The notes under the pieces: model-generated
What the model was told of the DNA's origin: nothing
The model's database searches: none
The model's input: the letters and a program-made list of their open reading frames with translations, nothing else
Position numbers and translations under genes: made by a program
Part shown: one piece after another, positions 1 to 64,000 of the stretch
How positions within the stretch are numbered: position 1 is the stretch's first letter
Layout: every line of letters starts with the position of its first letter
Source: Steinernema hermaphroditum
Taxonomy: Eukaryota; Nematoda; Chromadorea; Rhabditida; Steinernematidae
Direction of reading: 5' to 3'
Assembly (NCBI GenBank): GCA_030435675.1
Contig: CM059622.1
Span: 1-64,000, forward strand
DNA: 64,000 bases

Positions 1-451
1 GAACTCATTGAGTGTCCAGAACTAAACTGTTGCTATTCTGTGCATGCGCAATAGAGCTGCAAAATGAAGCCCCATGTGCTACGAACTGAACACATACCAC
101 GATTTACTGCCCCCTTTCTTCGTTTTGCGCTCGTTGCATAATATGTAGGACAACTCATACCAGCGGTATTACTGTTCCACAAAAAGTGGAACACCTCGTT
201 AAGCCTGATATAAACTGATTGGAGCCGGTTACCTATGACGTCGATAATCAGTTTTCGCTGCTCAGCTAAACGACCGCACTTAAAATTCGCCCTGACCGCA
301 ATTTCGACTGTTACGGCCGACATGTAGATATGTGGTCCCACCACGACTTTTCAAAAAAGTATCCATGAAGCAAACCAAACATGTTTTAGGAACAAGCAGC
401 ATCACCGATGAGTACCAACTTGGTGTCCAACTGGCGTACTACTTTCCGATT
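1..451. other. Left flank of the satellite, no gene recognised
   Basis: This unique-looking sequence precedes the satellite. A minus-strand open frame of 103 codons (33-344) crosses it, but it has no recognisable domain and no convincing splice context, so I do not call it a gene. The first recognisable satellite motif (a divergent acceptor-like CAGGCTCTGGGCAACC) appears at about 470. Confidence 0.4.
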
Positions 452-649
452 CATGGCCCCTTTTCGCTTTCACAGGCTCTGGGCAACCTAGAAAGTGGTT
501 TACATGCTCCAGCCAGATGAGATTAGCATACGGTAGAACTCGGAATTCACATTCAGAATTTCCGAAATTCGCCGATTTCCGTCCAAAGCCGTCATTTTCT
601 TTGCCCCCTTCAACCAGATCGTATCTTTGGTATATAATGTCTAACTATG

Positions 650-1420
650 GCCCTTTTCCTTTCCAGGCTCTGGGCAACCTAGAAAGTGGTTTACATGCTC
701 CAGCCAATGAGATTAGCATACGGTAGATTTCGGAATTCACATTCAGAATTTCCCGAAATTCGCCGATTTCCGTCCAAAGCCGTCATTTTCTTTGCCCCCT
801 TCAACCAGATCGTATCTTTGGTATATAATGTCTAACTATGGCCCTTTTCCTTTCCAGGCTCTGGGCAACCTAGAAAGTGGTTTCCTTGCCCCAGCCGATG
901 AGATTAGCATACGGTAGAATTCGGAAATCACATTCAGAATTTCCCGAAATTCGCCGATTTCCGTCCAAAGCCGTCATTTTCTTTGCCCCCTTCAACCACA
1001 TCGTATCTTTGGTATATAATGTCTAACTATGGCCCTTTTCCTTTCCAGGCTCTGGGCAACCTAGAAAGTGGTTTACATGCTCCAGCCAATGAGATTAGCA
1101 TACGGTAGATTTCGGAATTCACATTCAGAATTTCCCGAAATTCGCCGATTTCCGTCCAAAGCCGTCATTTTCTTTGCCCCCTTCAACCAGATCGTATCTT
1201 TGGTATATAATGTCTAACTATGGCCCTTTTCCTTTCCAGGCTCTGGGCAACCTAGAAAGTGGTTTCCTTGCCCCAGCCGATGAGATTAGCATACGGTAGA
1301 ATTCGGAAATCACACTCAGAATTTCCCGAAATTCGCCGATTTCCGTCCAAAGCCGTCATTTTCTTTGCCCCCTTCAAACAGATCGTATCTTTGGTATATA
1401 ATGTCTAACTATGGCCCTTT
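650..1420. repeat. Dimeric alternation at the left array edge
   Basis: Units carrying ACATGCTCCAGCCAATG followed by TAGATTTCGG (near 690 and 1075) alternate with units carrying CCTTGCCCCAGCCGATG followed by TAGAATTCGGAAATC (near 885 and 1268). This gives a local two-monomer period of about 382 bp. These edge units also share the variant TTTTCCTTTCCAGG, which is rare further in. Confidence 0.6.
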
Positions 1421-4400
1421 TCTTTTCCAGGCTCTGGGCAACCAAGAAAGTGGTTTACTTGCCCCAGCAGATGAGATTAGCATACGGTAGAATTCGGAAT
1501 TCACATTCAGAATTTCCCGAAATTCGCCGATTTCCGTCCAAAAGCGTTATTTTCTTTGCCCCCTTCAACCAGATCGTATCTTTGGTATATAATGTCTAAC
1601 TATGGCCCTTTTCCTTTCCAGGCTCTGGGCAACCTAGAAAGTGGTTTACATGCTCCAGCCAATGAGATTAGCATACGGTAGATTTCGGAATTCACATTCA
1701 GAATTTCCCGAAATTCGCCGATTTCCGTCCAAAGCCGTCATTTTCTTTGCCCCCTTCAACCAGATCGTATCTTTGGTATATAATGTCTAACTATGGCCCT
1801 TTTCTTTTCCAGGCTCTGGGCAACCTAGAAAGTGGTTTCCTTGCCCCAGCCGATGAGATTAGCATACGGTAGAATTCGGAATTCACATTCAGAATTTCCC
1901 GAAATTCGCCGATTTCCGTCCAAAGCCGTCATTTTCTTTGCCCCCTTCAACCAGATCGTATCTTTGGTATATAATGTCTAACTATGGCCCTTTTCTTTTC
2001 CAGGCTCTGGGCAACCTAGAAAGTGGTTTACATGCCCCAGCCGATGAGATTAGCATACGGTAGAATTCGGAATTCACATTCAGAATTTCCCGAAATTCGC
2101 CGATTTCCGTCCAAAAGCGTTATTTTCTTTGCCCCCTTCAACCAGATCGTATCTTTGGTATATAATGTCTAACTATGGCCCTTTTCTTTTCCAGGCTCTG
2201 GGCAACCTAGAAAGTGGTTTACTTGCCCCAGCCAGATGAGATTAGCATACGGTAGAATTCGGAAATCACATTCAGAATTTCCCGAAATTCGCCGATTTCC
2301 GTCCAAAAGCGTCATTTTCTTTGCCCCCTTCAACCAGATCGTATCTTTGGTATATAATGTCTAACTATGGCCCTTTTCTTTTCCAGGCTCTGGGCAACCT
2401 AGAAAGTGGTTTACTTGCCCCAGCCGATGAGATTAGCATACGGTATAATTCGGAAATCACATTCAGAATTTCCCGAAATTCGCCGATTTCCGTCCAAAAG
2501 CGTTATTTTCTTTGCCCCCTTCACCAGTCTTTTTGGTTTTGTCTCTTGGCCTTTTTTTTCCCTTCAAAGATGTATCTTTGGTATATAACGTCTAACTATG
2601 GCCCTTTTCTTTTCCTGGCTCTGGGCAACCAAGAAAGTGGTTTACTTGCCCCAGCCAGATGAGATTAGCATACGGTAGAATTCGGAAATCACATTCAGAA
2701 TTTCCCGAAATTCGCCGATTTCCGTCCAAAAGCGTTATTTTCTTTGCCCCCTTCAACCAGATCGTATCTTTGGTATATAACGTCTAACTATGGCCCTTTT
2801 CTTTTCCAGGCTCTGGGCAACCTAGAAAGTGGTTTACATGCCCCAGCCGATGAGATTAGCATACGGTAGAATTCGGAAATCACATTCAGAATTTCCCGAA
2901 ATTCGCCGATTTCCGTCCAAAAGCGTTATTTTCTTTGCCCCCTTCAACCAGATCGTATCTTTGGTATATAATGTCTAACTATGGCCCTTTTCTTTTCCAG
3001 GCTCTGGGCAACCTAGAAAGTGGTTTACTTGCCCCAGCAGATGAGATTAGCATACGGTAGAATTCGGAAATCACATTCAGAATTTCCCGAAATTCGCCGA
3101 TTTCCGTCCAAAAGCGTTATTTTCTTTGCCCCCTTCAACCAGATCGTATCTTTGGTATATAATGTCTAACTATGGCCCTTTTCTTTTCTAGGCTGTGGGC
3201 AACCTAGAAAGTGGTTTACTTGCCCCAGCCAGATGAGATTAGCATACGGTAGAATTCGGAAATCACATTCAGAATTTCCCGAAATTCGCCGATTTCCGTC
3301 CAAAAGCGTTATTTTCTTTGCCCCCTTCAACCAGATCGTATCTTTGGTATATAATGTCTAACTATGGCCCTTTTCTTTTCTAGGCTCTGGGCAACCTAGA
3401 AAGTGGTTTACTTGCCCCAGCAGATGAGATTAGCATACGGTAGAATTCGGAAATCACATTCAGAATTTCCCGAAATTCGCCGATTTCCGTCCAAAAGCGT
3501 TATTTTCTTTGCCCCCTTCAACCAGATCGTATCTTTGGTATATAATGTCTAACTATGGCCCTTTTCTTTTCTAGGCTGTGGGCAACCTAGAAAGTGGTTT
3601 ACTTGCCCCAGCAGATGAGATTAGCATACGGTAGAATTCGGAAATCACATTCAGAATTTCCCGAAATTCGCCGATTTCCGTCCAAAAGCGTTATTTTCTT
3701 TGCCCCCTTCAACCAGATCGTATCTTTGGTATATAATGTCTAACTATGGCCCTTTTCTTTTCTAGGCTGTGGGCAACCTAGAAAGTGGTTTACTTGCCCC
3801 AGCAGATGAGATTAGCATACGGTAGAATTCGGAAATCACATTCAGAATTTCCCGAAATTCGCCGATTTCCGTCCAAAGCCGTCATTTTCTTTGCCCCCTT
3901 CAACCAGATCGTATCTTTGGTATATAATGTCTAACTATGGCCCTTTTCTTTTCCAGGCTCTGGGCAACCTAGAAAGTGGTTTACTTGCCCCAGCCGATGA
4001 GATTAGCATACGGTATTATTCGGAAATCACATTCAGAATTTCCCGAAATTCGCCGATTTCCGTCCAAAAGCGTCATTTTCTTTGCCCCCTTCAACCAGAT
4101 CGTATCTTTGGTATATAATGTCTAACTATGGCCCTTTTCTTTTCCAGGCTCTGGGCAACCTAGAAAGTGGTTTACTTGCCCCAGCCAGATGAGATTAGCA
4201 TACGGTAGAATTCGGAAATCACATTCAGAATTTCCCGAAATTCGCCGATTTCCGTCCAAAAGCGTTATTTTCTTTGCCCCCTTCAACCAGATCGTATCTT
4301 TGGTATATAATGTCTAACTATGGCCCTTTTCTTTTCCAGGCTCTGGGCAACCAAGAAAGTGGTTTACTTGCCCCAGCCGATGAGATTAGCATATGTATTA

Positions 4401-4789
4401 TTCGGAAATCACATTCAGAATTTCCGAAATTCGCCTTTCCGTCAAATTTTCTCCGTCGTTTGGTTTGTCTCTTGGCCCTTTTCTTTTCCAGGGTTTGGGA
4501 AACAAAGAAAGGGGTTATTCCCCCGATGAGATTAGCATACGGTATTATTCGGAAATCACATTCAGAATTTCCCGAAATTCGCCGATTTCCGTCAAACCGT
4601 CATTTTCTTTGCCCCCTTCAACCAGATCGTATCTTTGGTATATAATGTCTAACTATGGCCCTTTTCTTTTCCAGGCTCTGGGCAACCAAGAAAGTGGTTT
4701 ACTTGCCCCAGCCGATGAGATTAGCATACGGTATTATTCGGAAATCACATTCAGAATTTCCCGAAATTCGCCGATTTCCGTCCAAAAGC

Positions 4790-7700
4790 GTTATTTTCTT
4801 TGCCCCCTTCAACCAGATCGTATCTTTGGTATATAATGTCTAACTATGGCCCTTTTCTTTTCCAGGCTCTGGGCAACCTAGAAAGTGGTTTACATGCTCC
4901 AGCCGATGAGATTAGCATACGGTATTATTCGGAAATCACATTCAGAATTTCCCGAAATTCGCCGATTTCCGTCCAAAAGCGTTATTTTCTTTGCCCCCTT
5001 CAAACAGATCGTATCTTTGGTATATAATGTCTAACTATGGCCCTTTTCTTTTCCAGGCTCTGGGCAACCTAGAAAGTGGTTTACATGCTCCAGCCGATGA
5101 GATTAGCATACGGTATTATTCGGAAATCACATTCAGAATTTCCCGAAATTCGCCGATTTCCGTCCAAAAGCGTTATTTTCTTTGCCCCCTTCAAACAGAT
5201 CGTATCTTTGGTATATAATGTCTAACTATGGCCCTTTTCTTTTCCAGGCTCTGGGCAACCTAGAAAGTGGTTTACATGCTCCAGCCAATGAGATTAGCAT
5301 ACGGTAGAATTCGGAATTCACATTCAGAATTTCCCGAAATTCGCCGATTTCCGTCCAAAAGCGTTATTTTCTTTGCCCCCTTCAACCAGATCGTATCTTT
5401 GGTATATAATGTCTAACTATGGCCCTTTTCTTTTCCAGGCTCTGGGCAACCTAGAAAGTGGTTTACATGCTCCAGCCAATGAGATTAGCATACGGTAGAA
5501 TTCGGAATTCACATTCAGAATTTCCCGAAATTCGCCGATTTCCGTCCAAAAGCGTTATTTTCTTTGCCCCCTTCAACCAGATCGTATCTTTGGTATATAA
5601 TGTCTAACTATGGCCCTTTTCTTTTCCAGGCTCTGGGCAACCTAGAAAGTGGTTTACATGCTCCAGCCAATGAGATTAGCATACGGTAGAATTCGGAATT
5701 CACATTCAGAATTTCCCGAAATTCGCCGATTTCCGTCCAAAAGCGTTATTTTCTTTGCCCCCTTCAACCAGATCGTATCTTTGGTATATAATGTCTAACT
5801 ATGGCCCTTTTCTTTTCCAGGCTCTGGGCAACCTAGAAAGTGGTTTACATGCTCCAGCCAATGAGATTAGCATACGGTAGAATTCGGAATTCACATTCAG
5901 AATTTCCCGAAATTCGCCGATTTCCGTCCAAAAGCGTTATTTTCTTTGCCCCCTTCAACCAGATCGTATCTTTGGTATATAATGTCTAACTATGGCCCTT
6001 TTCTTTTCTAGGCTGTGGGCAACCTAGAAAGTGGTTTACTTGCCCCAGCAGATGAGATTAGCATACGGTAGAATTCGGAAATCACATTCAGAATTTCCCG
6101 AAATTCGCCGATTTCCGTCCAAAAGCGTTATTTTCTTTGCCCCCTTCAACCAGATCGTATCTTTGGTATATAACGTCTAACTATGGCCCTTTTCTTTTCC
6201 TGGCTCTGGGCAACCAAGAAAGTGGTTTACTTGCCCCAGCCGATGAGATTAGCATACGGTATTATTCGGAAATCACATTCAGAATTTCCCGAAATTCGCC
6301 GATTTCCGTCCAAAACCGTCATTTTCTTTGCCCCCTTCAACCAGATCGTATCTTTGGTATATAATGTCTAACTATGGCCCTTTTCTTTTCCAGGCTCTGG
6401 GCAACCTAGAAAGTGGTTTACTTGCCCCAGCCGATGAGATTAGCATACGGTAGAATTCGGAAATCACATTCAGAATTTCCCGAAATTCGCCGATTTCCGT
6501 CCAAAGCTGTCATTTTCTTTGCCCCCTTCAACCAGATCGTATCTTTGGTATATAACGTCTAACTATGGCCCTTTTCTTTTCCTGGCTCTGGGCAACCAAG
6601 AAAGTGGTTTACTTGCCCCAGCCGATGAGATTAGCATACGGTATTATTCGGAAATCACATTCAGAATTTCCCGAAATTCGCCGATTTCCGTCCAAAACCG
6701 TCATTTTCTTTGCCCCCTTCAACCAGATCGTATCTTTGGTATATAATGTCTAACTATGGCCCTTTTCTTTTCCAGGCTCTGGGCAACCTAGAAAGTGGTT
6801 TACATGCTCCAGCCGATGAGATTAGCATACGGTATTATTCGGAAATCACATTCAGAATTTCCCGAAATTCGCCGATTTCCGTCCAAAAGCGTTATTTTCT
6901 TTGCCCCCTTCAAACAGATCGTATCTTTGGTATATAATGTCTAACTATGGCCCTTTTCTTTTCCAGGCTCTGGGCAACCTAGAAAGTGGTTTACATGCTC
7001 CAGCCGATGAGATTAGCATACGGTATTATTCGGAAATCACATTCAGAATTTCCCGAAATTCGCCGATTTCCGTCCAAAAGCGTTATTTTCTTTGCCCCCT
7101 TCAAACAGATCGTATCTTTGGTATATAATGTCTAACTATGGCCCTTTTCTTTTCCAGGCTCTGGGCAACCTAGAAAGTGGTTTACATGCTCCAGCCAATG
7201 AGATTAGCATACGGTAGAATTCGGAATTCACATTCAGAATTTCCCGAAATTCGCCGATTTCCGTCCAAAAGCGTTATTTTCTTTGCCCCCTTCAACCAGA
7301 TCGTATCTTTGGTATATAATGTCTAACTATGGCCCTTTTCTTTTCCAGGCTCTGGGCAACCTAGAAAGTGGTTTACATGCTCCAGCCAATGAGATTAGCA
7401 TACGGTAGAATTCGGAATTCACATTCAGAATTTCCCGAAATTCGCCGATTTCCGTCCAAAAGCGTTATTTTCTTTGCCCCCTTCAACCAGATCGTATCTT
7501 TGGTATATAATGTCTAACTATGGCCCTTTTCTTTTCCAGGCTCTGGGCAACCTAGAAAGTGGTTTACATGCTCCAGCCAATGAGATTAGCATACGGTAGA
7601 ATTCGGAATTCACATTCAGAATTTCCCGAAATTCGCCGATTTCCGTCCAAAAGCGTTATTTTCTTTGCCCCCTTCAACCAGATCGTATCTTTGGTATATA

Positions 7701-8090
7701 ATGTCTAACTATGGCCCTTTTCTTTTCCAGGCTCTGGGCAACCTAGAAAGTGGTTTACATGCTCCAGCCAATGAGATTAGCATACGGTAGAATTCGGAAT
7801 TCACATTCAGAATTTCCCGAAATTCGCCGATTTCCGTCCAAAAGCGTTATTTTCTTTGCCCCCTTCAACCAGATCGTATCTTTGGTATATAATGTCTAAC
7901 TATGGCCCTTTTCTTTTCTAGGCTGTGGGCAACCTAGAAAGTGGTTTACTTGCCCCAGCAGATGAGATTAGCATACGGTAGAATTCGGAAATCACATTCA
8001 GAATTTCCCGAAATTCGCCGATTTCCGTCCAAAAGCGTTATTTTCTTTGCCCCCTTCAACCAGATCGTATCTTTGGTATATAACGTCTAA
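4790..8090. repeat. Ten-monomer higher-order period (1910 bp)
   Basis: The block at about 4790-6180 recurs at about 6700-8090 at an offset of exactly 1910 bp (10 x 191). It has the same order of variants, including two CAAACAGATCG units, four successive ACATGCTCCAGCCAATG units and then a TAGGCTGTGGG unit. Part of the series recurs again near 9430-10250 at an offset of 1899 bp. That offset is shortened because a truncated unit lies at about 9360-9420. Confidence 0.75.
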
Positions 8091-11000
8091 CTATGGCCCT
8101 TTTCTTTTCCTGGCTCTGGGCAACCAAGAAAGTGTTTTACTTGCCCCAGCAGATGAGATTAGCATACGGTAGAATTCGGAAATCACATTCAGAATTTCCC
8201 GAAATTCGCCGATTTCCGTCCAAAAGCGTTATTTTCTTTGCCCCCTTCAACCAGATCGTATCTTTGGTATATAATGTCTAACTATGGCCCTTTTCTTTTC
8301 TAGGCTGTGGGCAACCTAGAAAGTGGTTTACTTGCCCCAGCAGATGAGATTAGCATACGGTAGAATTCGGAAATCACATTCAGAATTTCCCGAAATTCGC
8401 CGATTTCCGTCCAAAAGCGTTATTTTCTTTGCCCCCTTCAACCAGATCGTATCTTTGGTATATAACGTCTAACTATGGCCCTTTTCTTTTCCTGGCTCTG
8501 GGCAACCAAGAAAGTGGTTTACTTGCCCCAGCCGATGAGATTAGCATACGGTAGAATTCGGAAATCACATTCAGAATTTCCCGAAATTCGCCGATTTCCG
8601 TCCAAAGCTGTTATTTTCTTTGCCCCCTTCAACCAGATCGTATCTTTGGTATATAATGTCTAACTATGGCCCTTTTCTTTTCCAGGCTCTGGGCAACCTA
8701 GAAAGTGGTTTACATGCTCCAGCCGATGAGATTAGCATACGGTATTATTCGGAAATCACATTCAGAATTTCCCGAAATTCGCCGATTTCCGTCCAAAAGC
8801 GTTATTTTCTTTGCCCCCTTCAACCAGATCGTATCTTTGGTATATAATGTCTAACTATGGCCCTTTTCTTTTCCAGGCTCTGGGCAACCTAGAAAGTGGT
8901 TTACATGCTCCAGCCGATGAGATTAGCATACGGTAGTATTCGGAAATCACATTCAGAATTTCCCGAAATTCGCCGATTTCCGTCCAAAAGCGTTATTTTC
9001 TTTGCCCCCTTCAACCAGATCGTATCTTTGGTATATAATGTCTAACTATGGCCCTTTTCTTTTCCAGGCTCTGGGCAACCTAGAAAGTGGTTTACTTGCC
9101 CCAGCAGATGAGATTAGCATACGGTAGAATTCGGAAATCACATTCAGAATTTCCCGAAATTCGCCGATTTCCGTCCAAAAGCGTTATTTTCTTTGCCCCC
9201 TTCAACCAGATCGTATCTTTGGTATATAATGTCTAACTATGGCCCTTTTCTTTTCCAGGCTCTGGGCAACCTAGAAAGTGGTTTACTTGCTCCAGCCGAT
9301 GAGATTAGCATACGGTAGAATTCGGAATTCACATTCAGAATTTCCCGAAATTCGCCGATTTCCTTCCAAGCGTTTTTTCTTTGCCCCCTTCAACCGTCTC
9401 TTTGGTTTTGTCTACTCTATGGCCCTTTTCTTTTCCAGGCTCTGGGCAACCTAGAAAGTGGTTTACATGCTCCAGCCAATGAGATTAGCATACGGTAGAA
9501 TTCGGAATTCACATTCAGAATTTCCCGAAATTCGCCGATTTCCGTCCAAAAGCGTTATTTTCTTTGCCCCCTTCAACCAGATCGTATCTTTGGTATATAA
9601 TGTCTAACTATGGCCCTTTTCTTTTCCAGGCTCTGGGCAACCTAGAAAGTGGTTTACATGCTCCAGCCAATGAGATTAGCATACGGTAGAATTCGGAATT
9701 CACATTCAGAATTTCCCGAAATTCGCCGATTTCCGTCCAAAAGCGTTATTTTCTTTGCCCCCTTCAACCAGATCGTATCTTTGGTATATAATGTCTAACT
9801 ATGGCCCTTTTCTTTTCTAGGCTGTGGGCAACCTAGAAAGTGGTTTACTTGCCCCAGCAGATGAGATTAGCATACGGTAGAATTCGGAAATCACATTCAG
9901 AATTTCCCGAAATTCGCCGATTTCCGTCCAAAAGCGTTATTTTCTTTGCCCCCTTCAACCAGATCGTATCTTTGGTATATAACGTCTAACTATGGCCCTT
10001 TTCTTTTCCTGGCTCTGGGCAACCAAGAAAGTGTTTTACTTGCCCCAGCAGATGAGATTAGCATACGGTAGAATTCGGAAATCACATTCAGAATTTCCCG
10101 AAATTCGCCGATTTCCGTCCAAAAGCGTTATTTTCTTTGCCCCCTTCAACCAGATCGTATCTTTGGTATATAATGTCTAACTATGGCCCTTTTCTTTTCT
10201 AGGCTGTGGGCAACCTAGAAAGTGGTTTACTTGCCCCAGCAGATGAGATTAGCATACGGTAGAATTCGGAAATCACATTCAGAATTTCCCGAAATTCGCC
10301 GATTTCCGTCCAAAAGCGTTATTTTCTTTGCCCCCTTCAACCAGATCGTATCTTTGGTATATAACGTCTAACTATGGCCCTTTTCTTTTCCAGGCTCTGG
10401 GCAACCTAGAAAGTGGTTTACATGCTCCAGCCGATGAGATTAGCATACGGTATTATTCGGAAATCACATTCAGAATTTCCCGAAATTCGCCGATTTCCGT
10501 CCAAAAGCGTTATTTTCTTTGCCCCCTTCAACCAGATCGTATCTTTGGTATATAATGTCTAACTATGGCCCTTTTCTTTTCCAGGCTCTGGGCAACCTAG
10601 AAAGTGGTTTACTTGCTCCAGCCAATGAGATTAGCATACGGTAGAATTCGGAATTCACATTCAGAATTTCCCGAAATTCGCCGATTTCCGTCCAAAAGCG
10701 TTATTTTCTTTGCCCCCTTCAACCAGATCGTATCTTTGGTATATAATGTCTAACTATGGCCCTTTTCTTTTCCAGGCTCTGGGCAACCTAGAAAGTGGTT
10801 TACATGCTCCAGCCAATGAGATTAGCATACGGTAGTATTCGGAATTCACATTCAGAATTTCCCGAAATTCGCCGATTTCCGTCCAAAAGCGTTATTTTCT
10901 TTGCCCCCTTCAACCAGATCGTATCTTTGGTATATAATGTCTAACTATGGCCCTTTTCTTTTCTAGGCTGTGGGCAACCTAGAAAGTGGTTTACTTGCCC

Positions 11001-14000
11001 CAGCAGATGAGATTAGCATACGGTAGAATTCGGAAATCACATTCAGAATTTCCCGAAATTCGCCGATTTCCGTCCAAAAGCGTTATTTTCTTTGCCCCCT
11101 TCAACCAGATCGTATCTTTGGTATATAACGTCTAACTATGGCCCTTTTCTTTTCCTGGCTCTGGGCAACCAAGAAAGTGGTTTACTTGCCCCAGCCGATG
11201 AGATTAGCATACGGTATTATTCGGAAATCACATTCAGAATTTCCCGAAATTCGCCGATTTCCGTCCAAAAGCGTTATTTTCTTTGCCCCCTTCAACCAGA
11301 TCGTATCTTTGGTATATAATGTCTAACTATGGCCCTTTTCTTTTCCAGGCTCTGGGCAACCTAGAAAGTGGTTTACTTGCCCCAGCCGATGAGATTAGCA
11401 TACGGTATTATTCGGAAATCACATTCAGAATTTCCCGAAATTCGCCGATTTCCGTCCAAAAGCGTTATTTTCTTTGCCCCCTTCAACCAGATCGTATCTT
11501 TGGTATATAATGTCTAACTATGGCCCTTTTCTTTTCCAGGCTCTGGGCAACCTAGAAAGTGGTTTACATGCTCCAGCCGATGAGATTAGCATACGGTATT
11601 ATTCGGAAATCACATTCAGAATTTCCCGAAATTCGCCGATTTCCGTCCAAAAGCGTTATTTTCTTTGCCCCCTTCAAACAGATCGTATCTTTGGTATATA
11701 ATGTCTAACTATGGCCCTTTTCTTTTCCAGGCTCTGGGCAACCTAGAAAGTGGTTTACATGCTCCAGCCAATGAGATTAGCATACGGTAGAATTCGGAAT
11801 TCACATTCAGAATTTCCCGAAATTCGCCGATTTCCGTCCAAAAGCGTTATTTTCTTTGCCCCCTTCAACCAGATCGTATCTTTGGTATATAATGTCTAAC
11901 TATGGCCCTTTTCTTTTCCAGGCTCTGGGCAACCTAGAAAGTGGTTTACATGCTCCAGCCAATGAGATTAGCATACGGTAGAATTCGGAATTCACATTCA
12001 GAATTTCCCGAAATTCGCCGATTTCCGTCCAAAAGCGTTATTTTCTTTGCCCCCTTCAACCAGATCGTATCTTTGGTATATAATGTCTAACTATGGCCCT
12101 TTTCTTTTCCAGGCTCTGGGCAACCTAGAAAGTGGTTTACATGCTCCAGCCAATGAGATTAGCATACGGTAGAATTCGGAATTCACATTCAGAATTTCCC
12201 GAAATTCGCCGATTTCCGTCCAAAAGCGTTATTTTCTTTGCCCCCTTCAACCAGATCGTATCTTTGGTATATAATGTCTAACTATGGCCCTTTTCTTTTC
12301 CAGGCTCTGGGCAACCTAGAAAGTGGTTTACATGCTCCAGCCAATGAGATTAGCATACGGTAGAATTCGGAATTCACATTCAGAATTTCCCGAAATTCGC
12401 CGATTTCCGTCCAAAAGCGTTATTTTCTTTGCCCCCTTCAACCAGATCGTATCTTTGGTATATAACGTCTAACTATGGCCCTTTTCTTTTCCAGGCTCTG
12501 GGCAACCAAGAAAGTGGTTTACTTGCCCCAGCAGATGAGATTAGCATACGGTAGAATTCGGAATTCACATTCAGAATTTCCCGAAATTCGCCGATTTCCG
12601 TCCAAAAGCGTTATTTTCTTTGCCCCCTTCAACCAGATCGTATCTTTGGTATATAATGTCTAACTATGGCCCTTTTCTTTTCTAGGCTGTGGGCAACCTA
12701 GAAAGTGGTTTACTTGCCCCAGCAGATGAGATTAGCATACGGTAGAATTCGGAAATCACATTCAGAATTTCCCGAAATTCGCCGATTTCCGTCCAAAAGC
12801 GTCATTTTCTTTGCCCCCTTCAACCAGATCGTATCTTTGGTATATAACGTCTAACTATGGCCCTTTTCTTTTCCTGGCTCTGGGCAACCAAGAAAGTGGT
12901 TTACTTGCCCCAGCCGATGAGATTAGCATACGGTATTATTCGGAAATCACATTCAGAATTTCCCGAAATTCGCCGATTTCCGTCCAAAGCTGTCATTTTC
13001 TTTGCCCCCTTCAACCAGATCGTATCTTTGGTATATAATGTCTAACTATGGCCCTTTTCTTTTCCAGGCTCTGGGCAACCTAGAAAGTGGTTTACATGCT
13101 CCAGCCAATGAGATCAGCATACGGTAGAATTCGGAATTCACATTCAGAATTTCCGAAATTCGCCGATTTCCGTCCAAAACCGTCATTTTCTTTGCCCCCT
13201 TCAACCAGATCGTATCTTTGGTATATAACGTCTAACTATGGCCCTTTTCTTTTCCAGGCTCTGGGCAACCAAGAAAGTGGTTTACTTGCCCCAGCAGATG
13301 AGATTAGCATACGGTAGAATTCGGAATTCACATTCAGAATTTCCCGAAATTCGCCGATTTCCGTCCAAAAGCGTTATTTTCTTTGCCCCCTTCAACCAGA
13401 TCGTATCTTTGGTATATAATGTCTAACTATGGCCCTTTTCTTTTTCAGGCTCTGGGCAACCTAGAAAGTGGTTTACTTGCCCCAGCAGATGAGATTAGCA
13501 TACGGTAGAATTCGGAAATCACATTCAGAATTTCCCGAAATTCGCCGATTTCCGTCCAAAAGCGTTATTTTCTTTGCCCCCTTCAACCAGATCGTATCTT
13601 TGGTATATAATGTCTAACTATGGCCCTTTTCTTTTCCAGGCTCTGGGCAACCTAGAAAGTGGTTTACATGCTCCAGCCAATGAGATTAGCATACGGTAGA
13701 ATTCGGAATTCACATTCAGAATTTCCCGAAATTCGCCGATTTCCGTCCAAAAGCGTTATTTTCTTTGCCCCCTTCAACCAGATCGTATCTTTGGTATATA
13801 ATGTCTAACTATGGCCCTTTTCTTTTCCAGGCTCTGGGCAACCAAGAAAGTGGTTTACTTGCCCCAGCAGATGAGATTAGCATACGGTAGAATTCGGAAT
13901 TCACATTCAGAATTTCCCGAAATTCGCCGATTTCCGTCCAAAAGCGTTATTTTCTTTGCCCCCTTCAACCAGATCGTATCTTTGGTATATAATGTCTAAC

Positions 14001-14383
14001 TATGGCCCTTTTCTTTTCCAGGCTCTGGGCAACCTAGAAAGTGGTTTCCTTGCCCCAGCCGATGAGATTAGCATACGGTATTATTCGGAAATCACATTCA
14101 GAATTTCCCGAAATTCGCCGATTTCCGTCCAAAACCGTCATTTTCTTTGCCCCCTTCAACCAGATCGTATCTTTGGTATATAACGTCTAACTATGGCCCT
14201 TTTCTTTTCCAGGCTCTGGGCAACCAAGAAAGTGGTTTACTTGCCCCAGCAGATGAGATTAGCATACGGTAGAATTCGGAATTCACATTCAGAATTTCCC
14301 GAAATTCGCCGATTTCCGTCCAAAAGCGTTATTTTCTTTGCCCCCTTCAACCAGATCGTATCTTTGGTATATAATGTCTAACT

Positions 14384-17300
14384 ATGGCCCTTTTCTTTTC
14401 CAGGCTCTGGGCAACCTAGAAAGTGGTTTACATGCTCCAGCCAATGAGATTAGCATACGGTAGAATTCGGAATTCACATTCAGAATTTCCCGAAATTCGC
14501 CGATTTCCGTCCAAAAGCGTTATTTTCTTTGCCCCCTTCAACCAGATCGTATCTTTGGTATATAATGTCTAACTATGGCCCTTTTCTTTTCCAGGCTCTG
14601 GGCAACCAAGAAAGTGGTTTACTTGCCCCAGCAGATGAGATTAGCATACGGTAGAATTCGGAATTCACATTCAGAATTTCCCGAAATTCGCCGATTTCCG
14701 TCCAAAAGCGTTATTTTCTTTGCCCCCTTCAACCACATCGTATCTTTGGTATATAATGTCTAACTATGGCCCTTTTCTTTTCCAGGCTCTGGGCAACCTA
14801 GAAAGTGGTTTCCTTGCCCCAGCCGATGAGATTAGCATACGGTATTATTCGGAAATCACATTCAGAATTTCCCGAAATTCGCCGATTTCCGTCCAAAGCC
14901 GTCATTTTCTTTGCCCCCTTCAACCAGATCGTATCTTTGGTATATAATGTCTAACTATGGCCCTTTTCTTTTCCAGGCTCTGGGCAACCTAGAAAGTGGT
15001 TTCCTTGCTCCAGCCAATGAGATCAGCATACGGTAGAATTCGGAATTCACATTCAGAATTTCCGAAATTCGCCGATTTCCGTCCAAAACCGTCATTTTCT
15101 TTGCCCCCTTCAACCAGATCGTATCTTTGGTATATAACGTCTAACTATGGCCCTTTTCTTTTCCAGGCTCTGGGCAACCAAGAAAGTGGTTTACTTGCCC
15201 CAGCAGATGAGATTAGCATACGGTAGAATTCGGAATTCACATTCAGAATTTCCCGAAATTCGCCGATTTCCGTCCAAAAGCGTTATTTTCTTTGCCCCCT
15301 TCAACCAGATCGTATCTTTGGTATATAATGTCTAACTATGGCCATTTTCTTTTCCAGGCTCTGGGCAACCTAGAAAGTGGTTTACATGCTCCAGCCAATG
15401 AGATTAGCATACGGTAGAATTCGGAATTCACATTCAGAATTTCCCGAAATTCGCCGATTTCCGTCCAAAACCGTCATTTTCTTTGCCCCCTTCAACCAGA
15501 TCGTATCTTTGGTATATAATGTCTAACTATGGCCCTTTTCTTTTCCAGGCTCTGGGCAACCTAGAAAGTGGTTTACATGCTCCAGCCAATGAGATTAGCA
15601 TACGGTAGAATTCGGAATTCACATTCAGAATTTCCCGAAATTCGCCGATTTCCGTCCAAAAGCGTTATTTTCTTTGCCCCCTTCAACCAGATCGTATCTT
15701 TGGTATATAATGTCTAACTATGGCCCTTTTCTTTTCCAGGCTCTGGGCAACCTAGAAAGTGGTTTACATGCTCCAGCCAATGAGATTAGCATACGGTAGA
15801 ATTCGGAATTCACATTCAGAATTTCCCGAAATTCGCCGATTTCCGTCCAAAACCGTCATTTTCTTTGCCCCCTTCAACCAGATCGTATCTTTGGTATATA
15901 ACGTCTAACTATGGCCCTTTTCTTTTCCAGGCTCTGGGCAACCAAGAAAGTGGTTTACTTGCCCCAGCCAATGAGATCAGCATACGGTAGAATTCGGAAT
16001 TCACATTCAGAATTTCCCGAAATTCGCCGATTTCCGTCCAAAAGCGTTATTTTCTTTGCCCCCTTCAACCAGATCGTATCTTTGGTATATAACGTCTAAC
16101 TATGGCCCTTTTCTTTTCCAGGCTCTGGGCAACCTAGAAAGTGGTTTACATGCTCCAGCCAATGAGATTAGCATACGGTAGAATTCGGAATTCACATTCA
16201 GAATTTCCCGAAATTCGCCGATTTCCGTCCAAAACCGTCATTTTCTTTGCCCCCTTCAACCAGATCGTATCTTTGGTATATAATGTCTAACTATGGCCCT
16301 TTTCTTTTCCAGGCTCTGGGCAACCTAGAAAGTGGTTTACATGCTCCAGCCAATGAGATTAGCATACGGTAGAATTCGGAATTCACATTCAGAATTTCCC
16401 GAAATTCGCCGATTTCCGTCCAAAACCGTCATTTTCTTTGCCCCCTTCAACCAGATCGTATCTTTGGTATATAATGTCTAACTATGGCCATTTTCTTTTC
16501 CAGGCTCTGGGCAACCTAGAAAGTGGTTTCCTTGCCCCAGCCGATGAGATTAGCATACGGTAGAATTCGGAAATCACATTCAGAATTTCCCGAAATTCGC
16601 CGATTTCCGTCCAAAGCTGTCATTTTCTTTGCCCCCTTGCACCAGATCGTATCTTTGGTATATAATGTCTAACTATGGCCCTTTTTCTTTTCTAGGCTGT
16701 GGGCAACCTAGAAAGTGGTTTACATGCTCCAGCCAATGAGATCAGCATACGGTAGAATTCGGAATTCACATTCAGAATTTCCGAAATTCGCCGATTTCCG
16801 TCCAAAAGCGTTATTTTCTTTGCCCCCTTCAAACAGATCGTATCTTTGGTATATAATGTCTAACTATGGCCCTTTTCTTTTCCAGGCTCTGGGCAACCTA
16901 GAAAGTGGTTTACTTGCCCCAGCAGATGAGATTAGCATACGGTAGAATTCGGAAATCACATTCAGAATTTCCCGAAATTCGCCGATTTCCGTCCAAAACC
17001 GTCATTTTCTTTGCCCCCTTCAACCAGATCGTATCTTTGGTATATAATGTCTAACTATGGCCCTTTTCTTTTCCAGGCTCTGGGCAACCAAGAAAGTGGT
17101 TTACTTGCCCCAGCAGATGAGATTAGCATACGGTAGAATTCGGAATTCACATTCAGAATTTCCCGAAATTCGCCGATTTCCGTCCAAAACCGTCATTTTC
17201 TTTGCCCCCTTCAACCAGATCGTATCTTTGGTATATAATGTCTAACTATGGCCCTTTTCTTTTCCAGGCTGTGGGCAACCTAGAAAGTGGTTTACATGCT

Positions 17301-20300
17301 CCAGCCAATGAGATCAGCATACGGTAGAATTCGGAATTCACATTCAGAATTTCCGAAATTCGCCGATTTCCGTCCAAAACCGTCATTTTCTTTGCCCCCT
17401 TCAACCAGATCGTATCTTTGGTATATAACGTCTAACTATGGCCATTTTCTTTTCCAGGCTCTGGGCAACCTAGAAAGTGGTTTACATGCTCCAGCCAATG
17501 AGATTAGCATACGGTAGAATTCGGAAATCACATTCAGAATTTCCCGAAATTCGCCGATTTCCGTCCAAAGCCGTCATTTTCTTTGCCCCCTTCAACCAGA
17601 TCGTATCTTTGGTATATAATGTCTAACTATGGCCCTTTTCTTTTCCAGGCTCTGGGCAACCTAGAAAGTGGTTTACTTGCCCCAGCCGATGAGATTAGCA
17701 TACGGTAGAATTCGGAAATCACATTCAGAATTTCCCGAAATTCGCCGATTTCCGTCCAAAGCTGTCATTTTCTTTGCCCCCTTCAACCAGATCGTATCTT
17801 TGGTATATAATGTCTAACTATGGCCCTTTTCTTTTCTAGGCTGTGGGCAACCTAGAAAGTGGTTTACATGCTCCAGCCAATGAGATCAGCATACGGTAGA
17901 ATTCGGAATTCACATTCAGAATTTCCCGAAATTCGCCGATTTCCGTCCAAAACCGTCATTTTCTTTGCCCCCTTCAACCAGATCGTATCTTTGGTATATA
18001 ACGTCTAACTATGGCCCTTTTCTTTTCCAGGCTCTGGGCAACCAAGAAAGTGGTTTACTTGCCCCAGCAGATGAGATTAGCATACGGTAGAATTCGGAAT
18101 TCACATTCAGAATTTCCCGAAATTCGCCGATTTCCGTCCAAAAGCGTTATTTTCTTTGCCCCCTTCAACCAGATCGTATCTTTGGTATATAATGTCTAAC
18201 TATGGCCCTTTTCTTTTCCAGGCTCTGGGCAACCAAGAAAGTGGTTTACTTGCCCCAGCAGATGAGATTAGCATACGGTAGAATTCGGAATTCACATTCA
18301 GAATTTCCCGAAATTCGCCGATTTCCGTCCAAAAGCGTTATTTTCTTTGCCCCCTTCAACCAGATCGTATCTTTGGTATATAATGTCTAACTATGGCCAT
18401 TTTCTTTTTCAGGCTCTGGGCAACCTAGAAAGTGGTTTACTTGCCCCAGCAGATGAGATTAGCATACGGTAGAATTCGGAAATCACATTCAGAATTTCCC
18501 GAAATTCGCCGATTTCCGTCCAAAAGCGTTATTTTCTTTGCCCCCTTCAACCAGATCGTATCTTTGGTATATAATGTCTAACTATGGCCCTTTTCTTTTC
18601 CAGGCTCTGGGCAACCTAGAAAGTGGTTTACATGCTCCAGCCAATGAGATTAGCATACGGTAGAATTCGGAATTCACATTCAGAATTTCCCGAAATTCGC
18701 CGATTTCCGTCCAAAAGCGTTATTTTCTTTGCCCCCTTCAACCAGATCGTATCTTTGGTATATAATGTCTAACTATGGCCCTTTTCTTTTCCAGGCTCTG
18801 GGCAACCAAGAAAGTGGTTTACTTGCCCCAGCAGATGAGATTAGCATACGGTAGAATTCGGAATTCACATTCAGAATTTCCCGAAATTCGCCGATTTCCG
18901 TCCAAAAGCGTTATTTTCTTTGCCCCCTTCAACCACATCGTATCTTTGGTATATAATGTCTAACTATGGCCCTTTTCTTTTCCAGGCTCTGGGCAACCTA
19001 GAAAGTGGTTTCCTTGCCCCAGCCGATGAGATTAGCATACGGTATTATTCGGAAATCACATTCAGAATTTCCCGAAATTCGCCGATTTCCGTCCAAAGCC
19101 GTCATTTTCTTTGCCCCCTTCAACCAGATCGTATCTTTGGTATATAATGTCTAACTATGGCCCTTTTCTTTTCCAGGCTCTGGGCAACCTAGAAAGTGGT
19201 TTCCTTGCTCCAGCCAATGAGATCAGCATACGGTAGAATTCGGAATTCACATTCAGAATTTCCGAAATTCGCCGATTTCCGTCCAAAACCGTCATTTTCT
19301 TTGCCCCCTTCAACCAGATCGTATCTTTGGTATATAACGTCTAACTATGGCCCTTTTCTTTTCCAGGCTCTGGGCAACCAAGAAAGTGGTTTACTTGCCC
19401 CAGCAGATGAGATTAGCATACGGTAGAATTCGGAATTCACATTCAGAATTTCCCGAAATTCGCCGATTTCCGTCCAAAAGCGTTATTTTCTTTGCCCCCT
19501 TCAACCAGATCGTATCTTTGGTATATAATGTCTAACTATGGCCATTTTCTTTTCCAGGCTCTGGGCAACCTAGAAAGTGGTTTACATGCTCCAGCCAATG
19601 AGATTAGCATACGGTAGAATTCGGAATTCACATTCAGAATTTCCCGAAATTCGCCGATTTCCGTCCAAAACCGTCATTTTCTTTGCCCCCTTCAACCAGA
19701 TCGTATCTTTGGTATATAATGTCTAACTATGGCCATTTTCTTTTCCAGGCTCTGGGCAACCTAGAAAGTGGTTTACATGCTCCAGCCAATGAGATTAGCA
19801 TACGGTAGAATTCGGAATTCACATTCAGAATTTCCCGAAATTCGCCGATTTCCGTCCAAAACCGTCATTTTCTTTGCCCCCTTCAACCAGATCGTATCTT
19901 TGGTATATAATGTCTAACTATGGCCATTTTCTTTTCCAGGCTCTGGGCAACCTAGAAAGTGGTTTACATGCTCCAGCCAATGAGATTAGCATACGGTAGA
20001 ATTCGGAATTCACATTCAGAATTTCCCGAAATTCGCCGATTTCCGTCCAAAACCGTCATTTTCTTTGCCCCCTTCAACCAGATCGTATCTTTGGTATATA
20101 ACGTCTAACTATGGCCCTTTTCTTTTCCAGGCTCTGGGCAACCAAGAAAGTGGTTTACTTGCCCCAGCCAATGAGATCAGCATACGGTAGAATTCGGAAT
20201 TCACATTCAGAATTTCCCGAAATTCGCCGATTTCCGTCCAAAAGCGTTATTTTCTTTGCCCCCTTCAACCAGATCGTATCTTTGGTATATAACGTCTAAC

Positions 20301-21060
20301 TATGGCCATTTTCTTTTCCAGGCTCTGGGCAACCTAGAAAGTGGTTTACATGCTCCAGCCAATGAGATTAGCATACGGTAGAATTCGGAATTCACATTCA
20401 GAATTTCCCGAAATTCGCCGATTTCCGTCCAAAACCGTCATTTTCTTTGCCCCCTTCAACCAGATCGTATCTTTGGTATATAATGTCTAACTATGGCCAT
20501 TTTCTTTTCCAGGCTCTGGGCAACCTAGAAAGTGGTTTACATGCTCCAGCCAATGAGATTAGCATACGGTAGAATTCGGAATTCACATTCAGAATTTCCC
20601 GAAATTCGCCGATTTCCGTCCAAAACCGTCATTTTCTTTGCCCCCTTCAACCAGATCGTATCTTTGGTATATAATGTCTAACTATGGCCATTTTCTTTTC
20701 CAGGCTCTGGGCAACCTACAAAGTGGTTTCCTTGCCCCAGCCGATGAGATTAGCATACGGTAGAATTCGGAAATCACATTCAGAATTTCCCGAAATTCGC
20801 CGATTTCCGTCCAAAGCTGTCATTTTCTTTGCCCCCTTGCACCAGATCGTATCTTTGGTATATAATGTCTAACTATGGCCCTTTTCTTTTCTAGGCTGTG
20901 GGCAACCTAGAAAGTGGTTTACATGCTCCAGCCAATGAGATCAGCATACGGTAGAATTCGGAATTCACATTCAGAATTTCCGAAATTCGCCGATTTCCGT
21001 CCAAAAGCGTTATTTTCTTTGCCCCCTTCAAACAGATCGTATCTTTGGTATATAATGTCT
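14384..21060. repeat. Two copies of a 13-monomer block, 4200 bp apart
   Basis: About 14384-16860 matches about 18584-21060 at an offset of 4200 bp (22 monomers). The copies share rare variants: CAACCACATCG at about 14730 and 18930, and CCTTGCTCCAGCCAATGAGATCAGC near 15003 and 19203. Several units of the second copy have GGCCATTTTC where the first has GGCCCTTTTC, consistent with later local homogenisation. A smaller duplication (about 20684 to 22398, offset 1714 bp) lies to its right. Confidence 0.75.
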
Positions 21061-22619
21061 AACTATGGCCCTTTTCTTTTCCAGGCTCTGGGCAACCAAG
21101 AAAGTGGTTTACTTGCCCCAGCAGATGAGATTAGCATACGGTAGAATTCGGAATTCACATTCAGAATTTCCGAAATTCGCCGATTTCCGTCCAAAACCGT
21201 CATTTTCTTTGCCCCCTTCAACCAGATCGTATCTTTGGTATATAATGTCTAACTATGGCCCTTTTCTTTTCCAGGCTGTGGGCAACCTAGAAAGTGGTTT
21301 ACTTGCCCCAGCAGATGAGATTAGCATACGGTAGAATTCGGAAATCACATTCAGAATTTCCCGAAATTCGCCGATTTCCGTCCAAAGCTGTCATTTTCTT
21401 TGCCCCCTTGCACCAGATCGTATCTTTGGTATATAATGTCTAACTATGGCCCTTTTCTTTTCTAGGCTGTGGGCAACCTAGAAAGTGGTTTACTTGCCCC
21501 AGCAGATGAGATTATCATACGGTAGAATTCGGAAATCACATTCAGAATTTCCGAAATTCGCCGATTTCCGTCCAAAACCGTCATTTTCTTTGCCCCCTTC
21601 AACCAGATCGTATCTTTGGTATATAATGTCTAACTATGGCCCTTTTCTTTTCCAGGCTCTGGGCAACCAAGAAAGTGGTTTACTTGCCCCAGCAGATGAG
21701 ATTAGCATACGGTAGAATTCGGAATTCACATTCAGAATTTCCGAAATTCGCCGATTTCCGTCCAAAACCGTCATTTTCTTTGCCCCCTTCAACCAGATCG
21801 TATCTTTGGTATATAATGTCTAACTATGGCCCTTTTCTTTTCCAGGCTGTGGGCAACCTAGAAAGTGGTTTACATGCTCCAGCCAATGAGATCAGCATAC
21901 GGTAGAATTCGGAATTCACATTCAGAATTTCCGAAATTCGCCGATTTCCGTCCAAAACCGTCATTTTCTTTGCCCCCTTCAACCAGATCGTATCTTTGGT
22001 ATATAACGTCTAACTATGGCCATTTTCTTTTCCAGGCTCTGGGCAACCTAGAAAGTGGTTTACATGCTCCAGCCAATGAGATTAGCATACGGTAGAATTC
22101 GGAATTCACATTCAGAATTTCCCGAAATTCGCCGATTTCCGTCCAAAGCCGTCATTTTCTTTGCCCCCTTCAACCAGATCGTATCTTTGGTATATAATGT
22201 CTAACTATGGCCCTTTTCTTTTCCAGGCTCTGGGCAACCAAGAAAGTGGTTTACTTGCCCCAGCAGATGAGATTAGCATACGGTAGAATTCGGAATTCAC
22301 ATTCAGAATTTCCCGAAATTCGCCGATTTCCGTCCAAAGCCGTCATTTTCTTTGCCCCCTTCAACCAGATCGTATCTTTGGTATATAATGTCTAACTATG
22401 GCCCTTTTCTTTTCCAGGCTCTGGGCAACCTACAAAGTGGTTTCCTTGCCCCAGCCGATGAGATTAGCATACGGTAGAATTCGGAAATCACATTCAGAAT
22501 TTCCCGAAATTCGCCGATTTCCGTCCAAAGCTGTCATTTTCTTTGCCCCCTTGCACCAGATCGTATCTTTGGTATATAATGTCTAACTATGGCCCTTTTC
22601 TTTTCTAGGCTGTGGGCAA

Positions 22620-23830
22620 CCTAGAAAGTGGTTTACATGCTCCAGCCAATGAGATCAGCATACGGTAGAATTCGGAATTCACATTCAGAATTTCCGAAAT
22701 TCGCCGATTTCCGTCCAAAAGCGTTATTTTCTTTGCCCCCTTCAAACAGATCGTATCTTTGGTATATAATGTCTAACTATGGCCCTTTTCTTTTCCAGGC
22801 TCTGGGCAACCTAGAAAGTGGTTTACTTGCCCCAGCAGATGAGATTATCATACGGTAGAATTCGGAAATCACATTCAGAATTTCCGAAATTCGCCGATTT
22901 CCGTCCAAAACCGTCATTTTCTTTGCCCCCTTCAACCAGATCGTATCTTTGGTATATAATGTCTAACTATGGCCCTTTTCTTTTCCAGGCTCTGGTCAAC
23001 CTAGAAAGTGGTTTACTTGCCCCAGCCGATGAGATTAGCATACGGTAGATTTCGGAATTCACATTCAGAATTTCCGAAATTCGCCGATTTCCGCCCAAAG
23101 CCGTCATTTTCTTTGCCCCCTTGCACCAGATCGTATCTTTGGTATATAACGTCTAACTATGGCCCTTTTCTTTTCCAGGCTGTGGGCAACCTAGAAAGTG
23201 GTTTACTTGCCCCAGCCGATGAGATTAGCATACGGTAGATTTCGGAATTCACATTCAGAATTTCCGAAATTCGCCGATTTCCGCCCAAAGCCGTCATTTT
23301 CTTTGCCCCCTTGCACCAGATCGTATCTTTGGTATATAACGTCTAACTATGGCCCTTTTCTTTTCCAGGCTGTGGGCAACCTAGAAAGTGGTTTACTTGC
23401 CCCAGCCGATGAGATTAGCATACGGTAGATTTCGGAATTCACATTCAGAATTTCCGAAATTCGCCGATTTCCGCCCAAAGCCGTCATTTTCTTTGCCCCC
23501 TTGCACCAGATCGTATCTTTGGTATATAATGTCTAACTATGGCCCTCTTCTTTTCCAGGCTGTGGGCAACCTAGAAAGTGGTTTACATGCTCCAGCCGAT
23601 GAGATCAGCATACGGTAGAATTCGGAATTCACATTCAGAATTTCCGAAATTCGCCGATTTCCATCCAAAGCCGTCATTTACTTTACCACCTTCAACCAGA
23701 TCGTATCTTTGGTATATAATGTCTAACTATGGCCCTTTTCTTTTCCAGGCTCTGGGCAACCTAGAAAGTGGTTTACTTGCCCCAGCAGATGAGATTATCA
23801 TACGGTAGAATTCGGAATTCACATTCAGAA
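22620..23830. repeat. Block of 190-bp monomers at the right array edge
   Basis: Six successive units are spaced 190 bp apart because TTTCCCGAAATTC has become TTTCCGAAATTC. Three of them (starting near 23008, 23198 and 23388) are nearly identical and share CCGCCCAAAGCC and TTGCACCAG. This points to very recent local amplification near the edge. Confidence 0.7.
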
Positions 23831-24102
23831 TTTCCCGAAATTCGCCGATTTCCGTCCAAAAGCGTTATTTTCTTTGCCCCCTTCAACCAGATCGTATCTT
23901 TGGTATATAACGTCTAACTATGGCCCTTTTCTATTCTAGGCTCTATCGATGTGCAAGTACCTGTGATTGTTTTTCGGTAATTAATTGTCTGCAACATGAT
24001 AATTTAACGTACATGTTATTCTCGCTAGAACAGCATAGACCAAGCAGTCAATGGTGGCCGGTGGCTTACCAGCCTTTCGGATTGCTGTAAGGCGATGCAC
24101 CC

Positions 24103-24196
24103 TGTCGCCGACGGCGATAAATTGTTCCCGCCCATTGTACGCTATTGTATGTTTCTAATTGTGAATAAATCAGTCTTCCCGTGAGAGACCTCAACA
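24103..24196. repeat. 5' LTR of the TRIM-like element
   Basis: This is the 94-bp left terminal repeat, preceded by the target duplication CACCC at 24098-24102. It contains ATTGTACGCTATTG and AATAAATCAGTC. It differs from the right copy at two sites (TATGT versus TGTGT, and GAGACC versus GAGAGC). Confidence 0.85.
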
Positions 24197-25117
24197 AGTG
24201 GTGCATCGGCCCATCGCTCCCGCTTGCCGCAAGAGCCTCTCTCCGACGTTGTCGCGCCATCGCGACAGTCAAAACATCGTCGCCATCGGGGACTCGCTGT
24301 GCACTATCATTGGCGTCCATCGCCTAACGTGCACTCCGGCTCGCCGTCCACCAATAGTCACAAGATCGCCGTAAAACGCTGCCATAGCGAAAACGGCGAT
24401 CACATTGTGTGATTGAGGTGTTTCATTTCGGCTGTCCACATCGCGATCCATTGGCAGCCACAACATCGCGTTTTCATTCGCCGTGTTGAGCCGTCGACCG
24501 TCTTTTCCATTTTTGACTGTCTTTCTCGTGAGCTGCTTTCTCCGTTGACTGTCTCATCGCTCAACCTCGCTGACCTATTCCGTCGCCACTTCGTCGCCAA
24601 TCCAGACGATCAACCCAATCAAGTTTTGCTTCCCTCGCCATCCTGGACCGTCCAGATCCCCACAACAGACGTTCCACCATCGCAAAGGCGTTCTTCACTG
24701 ACGGCTACCTTCGCGAGCAGCACGAACCCCGTAACCGTATGTAAGTCCGCACGTCCTCGCTTTGTTGCTTCTCGCCGGCCGTTACCCCCGCGCCCAAGGA
24801 GGCCGGCAGCTCGCAGATCCAGCGAAGATCGGACGACATCCAGCAGGCCGGAAGCACATCGCTCGTTGTCCAGAGGAACCGCTGCCGTACCGAAGAAAAC
24901 CGTGCAGCCAGCACCAGGACCCATTCCAGCCGCTTCCCACTCCGGTATAGGCTCGAATGATCTCAAATGAAAAGATCCCAAACATCAGCTCACCCAACAC
25001 CTTGGAGACGCCTTTCTACCTCGCTCACACGGATGCATTTCGACCGCCGAAGCGTCGATATCACTCCGCACGACCCTCTCCCATCACTGAACCACCACCA
25101 AATTGTCCTCGCCGGAG

Positions 25118-25211
25118 TGTCGCCGACGGCGATAAATTGTTCCCGCCCATTGTACGCTATTGTGTGTTTCTAATTGTGAATAAATCAGTCTTCCCGTGAG
25201 AGAGCTCAACA
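25118..25211. repeat. 3' LTR of the TRIM-like element
   Basis: This is the 94-bp right terminal repeat, followed by the target duplication CACCC at 25212-25216. The bases just upstream (CTCGCCGGAG) form only a weak polypurine tract. Confidence 0.85.
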
Positions 25212-25216
25212 CACCC

Positions 25217-25805
25217 CGTCGAGAACCATATAGTTGACGTCTTTCCTAATCACGACCGCAGTGAATAACTTGAAATCGACGTAATGGTTCGAGTTTGCCG
25301 AATCCATCTTTCAAGGGTTCACAATTTGGTTGACTTTGAGCTTGGCAACCTAGAGCAGAAGAATTCACTTTGTGGTGCCTTATCACAACCACTTCACGGC
25401 CAACCGAACCAACCACGTGACTGAAAGGCCATCGATAATGGCAAGAATGCAAAGCTCTGAGGACACCGCCAACGGCGAAGACCCAAATTCCGGACCAGGA
25501 ATCCATCCCGAGAAGTAGAAGATCCGTCGCCGTTTCTTGAGCTTCACCGGTTTCCAAATGCCGGATTCAGTCAAATGCAACTCCATTGGAGTAAGCCGTA
25601 AGAAGTGTATTGAAGAGCTTGAAATTTATTCGAGGGACCATTACTGCCACCCACCGGTTTGGCATCAGCGCCACGCTAGTGATGAAGCCGGCTGCAAAGT
25701 GTTATTGTTATTCGGCATCATGCAAATGCCTTTAACTCATGAAATAAAAATATCATTTATCATCCAATGTTATAATACACGAAACTGCATCGATGTATGT
25801 ACATG
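25217..25805. other. Intergenic, between retroelement and innexin stop
   Basis: No gene recognised. Short frames on both strands lack motifs. The longer plus frame that starts at 25537 runs antisense into the last exon of the innexin. This stretch should hold the 3' untranslated region of the minus-strand innexin. Confidence 0.4.
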
Positions 25806-28799
25806 TCAATCGTTATCTATGAGCTGTCTTGCATACACAGTCTTGCTAAATTGCTTCATTGGAATTCTCATAAGCGACTGCAGAGAGTTTTCCAACATTA
25901 TGAGCAGCATGCCTTCCACGCCCAAGGTGTCCGCCATGTCGTTGATTAGGTTTATCGGTACGACCAACTTCCCGGTTGCGTCGGTCGCGCGTCTCTTTAG
26001 CATGTTGAAAACTTTCTTTCGGGCCCAGAAAGATGACAGTAGAAGATACAATACATGCAACATCTGTATGACAGATGCTGACACGTTGTAAACTACGAAT
26101 ATTGTCAGCGCGATTTCGTACGCGCGCGCGTTACTTAGATAACAGCGGACAGGCTCACATACTACGTACTTCTCTTGTGTCTGCAACAAAGGTGTGTGTG
26201 AACGACCAGAAATTGAAGAACGAACCAGAGCGTTGCAGTAGACGTCCCTCGGGAAGTATCCCTTTGGTGATTGTGCGAGCAGAAGCTCTTCCTTCACGTT
26301 CGTGAGCCATGAGAAATTCATGGGATGGGAGTAGATGAGCTTGTCTTTGGACCCAGGCAGCAACTCGCCACGAACTGGCGATATGCAGTGCGTTATGAGG
26401 AATATCTAAATTTACACAACAGTGATAGCTTTTAAGGGATGCACCGAGTAAGCTCCCCCTGTAGTGACACTTTAATCAAAAGGTAAAGGTAAAAAGGCAA
26501 GTTAAAAATCGGTGAAATACAGCGCAAAATCGATTATATTTGACCCTAAGTATATGTTACCGTCTTTGAAACCTTCTGTGTGAAAATATTGGGTTGGGGC
26601 AGTGAAAATGGAACATTTGGTAAACATCCTTTAATTTCGCAGAGCTCGCCAAAAACAGCCAAATACGTACTCTGCTTTCTCAAAATACGTAAGCGACTGT
26701 TGCCACGCGGGATTCCTTTGTGCACGCGACTTCCAACCACACACGGTGATACAATCACCACTACAACGACTAATACACGCGAGCTAACACAGTAGCCTCG
26801 CAACAGCAACTGGCGCAAACTCGCAACTTTCAACGCCGGACAAAACACAAGGAAAAGATCCGCGACACGCGATCTTCCTTTACTACAACAACTGGAATCC
26901 GACGGATCTCCAGGAATGCAACAAAACCGAGCTGGTACAAGAACTTACCTACGCTGCGGTAACAACAATAAATGACAACACAAATACAGAATTCGGATCA
27001 CACGATCCAAAAACAACAGGTCCGCGCGGAACTCTGAAGAAGACCGCTGCTCTCCAGCCTCTTACTGATGAACTTTGCTGCTCTCGTTGTTTGCAGCCCA
27101 CTGTCTTGTCTAGATAATGTTCCGGAACCTTCTGCGTCTCGTAGACATGTTATTCGACGCGTAGACGTCTGGTTCAGAATTGGCGCGGGATTCAAATTCT
27201 GCTGAAATCCGGGAAATCCCGAACGCGCTGAAAGGACGCGACCGCTTGTCGCGACAACCTCTCACCCTACATTATGATATGCCACTTGTCCATTGCATTA
27301 CTCTTGATTTTGCACCTCTATTCTATCTTGACGGTCATTTTTTAGCTCGAGATGGCGAAATGTGAAGTGATATACAAACTGCCTACATATAGTAGTAATT
27401 GTGTTATGGACGATGACTGCCTTCAATCACGTACATCGTAGTGTCTAACCTACCGAATGCACCTATTACTGTGTTCGTCATATATCGTACATAAGCTAAT
27501 CTCAAAATGATGGCCTTTTCGGATCACCATGTTCTGTTATCTCTAATGTATCGAATTGGTTAAGTACTGTAACACAAAATGGGAACATGCAGCAGGTAGC
27601 TATCACTCACGGCTATCATACCCATATAACGGCTCCACAAGCTCACTTCTACTTTACAGAAATAGACGCCAAGTGTTGAAAAGTTCGCACTTCAGGAATG
27701 GTGTTTTAAACCGCGCATTTTTAAGTTGACCATCAGAATGGCTCTCCACTTTCAGCTGAGAGATTACTTTTTTCTGTTTATCTATCACTCTCTTAGGTCT
27801 GTCTAACCACCATCTTTGCTCGTCCACAATTGACGAAATCAGAGGAAATCACTCTGAATAAGACAAAGAGGTCGAAATTGGGATCAAAACATTTTGGCTA
27901 AGGTTATTCAGGCAAATGGTGAATACCTTGAAGTGGTTGATACAATGCAAATAAACAATCATTACAAAAGTGTCCCATTTTCAGTGCCCCAACACAATAC
28001 ATACCTGCATCAAGAGGAGCGGAACAGCCAATGCAAGTTTCCCTCCGACATAGAGTAAAAAAGCGGAAACGAATCGCTTTTCCGGCATGAAAGCGTCGTG
28101 AAGGCGTTCTCCGATATCCTGCAGCACATTCGCGGTCGTATCAGACGGCACATCTGTCTTTGTGTCCATGTACTTTTGAAGGTGATCAAATACATTAGCT
28201 GTAATTCGATAGTAACATTTAGCTTCGCATACACCTACCACAGCGCTTTGGGAATAAAAATTTCCATACTAGCATAGATACCACACTTAATATGCTGAGG
28301 CCAAGGAAGCACACGTCAAGATGCTGAAAAGGGCTTTTTATTTTGAGGCCAACAGGAGTTGCTGACCATATAGCCTGCAACAAACCAGCGATCTCCAAAG
28401 CTGTCGTTTTCGCACGTTTCGGTTCCCCGAAGTCGAATGTTTTCCATACCGGGAACGTAGAACAACGCATAATTGTTTTGCAGACACTTCTGTCGCGTTA
28501 AGTCGTTCGATGATTGGGGGTAGACACTTGAAAACGAGCAGCTTAATGGGTGCGTTCCCCATCTCTAAATTCAAATCCGCACTTTTTTTAATTGATTGAA
28601 CGATGAATTGATAAATGACCCTTTTTTCAGATACACATTGAATTATGTGCCTTCCACTTACAGTATCCATAACGAATAGGGCGAGGGCGAAGTTTATCAA
28701 GGCGCTCCAATACGGCAAACAATCGGACAGGTGTAGCGTTACGGGGAGTAGAAACTTGCCATAGAAGATCTTACTAATCAGGCTTATCAAGGTCGTCAT
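25806..28799 (-). CDS. Divergent innexin (gap-junction channel subunit)
   Basis: Innexins are four-pass membrane proteins that form invertebrate gap junctions. Five exons join in phase: 28799-28662, 28564-28450, 28400-28239, 28198-28005 and 26405-25806, giving about 402 residues, a usual innexin length. The order is an N-terminal tail, TM1 at about residues 32-45, a first extracellular loop with two cysteines (C55, and C73 in KCLQNNYALFYVP), TM2 at about 110-132, TM3 at about 183-200, a second loop starting GYFPRDVYC (C260) with later cysteines at C286 and C291, and TM4 at about 297-325. The FPR..xC pattern and the YVVCEP segment match the innexin second loop. An in-frame 45-nt segment after CNAL may be another intron. 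Intron 4 is long (1.6 kb). An acceptor-like AACTTCAG lies 23 nt before the ATG. Sequence conservation is low, so orthology to a named innexin is not claimed. Confidence 0.72.
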
Positions 28800-31505
28800 C
28801 GTTGTTTAAGTTCGCACTATCTGAAGTTTGCTGAATTATTAAGTTGGCGATCTCCAGAACCACCCGCGAAAAGGCCTCGAATCCGATGGAGTGATGAAAT
28901 CGCGAAGAAACTGGGAACCCGAAGATGGCAGCACAGAGGGCGACAGGAAGCCAGACAGAGATAGATAAATGCGGGGTCAGACACTATGTAACATAATTGA
29001 TTCCCCAGATAAATTCGTAAATAAAAAATAAATAAGAGCTTTGAACACGAAACACATGGAAATAGCCGTTGATTCGGGAACATAAATTGTGTAGTTGTGG
29101 AAAGCTATTGAAAAGGTCGATCGGTGCGGAAAATAGTGCTGGTAATCAGATGGCGCAACGAGCAAAAAATTCAACTAGAGTCAACATGGAGTTCTCATTA
29201 GCAACGGCAAGAACAGCGGTTTGTCTGCCATATAGCTTATCGCGGTCAATATAGCATTTTTTTGCAGAAAAAAAAGCTTCAAAAGCTATGCGGAAGTCGA
29301 CATTTGGGTCACAACTTCTTTAAGTCCAAACCATAAAAAATCTTTGAGAAACGCATTCATTCTAAGCGTAGAAGTGAAGATAACTCGTAAATGATAATGG
29401 CGAATTTCTTTTGGATTAGGCCTCTTCGTCGCCCCATGTCCACCTGGCCGGATCGCTGCGTTCCTTTTGGCACACAAGAAAGACCAGCTCGTGTATGGCG
29501 AATCGCTTTATGCACTAATTGTTGTTTCAAGAAGCATTTGTTCAATAATGGTAAGGACTTACGGTGTTTGAGGGGAGATGATGAACACCGATTAGCGCAT
29601 AAGTGTTCTCATCTGCTCCTCAAATATCGGATTTCGTATTCGCGTCGCGCACATGTTACTGCGCCGTCTCAACACTGTGCATTATGAGTGCAAGCATGTG
29701 TTGCGACCTTTGAGGCCTGGCAGAGAAAGAGAGAAGAGGGAGTGAGGTACGATGGAAATAGACGATTAACCTTAGCAAGAAGGATATTGTATTTTTGCAC
29801 TAAGACAGGAAAGAACCGGGTATATCATAAGCAAGTAAATGTCATTACTCTGGTCCACATTCAAAGCTCTTCCCTTCGTCGTATGCACAGGATTGCCCTG
29901 AAGCCCTATCGTAACCGGGCTCACCCCGATCGACACATAGCACCTTTTTCCTTTTCAAACATTTATATTTATGGTGACAAAAACGGCTCGCTGGAAGACA
30001 AGACATCTCACTACACAAGATGAATACAGCAACGAGAATAGACATAACGGAACATTCAGAAAACTGTACGAAACAGATGTTTATTCATACGATAGAATCC
30101 AGTATCAAAAAGGTTTGCGTAAATAAAGCACACGATAAACACGTTCTTTGTGTTGCAATCCGCATTACATCTGAGCGCGGCGGCGACAAATACATTGTTT
30201 ACAGTAACGAGAGATGCGTCTTATGGTGTCGGCATAACTCAAAAGCGCGAGATCAGTCGGCATTTGTGATCGCTTCATGTTGTGGTATCCTTTCGCTCTT
30301 AACGCGTTCCTTATTTATTTACAGCATCGAGACGCTTCTAATAATCACATTTACAGCGCTTCAAGAACTAAATGTATTTCAATTCGTGTATTTCGATAGT
30401 GTATTTCGATAAAATGCCCAAAATATGTCCAATTTCTGCTATCTGTTTCGTGAACTTTCGCTTACCAGAAAAAGAGTCGGTTTTCTATTTTTCGTCTATT
30501 TTCTTACTGTGTAACCCTGGGATCAGATTGGTTAGTGCGTTCGTACGAGTGCTAGATTGTGTCCCCAGACTGTTTCTTCTGATATCCCTCCTGCATGTTC
30601 TCCATTTTCTTCGAACTATTTCATGTTCATGATCCCCGATCTACGACCTGGCGTAGTTAAACTTTCTCGCTGATTTCACTAATTTTAACCAAGCATACAG
30701 GCAAAATGGGCGACCCCCTCAAAATTATTGCTCATTTTCAGCTGAGACGTAGATACTTATTGGACATGTAGGCTCACAGCTCTATCTGAGGACTACTTGG
30801 GCGGGAGACCACTTGTAACATCAGCAACTAAAAAGAGCCAAAGTTTGCAATCAGGTGAAAAACGGGCGGAAATGGGATGTTTCGAACCGAAACCTATCTT
30901 GTTCTGCGGTGGAGCGGCCAGGCTTCTCCTCAGGAAGTGCTTTGGGGCTACGTAGTTAAACAGTGAATACTTCCATTGATATATGCATCTTTATAATTAG
31001 AAACGTGCTATTAGAAAGAGCGACATTTCTAATGTACCAACCCAAATCATTGGGTTGCAAAAGTATTTCCTTTTTATTGGATTGAGTCGGTGAAAATTTC
31101 GCATTTTTTGTAATGAAGTTTTTCATGATATATTGGGTTGTTAAGTTGGAAACCGGTCGCTTGCAACGATTGTTTGTCAACGTAAATCTTATATATTTCA
31201 ATCAAAGTATTTACCAATAACAAGTAATAAGTAATATAAATGTTTCGTTCTTTTCGTTTTAGTTTTATCCGGAACAGTTTCGTTCTTTTCGTTTTAGCGT
31301 CTTTTAAGTTTTAAACAGCACAATTCAAAAACTTAATTTGATATCCATATAAATTCAAAAAATAGGGCTTCTCAGGACGGCGCAGGTCGAGCGGTGGAGA
31401 TGAGCGTCTTGGAGAGACGTGGTTCGGCTTAGCGCACAGCGGACGGAGCGGGAACCCATACGGCTAGTACTTGTTAAACAACGAACTAAAAAGCAACATT
31501 TCCAG
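28800..31505. other. Intergenic, between innexin and recombinase gene
   Basis: No gene recognised in 2.7 kb. Several 60-130 codon frames on both strands lack motifs or a convincing exon structure. Near 31040-31140 there are mariner-like termini (see that entry). The last bases, CATTTCCAG directly before the ATG at 31506, look like a splice or trans-splice acceptor for the downstream gene. Confidence 0.4.
31037..31140. repeat. Possible mariner terminal remnants
   Basis: CAACCCAAATCATTGGGTTG is a short head-to-head pair of TTGGGTTG motifs. It is followed by CAAAAGTATTTCC and, 80 bp on, by TATTGGGTTG. The TTGGGTTG core followed by an A-rich AGTATT resembles mariner ends. No transposase is visible, so this is a weak call. 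Confidence 0.25.
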
Positions 31506-34500
31506 ATGTACGCTAACAAACAAGTCGTTGCGAACGCTTTGAAAGGTAGTGGCACAATGGAAAGGTCCACAGCGGCTGCAACCCACTCATCTAGAGCGAC
31601 TGCTTTTTCGGGGGGAAATCTCCGGGGGACGATCCTAGGAACGTTTGGTCTAAGTCAGTACGGCGCCCAGCACAACGCACAGTCGTCTACGAGATATGGG
31701 AATCTATCCACGACAACGTGTGACGGGCCAAATCGCTCACATCTGGCAAATAAAATAGCCGTGATGAACAGCGATCCGATTAGCAAGACGACGAAAAAAC
31801 GAGATGCAGTCCAATCTGCAGTAAGTCACAAACGAACCTTCTCTAACGTCACTGGCTATCTTACAGAGCAGCGCCAGGACGGTTTCTGAAGAACGGAAAA
31901 CGGCTATTGAAATCATTGACGAGAGAGACACTCAGGAAATAGTTAGGCTTAACCAGCTGCGCTTGAAGGTAAGTATACTGAAGAGCAGTAGTAGTGTGAA
32001 CTTCTAAAGTCCTTACTTGAAATTACATACACTTCGAAGCGATTCTCGTATCCGTGACTCTTTTGTCATTTTTCTCAGCTACTCTTTCTCAGTCCGAAAA
32101 ATTAGGTATAAATAGATCTGGCGGACCTTTTTCGAGGTTCTCCGACCGTTAACATGCTTTAACTTTTAAGCAATGCACTGTTCGATGGGAAGTCTCCGAG
32201 AACCGCTCGACCTGGTCGCACTTCAGCTATGCGCAATTCTTACGTAAGGTTGAAAATGGATTAAATAGATGAACTGCTTCTGTTCTAGAGCTTCCTGTGG
32301 CAGAGCTCAGGCGCTACGCGCAAACGGACAACATCCTCTTACCGGAAGCGGGCAGCCTCATTCTGTACGATCTCGCAGGCTACCGTAACTCTAACAAAGA
32401 GCGCCGACGAATGTCAACGAAGAAGCTGTTGAAGTCGTTGCGCAACGATGGCTATGAATGGAAGGAAAAGCCTGTGTACACTCGAAAGCAGCAGTATGCG
32501 CTGTGGGTGCGGCACACGCCATTCAACCACAAGCGCGATTACTTCAAGTAAGCGTGTATTTCCAAAAATCCACTATAAAAACGTAATATAGACGTCATGA
32601 ATATAGCTTTGACGGCCAGAACTGGGTGCTGTTCGATTACAGAAGCAATAAGCCAACGGTGGATCGAATTGCTCTCACTCCAACGTAAGTTTTAACGGAA
32701 CAAATTTGACGGATTCCTACCCCGATCGTATAGTGGCAACGAGGATTATGTTGCCCGTAAAAAGCCAGTAAACTCTTAAGTGAAATTTGTGTGTTTAACT
32801 TAAATAGACACTCGTCGTCAAAGTGACTTAACTTTCCAACTTAACAACAAATTATCCTTCAAATTGTTACAATATACAATATGTTGCAATATGTTACAAT
32901 GTAAATGAATGTGCTTGATTTTAAAGCGATCAACAATCCGACGACGATAGTGGAGTCCCAGCTGCACAGTCCCTGGTTTGCTACTCGCCGTAAGTTCAAA
33001 TGGGGCGAACTCTCATTCAAAGGCAAATTTAGAGGTCATGATTTGCTCGACAGCGTCGAATCTACAGTAGAGAAGCGAGTTAGGAGATCTGACGCCCACG
33101 AGTTAGACCTTTCTCGTAGGACACCGGTCAAGCAGCGGAGACTCTCTGAGTTGGGTAGTATTGATTCAGAAGTAGCACCGTTGACGGTCGATGAAGTAGC
33201 TGACACGGTAACGCCTTTTAGTCTTTCCATCAAAGTTTTTATTACAACTAACAAGGGAGGTGCTCGAAGTGAGAAAACTTCAACTTGGTTTAAACTTACA
33301 CTGCTAAAACTGTGGACATTAAGTGCAGTAACGTATGCGGCGTCGGCAGCATCTTATAAAAGAAGTTCTAAAAATACGTTAAAATATGGGGGTTAGGTGA
33401 TACAGTTTGATGGGACAGATTTTCACAAGAGTCACTTGCAGGCTTCTTTCTCCTCTCTCCCCTCCGCTTTTTCTAATAACATTTCCTCTATTTCTGATGC
33501 TGCGGCCTTAGCAGGTGCACAGCGGCGACAAGCGTCCACACACCCCTTATGGCCCCGACCACTACGGTATCACTGTGTGTGGTTGTTGTGCAACTTTCGT
33601 AAATGGCGGTTTTCGTGTGATTGAAAGGGGATAAAAGTATTAACCGAGATTGTAAGGTTAAGAAAACGCTATGCCGTCGACGAAGATCAAACAAGACGAA
33701 AAAAAGCGCGGTAGTACGGCCTTACTATCTTCTTCAATATTTTCAACCCCATTTGTGATGCCGTAGCAGTACTCCGGCGGCTTCAACAGTACTACAGGGT
33801 GACACAAAAGTTCTGTAACGACGGTTTCAATTGCTCATTATTTGTTATTTTTTGAATCGGTCGCGTTTTCTCGTCGTGATATTCCAATTCAGCATCTATT
33901 GCTGCTCACTAACCTTTTCATACTTTTTGCGTTACTTTGACACTCGGTCTTGCAAGGGTGTTTCCATTAGGTGCGTTTTTCGACCATAGTGATCATTTTC
34001 CCGGTTTTACAGAATCCGTCCCAAACTATCACAGAAGCAGGGAGGTGGTTTTTTTTCATCTGCGTAGTTTTTGGCGAGCCTTTCTTGAGGATCTGGCGGT
34101 GATTCTGCGGACTGTGATTCGGATACACCGTAAAAAAAACCGTTCCATCTGTCAAGACGACATTGCCCACACGTCAACGAACAATCACAGTCCAAAATTT
34201 TCCGAAACGTTTGGAGGCCTGCATTGCAGCAAAATGTGGTCATTTCGAACTGAATCTACGATGTAATATGTAGTTTTTCCTGCTCTGTCATGTGGTAAAT
34301 CTCGTCTGTCTGATTTCATTCACGCTTTCGAGATACGCTCGGTTTTTAGCGTTACAGAACTTTTGTGTCACCCTGTATACGACCCAACCCCTATCTTTTT
34401 GCCTATTTTTAGATCCTTTCTCATAAGATGCTTCCAGTGCCGCATATGTCGCTGCACTTAACGTCCACTGTTCTACTAGTGTACAAAGTTTAAGCCAAAT

Positions 34501-37500
34501 CGGCGTTTATCACTTCAAGCACCTCCGCTATGTTAGTTATTTAAACTAACATTGTTAAGGATTCGGACTACAATGAAGAGGTGCTCACGAGAGCTTCTCA
34601 CGTGGAACAACACGATGGGCCCAATGCCCAACACTTCCTGTGGTGTAGCAAGTGCCAAAAAGTGGTCACTCGCAAATTTGCTGAACATGTAAAGGGGCAC
34701 GGACAAGATGCAAACGAGTTGGAAGACAAGAACTACTACAAGAAGCTAGCAATCCAAAGAAGCAAACTGCTGGCGGTGGCAAGCGTTGGAAGCTACAAAG
34801 AAGTCATAGAGTCCGTGCTTCAAAGAGCAGGATACCATGGACAAGAACACAATCGGCTTAGGATGGAGCTGGCGAGCTCTTTAGAAGCACGCGGTATCAT
34901 CCTTAAAAATAAGGTACGATTGTCGGTTTGTGCATATTTTACTGGTTTGCATATGTCTAGCCCAAGCTATGCCAGAGTGGGCGGACCGAAAGTGATTCAA
35001 CACGTTACGTGGAAGCGATCACGCGGAAGAGCAAATCTCGTGAGTTTCGGGGCCTATCAATTGATTGCATTTAAAATGGTGTCCACTCTAAGCTGGGATA
35101 TTCTTTTTCAGTACGGACATAGGCCGTAGTTAGGGTTGTCGAATAAGGGGCCTAGACAAACCCCGGCTTGGCTTAGGCTCCGGCTTAGGACTATGCCTGT
35201 TGATTTTATGCGAGCCCGAAGGGCGAGCCCTGTTGTCTTGGCAGCTTCGCTGATGTCCTAGTATCTTAGTAAAGATACACACAAGGTCTACAAGAGGTTT
35301 CAAGCAGTCTGCATTGAGTAACCTGCAGAACCTCTTACGTCCAGCTTTGTCTAGACAAAAATCTTACTCTGTCCGTATTCACAATTTTCAGTGCAGACTA
35401 ACTTCACCGAGATTTACAGACTTATGCTGTCTTCATACACAAATGCTAATCGGTCTATCCCGTTTCCGGTGTGCGCGTTTTTCTCACGCGCGCTTTTTTA
35501 CCCTAATCAGCAACCCAAAGTAATTTTACCCTAATCTACCCATTCCGAGAGTGACGATGTCGACAGAAAAAATTTCGAAAGCAAGGGTTTCATGACAGAA
35601 GAAACAGATGCCTACAGGGAAGGATTACGTTCGATAACTCGAGCTGGTTTCCGTCACAAAAAAGAGGACTGAGGGTGGCGTTGAACCGATCCTTTAATTA
35701 CATGATTATAGATAATACTCATTCGTTATTCAAACAACAGAACAAACCTTGGAGTGTACATAGCCGGTTCGCTGCTACTATGCCTTTGGGTGAGACTTGT
35801 AAAAACGATTTTATGACCACCAATCTTGCCGCTGGGGAAGATGTTGAGCTTATGGGGCTGTGAAGTTGCTGTGTGAATGGCTCTCAGAGGTGTTTGACAG
35901 GAGACAGCATTGATCAGGTAGATCGAGCTACGACAACCTTGGTGTTCCAAACCCTTTGTGATTCGGGACTATGAGTGTCTAAAAGATTTAAAAAATAACA
36001 AATATAGTCGACTAGCAAAGACACAAATCCCAAACTTTATCTTGTGTCAAACAGTGTCAAAGACATAATATTTTCTAATACCATCCACTTTCTTGTCATT
36101 GTAGAAGCCGAGAGAACGCTGCAGAAGCAAGGTCGCTTGTGGCGCATTGTTCCAGAAGCCCACGACCTGTTCGACCAGTATAGGCGCCACCAAAATGCGG
36201 TGGGACGAAGAGAAGGGGGATCCGCTCAATACGAGAGCTACGTACTAAAAGTGTACGGATTCCTGTTCCACGAGTGGTTCATGGCGTACCCACATTGTGA
36301 CGGTAATCATCTTTCAACAGCCTTATCACACAATGTTGTTTAGCCCCAAGAGAACTCACGGCGGAATTTGTCGTGGACCATGCCAATGAAGTCCTGGACT
36401 ACCTGGAGCTTCTTGCTCATCTAGGTATGCGTCCTTTTTTATTTTGTAGTGTGTTTGCTTTAGGTGTGTCGCATTCCCAAATGGTACAGACGACAAAGGC
36501 AGTAAAAGACTTCTTTAAGTTCATCGAAGCAACCCATCGTGAGAGCTTCGGAACACTGGAGGGTTACCAGGAATTCGCAGAGGTCGTCAAAAAAGCGAGT
36601 CAGTTTCCGGCAGCGATCCCTGTAGTGCAGCGACGGTCTCTTAAAGGTAAAACATTATTTGATATATTCACCATTCGGATGCGATTTTTTCCTCATTTCG
36701 CCTCTATTTCCTTAAAATAGAAATGAGCTCATAGAGTCGTTATGTTGCCATAGTAGCTATGAGTGTCGCCCACATGCTGCATGTCCCCACTGTTTGCTAC
36801 AGCACTTAAACATTGCGAAAGGTTAGCGTTAACAGAACATGGTGATAGAACAAGAACACATGATGTATGACGAACACAGCGATAGAATTTTCAAATTTTC
36901 AAACTGATTTCAAGATTCTCAATTTTCAAACCAGAGAGATTTTCAATGCATCAACCCGATTTGTGGGTTTGTGCATATGTTTGTTCAAAGACACCATGTT
37001 TCGCAACTTTAGCATAAGAATGACATAGTTGTCCTCGAAAACGTGTCCCTTCTTGGGCATATGTTGGAATTACGCGATCCGACCGATCGCCACTAGCACA
37101 AGCGAAAGAACTTCCATTAAACTTCGACATGTTCATTTGTGCGATTACGGAAATGATGTTACCCCTCCCCCCACGAGACACCTTATAAGCAGTGCTGGAT
37201 ATTACAGACGTCGGCTATGCCGAATATTTCAAACTTGTTTTCGACTATCGGACAACAAAGTTCGTCGACGACCTTCAGCAGAAGTTGGAGGAGCCCACCT
37301 TCGTGCCTAAGCAGGCAGACTACAACACAATTCTCGCGTATGTCATTAATGTATAGTTAGAAGTTGAAACGGGTCGTTTTCAGGACGGTAGTATACACTA
37401 TCATCGTGAAGAATTTGGGGGCACGAAACGAAGCCTTCTATAAAATAAGGCGTGGAGAGATGGATATGTCCAAGGAAGGCTGGGTGGAGACGAAGAGCTC

Positions 37501-40500
37501 CTTCGCTGAGTGCAAGCTCTTGAAGACGGTGCTCTTTGAAGGACCCAAAAGCACCAACTTCAGCCACCACTGCCTGGTCTTCAGTAAGCCGATGTGGAGC
37601 CAGCTGGAACTCTACGCCGCAGCTCGTGATCGGTATGGTCACGCTGAAACGAAGTTCGACTCCCTCATTTTAGGTTATTTCCACTTTCGAGAAAGCCGGA
37701 GATGCACGACAGCCAGCAACCGTTCTTCGTGAACAGTGCGGGACGTCGGTTGCTTTCGTCTACAGTGACGCAACTCATGAAAAGTGCGTGTACTTTCAAA
37801 GGAGCTGAATTCAAGGCAACAATGAACGACGTTAGGCACGCAGCTGCCTCCGAGGAGGTCTGCCAAAACATCATGAAGCGTAAGTCGATTTCTTGCGGGC
37901 AGAAAATTTGAATTGCATATGTAATGGAGCGGTGCAAACTCTGTAGGTGGGACCTACAGAGTTTGCATTAACTGCAGGTAAAGGTTTTTCTTGCTCAAAG
38001 GTTAGGTGGTACCTACAGAGTTCCGTCTCAAAAGGGAAAGGTGCAGTTTGCACAAAAAAACCAATCAAAAATTGAATCACCACGAATATAAATAATCGTA
38101 TTCCGGAATAAACTATGAAGTGGCTAATACCGTCGTATAAATCTAGAAGTTACAAACACAGCCACTGAAATTTTGAAATTGTTTTAAATTTAAGTTTAAA
38201 CTACTGCGTTCCGTCTCAATGGATATCACTATAATTATTTTTCGTGTCATCATGAAAAATTAACGCGGCTGCGCGCGAATTCGCACCAGTGAGCCCTGCG
38301 GGTGGCAAGAGTGGTGCTCACGCAAATGGCCGAAGTTGGACAAAAAAACTATAAATACACGAAAGGCCAAACGGCCTTTTGGATTTGAAGAACACCAATA
38401 ATCCTGCGGGCGGCAAGATTATTTGTAACTGACGGCACTGACAATCCAGACGCTCAGAGAGCGATCGGAAGGACCTGGATCTTATGATACTTTTTGATAT
38501 ACGCGAGGCCTAGCACCTTTCATCGCCTTCCATTGCGACCTATGTGAAACCAAAATGAATTGGGTTCCATATATTGTCTACACTGTTTAAACTGCGATAA
38601 TCTAAAGTTCGTAGACTTACTTAGGTTGTTTGCTCACAAGCCGCATAGTTAAAGGGAAATGAACCGTTTTAGCGGACCTTCCTGGAGCAACGTTAGCTGG
38701 TCATGGGCTCGATACCAGAAGGAAGATCTACGCCGACAAACTGAGGGAAATCGCCCGTACTGGATTCATAGCGGTGCACGAGAAATTGGAAAAACTCGAT
38801 GGAGCGCCGAAAAAGAAGCAAGCCATAGCGAGCGAACAACGTGAGCTAATTGAAAATCACCATAATGGATGTATCTATTTTTAGAGCCAAAACGCAGCAT
38901 TGGTATCATTAAAAGCATCGCACCTCGCTGGATCAAGAGGGACTACAAAGTGCAACCATCGACTAAAGATGCCGTTTCGAAGGAAGCGTCTCTCTTAAGG
39001 CGGTTATCCGTCAACGATTCATTCGGTATAGACATCTTAGAATCGTGAACAATTTTGATTCAAGTGTATTCAGAAGACGACAGTGCATCAGATCTTACTT
39101 CCTTTCACGAAGTTGGGCCTGTGGACTTAAGTGACAGTTTTGCTGGTAAGCTCACGTTCTATGTGCACAAAAAATTTTATCATTAGACAGGTGGTGGTAG
39201 CAAAGTCCGGTATTTGTCGTTTTATGGAGCTCCCGAATTTAATAGCTTAGTCCTGACCACCTTCTCTAAATATGTTCAGAAATATCTGTGATTTCTCGCA
39301 GCCTTTTGTTTACACGATTTTATAAAAAATTCTATTTTTTGAAGGTAGCTGTGATAGCAATATTTCTAAACGTCTCACTTTCCCGGAGCAAATTCATCTT
39401 CCTGAGAAGAAAATGAATGCTGGAAAGTAAAATGCTCCCTGTGAAAATAATAAAGAATCCCATTGTAGGCAGCATAGCAACATCGTATCTTCCTGTTCCT
39501 TGTACAATTCCTGCTGTTAATGACGATTACGTTGGTAAGCTCCCTTTTGATTTTCCTATACCGCTGAATTCCCAAAGCGTAATCACATTCTCCAGTATTG
39601 CTGAGACGTTTGAGTGCTGGACATTTGAGTACGTTTGAGTACCAGCCACTTCTGCGCGGTTTCGATAATTCAACCTGCGAAAATCTGCTGAACTCGAAGT
39701 GCGTAGCTCAATTGTAATCCAATCGATGACATCTACGTAAAGTATCCGAGACTCAAACGTCTCAGCAACTACATTATCACTGCATAATATTCTTCAGAAC
39801 TCGACAGCCTGTTGTCGTTCAAATCCTGCATAGAATACGATGAATCAGAGGAGAGCTTTAAAGGTAAGTCCGTCAGAAACTCATCATTTACTGAAATCCG
39901 ACAAAACTTAAGGAATCATAACCTTTCAATTTGAACCTGATACACAGAGAAAGATAGTAAATTGTGTCACGCTATTTCAAAGCCTTCTTCAACCTACAAA
40001 CAGCATGAGAAATCTTCATACTCATATCATTCGAAAGAAGGGTTGTATGCAAGACTGAAATTGAAATATTCTCATTGAAAGACGAACCAAATTCATACAC
40101 AGAAATGACATTTAACTTATGGACAGCCTATATTTCCTTCACATTTTTTCCAACCAGCTGATGCGAAAATATGTTCTTATTATCTTCTTATTATCATATT
40201 ATCATCATATGTTCTGAAATGATCAATACCAATTTCAGAAGCAGAAATCAGTAAGAGTGCAGCTCCCAGAAAAAAACCGGATCTGACGAAGTACCTTGAA
40301 CCGGAGGGTAAGTTGATGTCAAGTTTGCCTATATGGTCTACAAAAATCGCCCATTTTAGACTTGGCGTCCCTAGCTCCAGCATTGCCATACAGGAAATCG
40401 TTTGAAGTTTTCCCGACACTGAATTGGGAAATAGAGCGCGACCTGCTCTCTGGAGGAGCCAATGGTTACATGGAAAACAGCGGTATCATGTCGCTGCTTT

Positions 40501-42400
40501 CCCGTATTCTGCCAGGAGAGCTGGTGATAGGATGGGACAGTGTGGGTGAAGCGATATACGGTACGCTGGAGACGTTGCCCTCCAGTCGGCGGTTCACATT
40601 CATTGTGCTTTACACCAAAGAACCGCAGCAGCACTGGGCTCTCGCGGTCCATGATATGAGAGAGCCGAAGGTAGTCAGTTATTATGACTCCGTCTATGAG
40701 GAACCCACCTCAAGTATGAATGACTACATTGAGAAAGTGGTGGCCGAACTCCGTCTCGGCTCTTCGCGAATTGTCCTGGTCGACCATGCTAACTTTCGCC
40801 AGCAGAACGGCTATGATTGTGGTGTCTACGCGATGCTCGTCGCGCAAAGATTGGTGGCTGGGCAAGATGTGGTTATCAGGCCTGAAGATGCCGAACGATT
40901 TAGAGCAGAGGCCTTAAAGATTACGAGACAAGAGATGTTTGCTGAAATCAATCAGCAAATGGCGAACCACAACGCCAAGGCCTGTTCAGCGTACCCCAGC
41001 GAGCCCCTCTCCGATCGCGACATCTGGAGCAGACGCACCAATCGGCCGGTGCAGTCGTGGGATTGGTTGGAAGTCATGCCGCGGCGGCTAGGCGTCGGCC
41101 GAGGAATACGCGCAAAGTGCAACATTCCTAAAGGCGTCATAGTCTGCGACTACTTGTGAGTATATTTTGTTGTTAGACAAATGAAAGGCTCTAAAGACGC
41201 CTACTTCCCCCTATCTCTAGCAAACTGTTTGACCTCCTCTAGTCGTGGCATTTTCAGTGGGTACGCAAAGGACCTCCCTGACTATAGCCGTTGTATGATG
41301 GAACTGGAAGCAACGGACAAAGACTTGTACAACATCATCCAGTCCTACGCCCTTGACCGAAATCACCCTAACAACAAGGATCGTGTGGATGTGTTGCTCG
41401 CGCATAACTTGAAATACGATTCAGTAATTGGATTGGGGCGACTAATGAACCACACACCGCACCACGGTTGTGAGAATGTAACGCCCAAAAGACGGTTCCT
41501 ACGTCTAAAAGGCGAGAAGCACTCGGGACCAATCATTGTCTTCAAGACGTGCAGAAAGATCAAAGTAGGTGGTGTCGACTTTAGTTTTAAAACGGACTCT
41601 CTTTTGCTGCTGATCGCAAAATCCTAGGAGTGAAATTGCTACAGGTTTCCCACACTGATTTGAGATTTTCGTTCAGGCTGGAGAGGAATTGCTATGGGGC
41701 TATGGTAAGAATTTTAACAAATTCGCCTGGTCAAAGATATGCCCCAAATGCTCGCCAAGTCCGGTTGACCGAAACGAAGAAAAGGGCGAAAGCTACAGGG
41801 TCATGGAGGAAAGTAGTTACAAGCCCTCTGCCAAGGAACTCACAATTCGGGCCATCGAATCGGTTCGAGTCACGGACTCGTCCTCGATCGCACTGTACGG
41901 CTTGGGATCAAAAATAGTAGGGAGCGGTTGGAATGATTGGGTTCATACTGATCTGTTTAGGAGAAAATTCTACCAGCTGAGCAGCTTGCCACGCTGCGTA
42001 CCCTGGATCCAGTCGAGGAATTGAGCAAGCTATGCGAAGAAGGAGTGCCGACGGCACTCATTTGCTGCTATGAGAAGAATAAGCGGCGCATAGTCCAGTT
42101 TTTCTTCCCGGGAAGGGGGACCAACCCAAAAACGGCCCCATTCCATATCTACAACGACGGCATCGGAGCACTGGTTCGCTAACGCGTCTATATTCTTCGG
42201 CGCAATAATTCATTTAGGTGGGCAACAATGAAAAGTACGGCAGACCAAAAGAGTGCTGCACGATTGAAATCCAGCAGCTCGACGAATCACCCGTCAGGGA
42301 AGTGAACCTGGCACAGCTGAGAAGGGAGATGTCGAGTGGAATGGACATAGATATGATCACCCGCATACTTTGGAACTGCTCTACAGATATTATACCTTAA
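31506..42400 (+). CDS. Tyrosine recombinase-Ulp1-SET fusion protein
   Basis: I join 26 exons, all GT-AG and all in phase: 31506-31820, 31867-31968, 32291-32547, 32607-32684, 32927-32989, 33033-33207, 34560-34913, 35550-35646, 36105-36302, 36344-36424, 36464-36646, 37208-37337, 37384-37632, 37674-37879, 38673-38840, 38885-39025, 39065-39145, 39345-39426, 39473-39534, 39798-39863, 40239-40307, 40360-41155, 41258-41564, 41677-41916, 41961-42173 and 42218-42400. The product is about 1631 residues. In order it has an unrecognised basic N-terminal region (1-330), a C2H2-like finger (359-377), a tyrosine recombinase (about 480-870), a Ser/Asp/Lys-rich linker, a Ulp1-type cysteine protease (about 1060-1240), a KMT5A-like SET domain (about 1294-1445) and an unrecognised C-terminal tail. 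The start is the first in-frame ATG, directly after CATTTCCAG. Least certain are exon 8, the three linker exons and the last two junctions. The gene could be the coding region of a mobile element or a domesticated copy. Two adjacent genes remain possible if the linker exons are wrong, but Ulp1 and the start of SET share one exon. Confidence 0.8.
33795..34375 (-). mobile_element. Deleted Tc1/mariner-type element in intron 6
   Basis: Perfect 26-bp inverted repeats, starting CAGGGTGACACAAAAGTTCT at the left end, bound a 581-bp element flanked by TA on both sides, the Tc1/mariner target. On the minus strand an open stretch (34170-33967) reads like the middle of a transposase. It includes FTVYPNHSPQNHR and SVIVWDGFCKTGK, which resemble the Tc1 pattern ending sVmVWgGi..tGk. 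The rest of the transposase is missing or interrupted by stops, so the copy is non-autonomous. It lies wholly inside an intron of the recombinase gene. Confidence 0.85.
34644..34700 (+). other. C2H2-like zinc finger of the fusion protein
   Basis: Exon 7 encodes WCSKCQKVVTRKFAEHVKGH, a C-x2-C-x10-H-x3-H arrangement. It lies upstream of the recombinase and could contribute DNA or protein binding. The spacing between the second Cys and the first His is two residues shorter than in the classical finger, so the fold is probable rather than certain. Confidence 0.6.
35131..35145. repeat. Solo end of a small foldback repeat
   Basis: TAGGGTTGTCGAATA in intron 7 matches the terminal sequence of the foldback element at 56886-56974. 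No partner arm was found nearby. Confidence 0.3.
36105..38840 (+). other. Tyrosine recombinase domain (exons 9-15)
   Basis: The N-terminal half has the helical core-binding pattern (YESYVLKVYGFLFHEWF, then a second helical stretch VQTTKAVKDFFKFIE). The catalytic half shows VVYTIIVKNLGARNEAFYKI (Arg I, about residue 692), MNDVRHAAAS (Arg II and the following His, 815-816) and AGHGLDTRRKIY (His 840, Tyr 849). The Tyr is nine residues after the last His, exactly as in canonical LGHSS...Y boxes. The usual His of the H-x-x-R box is Asn here. DNA strand exchange through a 3'-phosphotyrosine is the known chemistry of the family. The substrate is unknown. Confidence 0.85.
37934..37966. repeat. Perfect hairpin in intron 14
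   Basis: Two 15-nt arms, GCAAACTCTGTAGGT and its exact complement, flank a 3-nt loop (GGG). A partial third copy of the arm (GGTACCTACAGAGTT) follows at about 38009-38023. Intron 14 (37880-38672) also holds two CCTGCGGG-GGCAAGA repeats. The function is unknown. Confidence 0.8.
40420..40940 (+). other. Ulp1/C48 cysteine protease domain
   Basis: Within one exon the catalytic elements appear in family order: QQHWALAVHDM (His, about residue 1144), VVSYYDSVYE (Asp, about 1162), and FRQQNGYDCGVYAM (oxyanion-hole Gln, then Cys at about 1206). This is the signature of Ulp1/SENP deSUMOylases and related proteases. C48 proteases are also known from several groups of eukaryotic mobile elements. The expected catalytic residues are all present, so activity is plausible. 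The substrate (SUMO, another ubiquitin-like protein or the polyprotein itself) cannot be told from sequence. Confidence 0.9.
41082..41752 (+). other. KMT5A(SETD8)-like SET domain
   Basis: The exons read RRLGVGRGIRAKCNIPKG, then DYFGYA, then IGLGRLMNHTPHHGCENV, then IIVFKTCRKIKAGEELLWGY, followed by CPKC. These match the SET sequence of start, the N-H cofactor motif (1382-1383), the E-E-L-L-x-x-Y motif and a Cys-rich tail. LGRLMNH and AGEELL are most like KMT5A, which monomethylates histone H4 lysine 20. Two introns (102 and 112 nt) interrupt the domain. Methyltransferase activity is inferred, not shown. The aromatic dyad of KMT5A (YDY) reads WGY here. Confidence 0.82.
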
Positions 42401-42538
42401 ACTAATAGGAGAGATACGGTGTTCCATAAAATTGTCTTGTAAGAATCTATTTAAAACTCAAAATGCTTGGTGATGTATGTTACTACTGTAAACCAGATAG
42501 ATAGATTTCCATTTTCATTTGTGTGTATATTGCATTAC

Positions 42539-42544
42539 AATAAA
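42539..42544 (+). terminator. Candidate polyadenylation signal
   Basis: AATAAA lies 139 nt after the stop codon of the recombinase-Ulp1-SET gene, a suitable place for its 3' end. No transcript evidence. Confidence 0.45.
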
Positions 42545-43330
42545 TTGACAACTTCTCCGGCTAACGGCCTTTCTGATTGATACACCATAGCCCTGAGAAG
42601 CCCTGCGACATCTGCTAGCCCTGAGACATCCGCTTCGGGGAGAAGTGTCCGTGGTCGAGAAGTTGCGTCTACCCTTATCACAACGCTTATGACAAGCGCG
42701 AATAGTCCTTCGCTTGAGGCACCTTCGACCAAATAAAGATCATTCGCCTCATTGTTGTAATATCCTCAATAGCTTCACACTTTATCCATTTCGCATCTTC
42801 ATTGCTTTTGTTGTCCGATCAGCAGATCAACCGTCAGAACCAGGAAAGTCTCGATAATTTTGTTCTGGAGAGTTTCCTTCAGTAAACGAAAAGATTTCTC
42901 ATCGCCTCATAGACCGGATTATGGTATCCACTACGGTACCCACTTATGGCAGGAATATATTAGTCACTTTTCGTAAATCATTACGAATTTTCCATTTTCA
43001 GTGATCTACTGTAACTGGCCTCTACAGGCTCTACTGTAACAGCACCTCATCTTCGGAGCTTTAGTGGATTCCTTATGTAATTTATCAAGACCGGATTCTA
43101 AAGAACTTGTGGTAAAAGGCTGACCCAAAAAGAACAAATTGATCCCTTCCGAAGGTGGATTTCCAGTGTTTCTTTGTTGGTCATCCTACTGCTCCTCAAA
43201 GTGATGCTACGACGCCAGTTCGTCGGCTGAGCAATTTCGAAATTTGCAGCAAAATGCCTTCCAGAATGTCCTGATTTTCCTTTTCTTCCTCTTTCCACGC
43301 CTACGGTGTCCTCAACTAATCTTGAAATCC

Positions 43331-43337
43331 GTTTCAG
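43331..43337 (+). promoter_or_regulatory. Likely trans-splice acceptor of the innexin
   Basis: CCGTTTCAG ends 13 nt upstream of the ATG at 43351, as at many nematode genes that receive a spliced leader. An upstream untranslated exon is the alternative. Confidence 0.5.
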
Positions 43338-43350
43338 ATCATCAACCTTC

Positions 43351-44579
43351 ATGATGCTTGCCGGATCCACGGTTTTCCCGCTTATCGGATTCTTGGTAGA
43401 CCCTCTCGACGACCTCATCGATCGCCTCAACAACAGCCTGACCTTTGGAATACTGATGACACTTGCTGCTCTAGCCTTTGGACAAGTACAATTCGGCCAC
43501 CAAATGACATGCAAGCTGGACGGTACACCGGCCACAGTTCGTAAGTAGTGCATTCCGCATTTAAACAGCTACATAAGTATTTTTATAGAGTCACATGTGG
43601 ACCATTATCAGCAGCGGTGCTACAATGAAGGCCTCTATAATTTGGCTGAAGATGGTTTGCCGGATTTGAGCCGCGGAAGGATGGCATTCCATATGTGGTA
43701 CCCATACGTCTACCTGGTCCTCGCACTCCTGAGCGTTGCTCCCAAGCTCCTGTGGAAAGTGATGCTATACTTCCATGGATCGTATTTTCGAACAGTGATC
43801 CTGGAAGTTGAGAAGCTCAGCCCGTTGAGAGGAGAAGACTTCGAGAAAGAAGTCGGAAAATGCGCCGAACTGATCCTGGACACTATGACAATGAACGCGG
43901 AAAGGTCGGTTTTTTGTCCAACAGAACTTTCTCAGTACAGTCTCTCTTCAGATTTGTGAAAATCGTAGGCACCTGGACGTACATCGCTACGAAGTGGCTC
44001 TACGTTTGTACTCTAGCCCTTCAATTGTGCGCGACTTCACTCCTCCTCGAACAAGGATTTCCGCTCAAAGGTCACTGCACTCTGGAATTCACAAGGGTAA
44101 TACAATACCTTATTTGTACGTCACTCAATGCTCCTTTTTCAGCCTCTATTTGTTGTGTCTATGGAGTGCACGCTTCCACAGAACGGCTTTTATCGTTTCG
44201 GATTCACGTTTTGTCATATCTGGTTATCCTTACTCGCTGCCATCACAATCGTGTCCACACTGACGGCTACAAGCAACCTCCTTCTTCCTGTCCTCCGCCG
44301 TAGAACGTTCAAAAAATTGCTAATGGTAAGGCGACGGGCATTAGCATCGCTTTTCTGTTGTACTCAATGCCATAGCATCGCTTTCCAACATATAGCATCG
44401 CTTTTTAGATTCCCGCAGTCACAATTGACAAGAATTGCTACGTGATGCGAAAGCTCGGCACTGACGGACTTCTCCTTCTCACCCTCATAAGAGAGCACTG
44501 CGGTCCCATCGTAACAGCAGCAATTACAAAGGAGATTTGCATGAAAAGCATGGGTCACATCCCTGGAGACCTTCGATGA
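43351..44579 (+). CDS. Divergent innexin, short
   Basis: Five exons join in phase: 43351-43540, 43589-43904, 43952-44096, 44143-44325 and 44409-44579, giving 334 residues, shorter than most innexins. TM1 lies at about residues 29-47. The first loop has C54 and C74. TM2 (about 101-119) ends in APKLLWK, like the family's P..xW. TM3 is at about 178-200. The second loop reads GFPLKGHC (C211) and later MECTLPQN (C226). TM4 is at about 237-257. The C-terminal DGLLLLTLIREHCGP matches the innexin DGvfllrlI..n.g segment. The family forms gap junctions and hemichannels in the plasma membrane. It lies on the opposite strand and on the other side of the recombinase gene from the first innexin. The short cytoplasmic tail is notable. 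Confidence 0.75.
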
Positions 44580-45463
44580 AGCACCGGATTCATCACTTCG
44601 ACGCCCGCGCAAACTAATAGAAACATTGCATTCTATCGAGATAAGTCTGCTCCACCGAAATCAGAAGAAAATCAGCGACTATGGTGTGATTTGTGTCTCT
44701 TTGTTCATTTATAAGACGTCCTGCACGGCGCAAGGTTGTTGTTATGTTATTGTTTTGTTGTTTTGTTTGAACATAAAGAGCAGTTGCTGATCCGTAGTCA
44801 GTAATCGAAATTGCATCTGTGGGACAGTGTTTGTATTTCTGCAAGGCTTGCCGGAGCCTCTTAGCTGAGAACCGGCTCCCAGAAGGCCTGGAGCCACCAG
44901 GGAGCCATAGTTCCAACGTCTTGCCAAGAAGACCGTCACTGCCTCTCGACTCCACCCGCGCCGCCAGAGAAGCCGAAGAACGCTGCAAAATCTGCGCCGC
45001 CAGATGCTCCGATGGTTCCCGGTTCGCCTTTTTCAATGGTTTTTTTTGAAGGTCCCAATAGCATTTCGAGTAGGGAATTCCAGCTCCTTGTGCATTTTTA
45101 ACAGTCTCTTAGAAGCACATACAAAATATCAATCTTACAAGTCGATCTTTTTCTAGAGCGTTCAGACTCCACTTTTCATTTTCCACAATTTCACCAATTT
45201 TCTCTGTTCTAACTTCATTCTTGAGTTCATCTCGTGACAGTTGCGTCTATGCGTATGTGTATTTTCGCTTATTGCGACTATCTTTTATTCATCTTTCTTC
45301 TACTTGCCTCTGTGACAGAAAAAAAAATATATATATCAATATTATCTATCGAATCTCAAATCTCACCCATAAATTGTAAGTTAATCAACAAATGGAAGCG
45401 AACAATCACCCGCAATCGAAAGATAATACATTTGGTGTACGGAGACAGCTGTTGATTGGCGAA
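44580..45463. other. Intergenic, between innexin and NFAT-like gene
   Basis: No gene supported. A 140-codon minus frame (44614-45036) overlaps a dispersed repeat and lacks motifs. The rest is AT-rich with simple ATATAT runs near 45327. Confidence 0.4.
44981..45026 (-). repeat. Dispersed repeat segment, copy 1
   Basis: Read on the minus strand, this segment (GAACCGGGAACCATCGGAGC and onward to TTTTGCAGCG) matches the plus strand at 52902-52947 with few differences. The full repeat length was not determined. Confidence 0.5.
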
Positions 45464-48273
45464 TCAGAAATACACGCCAGCGTCTTCGGTAAGCTTCATT
45501 CGTTTGCCGAAAGCCGGGCCTTCGTCGTCGTCGTGGTGATATGCTCCGGAGCTGCCTGGACCGTGCGATAGGCTACCGTAGCCCAATGGAGTGTATGACG
45601 CCTCGTAGCCTCTGTCATACGAAGGGATCTCGTACTTCGGGGACTCTGGCGGCCGCCAGTCATCGTCTTCTAAAGATTTTGTGATTCAGCGTAAGGATGG
45701 GGGCCATGAGGGAAGGAGTCGGCCCCTAATCATCAGGGTCTGAAGGGCGCAGCACTAAATTGTAATAGGGCGATGTTTATCGTCGCCGCGAAAGTGGGGT
45801 GATCGAGAGAGCGTGGCAATGAGTTGTGTACTTTGCCCCGAGAATGCAGTCTACGGTGATGAAGAATTCCTGTTGCGAAACAGAAGCAAAGGCACGATAA
45901 AGGCGTTCATCAGTAGATGTTTTTGCAGAATGGAAAATCAAGAAGCAGAGGTGAGGGTGCAGTATGGCAGTACTTAACTTTTGGTCATGCGATCAAATCA
46001 AGTCAAAAGTTGGGAGAACTGGAGTACCATTGATTTCATCTGTTAAAAAGAAAAAAATAGAGGGTAGTTATGATGTTAAAAATTGAATTGACGCTGTACG
46101 TTCAGTTCTTTTGTTCCACGACATTTCAGTTTTTCGTCTTGCAGTTTTAAAGAGGATTAACTGACATGCCAACGTACAATTAAATTTTCGAAATAGGTTG
46201 ATGTATATAACCTTCTGCAGAAAATAAGAACCCATTCAATAACCAGTTCTATATACCCCTTTTCTACATCACTTCCATCCCATTCTAAATGCAAGAGGCC
46301 TGAAGAAAGCAGAGGCCTGAAACTAGATGAGACAAAGCCGGGTCGCACCCTACCTTGGCCCACACCGTTGAAGGCAGTGCGAGGCTGAGGGAAAGATTAG
46401 GAGAGAAGCGTAAGGAGGGGAGAATTGAGGTGCTTAAAGGCATTTCACCGCCTCGATAACTGACCGGGATTCGGCGTGAAGTGGAACGTGGTTGGATGGC
46501 TCAACTTGGAGCCGCACTTTACTGTGACCGATACGGTCCCGCCGCGTCCAAGGCTGTGGTACGTGGGCACTGTGCATACTATGTGGCACTAAAAGTGAGA
46601 TGAACCTATGTCGTAGGTGTTCAACTAAACCTGATGTAAATATTGTTTATCGATGGGGGCCTCAGCGCTCCACGAAAGATTGCCGTCTAAAGCTTTTTTT
46701 AGTAATTGTTCAAAGTTTCTGCAAAGTACCTTCTTTGTATTCCCTGAAGAGAACGGTAGTGTTGCGGTCGAAATTTCTTCCAATTATGAAAAGATCGCAG
46801 CCGCCTCTAGCATTTGCAGTGTTCAGAGACATCTTGAACACTTCGGGGACGCCAAGCTGCTGCACACATCGAATTGGCTCGCTCTCAGTTTGGATTACGG
46901 TATCTGGACCGCCACTTGGATCGGGAATGAACGCTCGGAATACGAGACGTACTGAGCAGTTCGAGGCACTTTTGGTAAGACGGCGCTGCTTCACGTCATA
47001 AGTGCATATTTTCAAAATTCCCACACAGTCGAGTCTGAAAGTTTTTCTTTTACTGTCTGTATGTTCCTAATTATCTCGACCAACAGTGCAGTCATATTGT
47101 TTTCGGGCCGCAGAGTCACCTCCAAGCAGTTGATTCCTTCCGATGATGTTACTGCTTTACAGGGTGTCGTGTTCGCCGCTTTTCCAGATACTGGAATGAG
47201 CTGGTAGAGTGGATGAGCGGAGACGGGCCCGGCCCCCGATCCGGCGTACATTTCAACGCGCGTGGGGCGGTAGTAGCCAGTGAGCTGCAACATCCGGACT
47301 ATTCTATTGGAGACTGTAGCTCGTATGCACCTGGACACTGCAATGGGAAGATCCACTGCGATCCTTGATAGCGCCGCGGCTTCCTTCGGAGAGATATCGA
47401 GCGCGGTGCTGCTGCTCGGGCTGGCGAACTACAGTAAGTACGACGGGAGCTTTGCGTGTTTGACTTGGTGTCCGTGATGGAATGTTGCGGGACGGCATCG
47501 GTGACACTGAAAACAAGTGATTTCAGAATCGTACTACGTTTAGGTCTAGATTTCTGTTGAATTCATATCAAGCATATCCCGAGGGAAGACGTAGGGTAGC
47601 GTAAACTAAAGGGTTTCCCGAATTTTTGCTAAAGCGTCGGTCTCAAAGTGACGCAGTCACTGATACTTTCGTGTTTTGTCCTCGCTGATAAGGTACTTCC
47701 TTCGCTAACAGCGGACGCAAACCTGTCGCTACTTCTCAGTTCTTAAATGAGCAGACTAAACAAGGTGCGTGTATGGGGTATATGGGGTATTTTTTGTGTA
47801 TTAAAGACGGCACAGTTAAGATGAATAGGGAAAACAATGCCTTGTGCACAACAATAGTTATTTGCATGGACTTGCGGAAAGCCAAAAAGGTCACTTACGA
47901 TGTAAAATTAATATGCAATTTGAAGGTTTTATAAAAGAGAAGGCTTTCTAGGAGAAGATCACGAAAACGCGAAAAAGAACAAACCGGGAACTGTAGCTTG
48001 TGGCTCAATGGAACCCTTCGGTGGGACGAGGAACTCGTTGAGGGCGTAGAGATCCTGCTGCGAAACAGCGCTCTGCACACTGTAACTCGGTTCGTCACTA
48101 CTACTGCCATCGTAACCTCCACCTCCCAAACTTCCTCCCCACAGTGAGTGCCAATCCTGCTGGTTCGGCTCGTGCTCGAACTCGGGCAAGAAGGAACCCT
48201 CGGAGGCAGTGGTTGTGGCTATAGGCGGCGCGACCGTGGAGGTCGGCACGGCGAAAGAATTCGCGCCGTTCAT
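45464..48273 (-). CDS. Rel/NFAT5-like transcription factor
   Basis: NFAT5/TonEBP-type proteins bind DNA through a Rel homology region and regulate genes in the nucleus. Seven exons join in phase: 48273-47985, 47428-47357, 47313-47085, 47034-46730, 46686-46631, 46588-46465 and 45669-45464, giving about 426 residues. The DNA-recognition loop is QPEQQHRARYLSEGSRG (about 99-115). Then come SGKAANTTPCKAV, PENNMTALLDCVGILK and VRLVFRAFIPDPSGG. The IPT-like half includes GVPEVFK, DLFIIGRNF, SWSAEAPIDKQYLHQ and IVCTVPTYH. Each block lines up in order with vertebrate NFAT5. The C-terminal tail is acidic and Tyr/Gly-rich (DDDWRPPESPKYEIPSYDRG) and may activate transcription. The start follows CCGTTTCAG by 28 nt. 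The N-terminal part is short and carries no calcineurin motif that I can see. A 43-nt intron in the RHD is needed to keep the frame. Confidence 0.85.
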
Positions 48274-51200
48274 CGGTCTTGAGAACGCCGTTGGACGACC
48301 TCTGAAACGGGGACGATCGAGTGGGACGTCGGAGTCGGAGGTGAACAGATGTAAAGCGAGTGGAAAAACAGCGCGAAGCGACGGGGAAGTCCCCGTCGCA
48401 GACCGGTTTCGGCAAGGAATCGAATCGCGAGTGCAGCCGTGTACTTTGGAGGCGCCCCTCGCGCCGAATCGCCTGATGTGTGCCTGATAAGGGGTCCCGA
48501 ATGGCATGGCGAGTGTGCGTCAACGCCTAAAGCGACGTGTCTCTGTGTACCTTGATGCTCCGCCGCTGCCCGACCGAGGTTCTTTTGTTGTTTTCGCAGC
48601 TTCGGAGCAAAGATTGATTCCACTCCATCGACGCAGTCAGGGTCAGCCAAGATGCGTCGGAAAGTTTGGAGGAAAAATAATCGCTTTTTGGTCGATCGAC
48701 GTCACCTCGGTGCCGAAGTCTAGCCTGTTTGAGGCATCCGTATTACGGAAAACATTCAGTCATTCAGTAACGCCACCATAACAAAAACTAACAAAAACTA
48801 ACCGGGAGCGTAGATCACGAGGACCCTTCTTGTTGGAGGTGCGCATGTCCAACAATGTCAACACAGAACGGGAAAATGTGCTCAGAAATAGAAAGCAAAT
48901 TTATCTACATCTATTTAAATAAGATGCTTGCTTATGCTTAACTTATTTTAACATCTACACATGTGGACTTTTTCATTTGGAAACGATCCCAGAGAGCAAA
49001 TTTTTGGAAGCGTGCAGCAAAGAACTGTGTATGTGTAAATATGCACGCAGTGACTGATCGTCAAACCAATGGCAGACAGTGATAAAGTAGTCAGATTAGT
49101 TTCCGCTGCCCTTTCTGGGAACTGTGTATTGTGGTATGATTGTTGCCGTTTCTGTGCCCATCTACTCGCCGTGTCCGAATTGAGAGTAATAGCTATCAAG
49201 TGAGCAGATTTAGAATAATGAATCGTGAGTCTTTAGGCAGCACAAAACATACTTCGGAAAATTTTCTTCACGAAAGTTCATATTTTGTTCCCTTCTCCGC
49301 TTTAATCGACGTCTTTTCGTATCATATCGCACAAAAGAGACATGAATTGAACCGTTGATGTTGATCTTTCTCTGGCTTCCGCTGGAGAAGACAACCGGGT
49401 AGATGTGGTGATCAGCGATCCTTTGACTTTGTGCAGGCGTTAAAGTGGCGAAAAGGTTGAATCCAGTCGACGCGCGTCGGTGAGGCACAGAAGACGAGGT
49501 ACCACGAAGGGTCATGAGACATCTATTAAATCAGACAAACATAGACGCACCCTACTCTTTAAAAGACCGTTCTGTCATCGTTTTCATCCTCAACTGAGCT
49601 GTTTATTTTAACATCAGGACTCTTAGTGAAGCAGGGAAAGCCCGTTCAGTGCGCCAATAAAAGGTTTAGCAAACAGTTTCAAGACGTGGTCCAATGTGTG
49701 TTTGAAAATAAATTCAGAGACAAAGGTGCAGATTAACGAGAGTAGCTACTGAAACACGCTATGTTTGCATGTCCTGAACATTAAGGAACGTTACGCACCG
49801 GACGGCTGACGGCTGGCAATCCGTCAACCGTGAACCGGTCCGATCTAGCCGATCCGATTCCCACCCATCTCTGGTGTGAATCCCCAAAGTTTCGGTGGAA
49901 CGACCTTACGACCGATTTCATGAATCCTAAATTGAGGAATTGAGATTGAGGGTTGACCAAACACATAATTCAGACGGTCTCACGAAACCTCAATTGGGGT
50001 TAGTAAAATCTGAATCGAGATTCAGCTCCACTCTAAAATCAACAAAGGTAGGAACATGTCAATCTTTCTTCAGTCCTTTCATCCGTTTCTCTTGGGGTTT
50101 TGACTGTGAACCTTCCTTTTGGATCGATGTCTGACTGGCTTAGGTGATTTTTATCACGCGTTGAGGCGGATTGGTCCGTGTTGACGGCGTCTTGATTAAC
50201 ATCCAAATTCGACGAAGCTTGAGATCGAGATTCTGCGCCTGTTCATCCGAACGATGGTGACTGCGTTGTTTAAAGAAAAAGTTTAAAGACGCATTTTTTC
50301 TATGCTAGCAATAAGCTAACAGTGATTATCAGAGAGTCTGGAGGAAAATGGGACGCAGAACATGAATATCACGATTAATCTTTTAAATACTCCAAAAACA
50401 TCGAAAAACTATCCAAATAAAATTGTGCAGTAGTTTTGCTACACGCCGTTTGTGCGCTGTATTCCTGGCTCCGCTGCATCCCTACTGCATATGTTCTTCA
50501 TTACAATCAGGCTGCTCGTCTCGCGCCATGTCGTATTTACATAAAGATTGTTACATTCCGCTCATCAAGCATCCGAAGTGGATTCTTCCGCGTCCCATCG
50601 GAGCAGCACACAGCAACGCCAGTACCATTTTAGCTGCGCTTGCATGGTGGTTGCATGTCTGCCCCATCGCTCCTTACTCTATCCTAATCAGTTTATTCCT
50701 TACAAAAACATCGCAGCTGACGTGCGATGACTAAAACACGTTTGTTTCGTTTTTCTTTCGTTTCCTTTTTCATTTTCTGTCAGTGCTACGGTTTAGGGGC
50801 GCGACGTCAAAAGACAATAAAAAGGAAGCTTTGGCGGTGATGTCTTATCAGTAGTGTTCGGGTTAGTCAATTGCAAGCGAGTGGTTTTATGATTGGGATG
50901 GATACGCAAAAAGGGATGTAGTAAAGTAGTGTAGACGTTGTATTCACGACTTTGGAGGCAGATCTTTTATTCAACTATATGAGGTGGCACTATTAATGAG
51001 GTATAGGTGAAAGTAATTTTTTCCCGATGCTTTTTGTGTTTGGCATGTTTATGCATGCAGTAACGCTTGACAACACAAACGCATCTGGTAGTTACGTTTA
51101 GGTCACTTTTTCGATGATTTCTTGAGGATTCAGTTAACATTCCGCTCACCCACCTCCTCAAGTTTACCCAAAATCAATTAAGTTCACGCATAATTAATAA

Positions 51201-52901
51201 AGTTCACACATACGTTTATTGTTGTTGCATAGTTCCTTTAAAGTACAGTGTACGGTGGCTGTGAATACTTATTTTCTTACGGTTGCATTGTTAAACTTAT
51301 ATCACGATTTCAGAACTGCAACGACAAAACTCTGCTCATTGTTGACAAACTGAAAAAAGCTTATCGATGAACGCGATCTCTGAATTCATCTGCGCAACAT
51401 CGTCAATCACTCAAGATTTAATTGATCGTTCGGATTGCGCTCGAACGAAACCAGTTTTAAATAAATCTGAGGATCTTCTCTTTTATAACTTTTTAAAATC
51501 CAACTTTGACTTGTACAACAAATTTCATCCACAGTTTTGGAATGCTGTCTTGGATGCGGTTCCATCTCATTCGAAAATTGAGCCTGTTTGTAAACCTTAT
51601 TTTATAAAGATATTCAGATGAATAATATGAGAAAAATACTCGGGAAAACTACACTTTTGGTACATAAAAGGAAAGCCTAAAAGCTGATAAAAAAACATAA
51701 AAGCTGCTTCCATAACATTCAGGGTCATATTTTGAACAGATATTGCTCTAAAAAAGTTTCTGGATACAGTATCTATGTAAGTCCACAATGAAATTGAACG
51801 TGTAAATGTCCAAACATTATCCGCCTTACAATCAAATCGCATTTCGCGAAATCTAAACCAAATCAAAGATCCGAATATACTGGTGCGGTTCTATATTATT
51901 CTCTATTCACAGTGTTCACGTTGCGAATTCCACAATAGCGCAAAAGGGTGAACGAGCGGAACGTCAAAAGAGAGACAGAATCATCCAAAGAGAGCGCGTA
52001 CATCAAAAAGTGAACACGCCGTCGATTGTTGTCGTCGCAAGGCGGGCTCGAAGTTTCGGGGGACGTTGGGTTGGCGGCGAAACTGGAAAGCGTTCTACCC
52101 GTTACGCCGGCCTGCTTCGCAAAGCCGATCGCTCCGCGCAAATCGATCGGGCAGGCGGACGGTGGGACGGCGACGCTATCACGCACGGGGCGGACACGTG
52201 ATCGGAGAAGGTCACTTTGATTAGCAAATGGGTTACCTGGCTGACTGGGGATGAAATGGGTGACGACGCATCTCCGCTGAAAGGACCGGACCGCAGTCGA
52301 CAGCCTATCAGCACCAAAGAGCGTGGTTTATAAAAACGGGGCCAGATAGGTGGGAACGGGTATGTTTGGCACACGCCCAGCCTTGTAGTCGATTTCGATC
52401 TTCAAAAGCGTACATTGTCCTTCGTGTAAAGATGACGACAGAGAACAATGCCCTTATAAGGTTGGCAGTGAACGTGGCAAACCCTTAAAACAATCCACGG
52501 CGAAAAGTTCTTTTGTGCCATTTCAGACATAAAAGTGTACATTACCCTCAGTATTAACTGCATTTTTTCATTAACTGGGTTTCATTCGGTTTCATTTTGA
52601 TTTGGGTTCGAATTAATTTATAAATCTACAACACTTAATCTAAGATTGATATATTACATGAGTTTACGAGTTTATTTCTCATATGAAAAGCATACTGTGA
52701 CTCCGTAGTCGTCGGTCTTCTTCTGGCTTCAGCATAGTGTGCGCGGGCATTGGAGAGGCGAAGAGGCTGATTCCGAAGACGGTGGAGCACAGCGAGGTCA
52801 TCTTCAACTCGGGGACGGCGCGGGACGTCGGAGTTATGGAGCATCTTCGGCGGCTTCAGTGGGCAACACGGGCGAAACGCGTTGGCGATAGGGCACAGTG
52901 G

Positions 52902-52947
52902 TGAACCGGAAACCATCAGAGCAGCTAGCGGCGAGATTTTGGCAGCG
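52902..52947 (+). repeat. Dispersed repeat segment, copy 2
   Basis: GAACCGGAAACCATCAGAGC and onward to TTTTGGCAGCG match the minus strand at 44981-45026. Surrounding GC-rich sequence is partly alike in composition but not clearly alignable by eye. Confidence 0.5.
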
Positions 52948-55018
52948 AGACTGGCGACGAAAAGGAAGATTTATAACGACATAGGTCAAAGAAAGTGAGC
53001 TGCTTAAAATGCGCACATTTGCCCGCATTCAATCGTTGCCTGCTCATTGTATAAAGTCTCACATCTGTGGTAAAAAAAGCAAAAAAAATCAGGACACCAA
53101 TTGCTCCTTTTTTGTAATTAGCAGCATAACCTCTGGAACAATAGATCCTCTTGAGCACTGATCAAACCTGTACACACCATGTCGATCATCTTCTTCTGCA
53201 AATCGACTCATGGACTTTGACTGTAGCGGCCTTTGTTCCTAATTTGTGCGGCGCGCGCTCTTTAAAGATACCAGCGATAGCAAAGTACGCTGTAAACGGG
53301 CACACTTATCATTTTTGTGCCGCTCTTGTTCAATGACCGGAACGACTATCACAATGATCGATGAACACGTAAGCTGAATGGTTGCTGTTGTGATGCTTGA
53401 GTCTCCATGGAATATCAAAGGTTCTTTTGAGAAAACTTTAATATTATAATCTTCCAAGCAATTCACCGCCGTATAGCATATGTGACCTAGAAAGGGCCTA
53501 ATTTGAATAGCCGTTGACGATTCACGAGTATGAACTCGGAAACTCGGACGATTCTAGAACTCTCCGCCCTGTGACGGCATGCGTGGAGAGGTGCTATACT
53601 ATCCTCCTTTTCCATGCACGCCACACACTTTTAAGTAAAGTTTTGCCTTTTGTCGCTGGTGAAATCGTGTATTCCGTCGAAAAAGACTGTGACACGCTGG
53701 TCGTATTCCTTCAAACGGTCTCAAAGTCGTGTCGTGACCATCACACATTGCATCGGAAGCAATGTTAAAACACATTGTGGGCTCAATTTCTAGAAAATTT
53801 CTGCATTTTTTTTTCTGAAAAAAATAGGTACACCATCATGGCCAACAACCCCAGTTCTAGCGGGTCGAAAATTTTTCAGAATTTTAAAGAAACTTTTTTG
53901 GCTGTAACTGTGGCTTTGAACGGTTTCTTGTAATATCAATTTGGAGCTTCCAAAACGAATTTCTGCTTTTGTAATTGATTAACAGCCCGCCGAATACCCT
54001 GCAATTACGCGCAATCAATCAGCGAGTTCAGCCAACTCGTCGCGACTTTCCTTTTTTTGTGCTACTGTTCATTACACGTTGATCAAAACACACAAAATAT
54101 ACTACAGAAAAGAAGGTATGTATCTCGTATCAAAGATGTCATATATGCAAACGAACCACATTGTCATTCACACAAATGAAAGACCGTCAGTCGAAAGTTC
54201 AATGTGTTTTTCAGGATCGTGCTCAGCAACCTCAAAAACAGCGGCACTGGAGGTTTCAGAAGTTTTAAAGCAGGTCGGGTCCCTTCAAGGCGTCTAAAAT
54301 TCAAAGTACCTGAGCAGTTCACTTTTGCGACAACTTCCTGTTCCTTTTTTCATCTTCTGACATACGGTCACCCATCACACCATCGATAGTCGCCCTCTTC
54401 GCAACAACCCCTTAATTTGTCGATTGTTTTCCTCCGCAACTTTTGTGTTCCGTCGCGCAGATGGGGGAGCCAAAGGTTAAGGGGAAAGGGAGACGACGTC
54501 CCGCTGGCACAGGACCACCTGTCCGCGAGCACGGACTCTGTCCATGAGTTTGGCACTGCGAACGCACTTAATTCAAGAGGATTAACCCACTTCACGGTTA
54601 TTTTGCGTTTTCGCGGTGGATTAGCGCTCATAAGTAAACAGAGTGACGGCATGTGGTTGAGCATTGCGATAAAAAGGTGTCTTTGTTTATGAGAACGTTC
54701 AGTTGTCAATGTATTGGGTTGGAGCGTTGAAAATGAGCATTTTGCACCTATCGCCGTGCTCCTTATAAATCGCGACATAAGCAGATCTGAAAAGAATCTC
54801 CGATCCAATTACCGTGCTCTCTTTGCGCCAGCGTCTCCAAATGGTTAAATATTGAAATTCCGATACAGTACAGTTACATAAATTGCTTATAGAGTGGTGA
54901 CAGCTCTTTCAAAACATACATGTATATTACTATTGGCATCAAAATTTAAAAAATGTTTTAAGAAAAGGATTTTACAAGCCGCAAGAACTTTCTCCTCAAC
55001 CCAAGAGTATAACAAAGA

Positions 55019-55185
55019 ATGGGAACATGCTGCATATAGGTATCACTCGCAGTCAGAGATGCCAAATGAGCCGGTGTCGAGCCGAAGTCACTGAGCTATG
55101 CCTACTATGTATGCCTCAGTTGTCAATGTATCGGAGCGTTGAAAACTCCATGAGCTCATTTACATTTTTCAGAAATAGAGGCCAA
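55019..55185. repeat. Dispersed repeat, similar to 27578-27673
   Basis: Two collinear matches: AATGGGAACATGC-GCA-TAG-TATCACTC (55019-55048 versus 27578-27608) and AGCTCA-TT...CAGAAATAGA-GCCAA (about 55153-55185 versus 27640-27673). The first copy lies inside intron 4 of the minus-strand innexin. The spacing differs, so indels have occurred. Confidence 0.45.
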
Positions 55186-56885
55186 ATATTGGGAACATGA
55201 CCCTTGGATTCACAAAAAGTATGACTGTTCGCGATCGTGTGTTTCCAAGTCGGCCTCTTTATGGTTGTAAGCATTTGCTTTAAAAACGCTCATTTTCAAT
55301 GTTTAAACCTAACAGACGAGTTGGGATTTATTTAGATAGTTCAACTCCAATCTAACATGTTGTTCAGTTGTAAACGATGGACGATTATGCTTAAGTGTTG
55401 TTGACTCCAGAACGGTAAATTGCTCAGAAACAGTGAACTACCCATGTCAGCTAATTTCTGAATTTGGGTTTTGTATTTTGCTCATATATGCCAGATAATT
55501 GAAGATTCCATTAATATCGATATCAATCCCTACCAATCGACGACTACCGTAACGTTGAAATGGTCGTCCTAAATCCACTCAGCGGGCATCCGCTCCGATG
55601 ACGATTAATCTCCGCGATAACAATAATCCTCCGTTGTCAAAACATTTATCAAACTCCGTCAGCTGTCTCCACGCCGTCGTGTTCATATGCAAATCGCCGA
55701 CCCCCCGCTTGCGCGTTAACTCTCCGCGAGTCATCACACAATCAAGTGTGCGTGTGACCTTTCGTCGGTTTGCAATGGCCGACGGTGATAATTCGACTTT
55801 TTCTAAAAGATCTCTAATTGAGTTTTAACGGATTTAGACATTAAGGTGAATTGAAATCGGCATGTTTTGTGGGGATGTCGAATTAATCTAATTTCCATGG
55901 AGAAATAAGTTCCAAATTTAATGAAAACTAATTCGAATCTTTAGAAGTGTCGGAGAAACGTTGACATGGTAGATTATAGAGACGAGACCGCAAATACGAT
56001 AAATCGATTCAACAGTCACAGCCACCAGACCTGACGGAAGAAAACGACATCAATGGAATAATACAGCTTTGACTGGGTACACTGCATTGGTTCTTTACCT
56101 TATACGTTCTTTCTTCGCCATTACATGCTGTGTTATAAGTTATCGCAAGTTGAGGGTCAAGTTTGACTATCACCGTAGTCTATGATTAGCTAACATCAAA
56201 ACTTATGCTTAATATTGGCAACCAACCCAGCAGCCCATGTCCATGCAGACCATTTAGATAGCATCTCACTAGAATTTGTCAAATATATAGGACCATGCAA
56301 AGTCCAGCATCCACTCTTATTCACTGTTTTTCGCAATGCTAATGTGCTCAAATCCGGAAGTCACACATCGTTGACGATGAAGTCAGCGCCCCTCTCGACA
56401 GCGATAATCCTCTCCGCAACCCACTCAATCCACAGCCGATACAATAACACGAGTAGTTCATGCTCGCACCTCCGTTGCGCAACTTCTCTCTCCCATTTAA
56501 GGATTACATAAGACGCGATCGCACCGGGGCCATATGCAAATGACTCCCCGCTCGGCGATGACCCCATCGAGGAGTACGGTAGCGACGGCGGCGGCGCGTT
56601 CGAGTGTGTCGGCTGCCGCCAAAGCGCGCTCCCATTAGCGCGCCGGTGGCCGTTTGGCAATTAAAAGGCGTGAATTGGTTTTGTCGAAATTCTTAATTTC
56701 TCGCCCGGCCTTGAAAATGAAGAGAAAAGAGAATTTGCGACGATTAGCGGCTTAGTGCGAAGATTGAAGCGCCGCTAATTGGCCGAATGGCAACATGTGG
56801 ACGTTCGAGAAAATAGAAGGATTTCCTTGATGGCATCGAAAATCATTCATTGTAACGAATGGCGAAATGTAATAAAGTTTAGGAA

Positions 56886-56974
56886 TAGGGTTGTCGACTC
56901 GAATAATTCGTGTTTTTATGAATATTGAATATTCGATTAGAAATTCGAGGATGTTCGAGTATTCGACAACCCTA
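56886..56974. repeat. 89-bp foldback element
   Basis: The left arm TAGGGTTGTCGACTCGAATA pairs imperfectly with the complement of the right end, which reads TATTCGACAACCCTA. The middle is AT-rich. The same terminal sequence occurs alone in intron 7 of the recombinase gene (35131). It looks like a very small MITE. Confidence 0.6.
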
Positions 56975-57664
56975 AGTTAGGAATAAAGGTTTCCAGGACA
57001 CCGTCAATGAATGCAAGTAAGGTTCAAAGAAGGATTTTTTTATGTACAAACTTAGTTTCACTGTTCACACCGTAATGACTTTTCAGCAACGTTTTTCCAA
57101 GTAGCCATTTCTTCTGAATTTTTTCACGAAGTCGTATATGAAAGTTAACTGTCAAAGTTTTCTGTCCAGGGTACCGTAGTTGACCAAATTCGTTTTCACT
57201 TTCACTTGCTGGGTTCACGAATAATTCCATTTTCGAAATAACACCTTAGGTTAGGTATATCAAAAGTAGATATTGGCTAACACTGCAACTTAGTCACGAA
57301 ACGCTCAAGACCACAACGCTAAAAGCAACTTCTCAGATATCAGTCACTCATTAATCCGAAACCTTTGCGCCTTCTTCACACCTTAATTATCGCCCTCCGC
57401 TGACCTTTTAGCGGCACCCTCCGTTGCGCCAACAGCTCATCTCAACCCGCCTTCTGACGACATACGCACCGAGCTAAGTCGCTAACGAGCGCAGCATCGA
57501 ATTTCAAAACAGATGCGTTGAGGCAGTGAAGTCGCAACACCGCCAATTAGATACGACTAGTTGAGTGCTGCGCGCGACGCGAACAATGGTCGTTAGAGGA
57601 GTACGGTAGCGACGAAGCGTTTCTGTGACGAAGACACGTTTAGACACACAGCTACATATTTTCT

Positions 57665-58922
57665 TTAATTATTATTTTGAGGCGAAGGCTGAAGGAGGGA
57701 ACGCTGGGCGACCTGTGCAAGATGGACACACGATACGCAGAAGCAGACGCCGCCACATACGGCTTTGACGCAGGTGGATGGAGGGAGGAGGGGAGGAATC
57801 ATCTGTGGTGGAGGATGAGGTGCTCGGAGGAGAAGAGGGGCGAAAGGGAGAGGCAGTGAGACTGTGGGGAGCGGAGGTGTCGTTTGAGGAGGCGACGGAG
57901 CAGACGTGTTTGAAGGTGGAGTGGCTGCTGACTTAAGACGGTCTTTCACAGGTTTCGAGGCTCGAAGTTCGGCCACTTCCCGGCGGAGTTCAGCGTTCTC
58001 GTTTTGAATGTGACGAATCCTATAAAATTATGTAATGAAAATTGTGACTGTTATACAAGATATAGAATGTTCAATGATTCTTTGCAACAGAATCTGAATT
58101 GGTTTTTGTGAAGATACGAAACGGAAAGCGGTTTTCGTATGTATACATCACAGAAAATGGACAATTTTTAAGAATGGAAATCCGCTATTAGCTTTCACCA
58201 TGTTCATGTGAAAAAAATCATCTCCATTGGAGTTTAATCAAACGACGAAAACTTACCAGTTGCTGGCCAGCAGCAAAGTGTTAATCTTCGTCATTTTGCG
58301 CGCTGACGAATTCTGGGAGTACGGTAACACCCTTCTCAGCTCGTCCAGAGCATCGTTCAAGTCGTGCATACGCCGTCGTTCTCGAGAATTCACGCCCTTT
58401 CGGTGGCGTTCGTGCTCCTAAATCGAAGTGTTGCATAACAAGCCACTTAGTCAGAGACGTTCATCCCATTGTCCCGCATCTGCTCATAAAAAAGATTACC
58501 TCCTTATCGACAAATGTTGTCCGTTGTTTCCTTTCTTCTTCGCTGCGCTTTCGTCTGACGTATGGCTCAAGGTCCTCTTCGTCTGGGAAAAACGTGTCCT
58601 AGAATGGGTATGAGGGTACTAGTGTGCTGTAATATGGGCCGAATACTGCAGCCCTAAGTTGGCTGCTCCCGAAATGTATTATTCTTCGTATGCGGGGACA
58701 TAGAGGAAAAAAATCTTGATTCTATGTGTACTTAAAGACTAAGATTAAGGGCGTCGAGGATATGCATATGGCTTGCATAATTTTCCCTTCATGTCTAGCT
58801 TTTAGAAGCTCTGCGTAATATGGAGTTCTCACTTATACATACGATAATATTTCAATAACTTAAAAACTTACGGATTTTGGATTAGAGTCGTCAGAGGATT
58901 CACAGGTCATCGTTTCGTCCAT
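57665..58922 (-). CDS. Olig-family bHLH transcription factor
   Basis: Three exons join in phase: 58922-58872, 58417-58257 and 58019-57665, giving 188 residues. After a 17-residue acidic start comes the bHLH: basic region and helix 1 [20 protein letters not shown] (about 24-43), [15 protein letters not shown], then helix 2 [14 protein letters not shown] (about 59-72). [12 protein letters not shown] together with the LPY...ARK-x-x-KI.TLLLA spacing is typical of the Olig/bHLHE22-23 group, which includes C. elegans hlh-16, hlh-17, hlh-31 and hlh-32. Members bind E-boxes as dimers, often in neural or glial cells. Helix 2 runs on into an [17 protein letters not shown] heptad-like segment. The C-terminus is rich in Pro and Ser. 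An acceptor-like GTTCGACAG abuts the ATG. Which paralogue it is cannot be settled here. Confidence 0.85.
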
Positions 58923-59646
58923 CTGTCGAACAGTGCGCGAGTTCTAAGAGGCGACAAATCGAGAGCCGCGCACCGTCTTGGCCACCGCCTGTTGGGGGAG
59001 GGCGGAGCCGGCGTGGATTGGATGCGCGTTAGAGGACCTCCTCCAACTACAATATTCGCGACGGAGGGGGTCGAAGAACGTTAGCGGGCGATGCCCCATT
59101 GAATCGCCTCAATTGGCAATCGTAAATGGTCACGCTCGATCGTCGCTTTCCTGATGGTTGCATTTAAATTTTCGCAACCAAGTAAAGAGTTTTGAAAAGA
59201 TCTACATTACATTCAGATGCATTATAAACTGAGTGGTGGTCAGATATGAGAAGCTAACACATTTCTACGGGAATTTGGAATTAAATATTTTAAATTTTAT
59301 AAAATATTTGAATGTCATTCAACTTTCATGCAAGATAACCTCATTTAGTAGCAACACAGACCAGACGCTTCTGGAGATTATATATAAGACTTCTAAATGG
59401 AAACGACAAAGAGTCCGCATTTTTGTGTTGCCTAGCCTTTCCCGTTAATATGGCTGCATTTTACTGACTGGATGACTGAACTGAATTAGGAAATGATAAA
59501 TTATATGCAAGCGTAGCATCAAAATTTTCAGGGTTCTTTTCACGGTGGTTTGTTCATTTCGGTTTCTGTTTCCGTGTTTCTGTTTCTGTGCTGGTAGTAT
59601 TTTGCTCCTCCTTACAAGGGTACAGTCAAAAAAAACATATGATTCC
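58923..59646. other. Intergenic, upstream of the bHLH gene
   Basis: A GC-rich stretch (58940-59110) directly upstream of the bHLH start gives way to AT-rich DNA. No gene recognised. It probably includes the bHLH promoter. Confidence 0.35.
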
Positions 59647-59988
59647 AAGACCGACACGAGACTAGGGGCAAACGGTAGGTTAAACGGTGAGTATATAAAC
59701 TATAAACTGTGCAAAAAAATCAGCTGCCCATATACGTTCGCAATTTTGTTTTGGTAGCAATGTGTTCATACATACTCTCTAGGGCAACGGTCCGATAGAT
59801 CAGGATCCAACTATCAGAGAGACCTTAAGGCCACTTGGGAATCACTGGTGAGAAACGGATTTCTAGTTGCTTGGAAAGGATACCGCATCTTTTTTGATGG
59901 GCATAGAGCGCATATGGGCAGCTGATTTTTTGCACAGTTTATATACTCAACTAGGCCTATCGTGTGCCCCTGGTCTCGCGTCGATCTT
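59647..59988. repeat. MITE-like element with long inverted arms
   Basis: The left arm (59647-59736, from AAGACCGACACGAGACTAGG to CAGCTGCCCATATACG) matches the complement of the right arm (59907-59988, which ends CTGGTCTCGCGTCGATCTT) over about 80 bp with small indels. The centre (about 170 bp) has no coding potential. No target duplication was identified with confidence. Confidence 0.7.
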
Positions 59989-60121
59989 ACCGGTACATGT
60001 TTTACCATAACTTTGTAAAGAGGAGCAAAAATTACCTAGTATTCATAACTGAAGATGGGATAGGATTGAGCACGAGGAACTTTAAAAAAAAATTGAAATA
60101 TGTTGGAGAAGCGGAAGGAGA

Positions 60122-60200
60122 AGATGTGGGTAGGAAGAGGAGTCGAACCCGGACCCCAAAAACACCAGCCAAGGTACTAACCAGCTCGGACACACATCCG
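60122..60200 (-). repeat. tRNA-like SINE fragment (A and B boxes)
   Basis: On the minus strand TGTCCGAGCTGGTTAG resembles an internal A box and GGGTTCGACTCC fits a B box, about 30 nt apart. The anticodon arm does not fold cleanly, so a tRNA-derived SINE or tRNA relic is more likely than a working tRNA. Confidence 0.45.
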
Positions 60201-60691
60201 TTTTTATTACTGTTGGTGAAGTTGGCTATAGCCGTTTGATCGAAAATTGCGAAGGCGTGTTTACATGACCTAGTATGCGCATAATTAGGCGCCCTTTGGG
60301 GTTGACTTTTGACGGTTTTAGCGCTTTTCGAACGTTGTTCAGGGTATGCGAAAGCCTATTACAGTATCTTCTGACATCGAAACTGATAATATGCAAATAA
60401 GAATATTTATCTTGCCTCGGAAAATTTCAAAATTTTTCGCCGGCTGATTTCGGAATGCAAGTTGTAATCATTTTCGACACCCTTTCGATCGCTGTATTGC
60501 GTTTTCGCTCGAATTCACACTAAATCCAGAAACCGGAACAATATCAGGTGAGGCTATCTTTATGAACCATACTGTAGTGCCCATACGACCTCGGAGGAAA
60601 AATAAACATTTATCTAGCACAGAATATCTACACGTTACCGGTATTATAACACCCAGAATCTGAAAACTAACAGGCAAGTATGCGATTCAAG
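60201..60691. other. Intergenic, downstream of NAXE
   Basis: No gene recognised. It is expected to hold the 3' untranslated region of the minus-strand NAXE gene. Confidence 0.4.
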
Positions 60692-62164
60692 CTACAACGT
60701 TAAAAATCCTGAAACCCCTTCATAAGCTGGCAGCTTGAGTGCATATTTTTCGGCCAGCTCCTGGGGAACAAATCGTCCTCCAAGAAAATGAGCTTTGCCT
60801 TCGAAATACTTCGCACAAAGCTTGGGAGCAGTCAAAGACATCAGAGCATCTGGTCGTAGCGCGCTGCCCTCAGCAGGAGGTCCACTCTCCACGTCCCAGC
60901 CTAAAATTGAATTCACATGCTTCTTACAAGAGGATTATAAACGCACCCGATGGTATGTCAACGGAGAAGACAGGAACAGTCGTCCCACAGAGTGTCGAGA
61001 TAATCGTATCGAAGGGTGCGCGAATCGGGGGTCGGAAACTGAAGCCGAAGATGGCGTCGACAATGCCGACAAATTCAGAGAGATTTGGTGGCAGTTGCTC
61101 CAATGTACTTATACCCATGCGACCGTACTGCACAACGAGGCGCTTCATGAGCTCCGAGTTCGACGGTTTCGGGTACAGGACAACGGAATCGTATCCCTAA
61201 AAGATATAGATTACTGAGAATATTCATATAAAACGGGATTAGGATAGAAAGATGAGTGATTGCCTAGCAAGCAACGGACGAAGAAGCCATGCAGTTGTCC
61301 TACTTGTGAAGACGAGCCTTAATAACAAGAAGAGAACAAACTTATTGAGCACCGCAAGGAACGGAGCGTTAAAGAAATACAAGTGGGATGGGAGGGAAGC
61401 ATGAAGCCAAAATAAAACTCACAAAGAGTTTTAAATGTCGTGCGCAAACGAGCCCATCTCCACCGTTGTTTCCCGGTCCAGAAATAACAAGCACTTTGCC
61501 TAAATATACGATCATAAACGGCAGAAAGCAATGAATCGTCAAACCTTTGGGATAACGAGAAGTAAACGCTTGGGCACAAGCGAGTCCCGCCAGTTCCATC
61601 AACTGATCTACGCTGAATTTGTAGTCGTTGAACAGTTCCTGATCGACATCAATCGCTTCTTGCTGCCTAAAGCAATTCAGTCAATTCGGTGTTTTCCTGA
61701 AGCCATTTGTCAAAAGGTTAGCTCTGGGTCCACTACAAAGTTGACGAAAGCAAATCATAAAAAGCGTGCTCTGACATGTTTGCGGAGAAATGTGAACTTT
61801 ATCCCAAGATTCTAGGGTGCATAAAAAGGGGAATCGACCTTTTGTTGACGTCTCGTTTGAGATCTGCCCAATAACTTCGATTTGAAGCCTTGTATGCTGA
61901 GCTACGGCTTACTTCGCTTTTGATTGGGATTTTCAAGCTCGACAAAACATCCTAAGAGAAATGTTTCCGATTTTCAGCTGTTCTCTGTCAACGGTAATCA
62001 GAAAAACTGTAACCCGACCTACCAGAACACCTGGCCTCACATAAATGATGTGAAACTCACGTCAAGTATTTCACTCCTATCGACGTCATCGTTCGCTTCG
62101 ATTCCAAGGAAAACCCTTTCAGTAGCTGCTGCCCAATGGTGAGTCCACTTTGCACGTATTTCAT
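60692..62164 (-). CDS. NAXE: NAD(P)HX epimerase
   Basis: The enzyme interconverts the R and S forms of hydrated NAD(P)H so that a dehydratase can repair them. Five exons join in phase: 62164-62061, 61666-61545, 61499-61423, 61196-60947 and 60900-60692, giving 253 residues. The YjeF_N fold runs through [36 protein letters not shown], the nucleotide-binding loop [20 protein letters not shown] (about 80-99), [11 protein letters not shown] (catalytic Asp at about 148), [18 protein letters not shown] and [12 protein letters not shown]. All conserved blocks are present, so the gene looks intact. The start is 5 nt after a TTTTTTTCAG acceptor. The N-terminus is shorter than in human NAXE, and a mitochondrial leader is not obvious. 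Confidence 0.95.
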
Positions 62165-62169
62165 ACAAT

Positions 62170-62181
62170 CTGAAAAAAAGC
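62170..62181 (-). promoter_or_regulatory. Likely spliced-leader acceptor of NAXE
   Basis: GCTTTTTTTCAG on the minus strand ends 5 nt before the ATG. This strong nematode-type acceptor next to a start codon is best explained by trans-splicing. Confidence 0.6.
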
Positions 62182-64000
62182 AAATGTTATGAATAACACC
62201 GGAAGCCCCTAAAAACTCAGACGGTCTCTGAGTCAAAAAATGCTCGCCGGAAATTCATAAGCGTCGCGCCACGACGGAATAACCCGAAAACATCATAACG
62301 TCCCCGTTTCAGTTCACTGGACGGCTGCGGAAAGATTAAACGCTGAATGTACTGGGCTGATCGGAGATCAGGTGCCGCAAGAAATCGCGGACTCATAAAT
62401 CGCTAATGCATTTTTTTATTGCGATTTGCTCGCTTGTTTCTTTAGCTAGCCGGAGAAAGGCTCTTTTATTACTCATGGGAGGAAAAAAAACTAACGCATG
62501 CATACGTATGTGATTTTCAGATTTGTGAATAATTTGCGTTTATATTGCCAAACTTTCGTCTCCGTCTGCTTGTGTGTATACAGCTATGTACAAAGGATTG
62601 CAAGTCCCATTTGGAACTCGAAAATGCGTTCCTATGCGGATAGCAGGAACAGTTTCCTTAATTTGTGTTTAACCACAACCAATCAGGTGCCGCATCGAAT
62701 CCATCGAATTGTTTTTAAAGCGTGTCCCCAGCGCGCAGAAGCAAAACAAAACGAGCGCCCATCTGCAACATTTCCGTGGCTTCCGAAGCAACAAAGCAGT
62801 CGGTTTCAAAAAGGAAGAACCCGCGGAAGTAGACGGTGCGTCTCGCAACGAAAAGTCGCCACCCACAGTGACATGGTGCGACCGCGCGCAATGTACTGTA
62901 ATGTCGCAAGTTCCATCCATCTGCGTTCCGACCGCGCGGCGTACTTCGATGTTTACATTAATTTTCACTTTCTTTCGTCATCTGCGCATTTGTTTTGGAC
63001 GTCAATGCTGATGACGCTCAAAGTTGACGTCCGCCGTCGTCGACGCCGCCACTCGGTGCCAAGGAGCCACCGCTGCTTTCGGCAAGGACGGTATTTCAAT
63101 TTGCGGCAGCGTTGTTTTCGTTCGAGGGTCCATCTCGGCGCGACTACCTTCTTCCCTAAAGCGACATCGTCGCATGTACATTTTGGCGATGGATGGAGGG
63201 CGAGACCGACGAACTAGGGATGGCGACAATATAACTCGCGGCGTCGCGCCTCACGCCATCGGTCTTCCTCGACTCGCGGTCGCGACCGCCGCTCGAGCGC
63301 TGCCGGCGACGACGAAGCGAACGCGCGGCGGTGGGCAGCAGCACCAATTGATTGTCGGCGTCTGCTGGGGAAGAGAGTGTATACGCGCTGTGTCGAACGT
63401 TCTTTCGCTCGTACTCTCGATCACTTTCGTGGCTTTGTGGCTTTTTTCCCTGAGGGGTTTGCGACCAGATGGTCGTTGGAGCTAGACGCAGCTACAATTT
63501 CTAATTGTCTCTCGTTTGAACTTTCGCACGTACATAATGATCTGCTGCGCCTTTTGCTGTCATCATTTATCCCCCTAGAGCTGGTCCTCTGTGCACAAAT
63601 TGTTGAAATGAGACGAACCCTTGAGCTTTCATATTTTTTAGTTATCAGTAAATTTTAAACATTCAAGTACATTGGTGGCTTGGTTCAGGGTTTTCATTGC
63701 CTTCAACCACCATACTGAAATTTGGATGCAAGAACAGTTCTGTGGCGGCTCCACGAGAAGCGTCTCGTCTTGTGTTTAGACAGTCTGTCCGTTATGTACG
63801 GTATAGTCGCTGCGAATTTGGAGTTACTCCTTTCGTTCGCATATCGCCGCTAGCAGTCGGACGCCGCTCGTGCGATTTCAATCACTTTCTGCGCTTTATC
63901 TGTATCACGTTTGTTGGGCCATTCGCGTGTACTTTCTCGTGTTTTCTTCATCACTGTTCGCATTCTCGTGAAACGCGCTACACTATTGTGCTCTGATTTA
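62182..64000. other. Upstream of NAXE; GC-rich stretch, no gene called
   Basis: The stretch 62700-63350 is rich in CG dinucleotides (for example GTCGTCGACGCCGCC near 63036). It carries long overlapping frames on both strands, including one of 239 codons at 62498-63217 with low-complexity Arg/Ser composition. None shows a domain or splice pattern, so I leave them uncalled. It could hold regulatory DNA or the start of a gene beyond the window. Confidence 0.35.

Follow-up and report, generated by a model that had tools for sequence, protein, structure and literature searches.

A two-paralogue nematode gene predicted to join a tyrosine-recombinase-like part, a Ulp1 protease and a SET domain in one protein

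Introduction

Does a single nematode gene combine the machinery of a DNA recombinase with a SUMO protease and a protein methyltransferase, and if so, is it a mobile element or a gene of its host? The question is raised by a locus in the window analysed here, a stretch of 64,000 nucleotides at the very start of the chromosome-sized contig C2 (17.7 Mb) in the Steinernema hermaphroditum genome (90.6 Mb in 60 contigs). An initial annotation, made from the sequence alone, had described the locus as a C2H2-like finger, a tyrosine recombinase, a Ulp1/C48 protease and a KMT5A-like SET domain in one frame, and had proposed an element or its domesticated descendant. The features of the locus are listed in Table 1.

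Table 1. Features of the locus and its surroundings, in window coordinates.
Feature	Position	Strand	Remarks
Upstream neighbour gene	25809..28805	-	30-51% aa per piece vs gene beside copy 2
Whole gene	31506..42400	+	predicted single reading frame, N-terminal module to stop
N-terminal module	32171..33207	+	39/84 aa same in copy 2, main exon 32289-32547
MITE-like insertion	33793..34377		585 bp, 28-bp perfect terminal inverted repeats
C2H2-like finger exon	34560..34913	+	66/118 aa identical in copy 2; tail conserved
Presumed core-binding domain (recombinase N-terminal part)	36105..37337	+	four exons; dN 0.34-0.81
Tyrosine-recombinase-like catalytic part	37384..38840	+	R630, N750-x2-R753, G-H778, Y787
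Linker exons, recombinase to Ulp1	38885..40307	+	all phase 1 in both copies
Ulp1/C48 peptidase core	40623..40913	+	PF02902 8e-6 at residues 1028-1124
SET domain	41097..41706	+	residues 1186-1317; introns 41156-41257, 41565-41676
C-terminal extension after SET	41707..42400	+	27/70 and 24/58 aa kept in copy 2, last two exons
Downstream neighbour gene, innexin-like	43231..44600	+	66% nt, 47-67% aa per piece vs gene beside copy 2

Results

One reading frame spans all of the parts

The recombinase-like part, the Ulp1 core and the SET domain are encoded by one reading frame. A protein database search with the spliced model returned a single match, QR680_007296 (P0001), a protein of 1518 residues with 94% identity that NCBI names 'hypothetical protein' and UniRef 'SET domain-containing pro...', and for which C48 and SET domains are precomputed. 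Mapped back onto the DNA, this protein occupies positions 31764-42397 in 25 consecutive pieces that account for 1513 of its 1518 residues, and a stop codon follows. Residue numbers given here are those of QR680_007296. The gene has approximately 24 introns, and the Ulp1 core and the first strands of the SET domain lie together in one exon (40360-41155).

We compared the database model with a second gene model, our own chain of 25 exons joined at GT-AG junctions. Some junctions of our chains (for example 33207, 36646, 39025 and 12841) were not those scored highest by the script and were chosen in the light of the other copy of the gene or of the frame. The backbone and the catalytic exons of the two models match, and they differ at several other places. 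Our chain has a phase conflict where 34913 is joined to 36105, and the database model places an exon there (34961-35038). Exons 32734-32756 and 39469-39534 occur in our chain and are absent from the database model, which in turn has an intron within our exon 32927-33207 and reads 32928-32990 in a different frame. Two acceptors are also placed differently (32607 and 39065 in our chain, with database pieces beginning at 32593 and 39073), as is the start: the database model begins later than our chain, and an upstream in-frame ATG is present at 31506, in the same open exon as the database start and immediately 3' of ...ttccag. Because of these disagreements the exon set of the N-terminal third is provisional. 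The initial reading of 26 exons in one phase-consistent frame, beginning at the ATG at 31506, comes near to these models: the ordered frame stands, while the exact set of exons differs between models.

A second copy shares the architecture and the splice junctions

The same genome carries a second copy of the gene on the minus strand at C1:17754701-17761220. Its parts follow the order seen in the first copy: N-terminal module, finger, recombinase part, Ulp1, SET and C-terminal extension. The recombinase-like part and the Ulp1-SET part, which in the initial annotation were to be sought side by side elsewhere, therefore adjoin in this paralogue also. Amino acid identity between the copies, measured for 14 exon blocks, ranges from 29% (12/42, exon 37208-37337) to 71% (48/68, exon 37674-37879). 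All 16 pairs of splice junctions that were compared are GT-AG and of equal phase in both copies, and four of these lie between the recombinase-like part and Ulp1. The first and second junctions are outside this count, as are the junctions around 32734-32756 and 34913 and the one from 39863 to 40239, where copy 2 carries one additional exon; a seventeenth pair (37879 to 38673) was inspected separately and also matches.

These junctions bear on whether two adjacent genes, a recombinase and a Ulp1-SET gene, have simply been merged by annotation. The connection does span introns of several hundred bases, and the first two linker exons have no clear sequence match in copy 2. The other two linker exons do match, with 79% identity over 24 aa for exon 39798-39863 and 38% over 26 aa for exon 40239-40307, the linker junctions are in phase 1 in both copies, and the database model is a single protein. 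The four phase-matched junctions and the two matching linker exons give the fusion support beyond annotation, and we regard a merger of two genes as highly improbable.

Copy 2 differs from copy 1 at its N-terminus, where an extra C48 domain (PF02902, 6.7e-8, 33.1 bits) lies upstream of the N-terminal module. This domain keeps the H, D, Q and C motifs, and its second half is open in frame into the N-terminal module. Neither the comparison of the copies nor a genome search found anything similar in copy 1. The architecture of copy 2 is therefore Ulp1, N-terminal module, finger, recombinase-like part, Ulp1 and SET.

Only these two copies were found among the best candidates scored in the 90.6 Mb genome. 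A query spanning the finger and the recombinase part gave 12 genome matches and a Ulp1-SET query gave six, all of them in copy 1 or copy 2 among the best candidates scored. Queries made from the recombinase core and the N-terminal part of copy 2, run against the genome at E 10, returned the two loci and two weak Ulp1-part matches.

The two copies also share their neighbours. The genes on either side have homologues beside copy 2, with order and orientation common to both places, which marks out a duplicated block of approximately 18 kb and indicates that the gene was copied as a segment. The downstream neighbour matches innexin PF00876 at 3.2e-4 (20.4 bits), below the cut-off of 25; no Pfam family was found for the piece of the upstream neighbour that was tested. 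Published completeness figures for S. hermaphroditum (43/45/1/11, that is, 45% complete-and-duplicated; PMC12629237) agree with wide duplication in this genome.

The Ulp1 and SET domains are complete in their catalytic residues

Both C-terminal enzyme domains named by the initial annotation are confirmed at family level. The C48/Ulp1 family scores 26.3 bits in the whole protein against a cut-off of 20.7, a genome profile search also marks 40620-40913, and the residues H1031, D1049, Q1088 and C1093 are all in place. The SET domain matches PF00856 at 2.3e-9 (38.1 bits, cut-off 22.4) and keeps N1269 and H1270 of the NH motif and the catalytic tyrosine, Y1316. Its likeness to KMT5A was not upheld. 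In a PDB sequence search with the SET domain alone, the best match is EHMT2 (8.8e-6), and KMT5A follows at only 0.06; EHMT1 and EHMT2 are the nearest solved SET domains. A specificity for H4K20me1 is consequently unsupported, since it rested solely on that resemblance.

The N-terminal module and the finger are conserved between the copies

The N-terminal module has a dN of 0.49 between the copies. Its pattern recalls what we take to be that of the CG-1 (CAMTA) DNA-binding domain. This candidate gained no support: CG-1 (PF03859) gave no Pfam call in either copy, with matches at chance level, and the locus is absent from the genome's PF03859 list at E 10. A PDB sequence search with the module gave chance matches only. 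The neighbouring finger exon encodes C303, C306, H317 and H321 (approximately 34644-34700) in the pattern C-x2-C-x10-H-x3-H. The description as a C2H2-like finger is therefore accurate as a pattern, although no Pfam zinc-finger family was called. The MITE-like insertion sits in the intron before the finger exon, outside the coding parts of the gene.

The middle part is probably a tyrosine recombinase

The catalytic part is distributed over exons 37384-37632, 37674-37879 and 38673-38840, and the stretch that precedes it is presumed from its position to be the core-binding domain of the recombinase. Both copies have R630, R753, H778 and Y787, and both have N750 where the H-x-x-R motif normally begins with H. 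The spacing of nine residues from H778 to Y787 is that of XerD.

Family searches gave little sign of this relationship. PF00589 matched copy 1 at 0.025 for one ORF and at 0.06 for the joined part, both under the cut-off, and the Pfam scan matched it neither to the recombinase part of copy 2 nor to either short piece; in the whole of QR680_007296 it is absent at E 10. An NCBIfam scan of the recombinase part returned nothing, a PHROGs scan gave nothing beyond a match at 0.15 between one of its two queries and an unknown family, and a PDB search with the recombinase profile gave chance matches only.

A profile comparison gave a statistically modest signal. We used hhalign to align a profile of the two copies with a profile of seven recombinases (lambda Int, FimB, FimE, XerC, XerD and, from the same genome, two recombinases of DIRS type). 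The alignment covered 103 columns and scored 25.9, with a P of 0.0038 and a stated probability of only 8.8%. In this alignment NDVRHAAAS is set against HELRSLSAR and LAGH...IY against LLGH...QY, so that R753, the G-H pair and the tyrosine fall in register; R630 lies outside the aligned stretch. All 300 column shuffles scored below this value, with a maximum of 25.8; in a first set of 60 shuffles the maximum was 20.8. The reversed sequence scored 14.2, all 16 unrelated E. coli proteins, used as single sequences, scored 18.3 or lower, and the seven true recombinases scored 43-225 when each was left out in turn. Run against each of the seven recombinases singly, hhalign gave no signal (scores of 11-16).

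The selection pattern points in the same direction. We compared the copies over 14 exon blocks, leaving out the linker and the first exons; the copy-2 block of the Y787 exon begins 9 bases upstream of an acceptor found later. Synonymous sites are saturated (pS 0.77, with 174 of 254 fourfold sites differing), and dN is 0.41 overall. It is lowest, at 0.20, in the exon of R753 (37674-37879), compared with 0.34 in the Ulp1 block, 0.34-0.39 in the other SET blocks and up to 0.81 in the remaining recombinase exons. The recombinase motif region is therefore the most strongly constrained. Judged from sequence, this constraint argues for a function of the motif region, in DNA binding or in catalysis.

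The middle part could instead be unrelated to tyrosine recombinases, its motif match being due to chance; the gene would then be a zinc-finger Ulp1-SET regulator. The sub-threshold Pfam match in copy 1 and its absence from copy 2, the lack of PF00589 in the whole protein at E 10, and the negative NCBIfam, PDB and single-recombinase hhalign results would all fit this explanation, as would the one shuffle in 300 that came within 0.1 of the observed score. It has to contend with the register of R753, G-H and Y over 103 columns, the XerD-like spacing of nine between H and Y, the low scores of the 16 E. coli proteins taken as single sequences, and motif residues that are identical in both copies and lie in the exon of lowest dN. 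We consider an unrelated domain unlikely, and the assignment as a tyrosine recombinase well favoured. The initial call is thus kept as probable, on the strength of the shuffles and the residues in register, with the qualification that Pfam places copy 1 below its cut-off and does not detect copy 2.

Relatives are confined to the two copies in the searches made

The protein database search with the whole spliced model, which depends on exact words and limits candidate length, returned QR680_007296 alone. Word-based protein searches that scored approximately 8000 best candidates gave QR680_007296 alone for a recombinase plus Ulp1-SET query, and nothing for an alignment of the two recombinase parts. 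The database protein of copy 2 itself was also missing from the protein searches. Given the need for shared exact words, the length limits and the approximately 8000 candidates scored, the absence of relatives is unproven. With no orthologue outside the species in these word-limited searches, the known conservation is confined to the two copies. Viral contigs contained no relatives of the recombinase part, the Ulp1-SET part or the N-terminal module. Eleven distinct rhizobial loci, found in genome contigs, match the Ulp1 part alone and were judged generic.

Within the S. hermaphroditum genome, a C48 search gave 18 rows, two of which are copies 1 and 2; the other 16 are covered by 14 ten-kb stretches. 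Only two of these other loci match the Ulp1 of copy 1 at E 0.05, both weakly, namely L043 (24% aa, E 0.017) and L038 (23%, 0.033), and none matches copy 2 at that threshold. PF00589 matches 64 places in the genome. One pairing of C48 with a recombinase, at C3:7.30 Mb (L032), was set aside as an apparent DIRS-type element that has an independent C48 match next to it: its ORFs encode a CCHC knuckle and a reverse-transcriptase-like protein, both recognised by motif, and a recombinase. The Pfam search found no reverse transcriptase family in QR680_007296. DUF3504 (PF12012) is absent from QR680_007296 at E 10, and a genome search for it found none, but the controls of that search were silent too.

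The copies resemble a duplicated host gene rather than a mobile element

Two pairs of repeats of at least 25 bp lie between 28000 and 46000, a MITE-like one and an imperfect one of 29 bp. None of at least 25 bp resembles an element end, a floor that lies above the length of Crypton end repeats. Dispersed copies with ends of their own, such as a Crypton would leave, were not seen among the best candidates scored: both copies lie inside one duplicated gene block, which points to segmental duplication of a resident gene and not to two insertions.

We weighed these results against a low-copy mobile element of Crypton type, in which Ulp1 and SET would be accessories that ease integration or dodge silencing. 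Such an element would account for the retained recombinase residues and the strong constraint on the R753 exon. Precedents exist in the C48 proteases of oomycete Cryptons (PMC3212892) and in the Ulp1 domains of Ginger and Mutator transposases (PMC2836005), and word-limited protein searches found no orthologue in other species, as an element might lead one to expect. It accords poorly with two copies only, among the best candidates scored, that were duplicated along with their neighbours, with approximately 24 introns, with saturated divergence alongside shared intron phases, and with a repeat content between 28000 and 46000 that amounts, at 25 bp or more, to the MITE pair and the imperfect 29-bp pair. 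We therefore rate a mobile element as improbable. More likely than transposition, on these sequences, is that a host gene under selection was duplicated long ago as part of a segment. The first copy may originally have arrived as an element. Of the two possibilities offered initially, the domesticated descendant fits the two copies, their shared block and the conserved protein; the mobile element is not favoured.

A host gene could also encode an active recombinase that cuts and joins DNA at fixed sites, perhaps to maintain satellites or to carry out programmed rearrangement, while Ulp1 and SET prepare the chromatin. The catalytic residues are kept under constraint, and a satellite array of 23.5 kb at the contig end is approximately 8 kb away from the locus. 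Against this, copy 2 is 0.47 Mb from the end of its contig. In a published table of programmed elimination the cells for Steinernema are empty, which by the definition of that paper means lack of data, and S. hermaphroditum is not among the rows concerned (PMC11555361). We consider this role very unlikely.

Discussion

One reading frame, a common order of parts, two copies, conserved parts and retained catalytic residues are the observations from which an explanation has to start. The one that we prefer, by a modest preponderance of the evidence, is a host gene with two paralogues whose product would combine a domesticated protein of tyrosine-recombinase type with a SUMO protease of Ulp1 type and a SET methyltransferase, and would set local chromatin. 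Beyond the observations, we infer the recombinase identity, the DNA targeting, the substrates and the chromatin role.

The mechanism proposed for this host gene draws on analogy with SETMAR, Crypton-derived genes, the Ulp1 domains of transposases and the C48 proteases of Cryptons. The N-terminal module, finger and recombinase part would bind particular DNA. Ulp1 would then strip SUMO, or a relative of SUMO, from proteins bound at the chosen DNA, and the SET domain would methylate a nearby histone or other lysine. Removal of SUMO and lysine methylation together would set the local chromatin state. A bolder version, which we regard as improbable, is that the protein is still a catalytic site-specific recombinase; DNA cutting and joining, SUMO removal and histone marking would then be coupled in one chain, in a selected host enzyme with a second paralogue bearing two SUMO proteases.

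If the recombinase fold is true, the gene would place a domesticated recombinase in the same chain as chromatin enzymes. With a SUMO protease and a methylase in one chain, SUMO removal and lysine methylation at recombinase sites would be testable in a laboratory nematode. A literature search of open-licence PMC papers found no protein that joins a recombinase, Ulp1 and SET, in agreement with the initial statement that no family of this architecture was known. We judge the architecture to be new among the papers searched, and chromatin regulators derived from domesticated recombinases or transposases to be known already.

Several known systems share one or more of these parts. In the same genome, DIRS/PAT-type elements (L032, L045 and L049) carry a tyrosine recombinase, as the gene described here probably does. 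They differ in having a strong PF00589 match and many copies, and taken singly they give no hhalign signal with the nematode part; reverse transcriptase, absent from QR680_007296, is present in L032 as an RT-like ORF recognised by motif. Ginger1 and Mutator resemble the nematode gene in joining Ulp1 to a DNA-integrating enzyme, but their enzymes are not tyrosine recombinases, the Ginger1 families are mostly multicopy, and SET is not mentioned in the passages describing them (PMC2836005). CryptonF and CryptonS of oomycetes have a tyrosine recombinase and a protease of Ulp1 type (C48). They are transposons, the protease of some CryptonS is a further protein of the element, and the passages on them do not mention SET (PMC3212892).

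Host genes derived from Cryptons provide a parallel for a domesticated tyrosine recombinase within a regulator. They include ZMYM2/3/4, QRICH1, KCTD1, KIAA1958 and WOC, and many of them regulate transcription and bear additional DNA-binding domains (PMC3212892). ZMYM2 acts within co-repressor and SUMO-dependent complexes (PMC10629813). These genes carry DUF3504, which is undetected in the nematode protein, and the passages that describe them include neither a SUMO protease nor SET.

A parallel for the SET domain is SETMAR (Metnase), the primate SET-mariner fusion, in which a SET methylase is joined to a transposon-derived DNA-binding enzyme (PMC6326780). There the DNA-binding domain of the transposase brings the methylase to remnants of transposon ends (PMC6326780). 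SETMAR has a mariner transposase and its SET domain comes first, and the abstract makes no mention of Ulp1 (PMC6326780). The nematode gene, in contrast, has a recombinase-like part, one or two Ulp1 domains, a SET domain that comes last, and two paralogues.

Differences between the two gene copies and their surroundings

The paralogue on contig C1 (copy 2) carries an extra N-terminal Ulp1 domain (table below), for which no counterpart was found in the gene in the window (copy 1). This Ulp1 part is matched at G000:C2:8719999-8720403 (minus; 9.3e-4, 25% identity), inside a 1122-aa open frame that is possibly a transposon protein. Downstream of copy 1, about 2.1 kb (window 45077-47232) are 96-98% identical to the corresponding place adjoining copy 2, whereas the genes preceding this stretch share only 30-71% amino acid identity between the two places. 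This stretch would be a recent conversion, duplication or repeat. The near-identical stretch contains an ORF (46710-47066, minus) that may resemble a Rel/NFAT IPT domain.

Coordinates of the extra domain and of two mobile-element-like features
Feature	Location	Strand	Description
Extra N-terminal Ulp1 domain of copy 2	G000:C1:17762164-17762797	minus	
MITE-like element	window 33793-34377		within intron of copy 1; 28-bp perfect terminal inverted repeats
DIRS/PAT-type element	L032 5632-9637 (G000:C3:7.30 Mb)		long open frames

Repeats in the window and elsewhere in the genome

Near the start of contig C2, a satellite array with a 191-bp unit occupies window 453-23944. It comprises 102 copies at 96% match across 4473-23944, and a more diverged stretch at 453-4443. 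The terminal inverted repeats of the intronic MITE-like element begin with TACAGGGTGACACAAAAG.

The ORFs of the L032 element are CCHC-knuckle, reverse-transcriptase-like and tyrosine recombinase, the first two being presumptive labels assigned by motif. Repeats with a DIRS-type recombinase ORF also occur on contigs C9, C24 and C27 (L045-L052). On C9 they are spaced about 34.6 kb apart, and the ORF takes two forms; in that of L045, the recombinase stretch lies downstream of, and is partly continuous with, a BEL-type integrase-like ORF. For L045-L052, the DIRS-type and BEL-type labels of these ORFs are presumptive.
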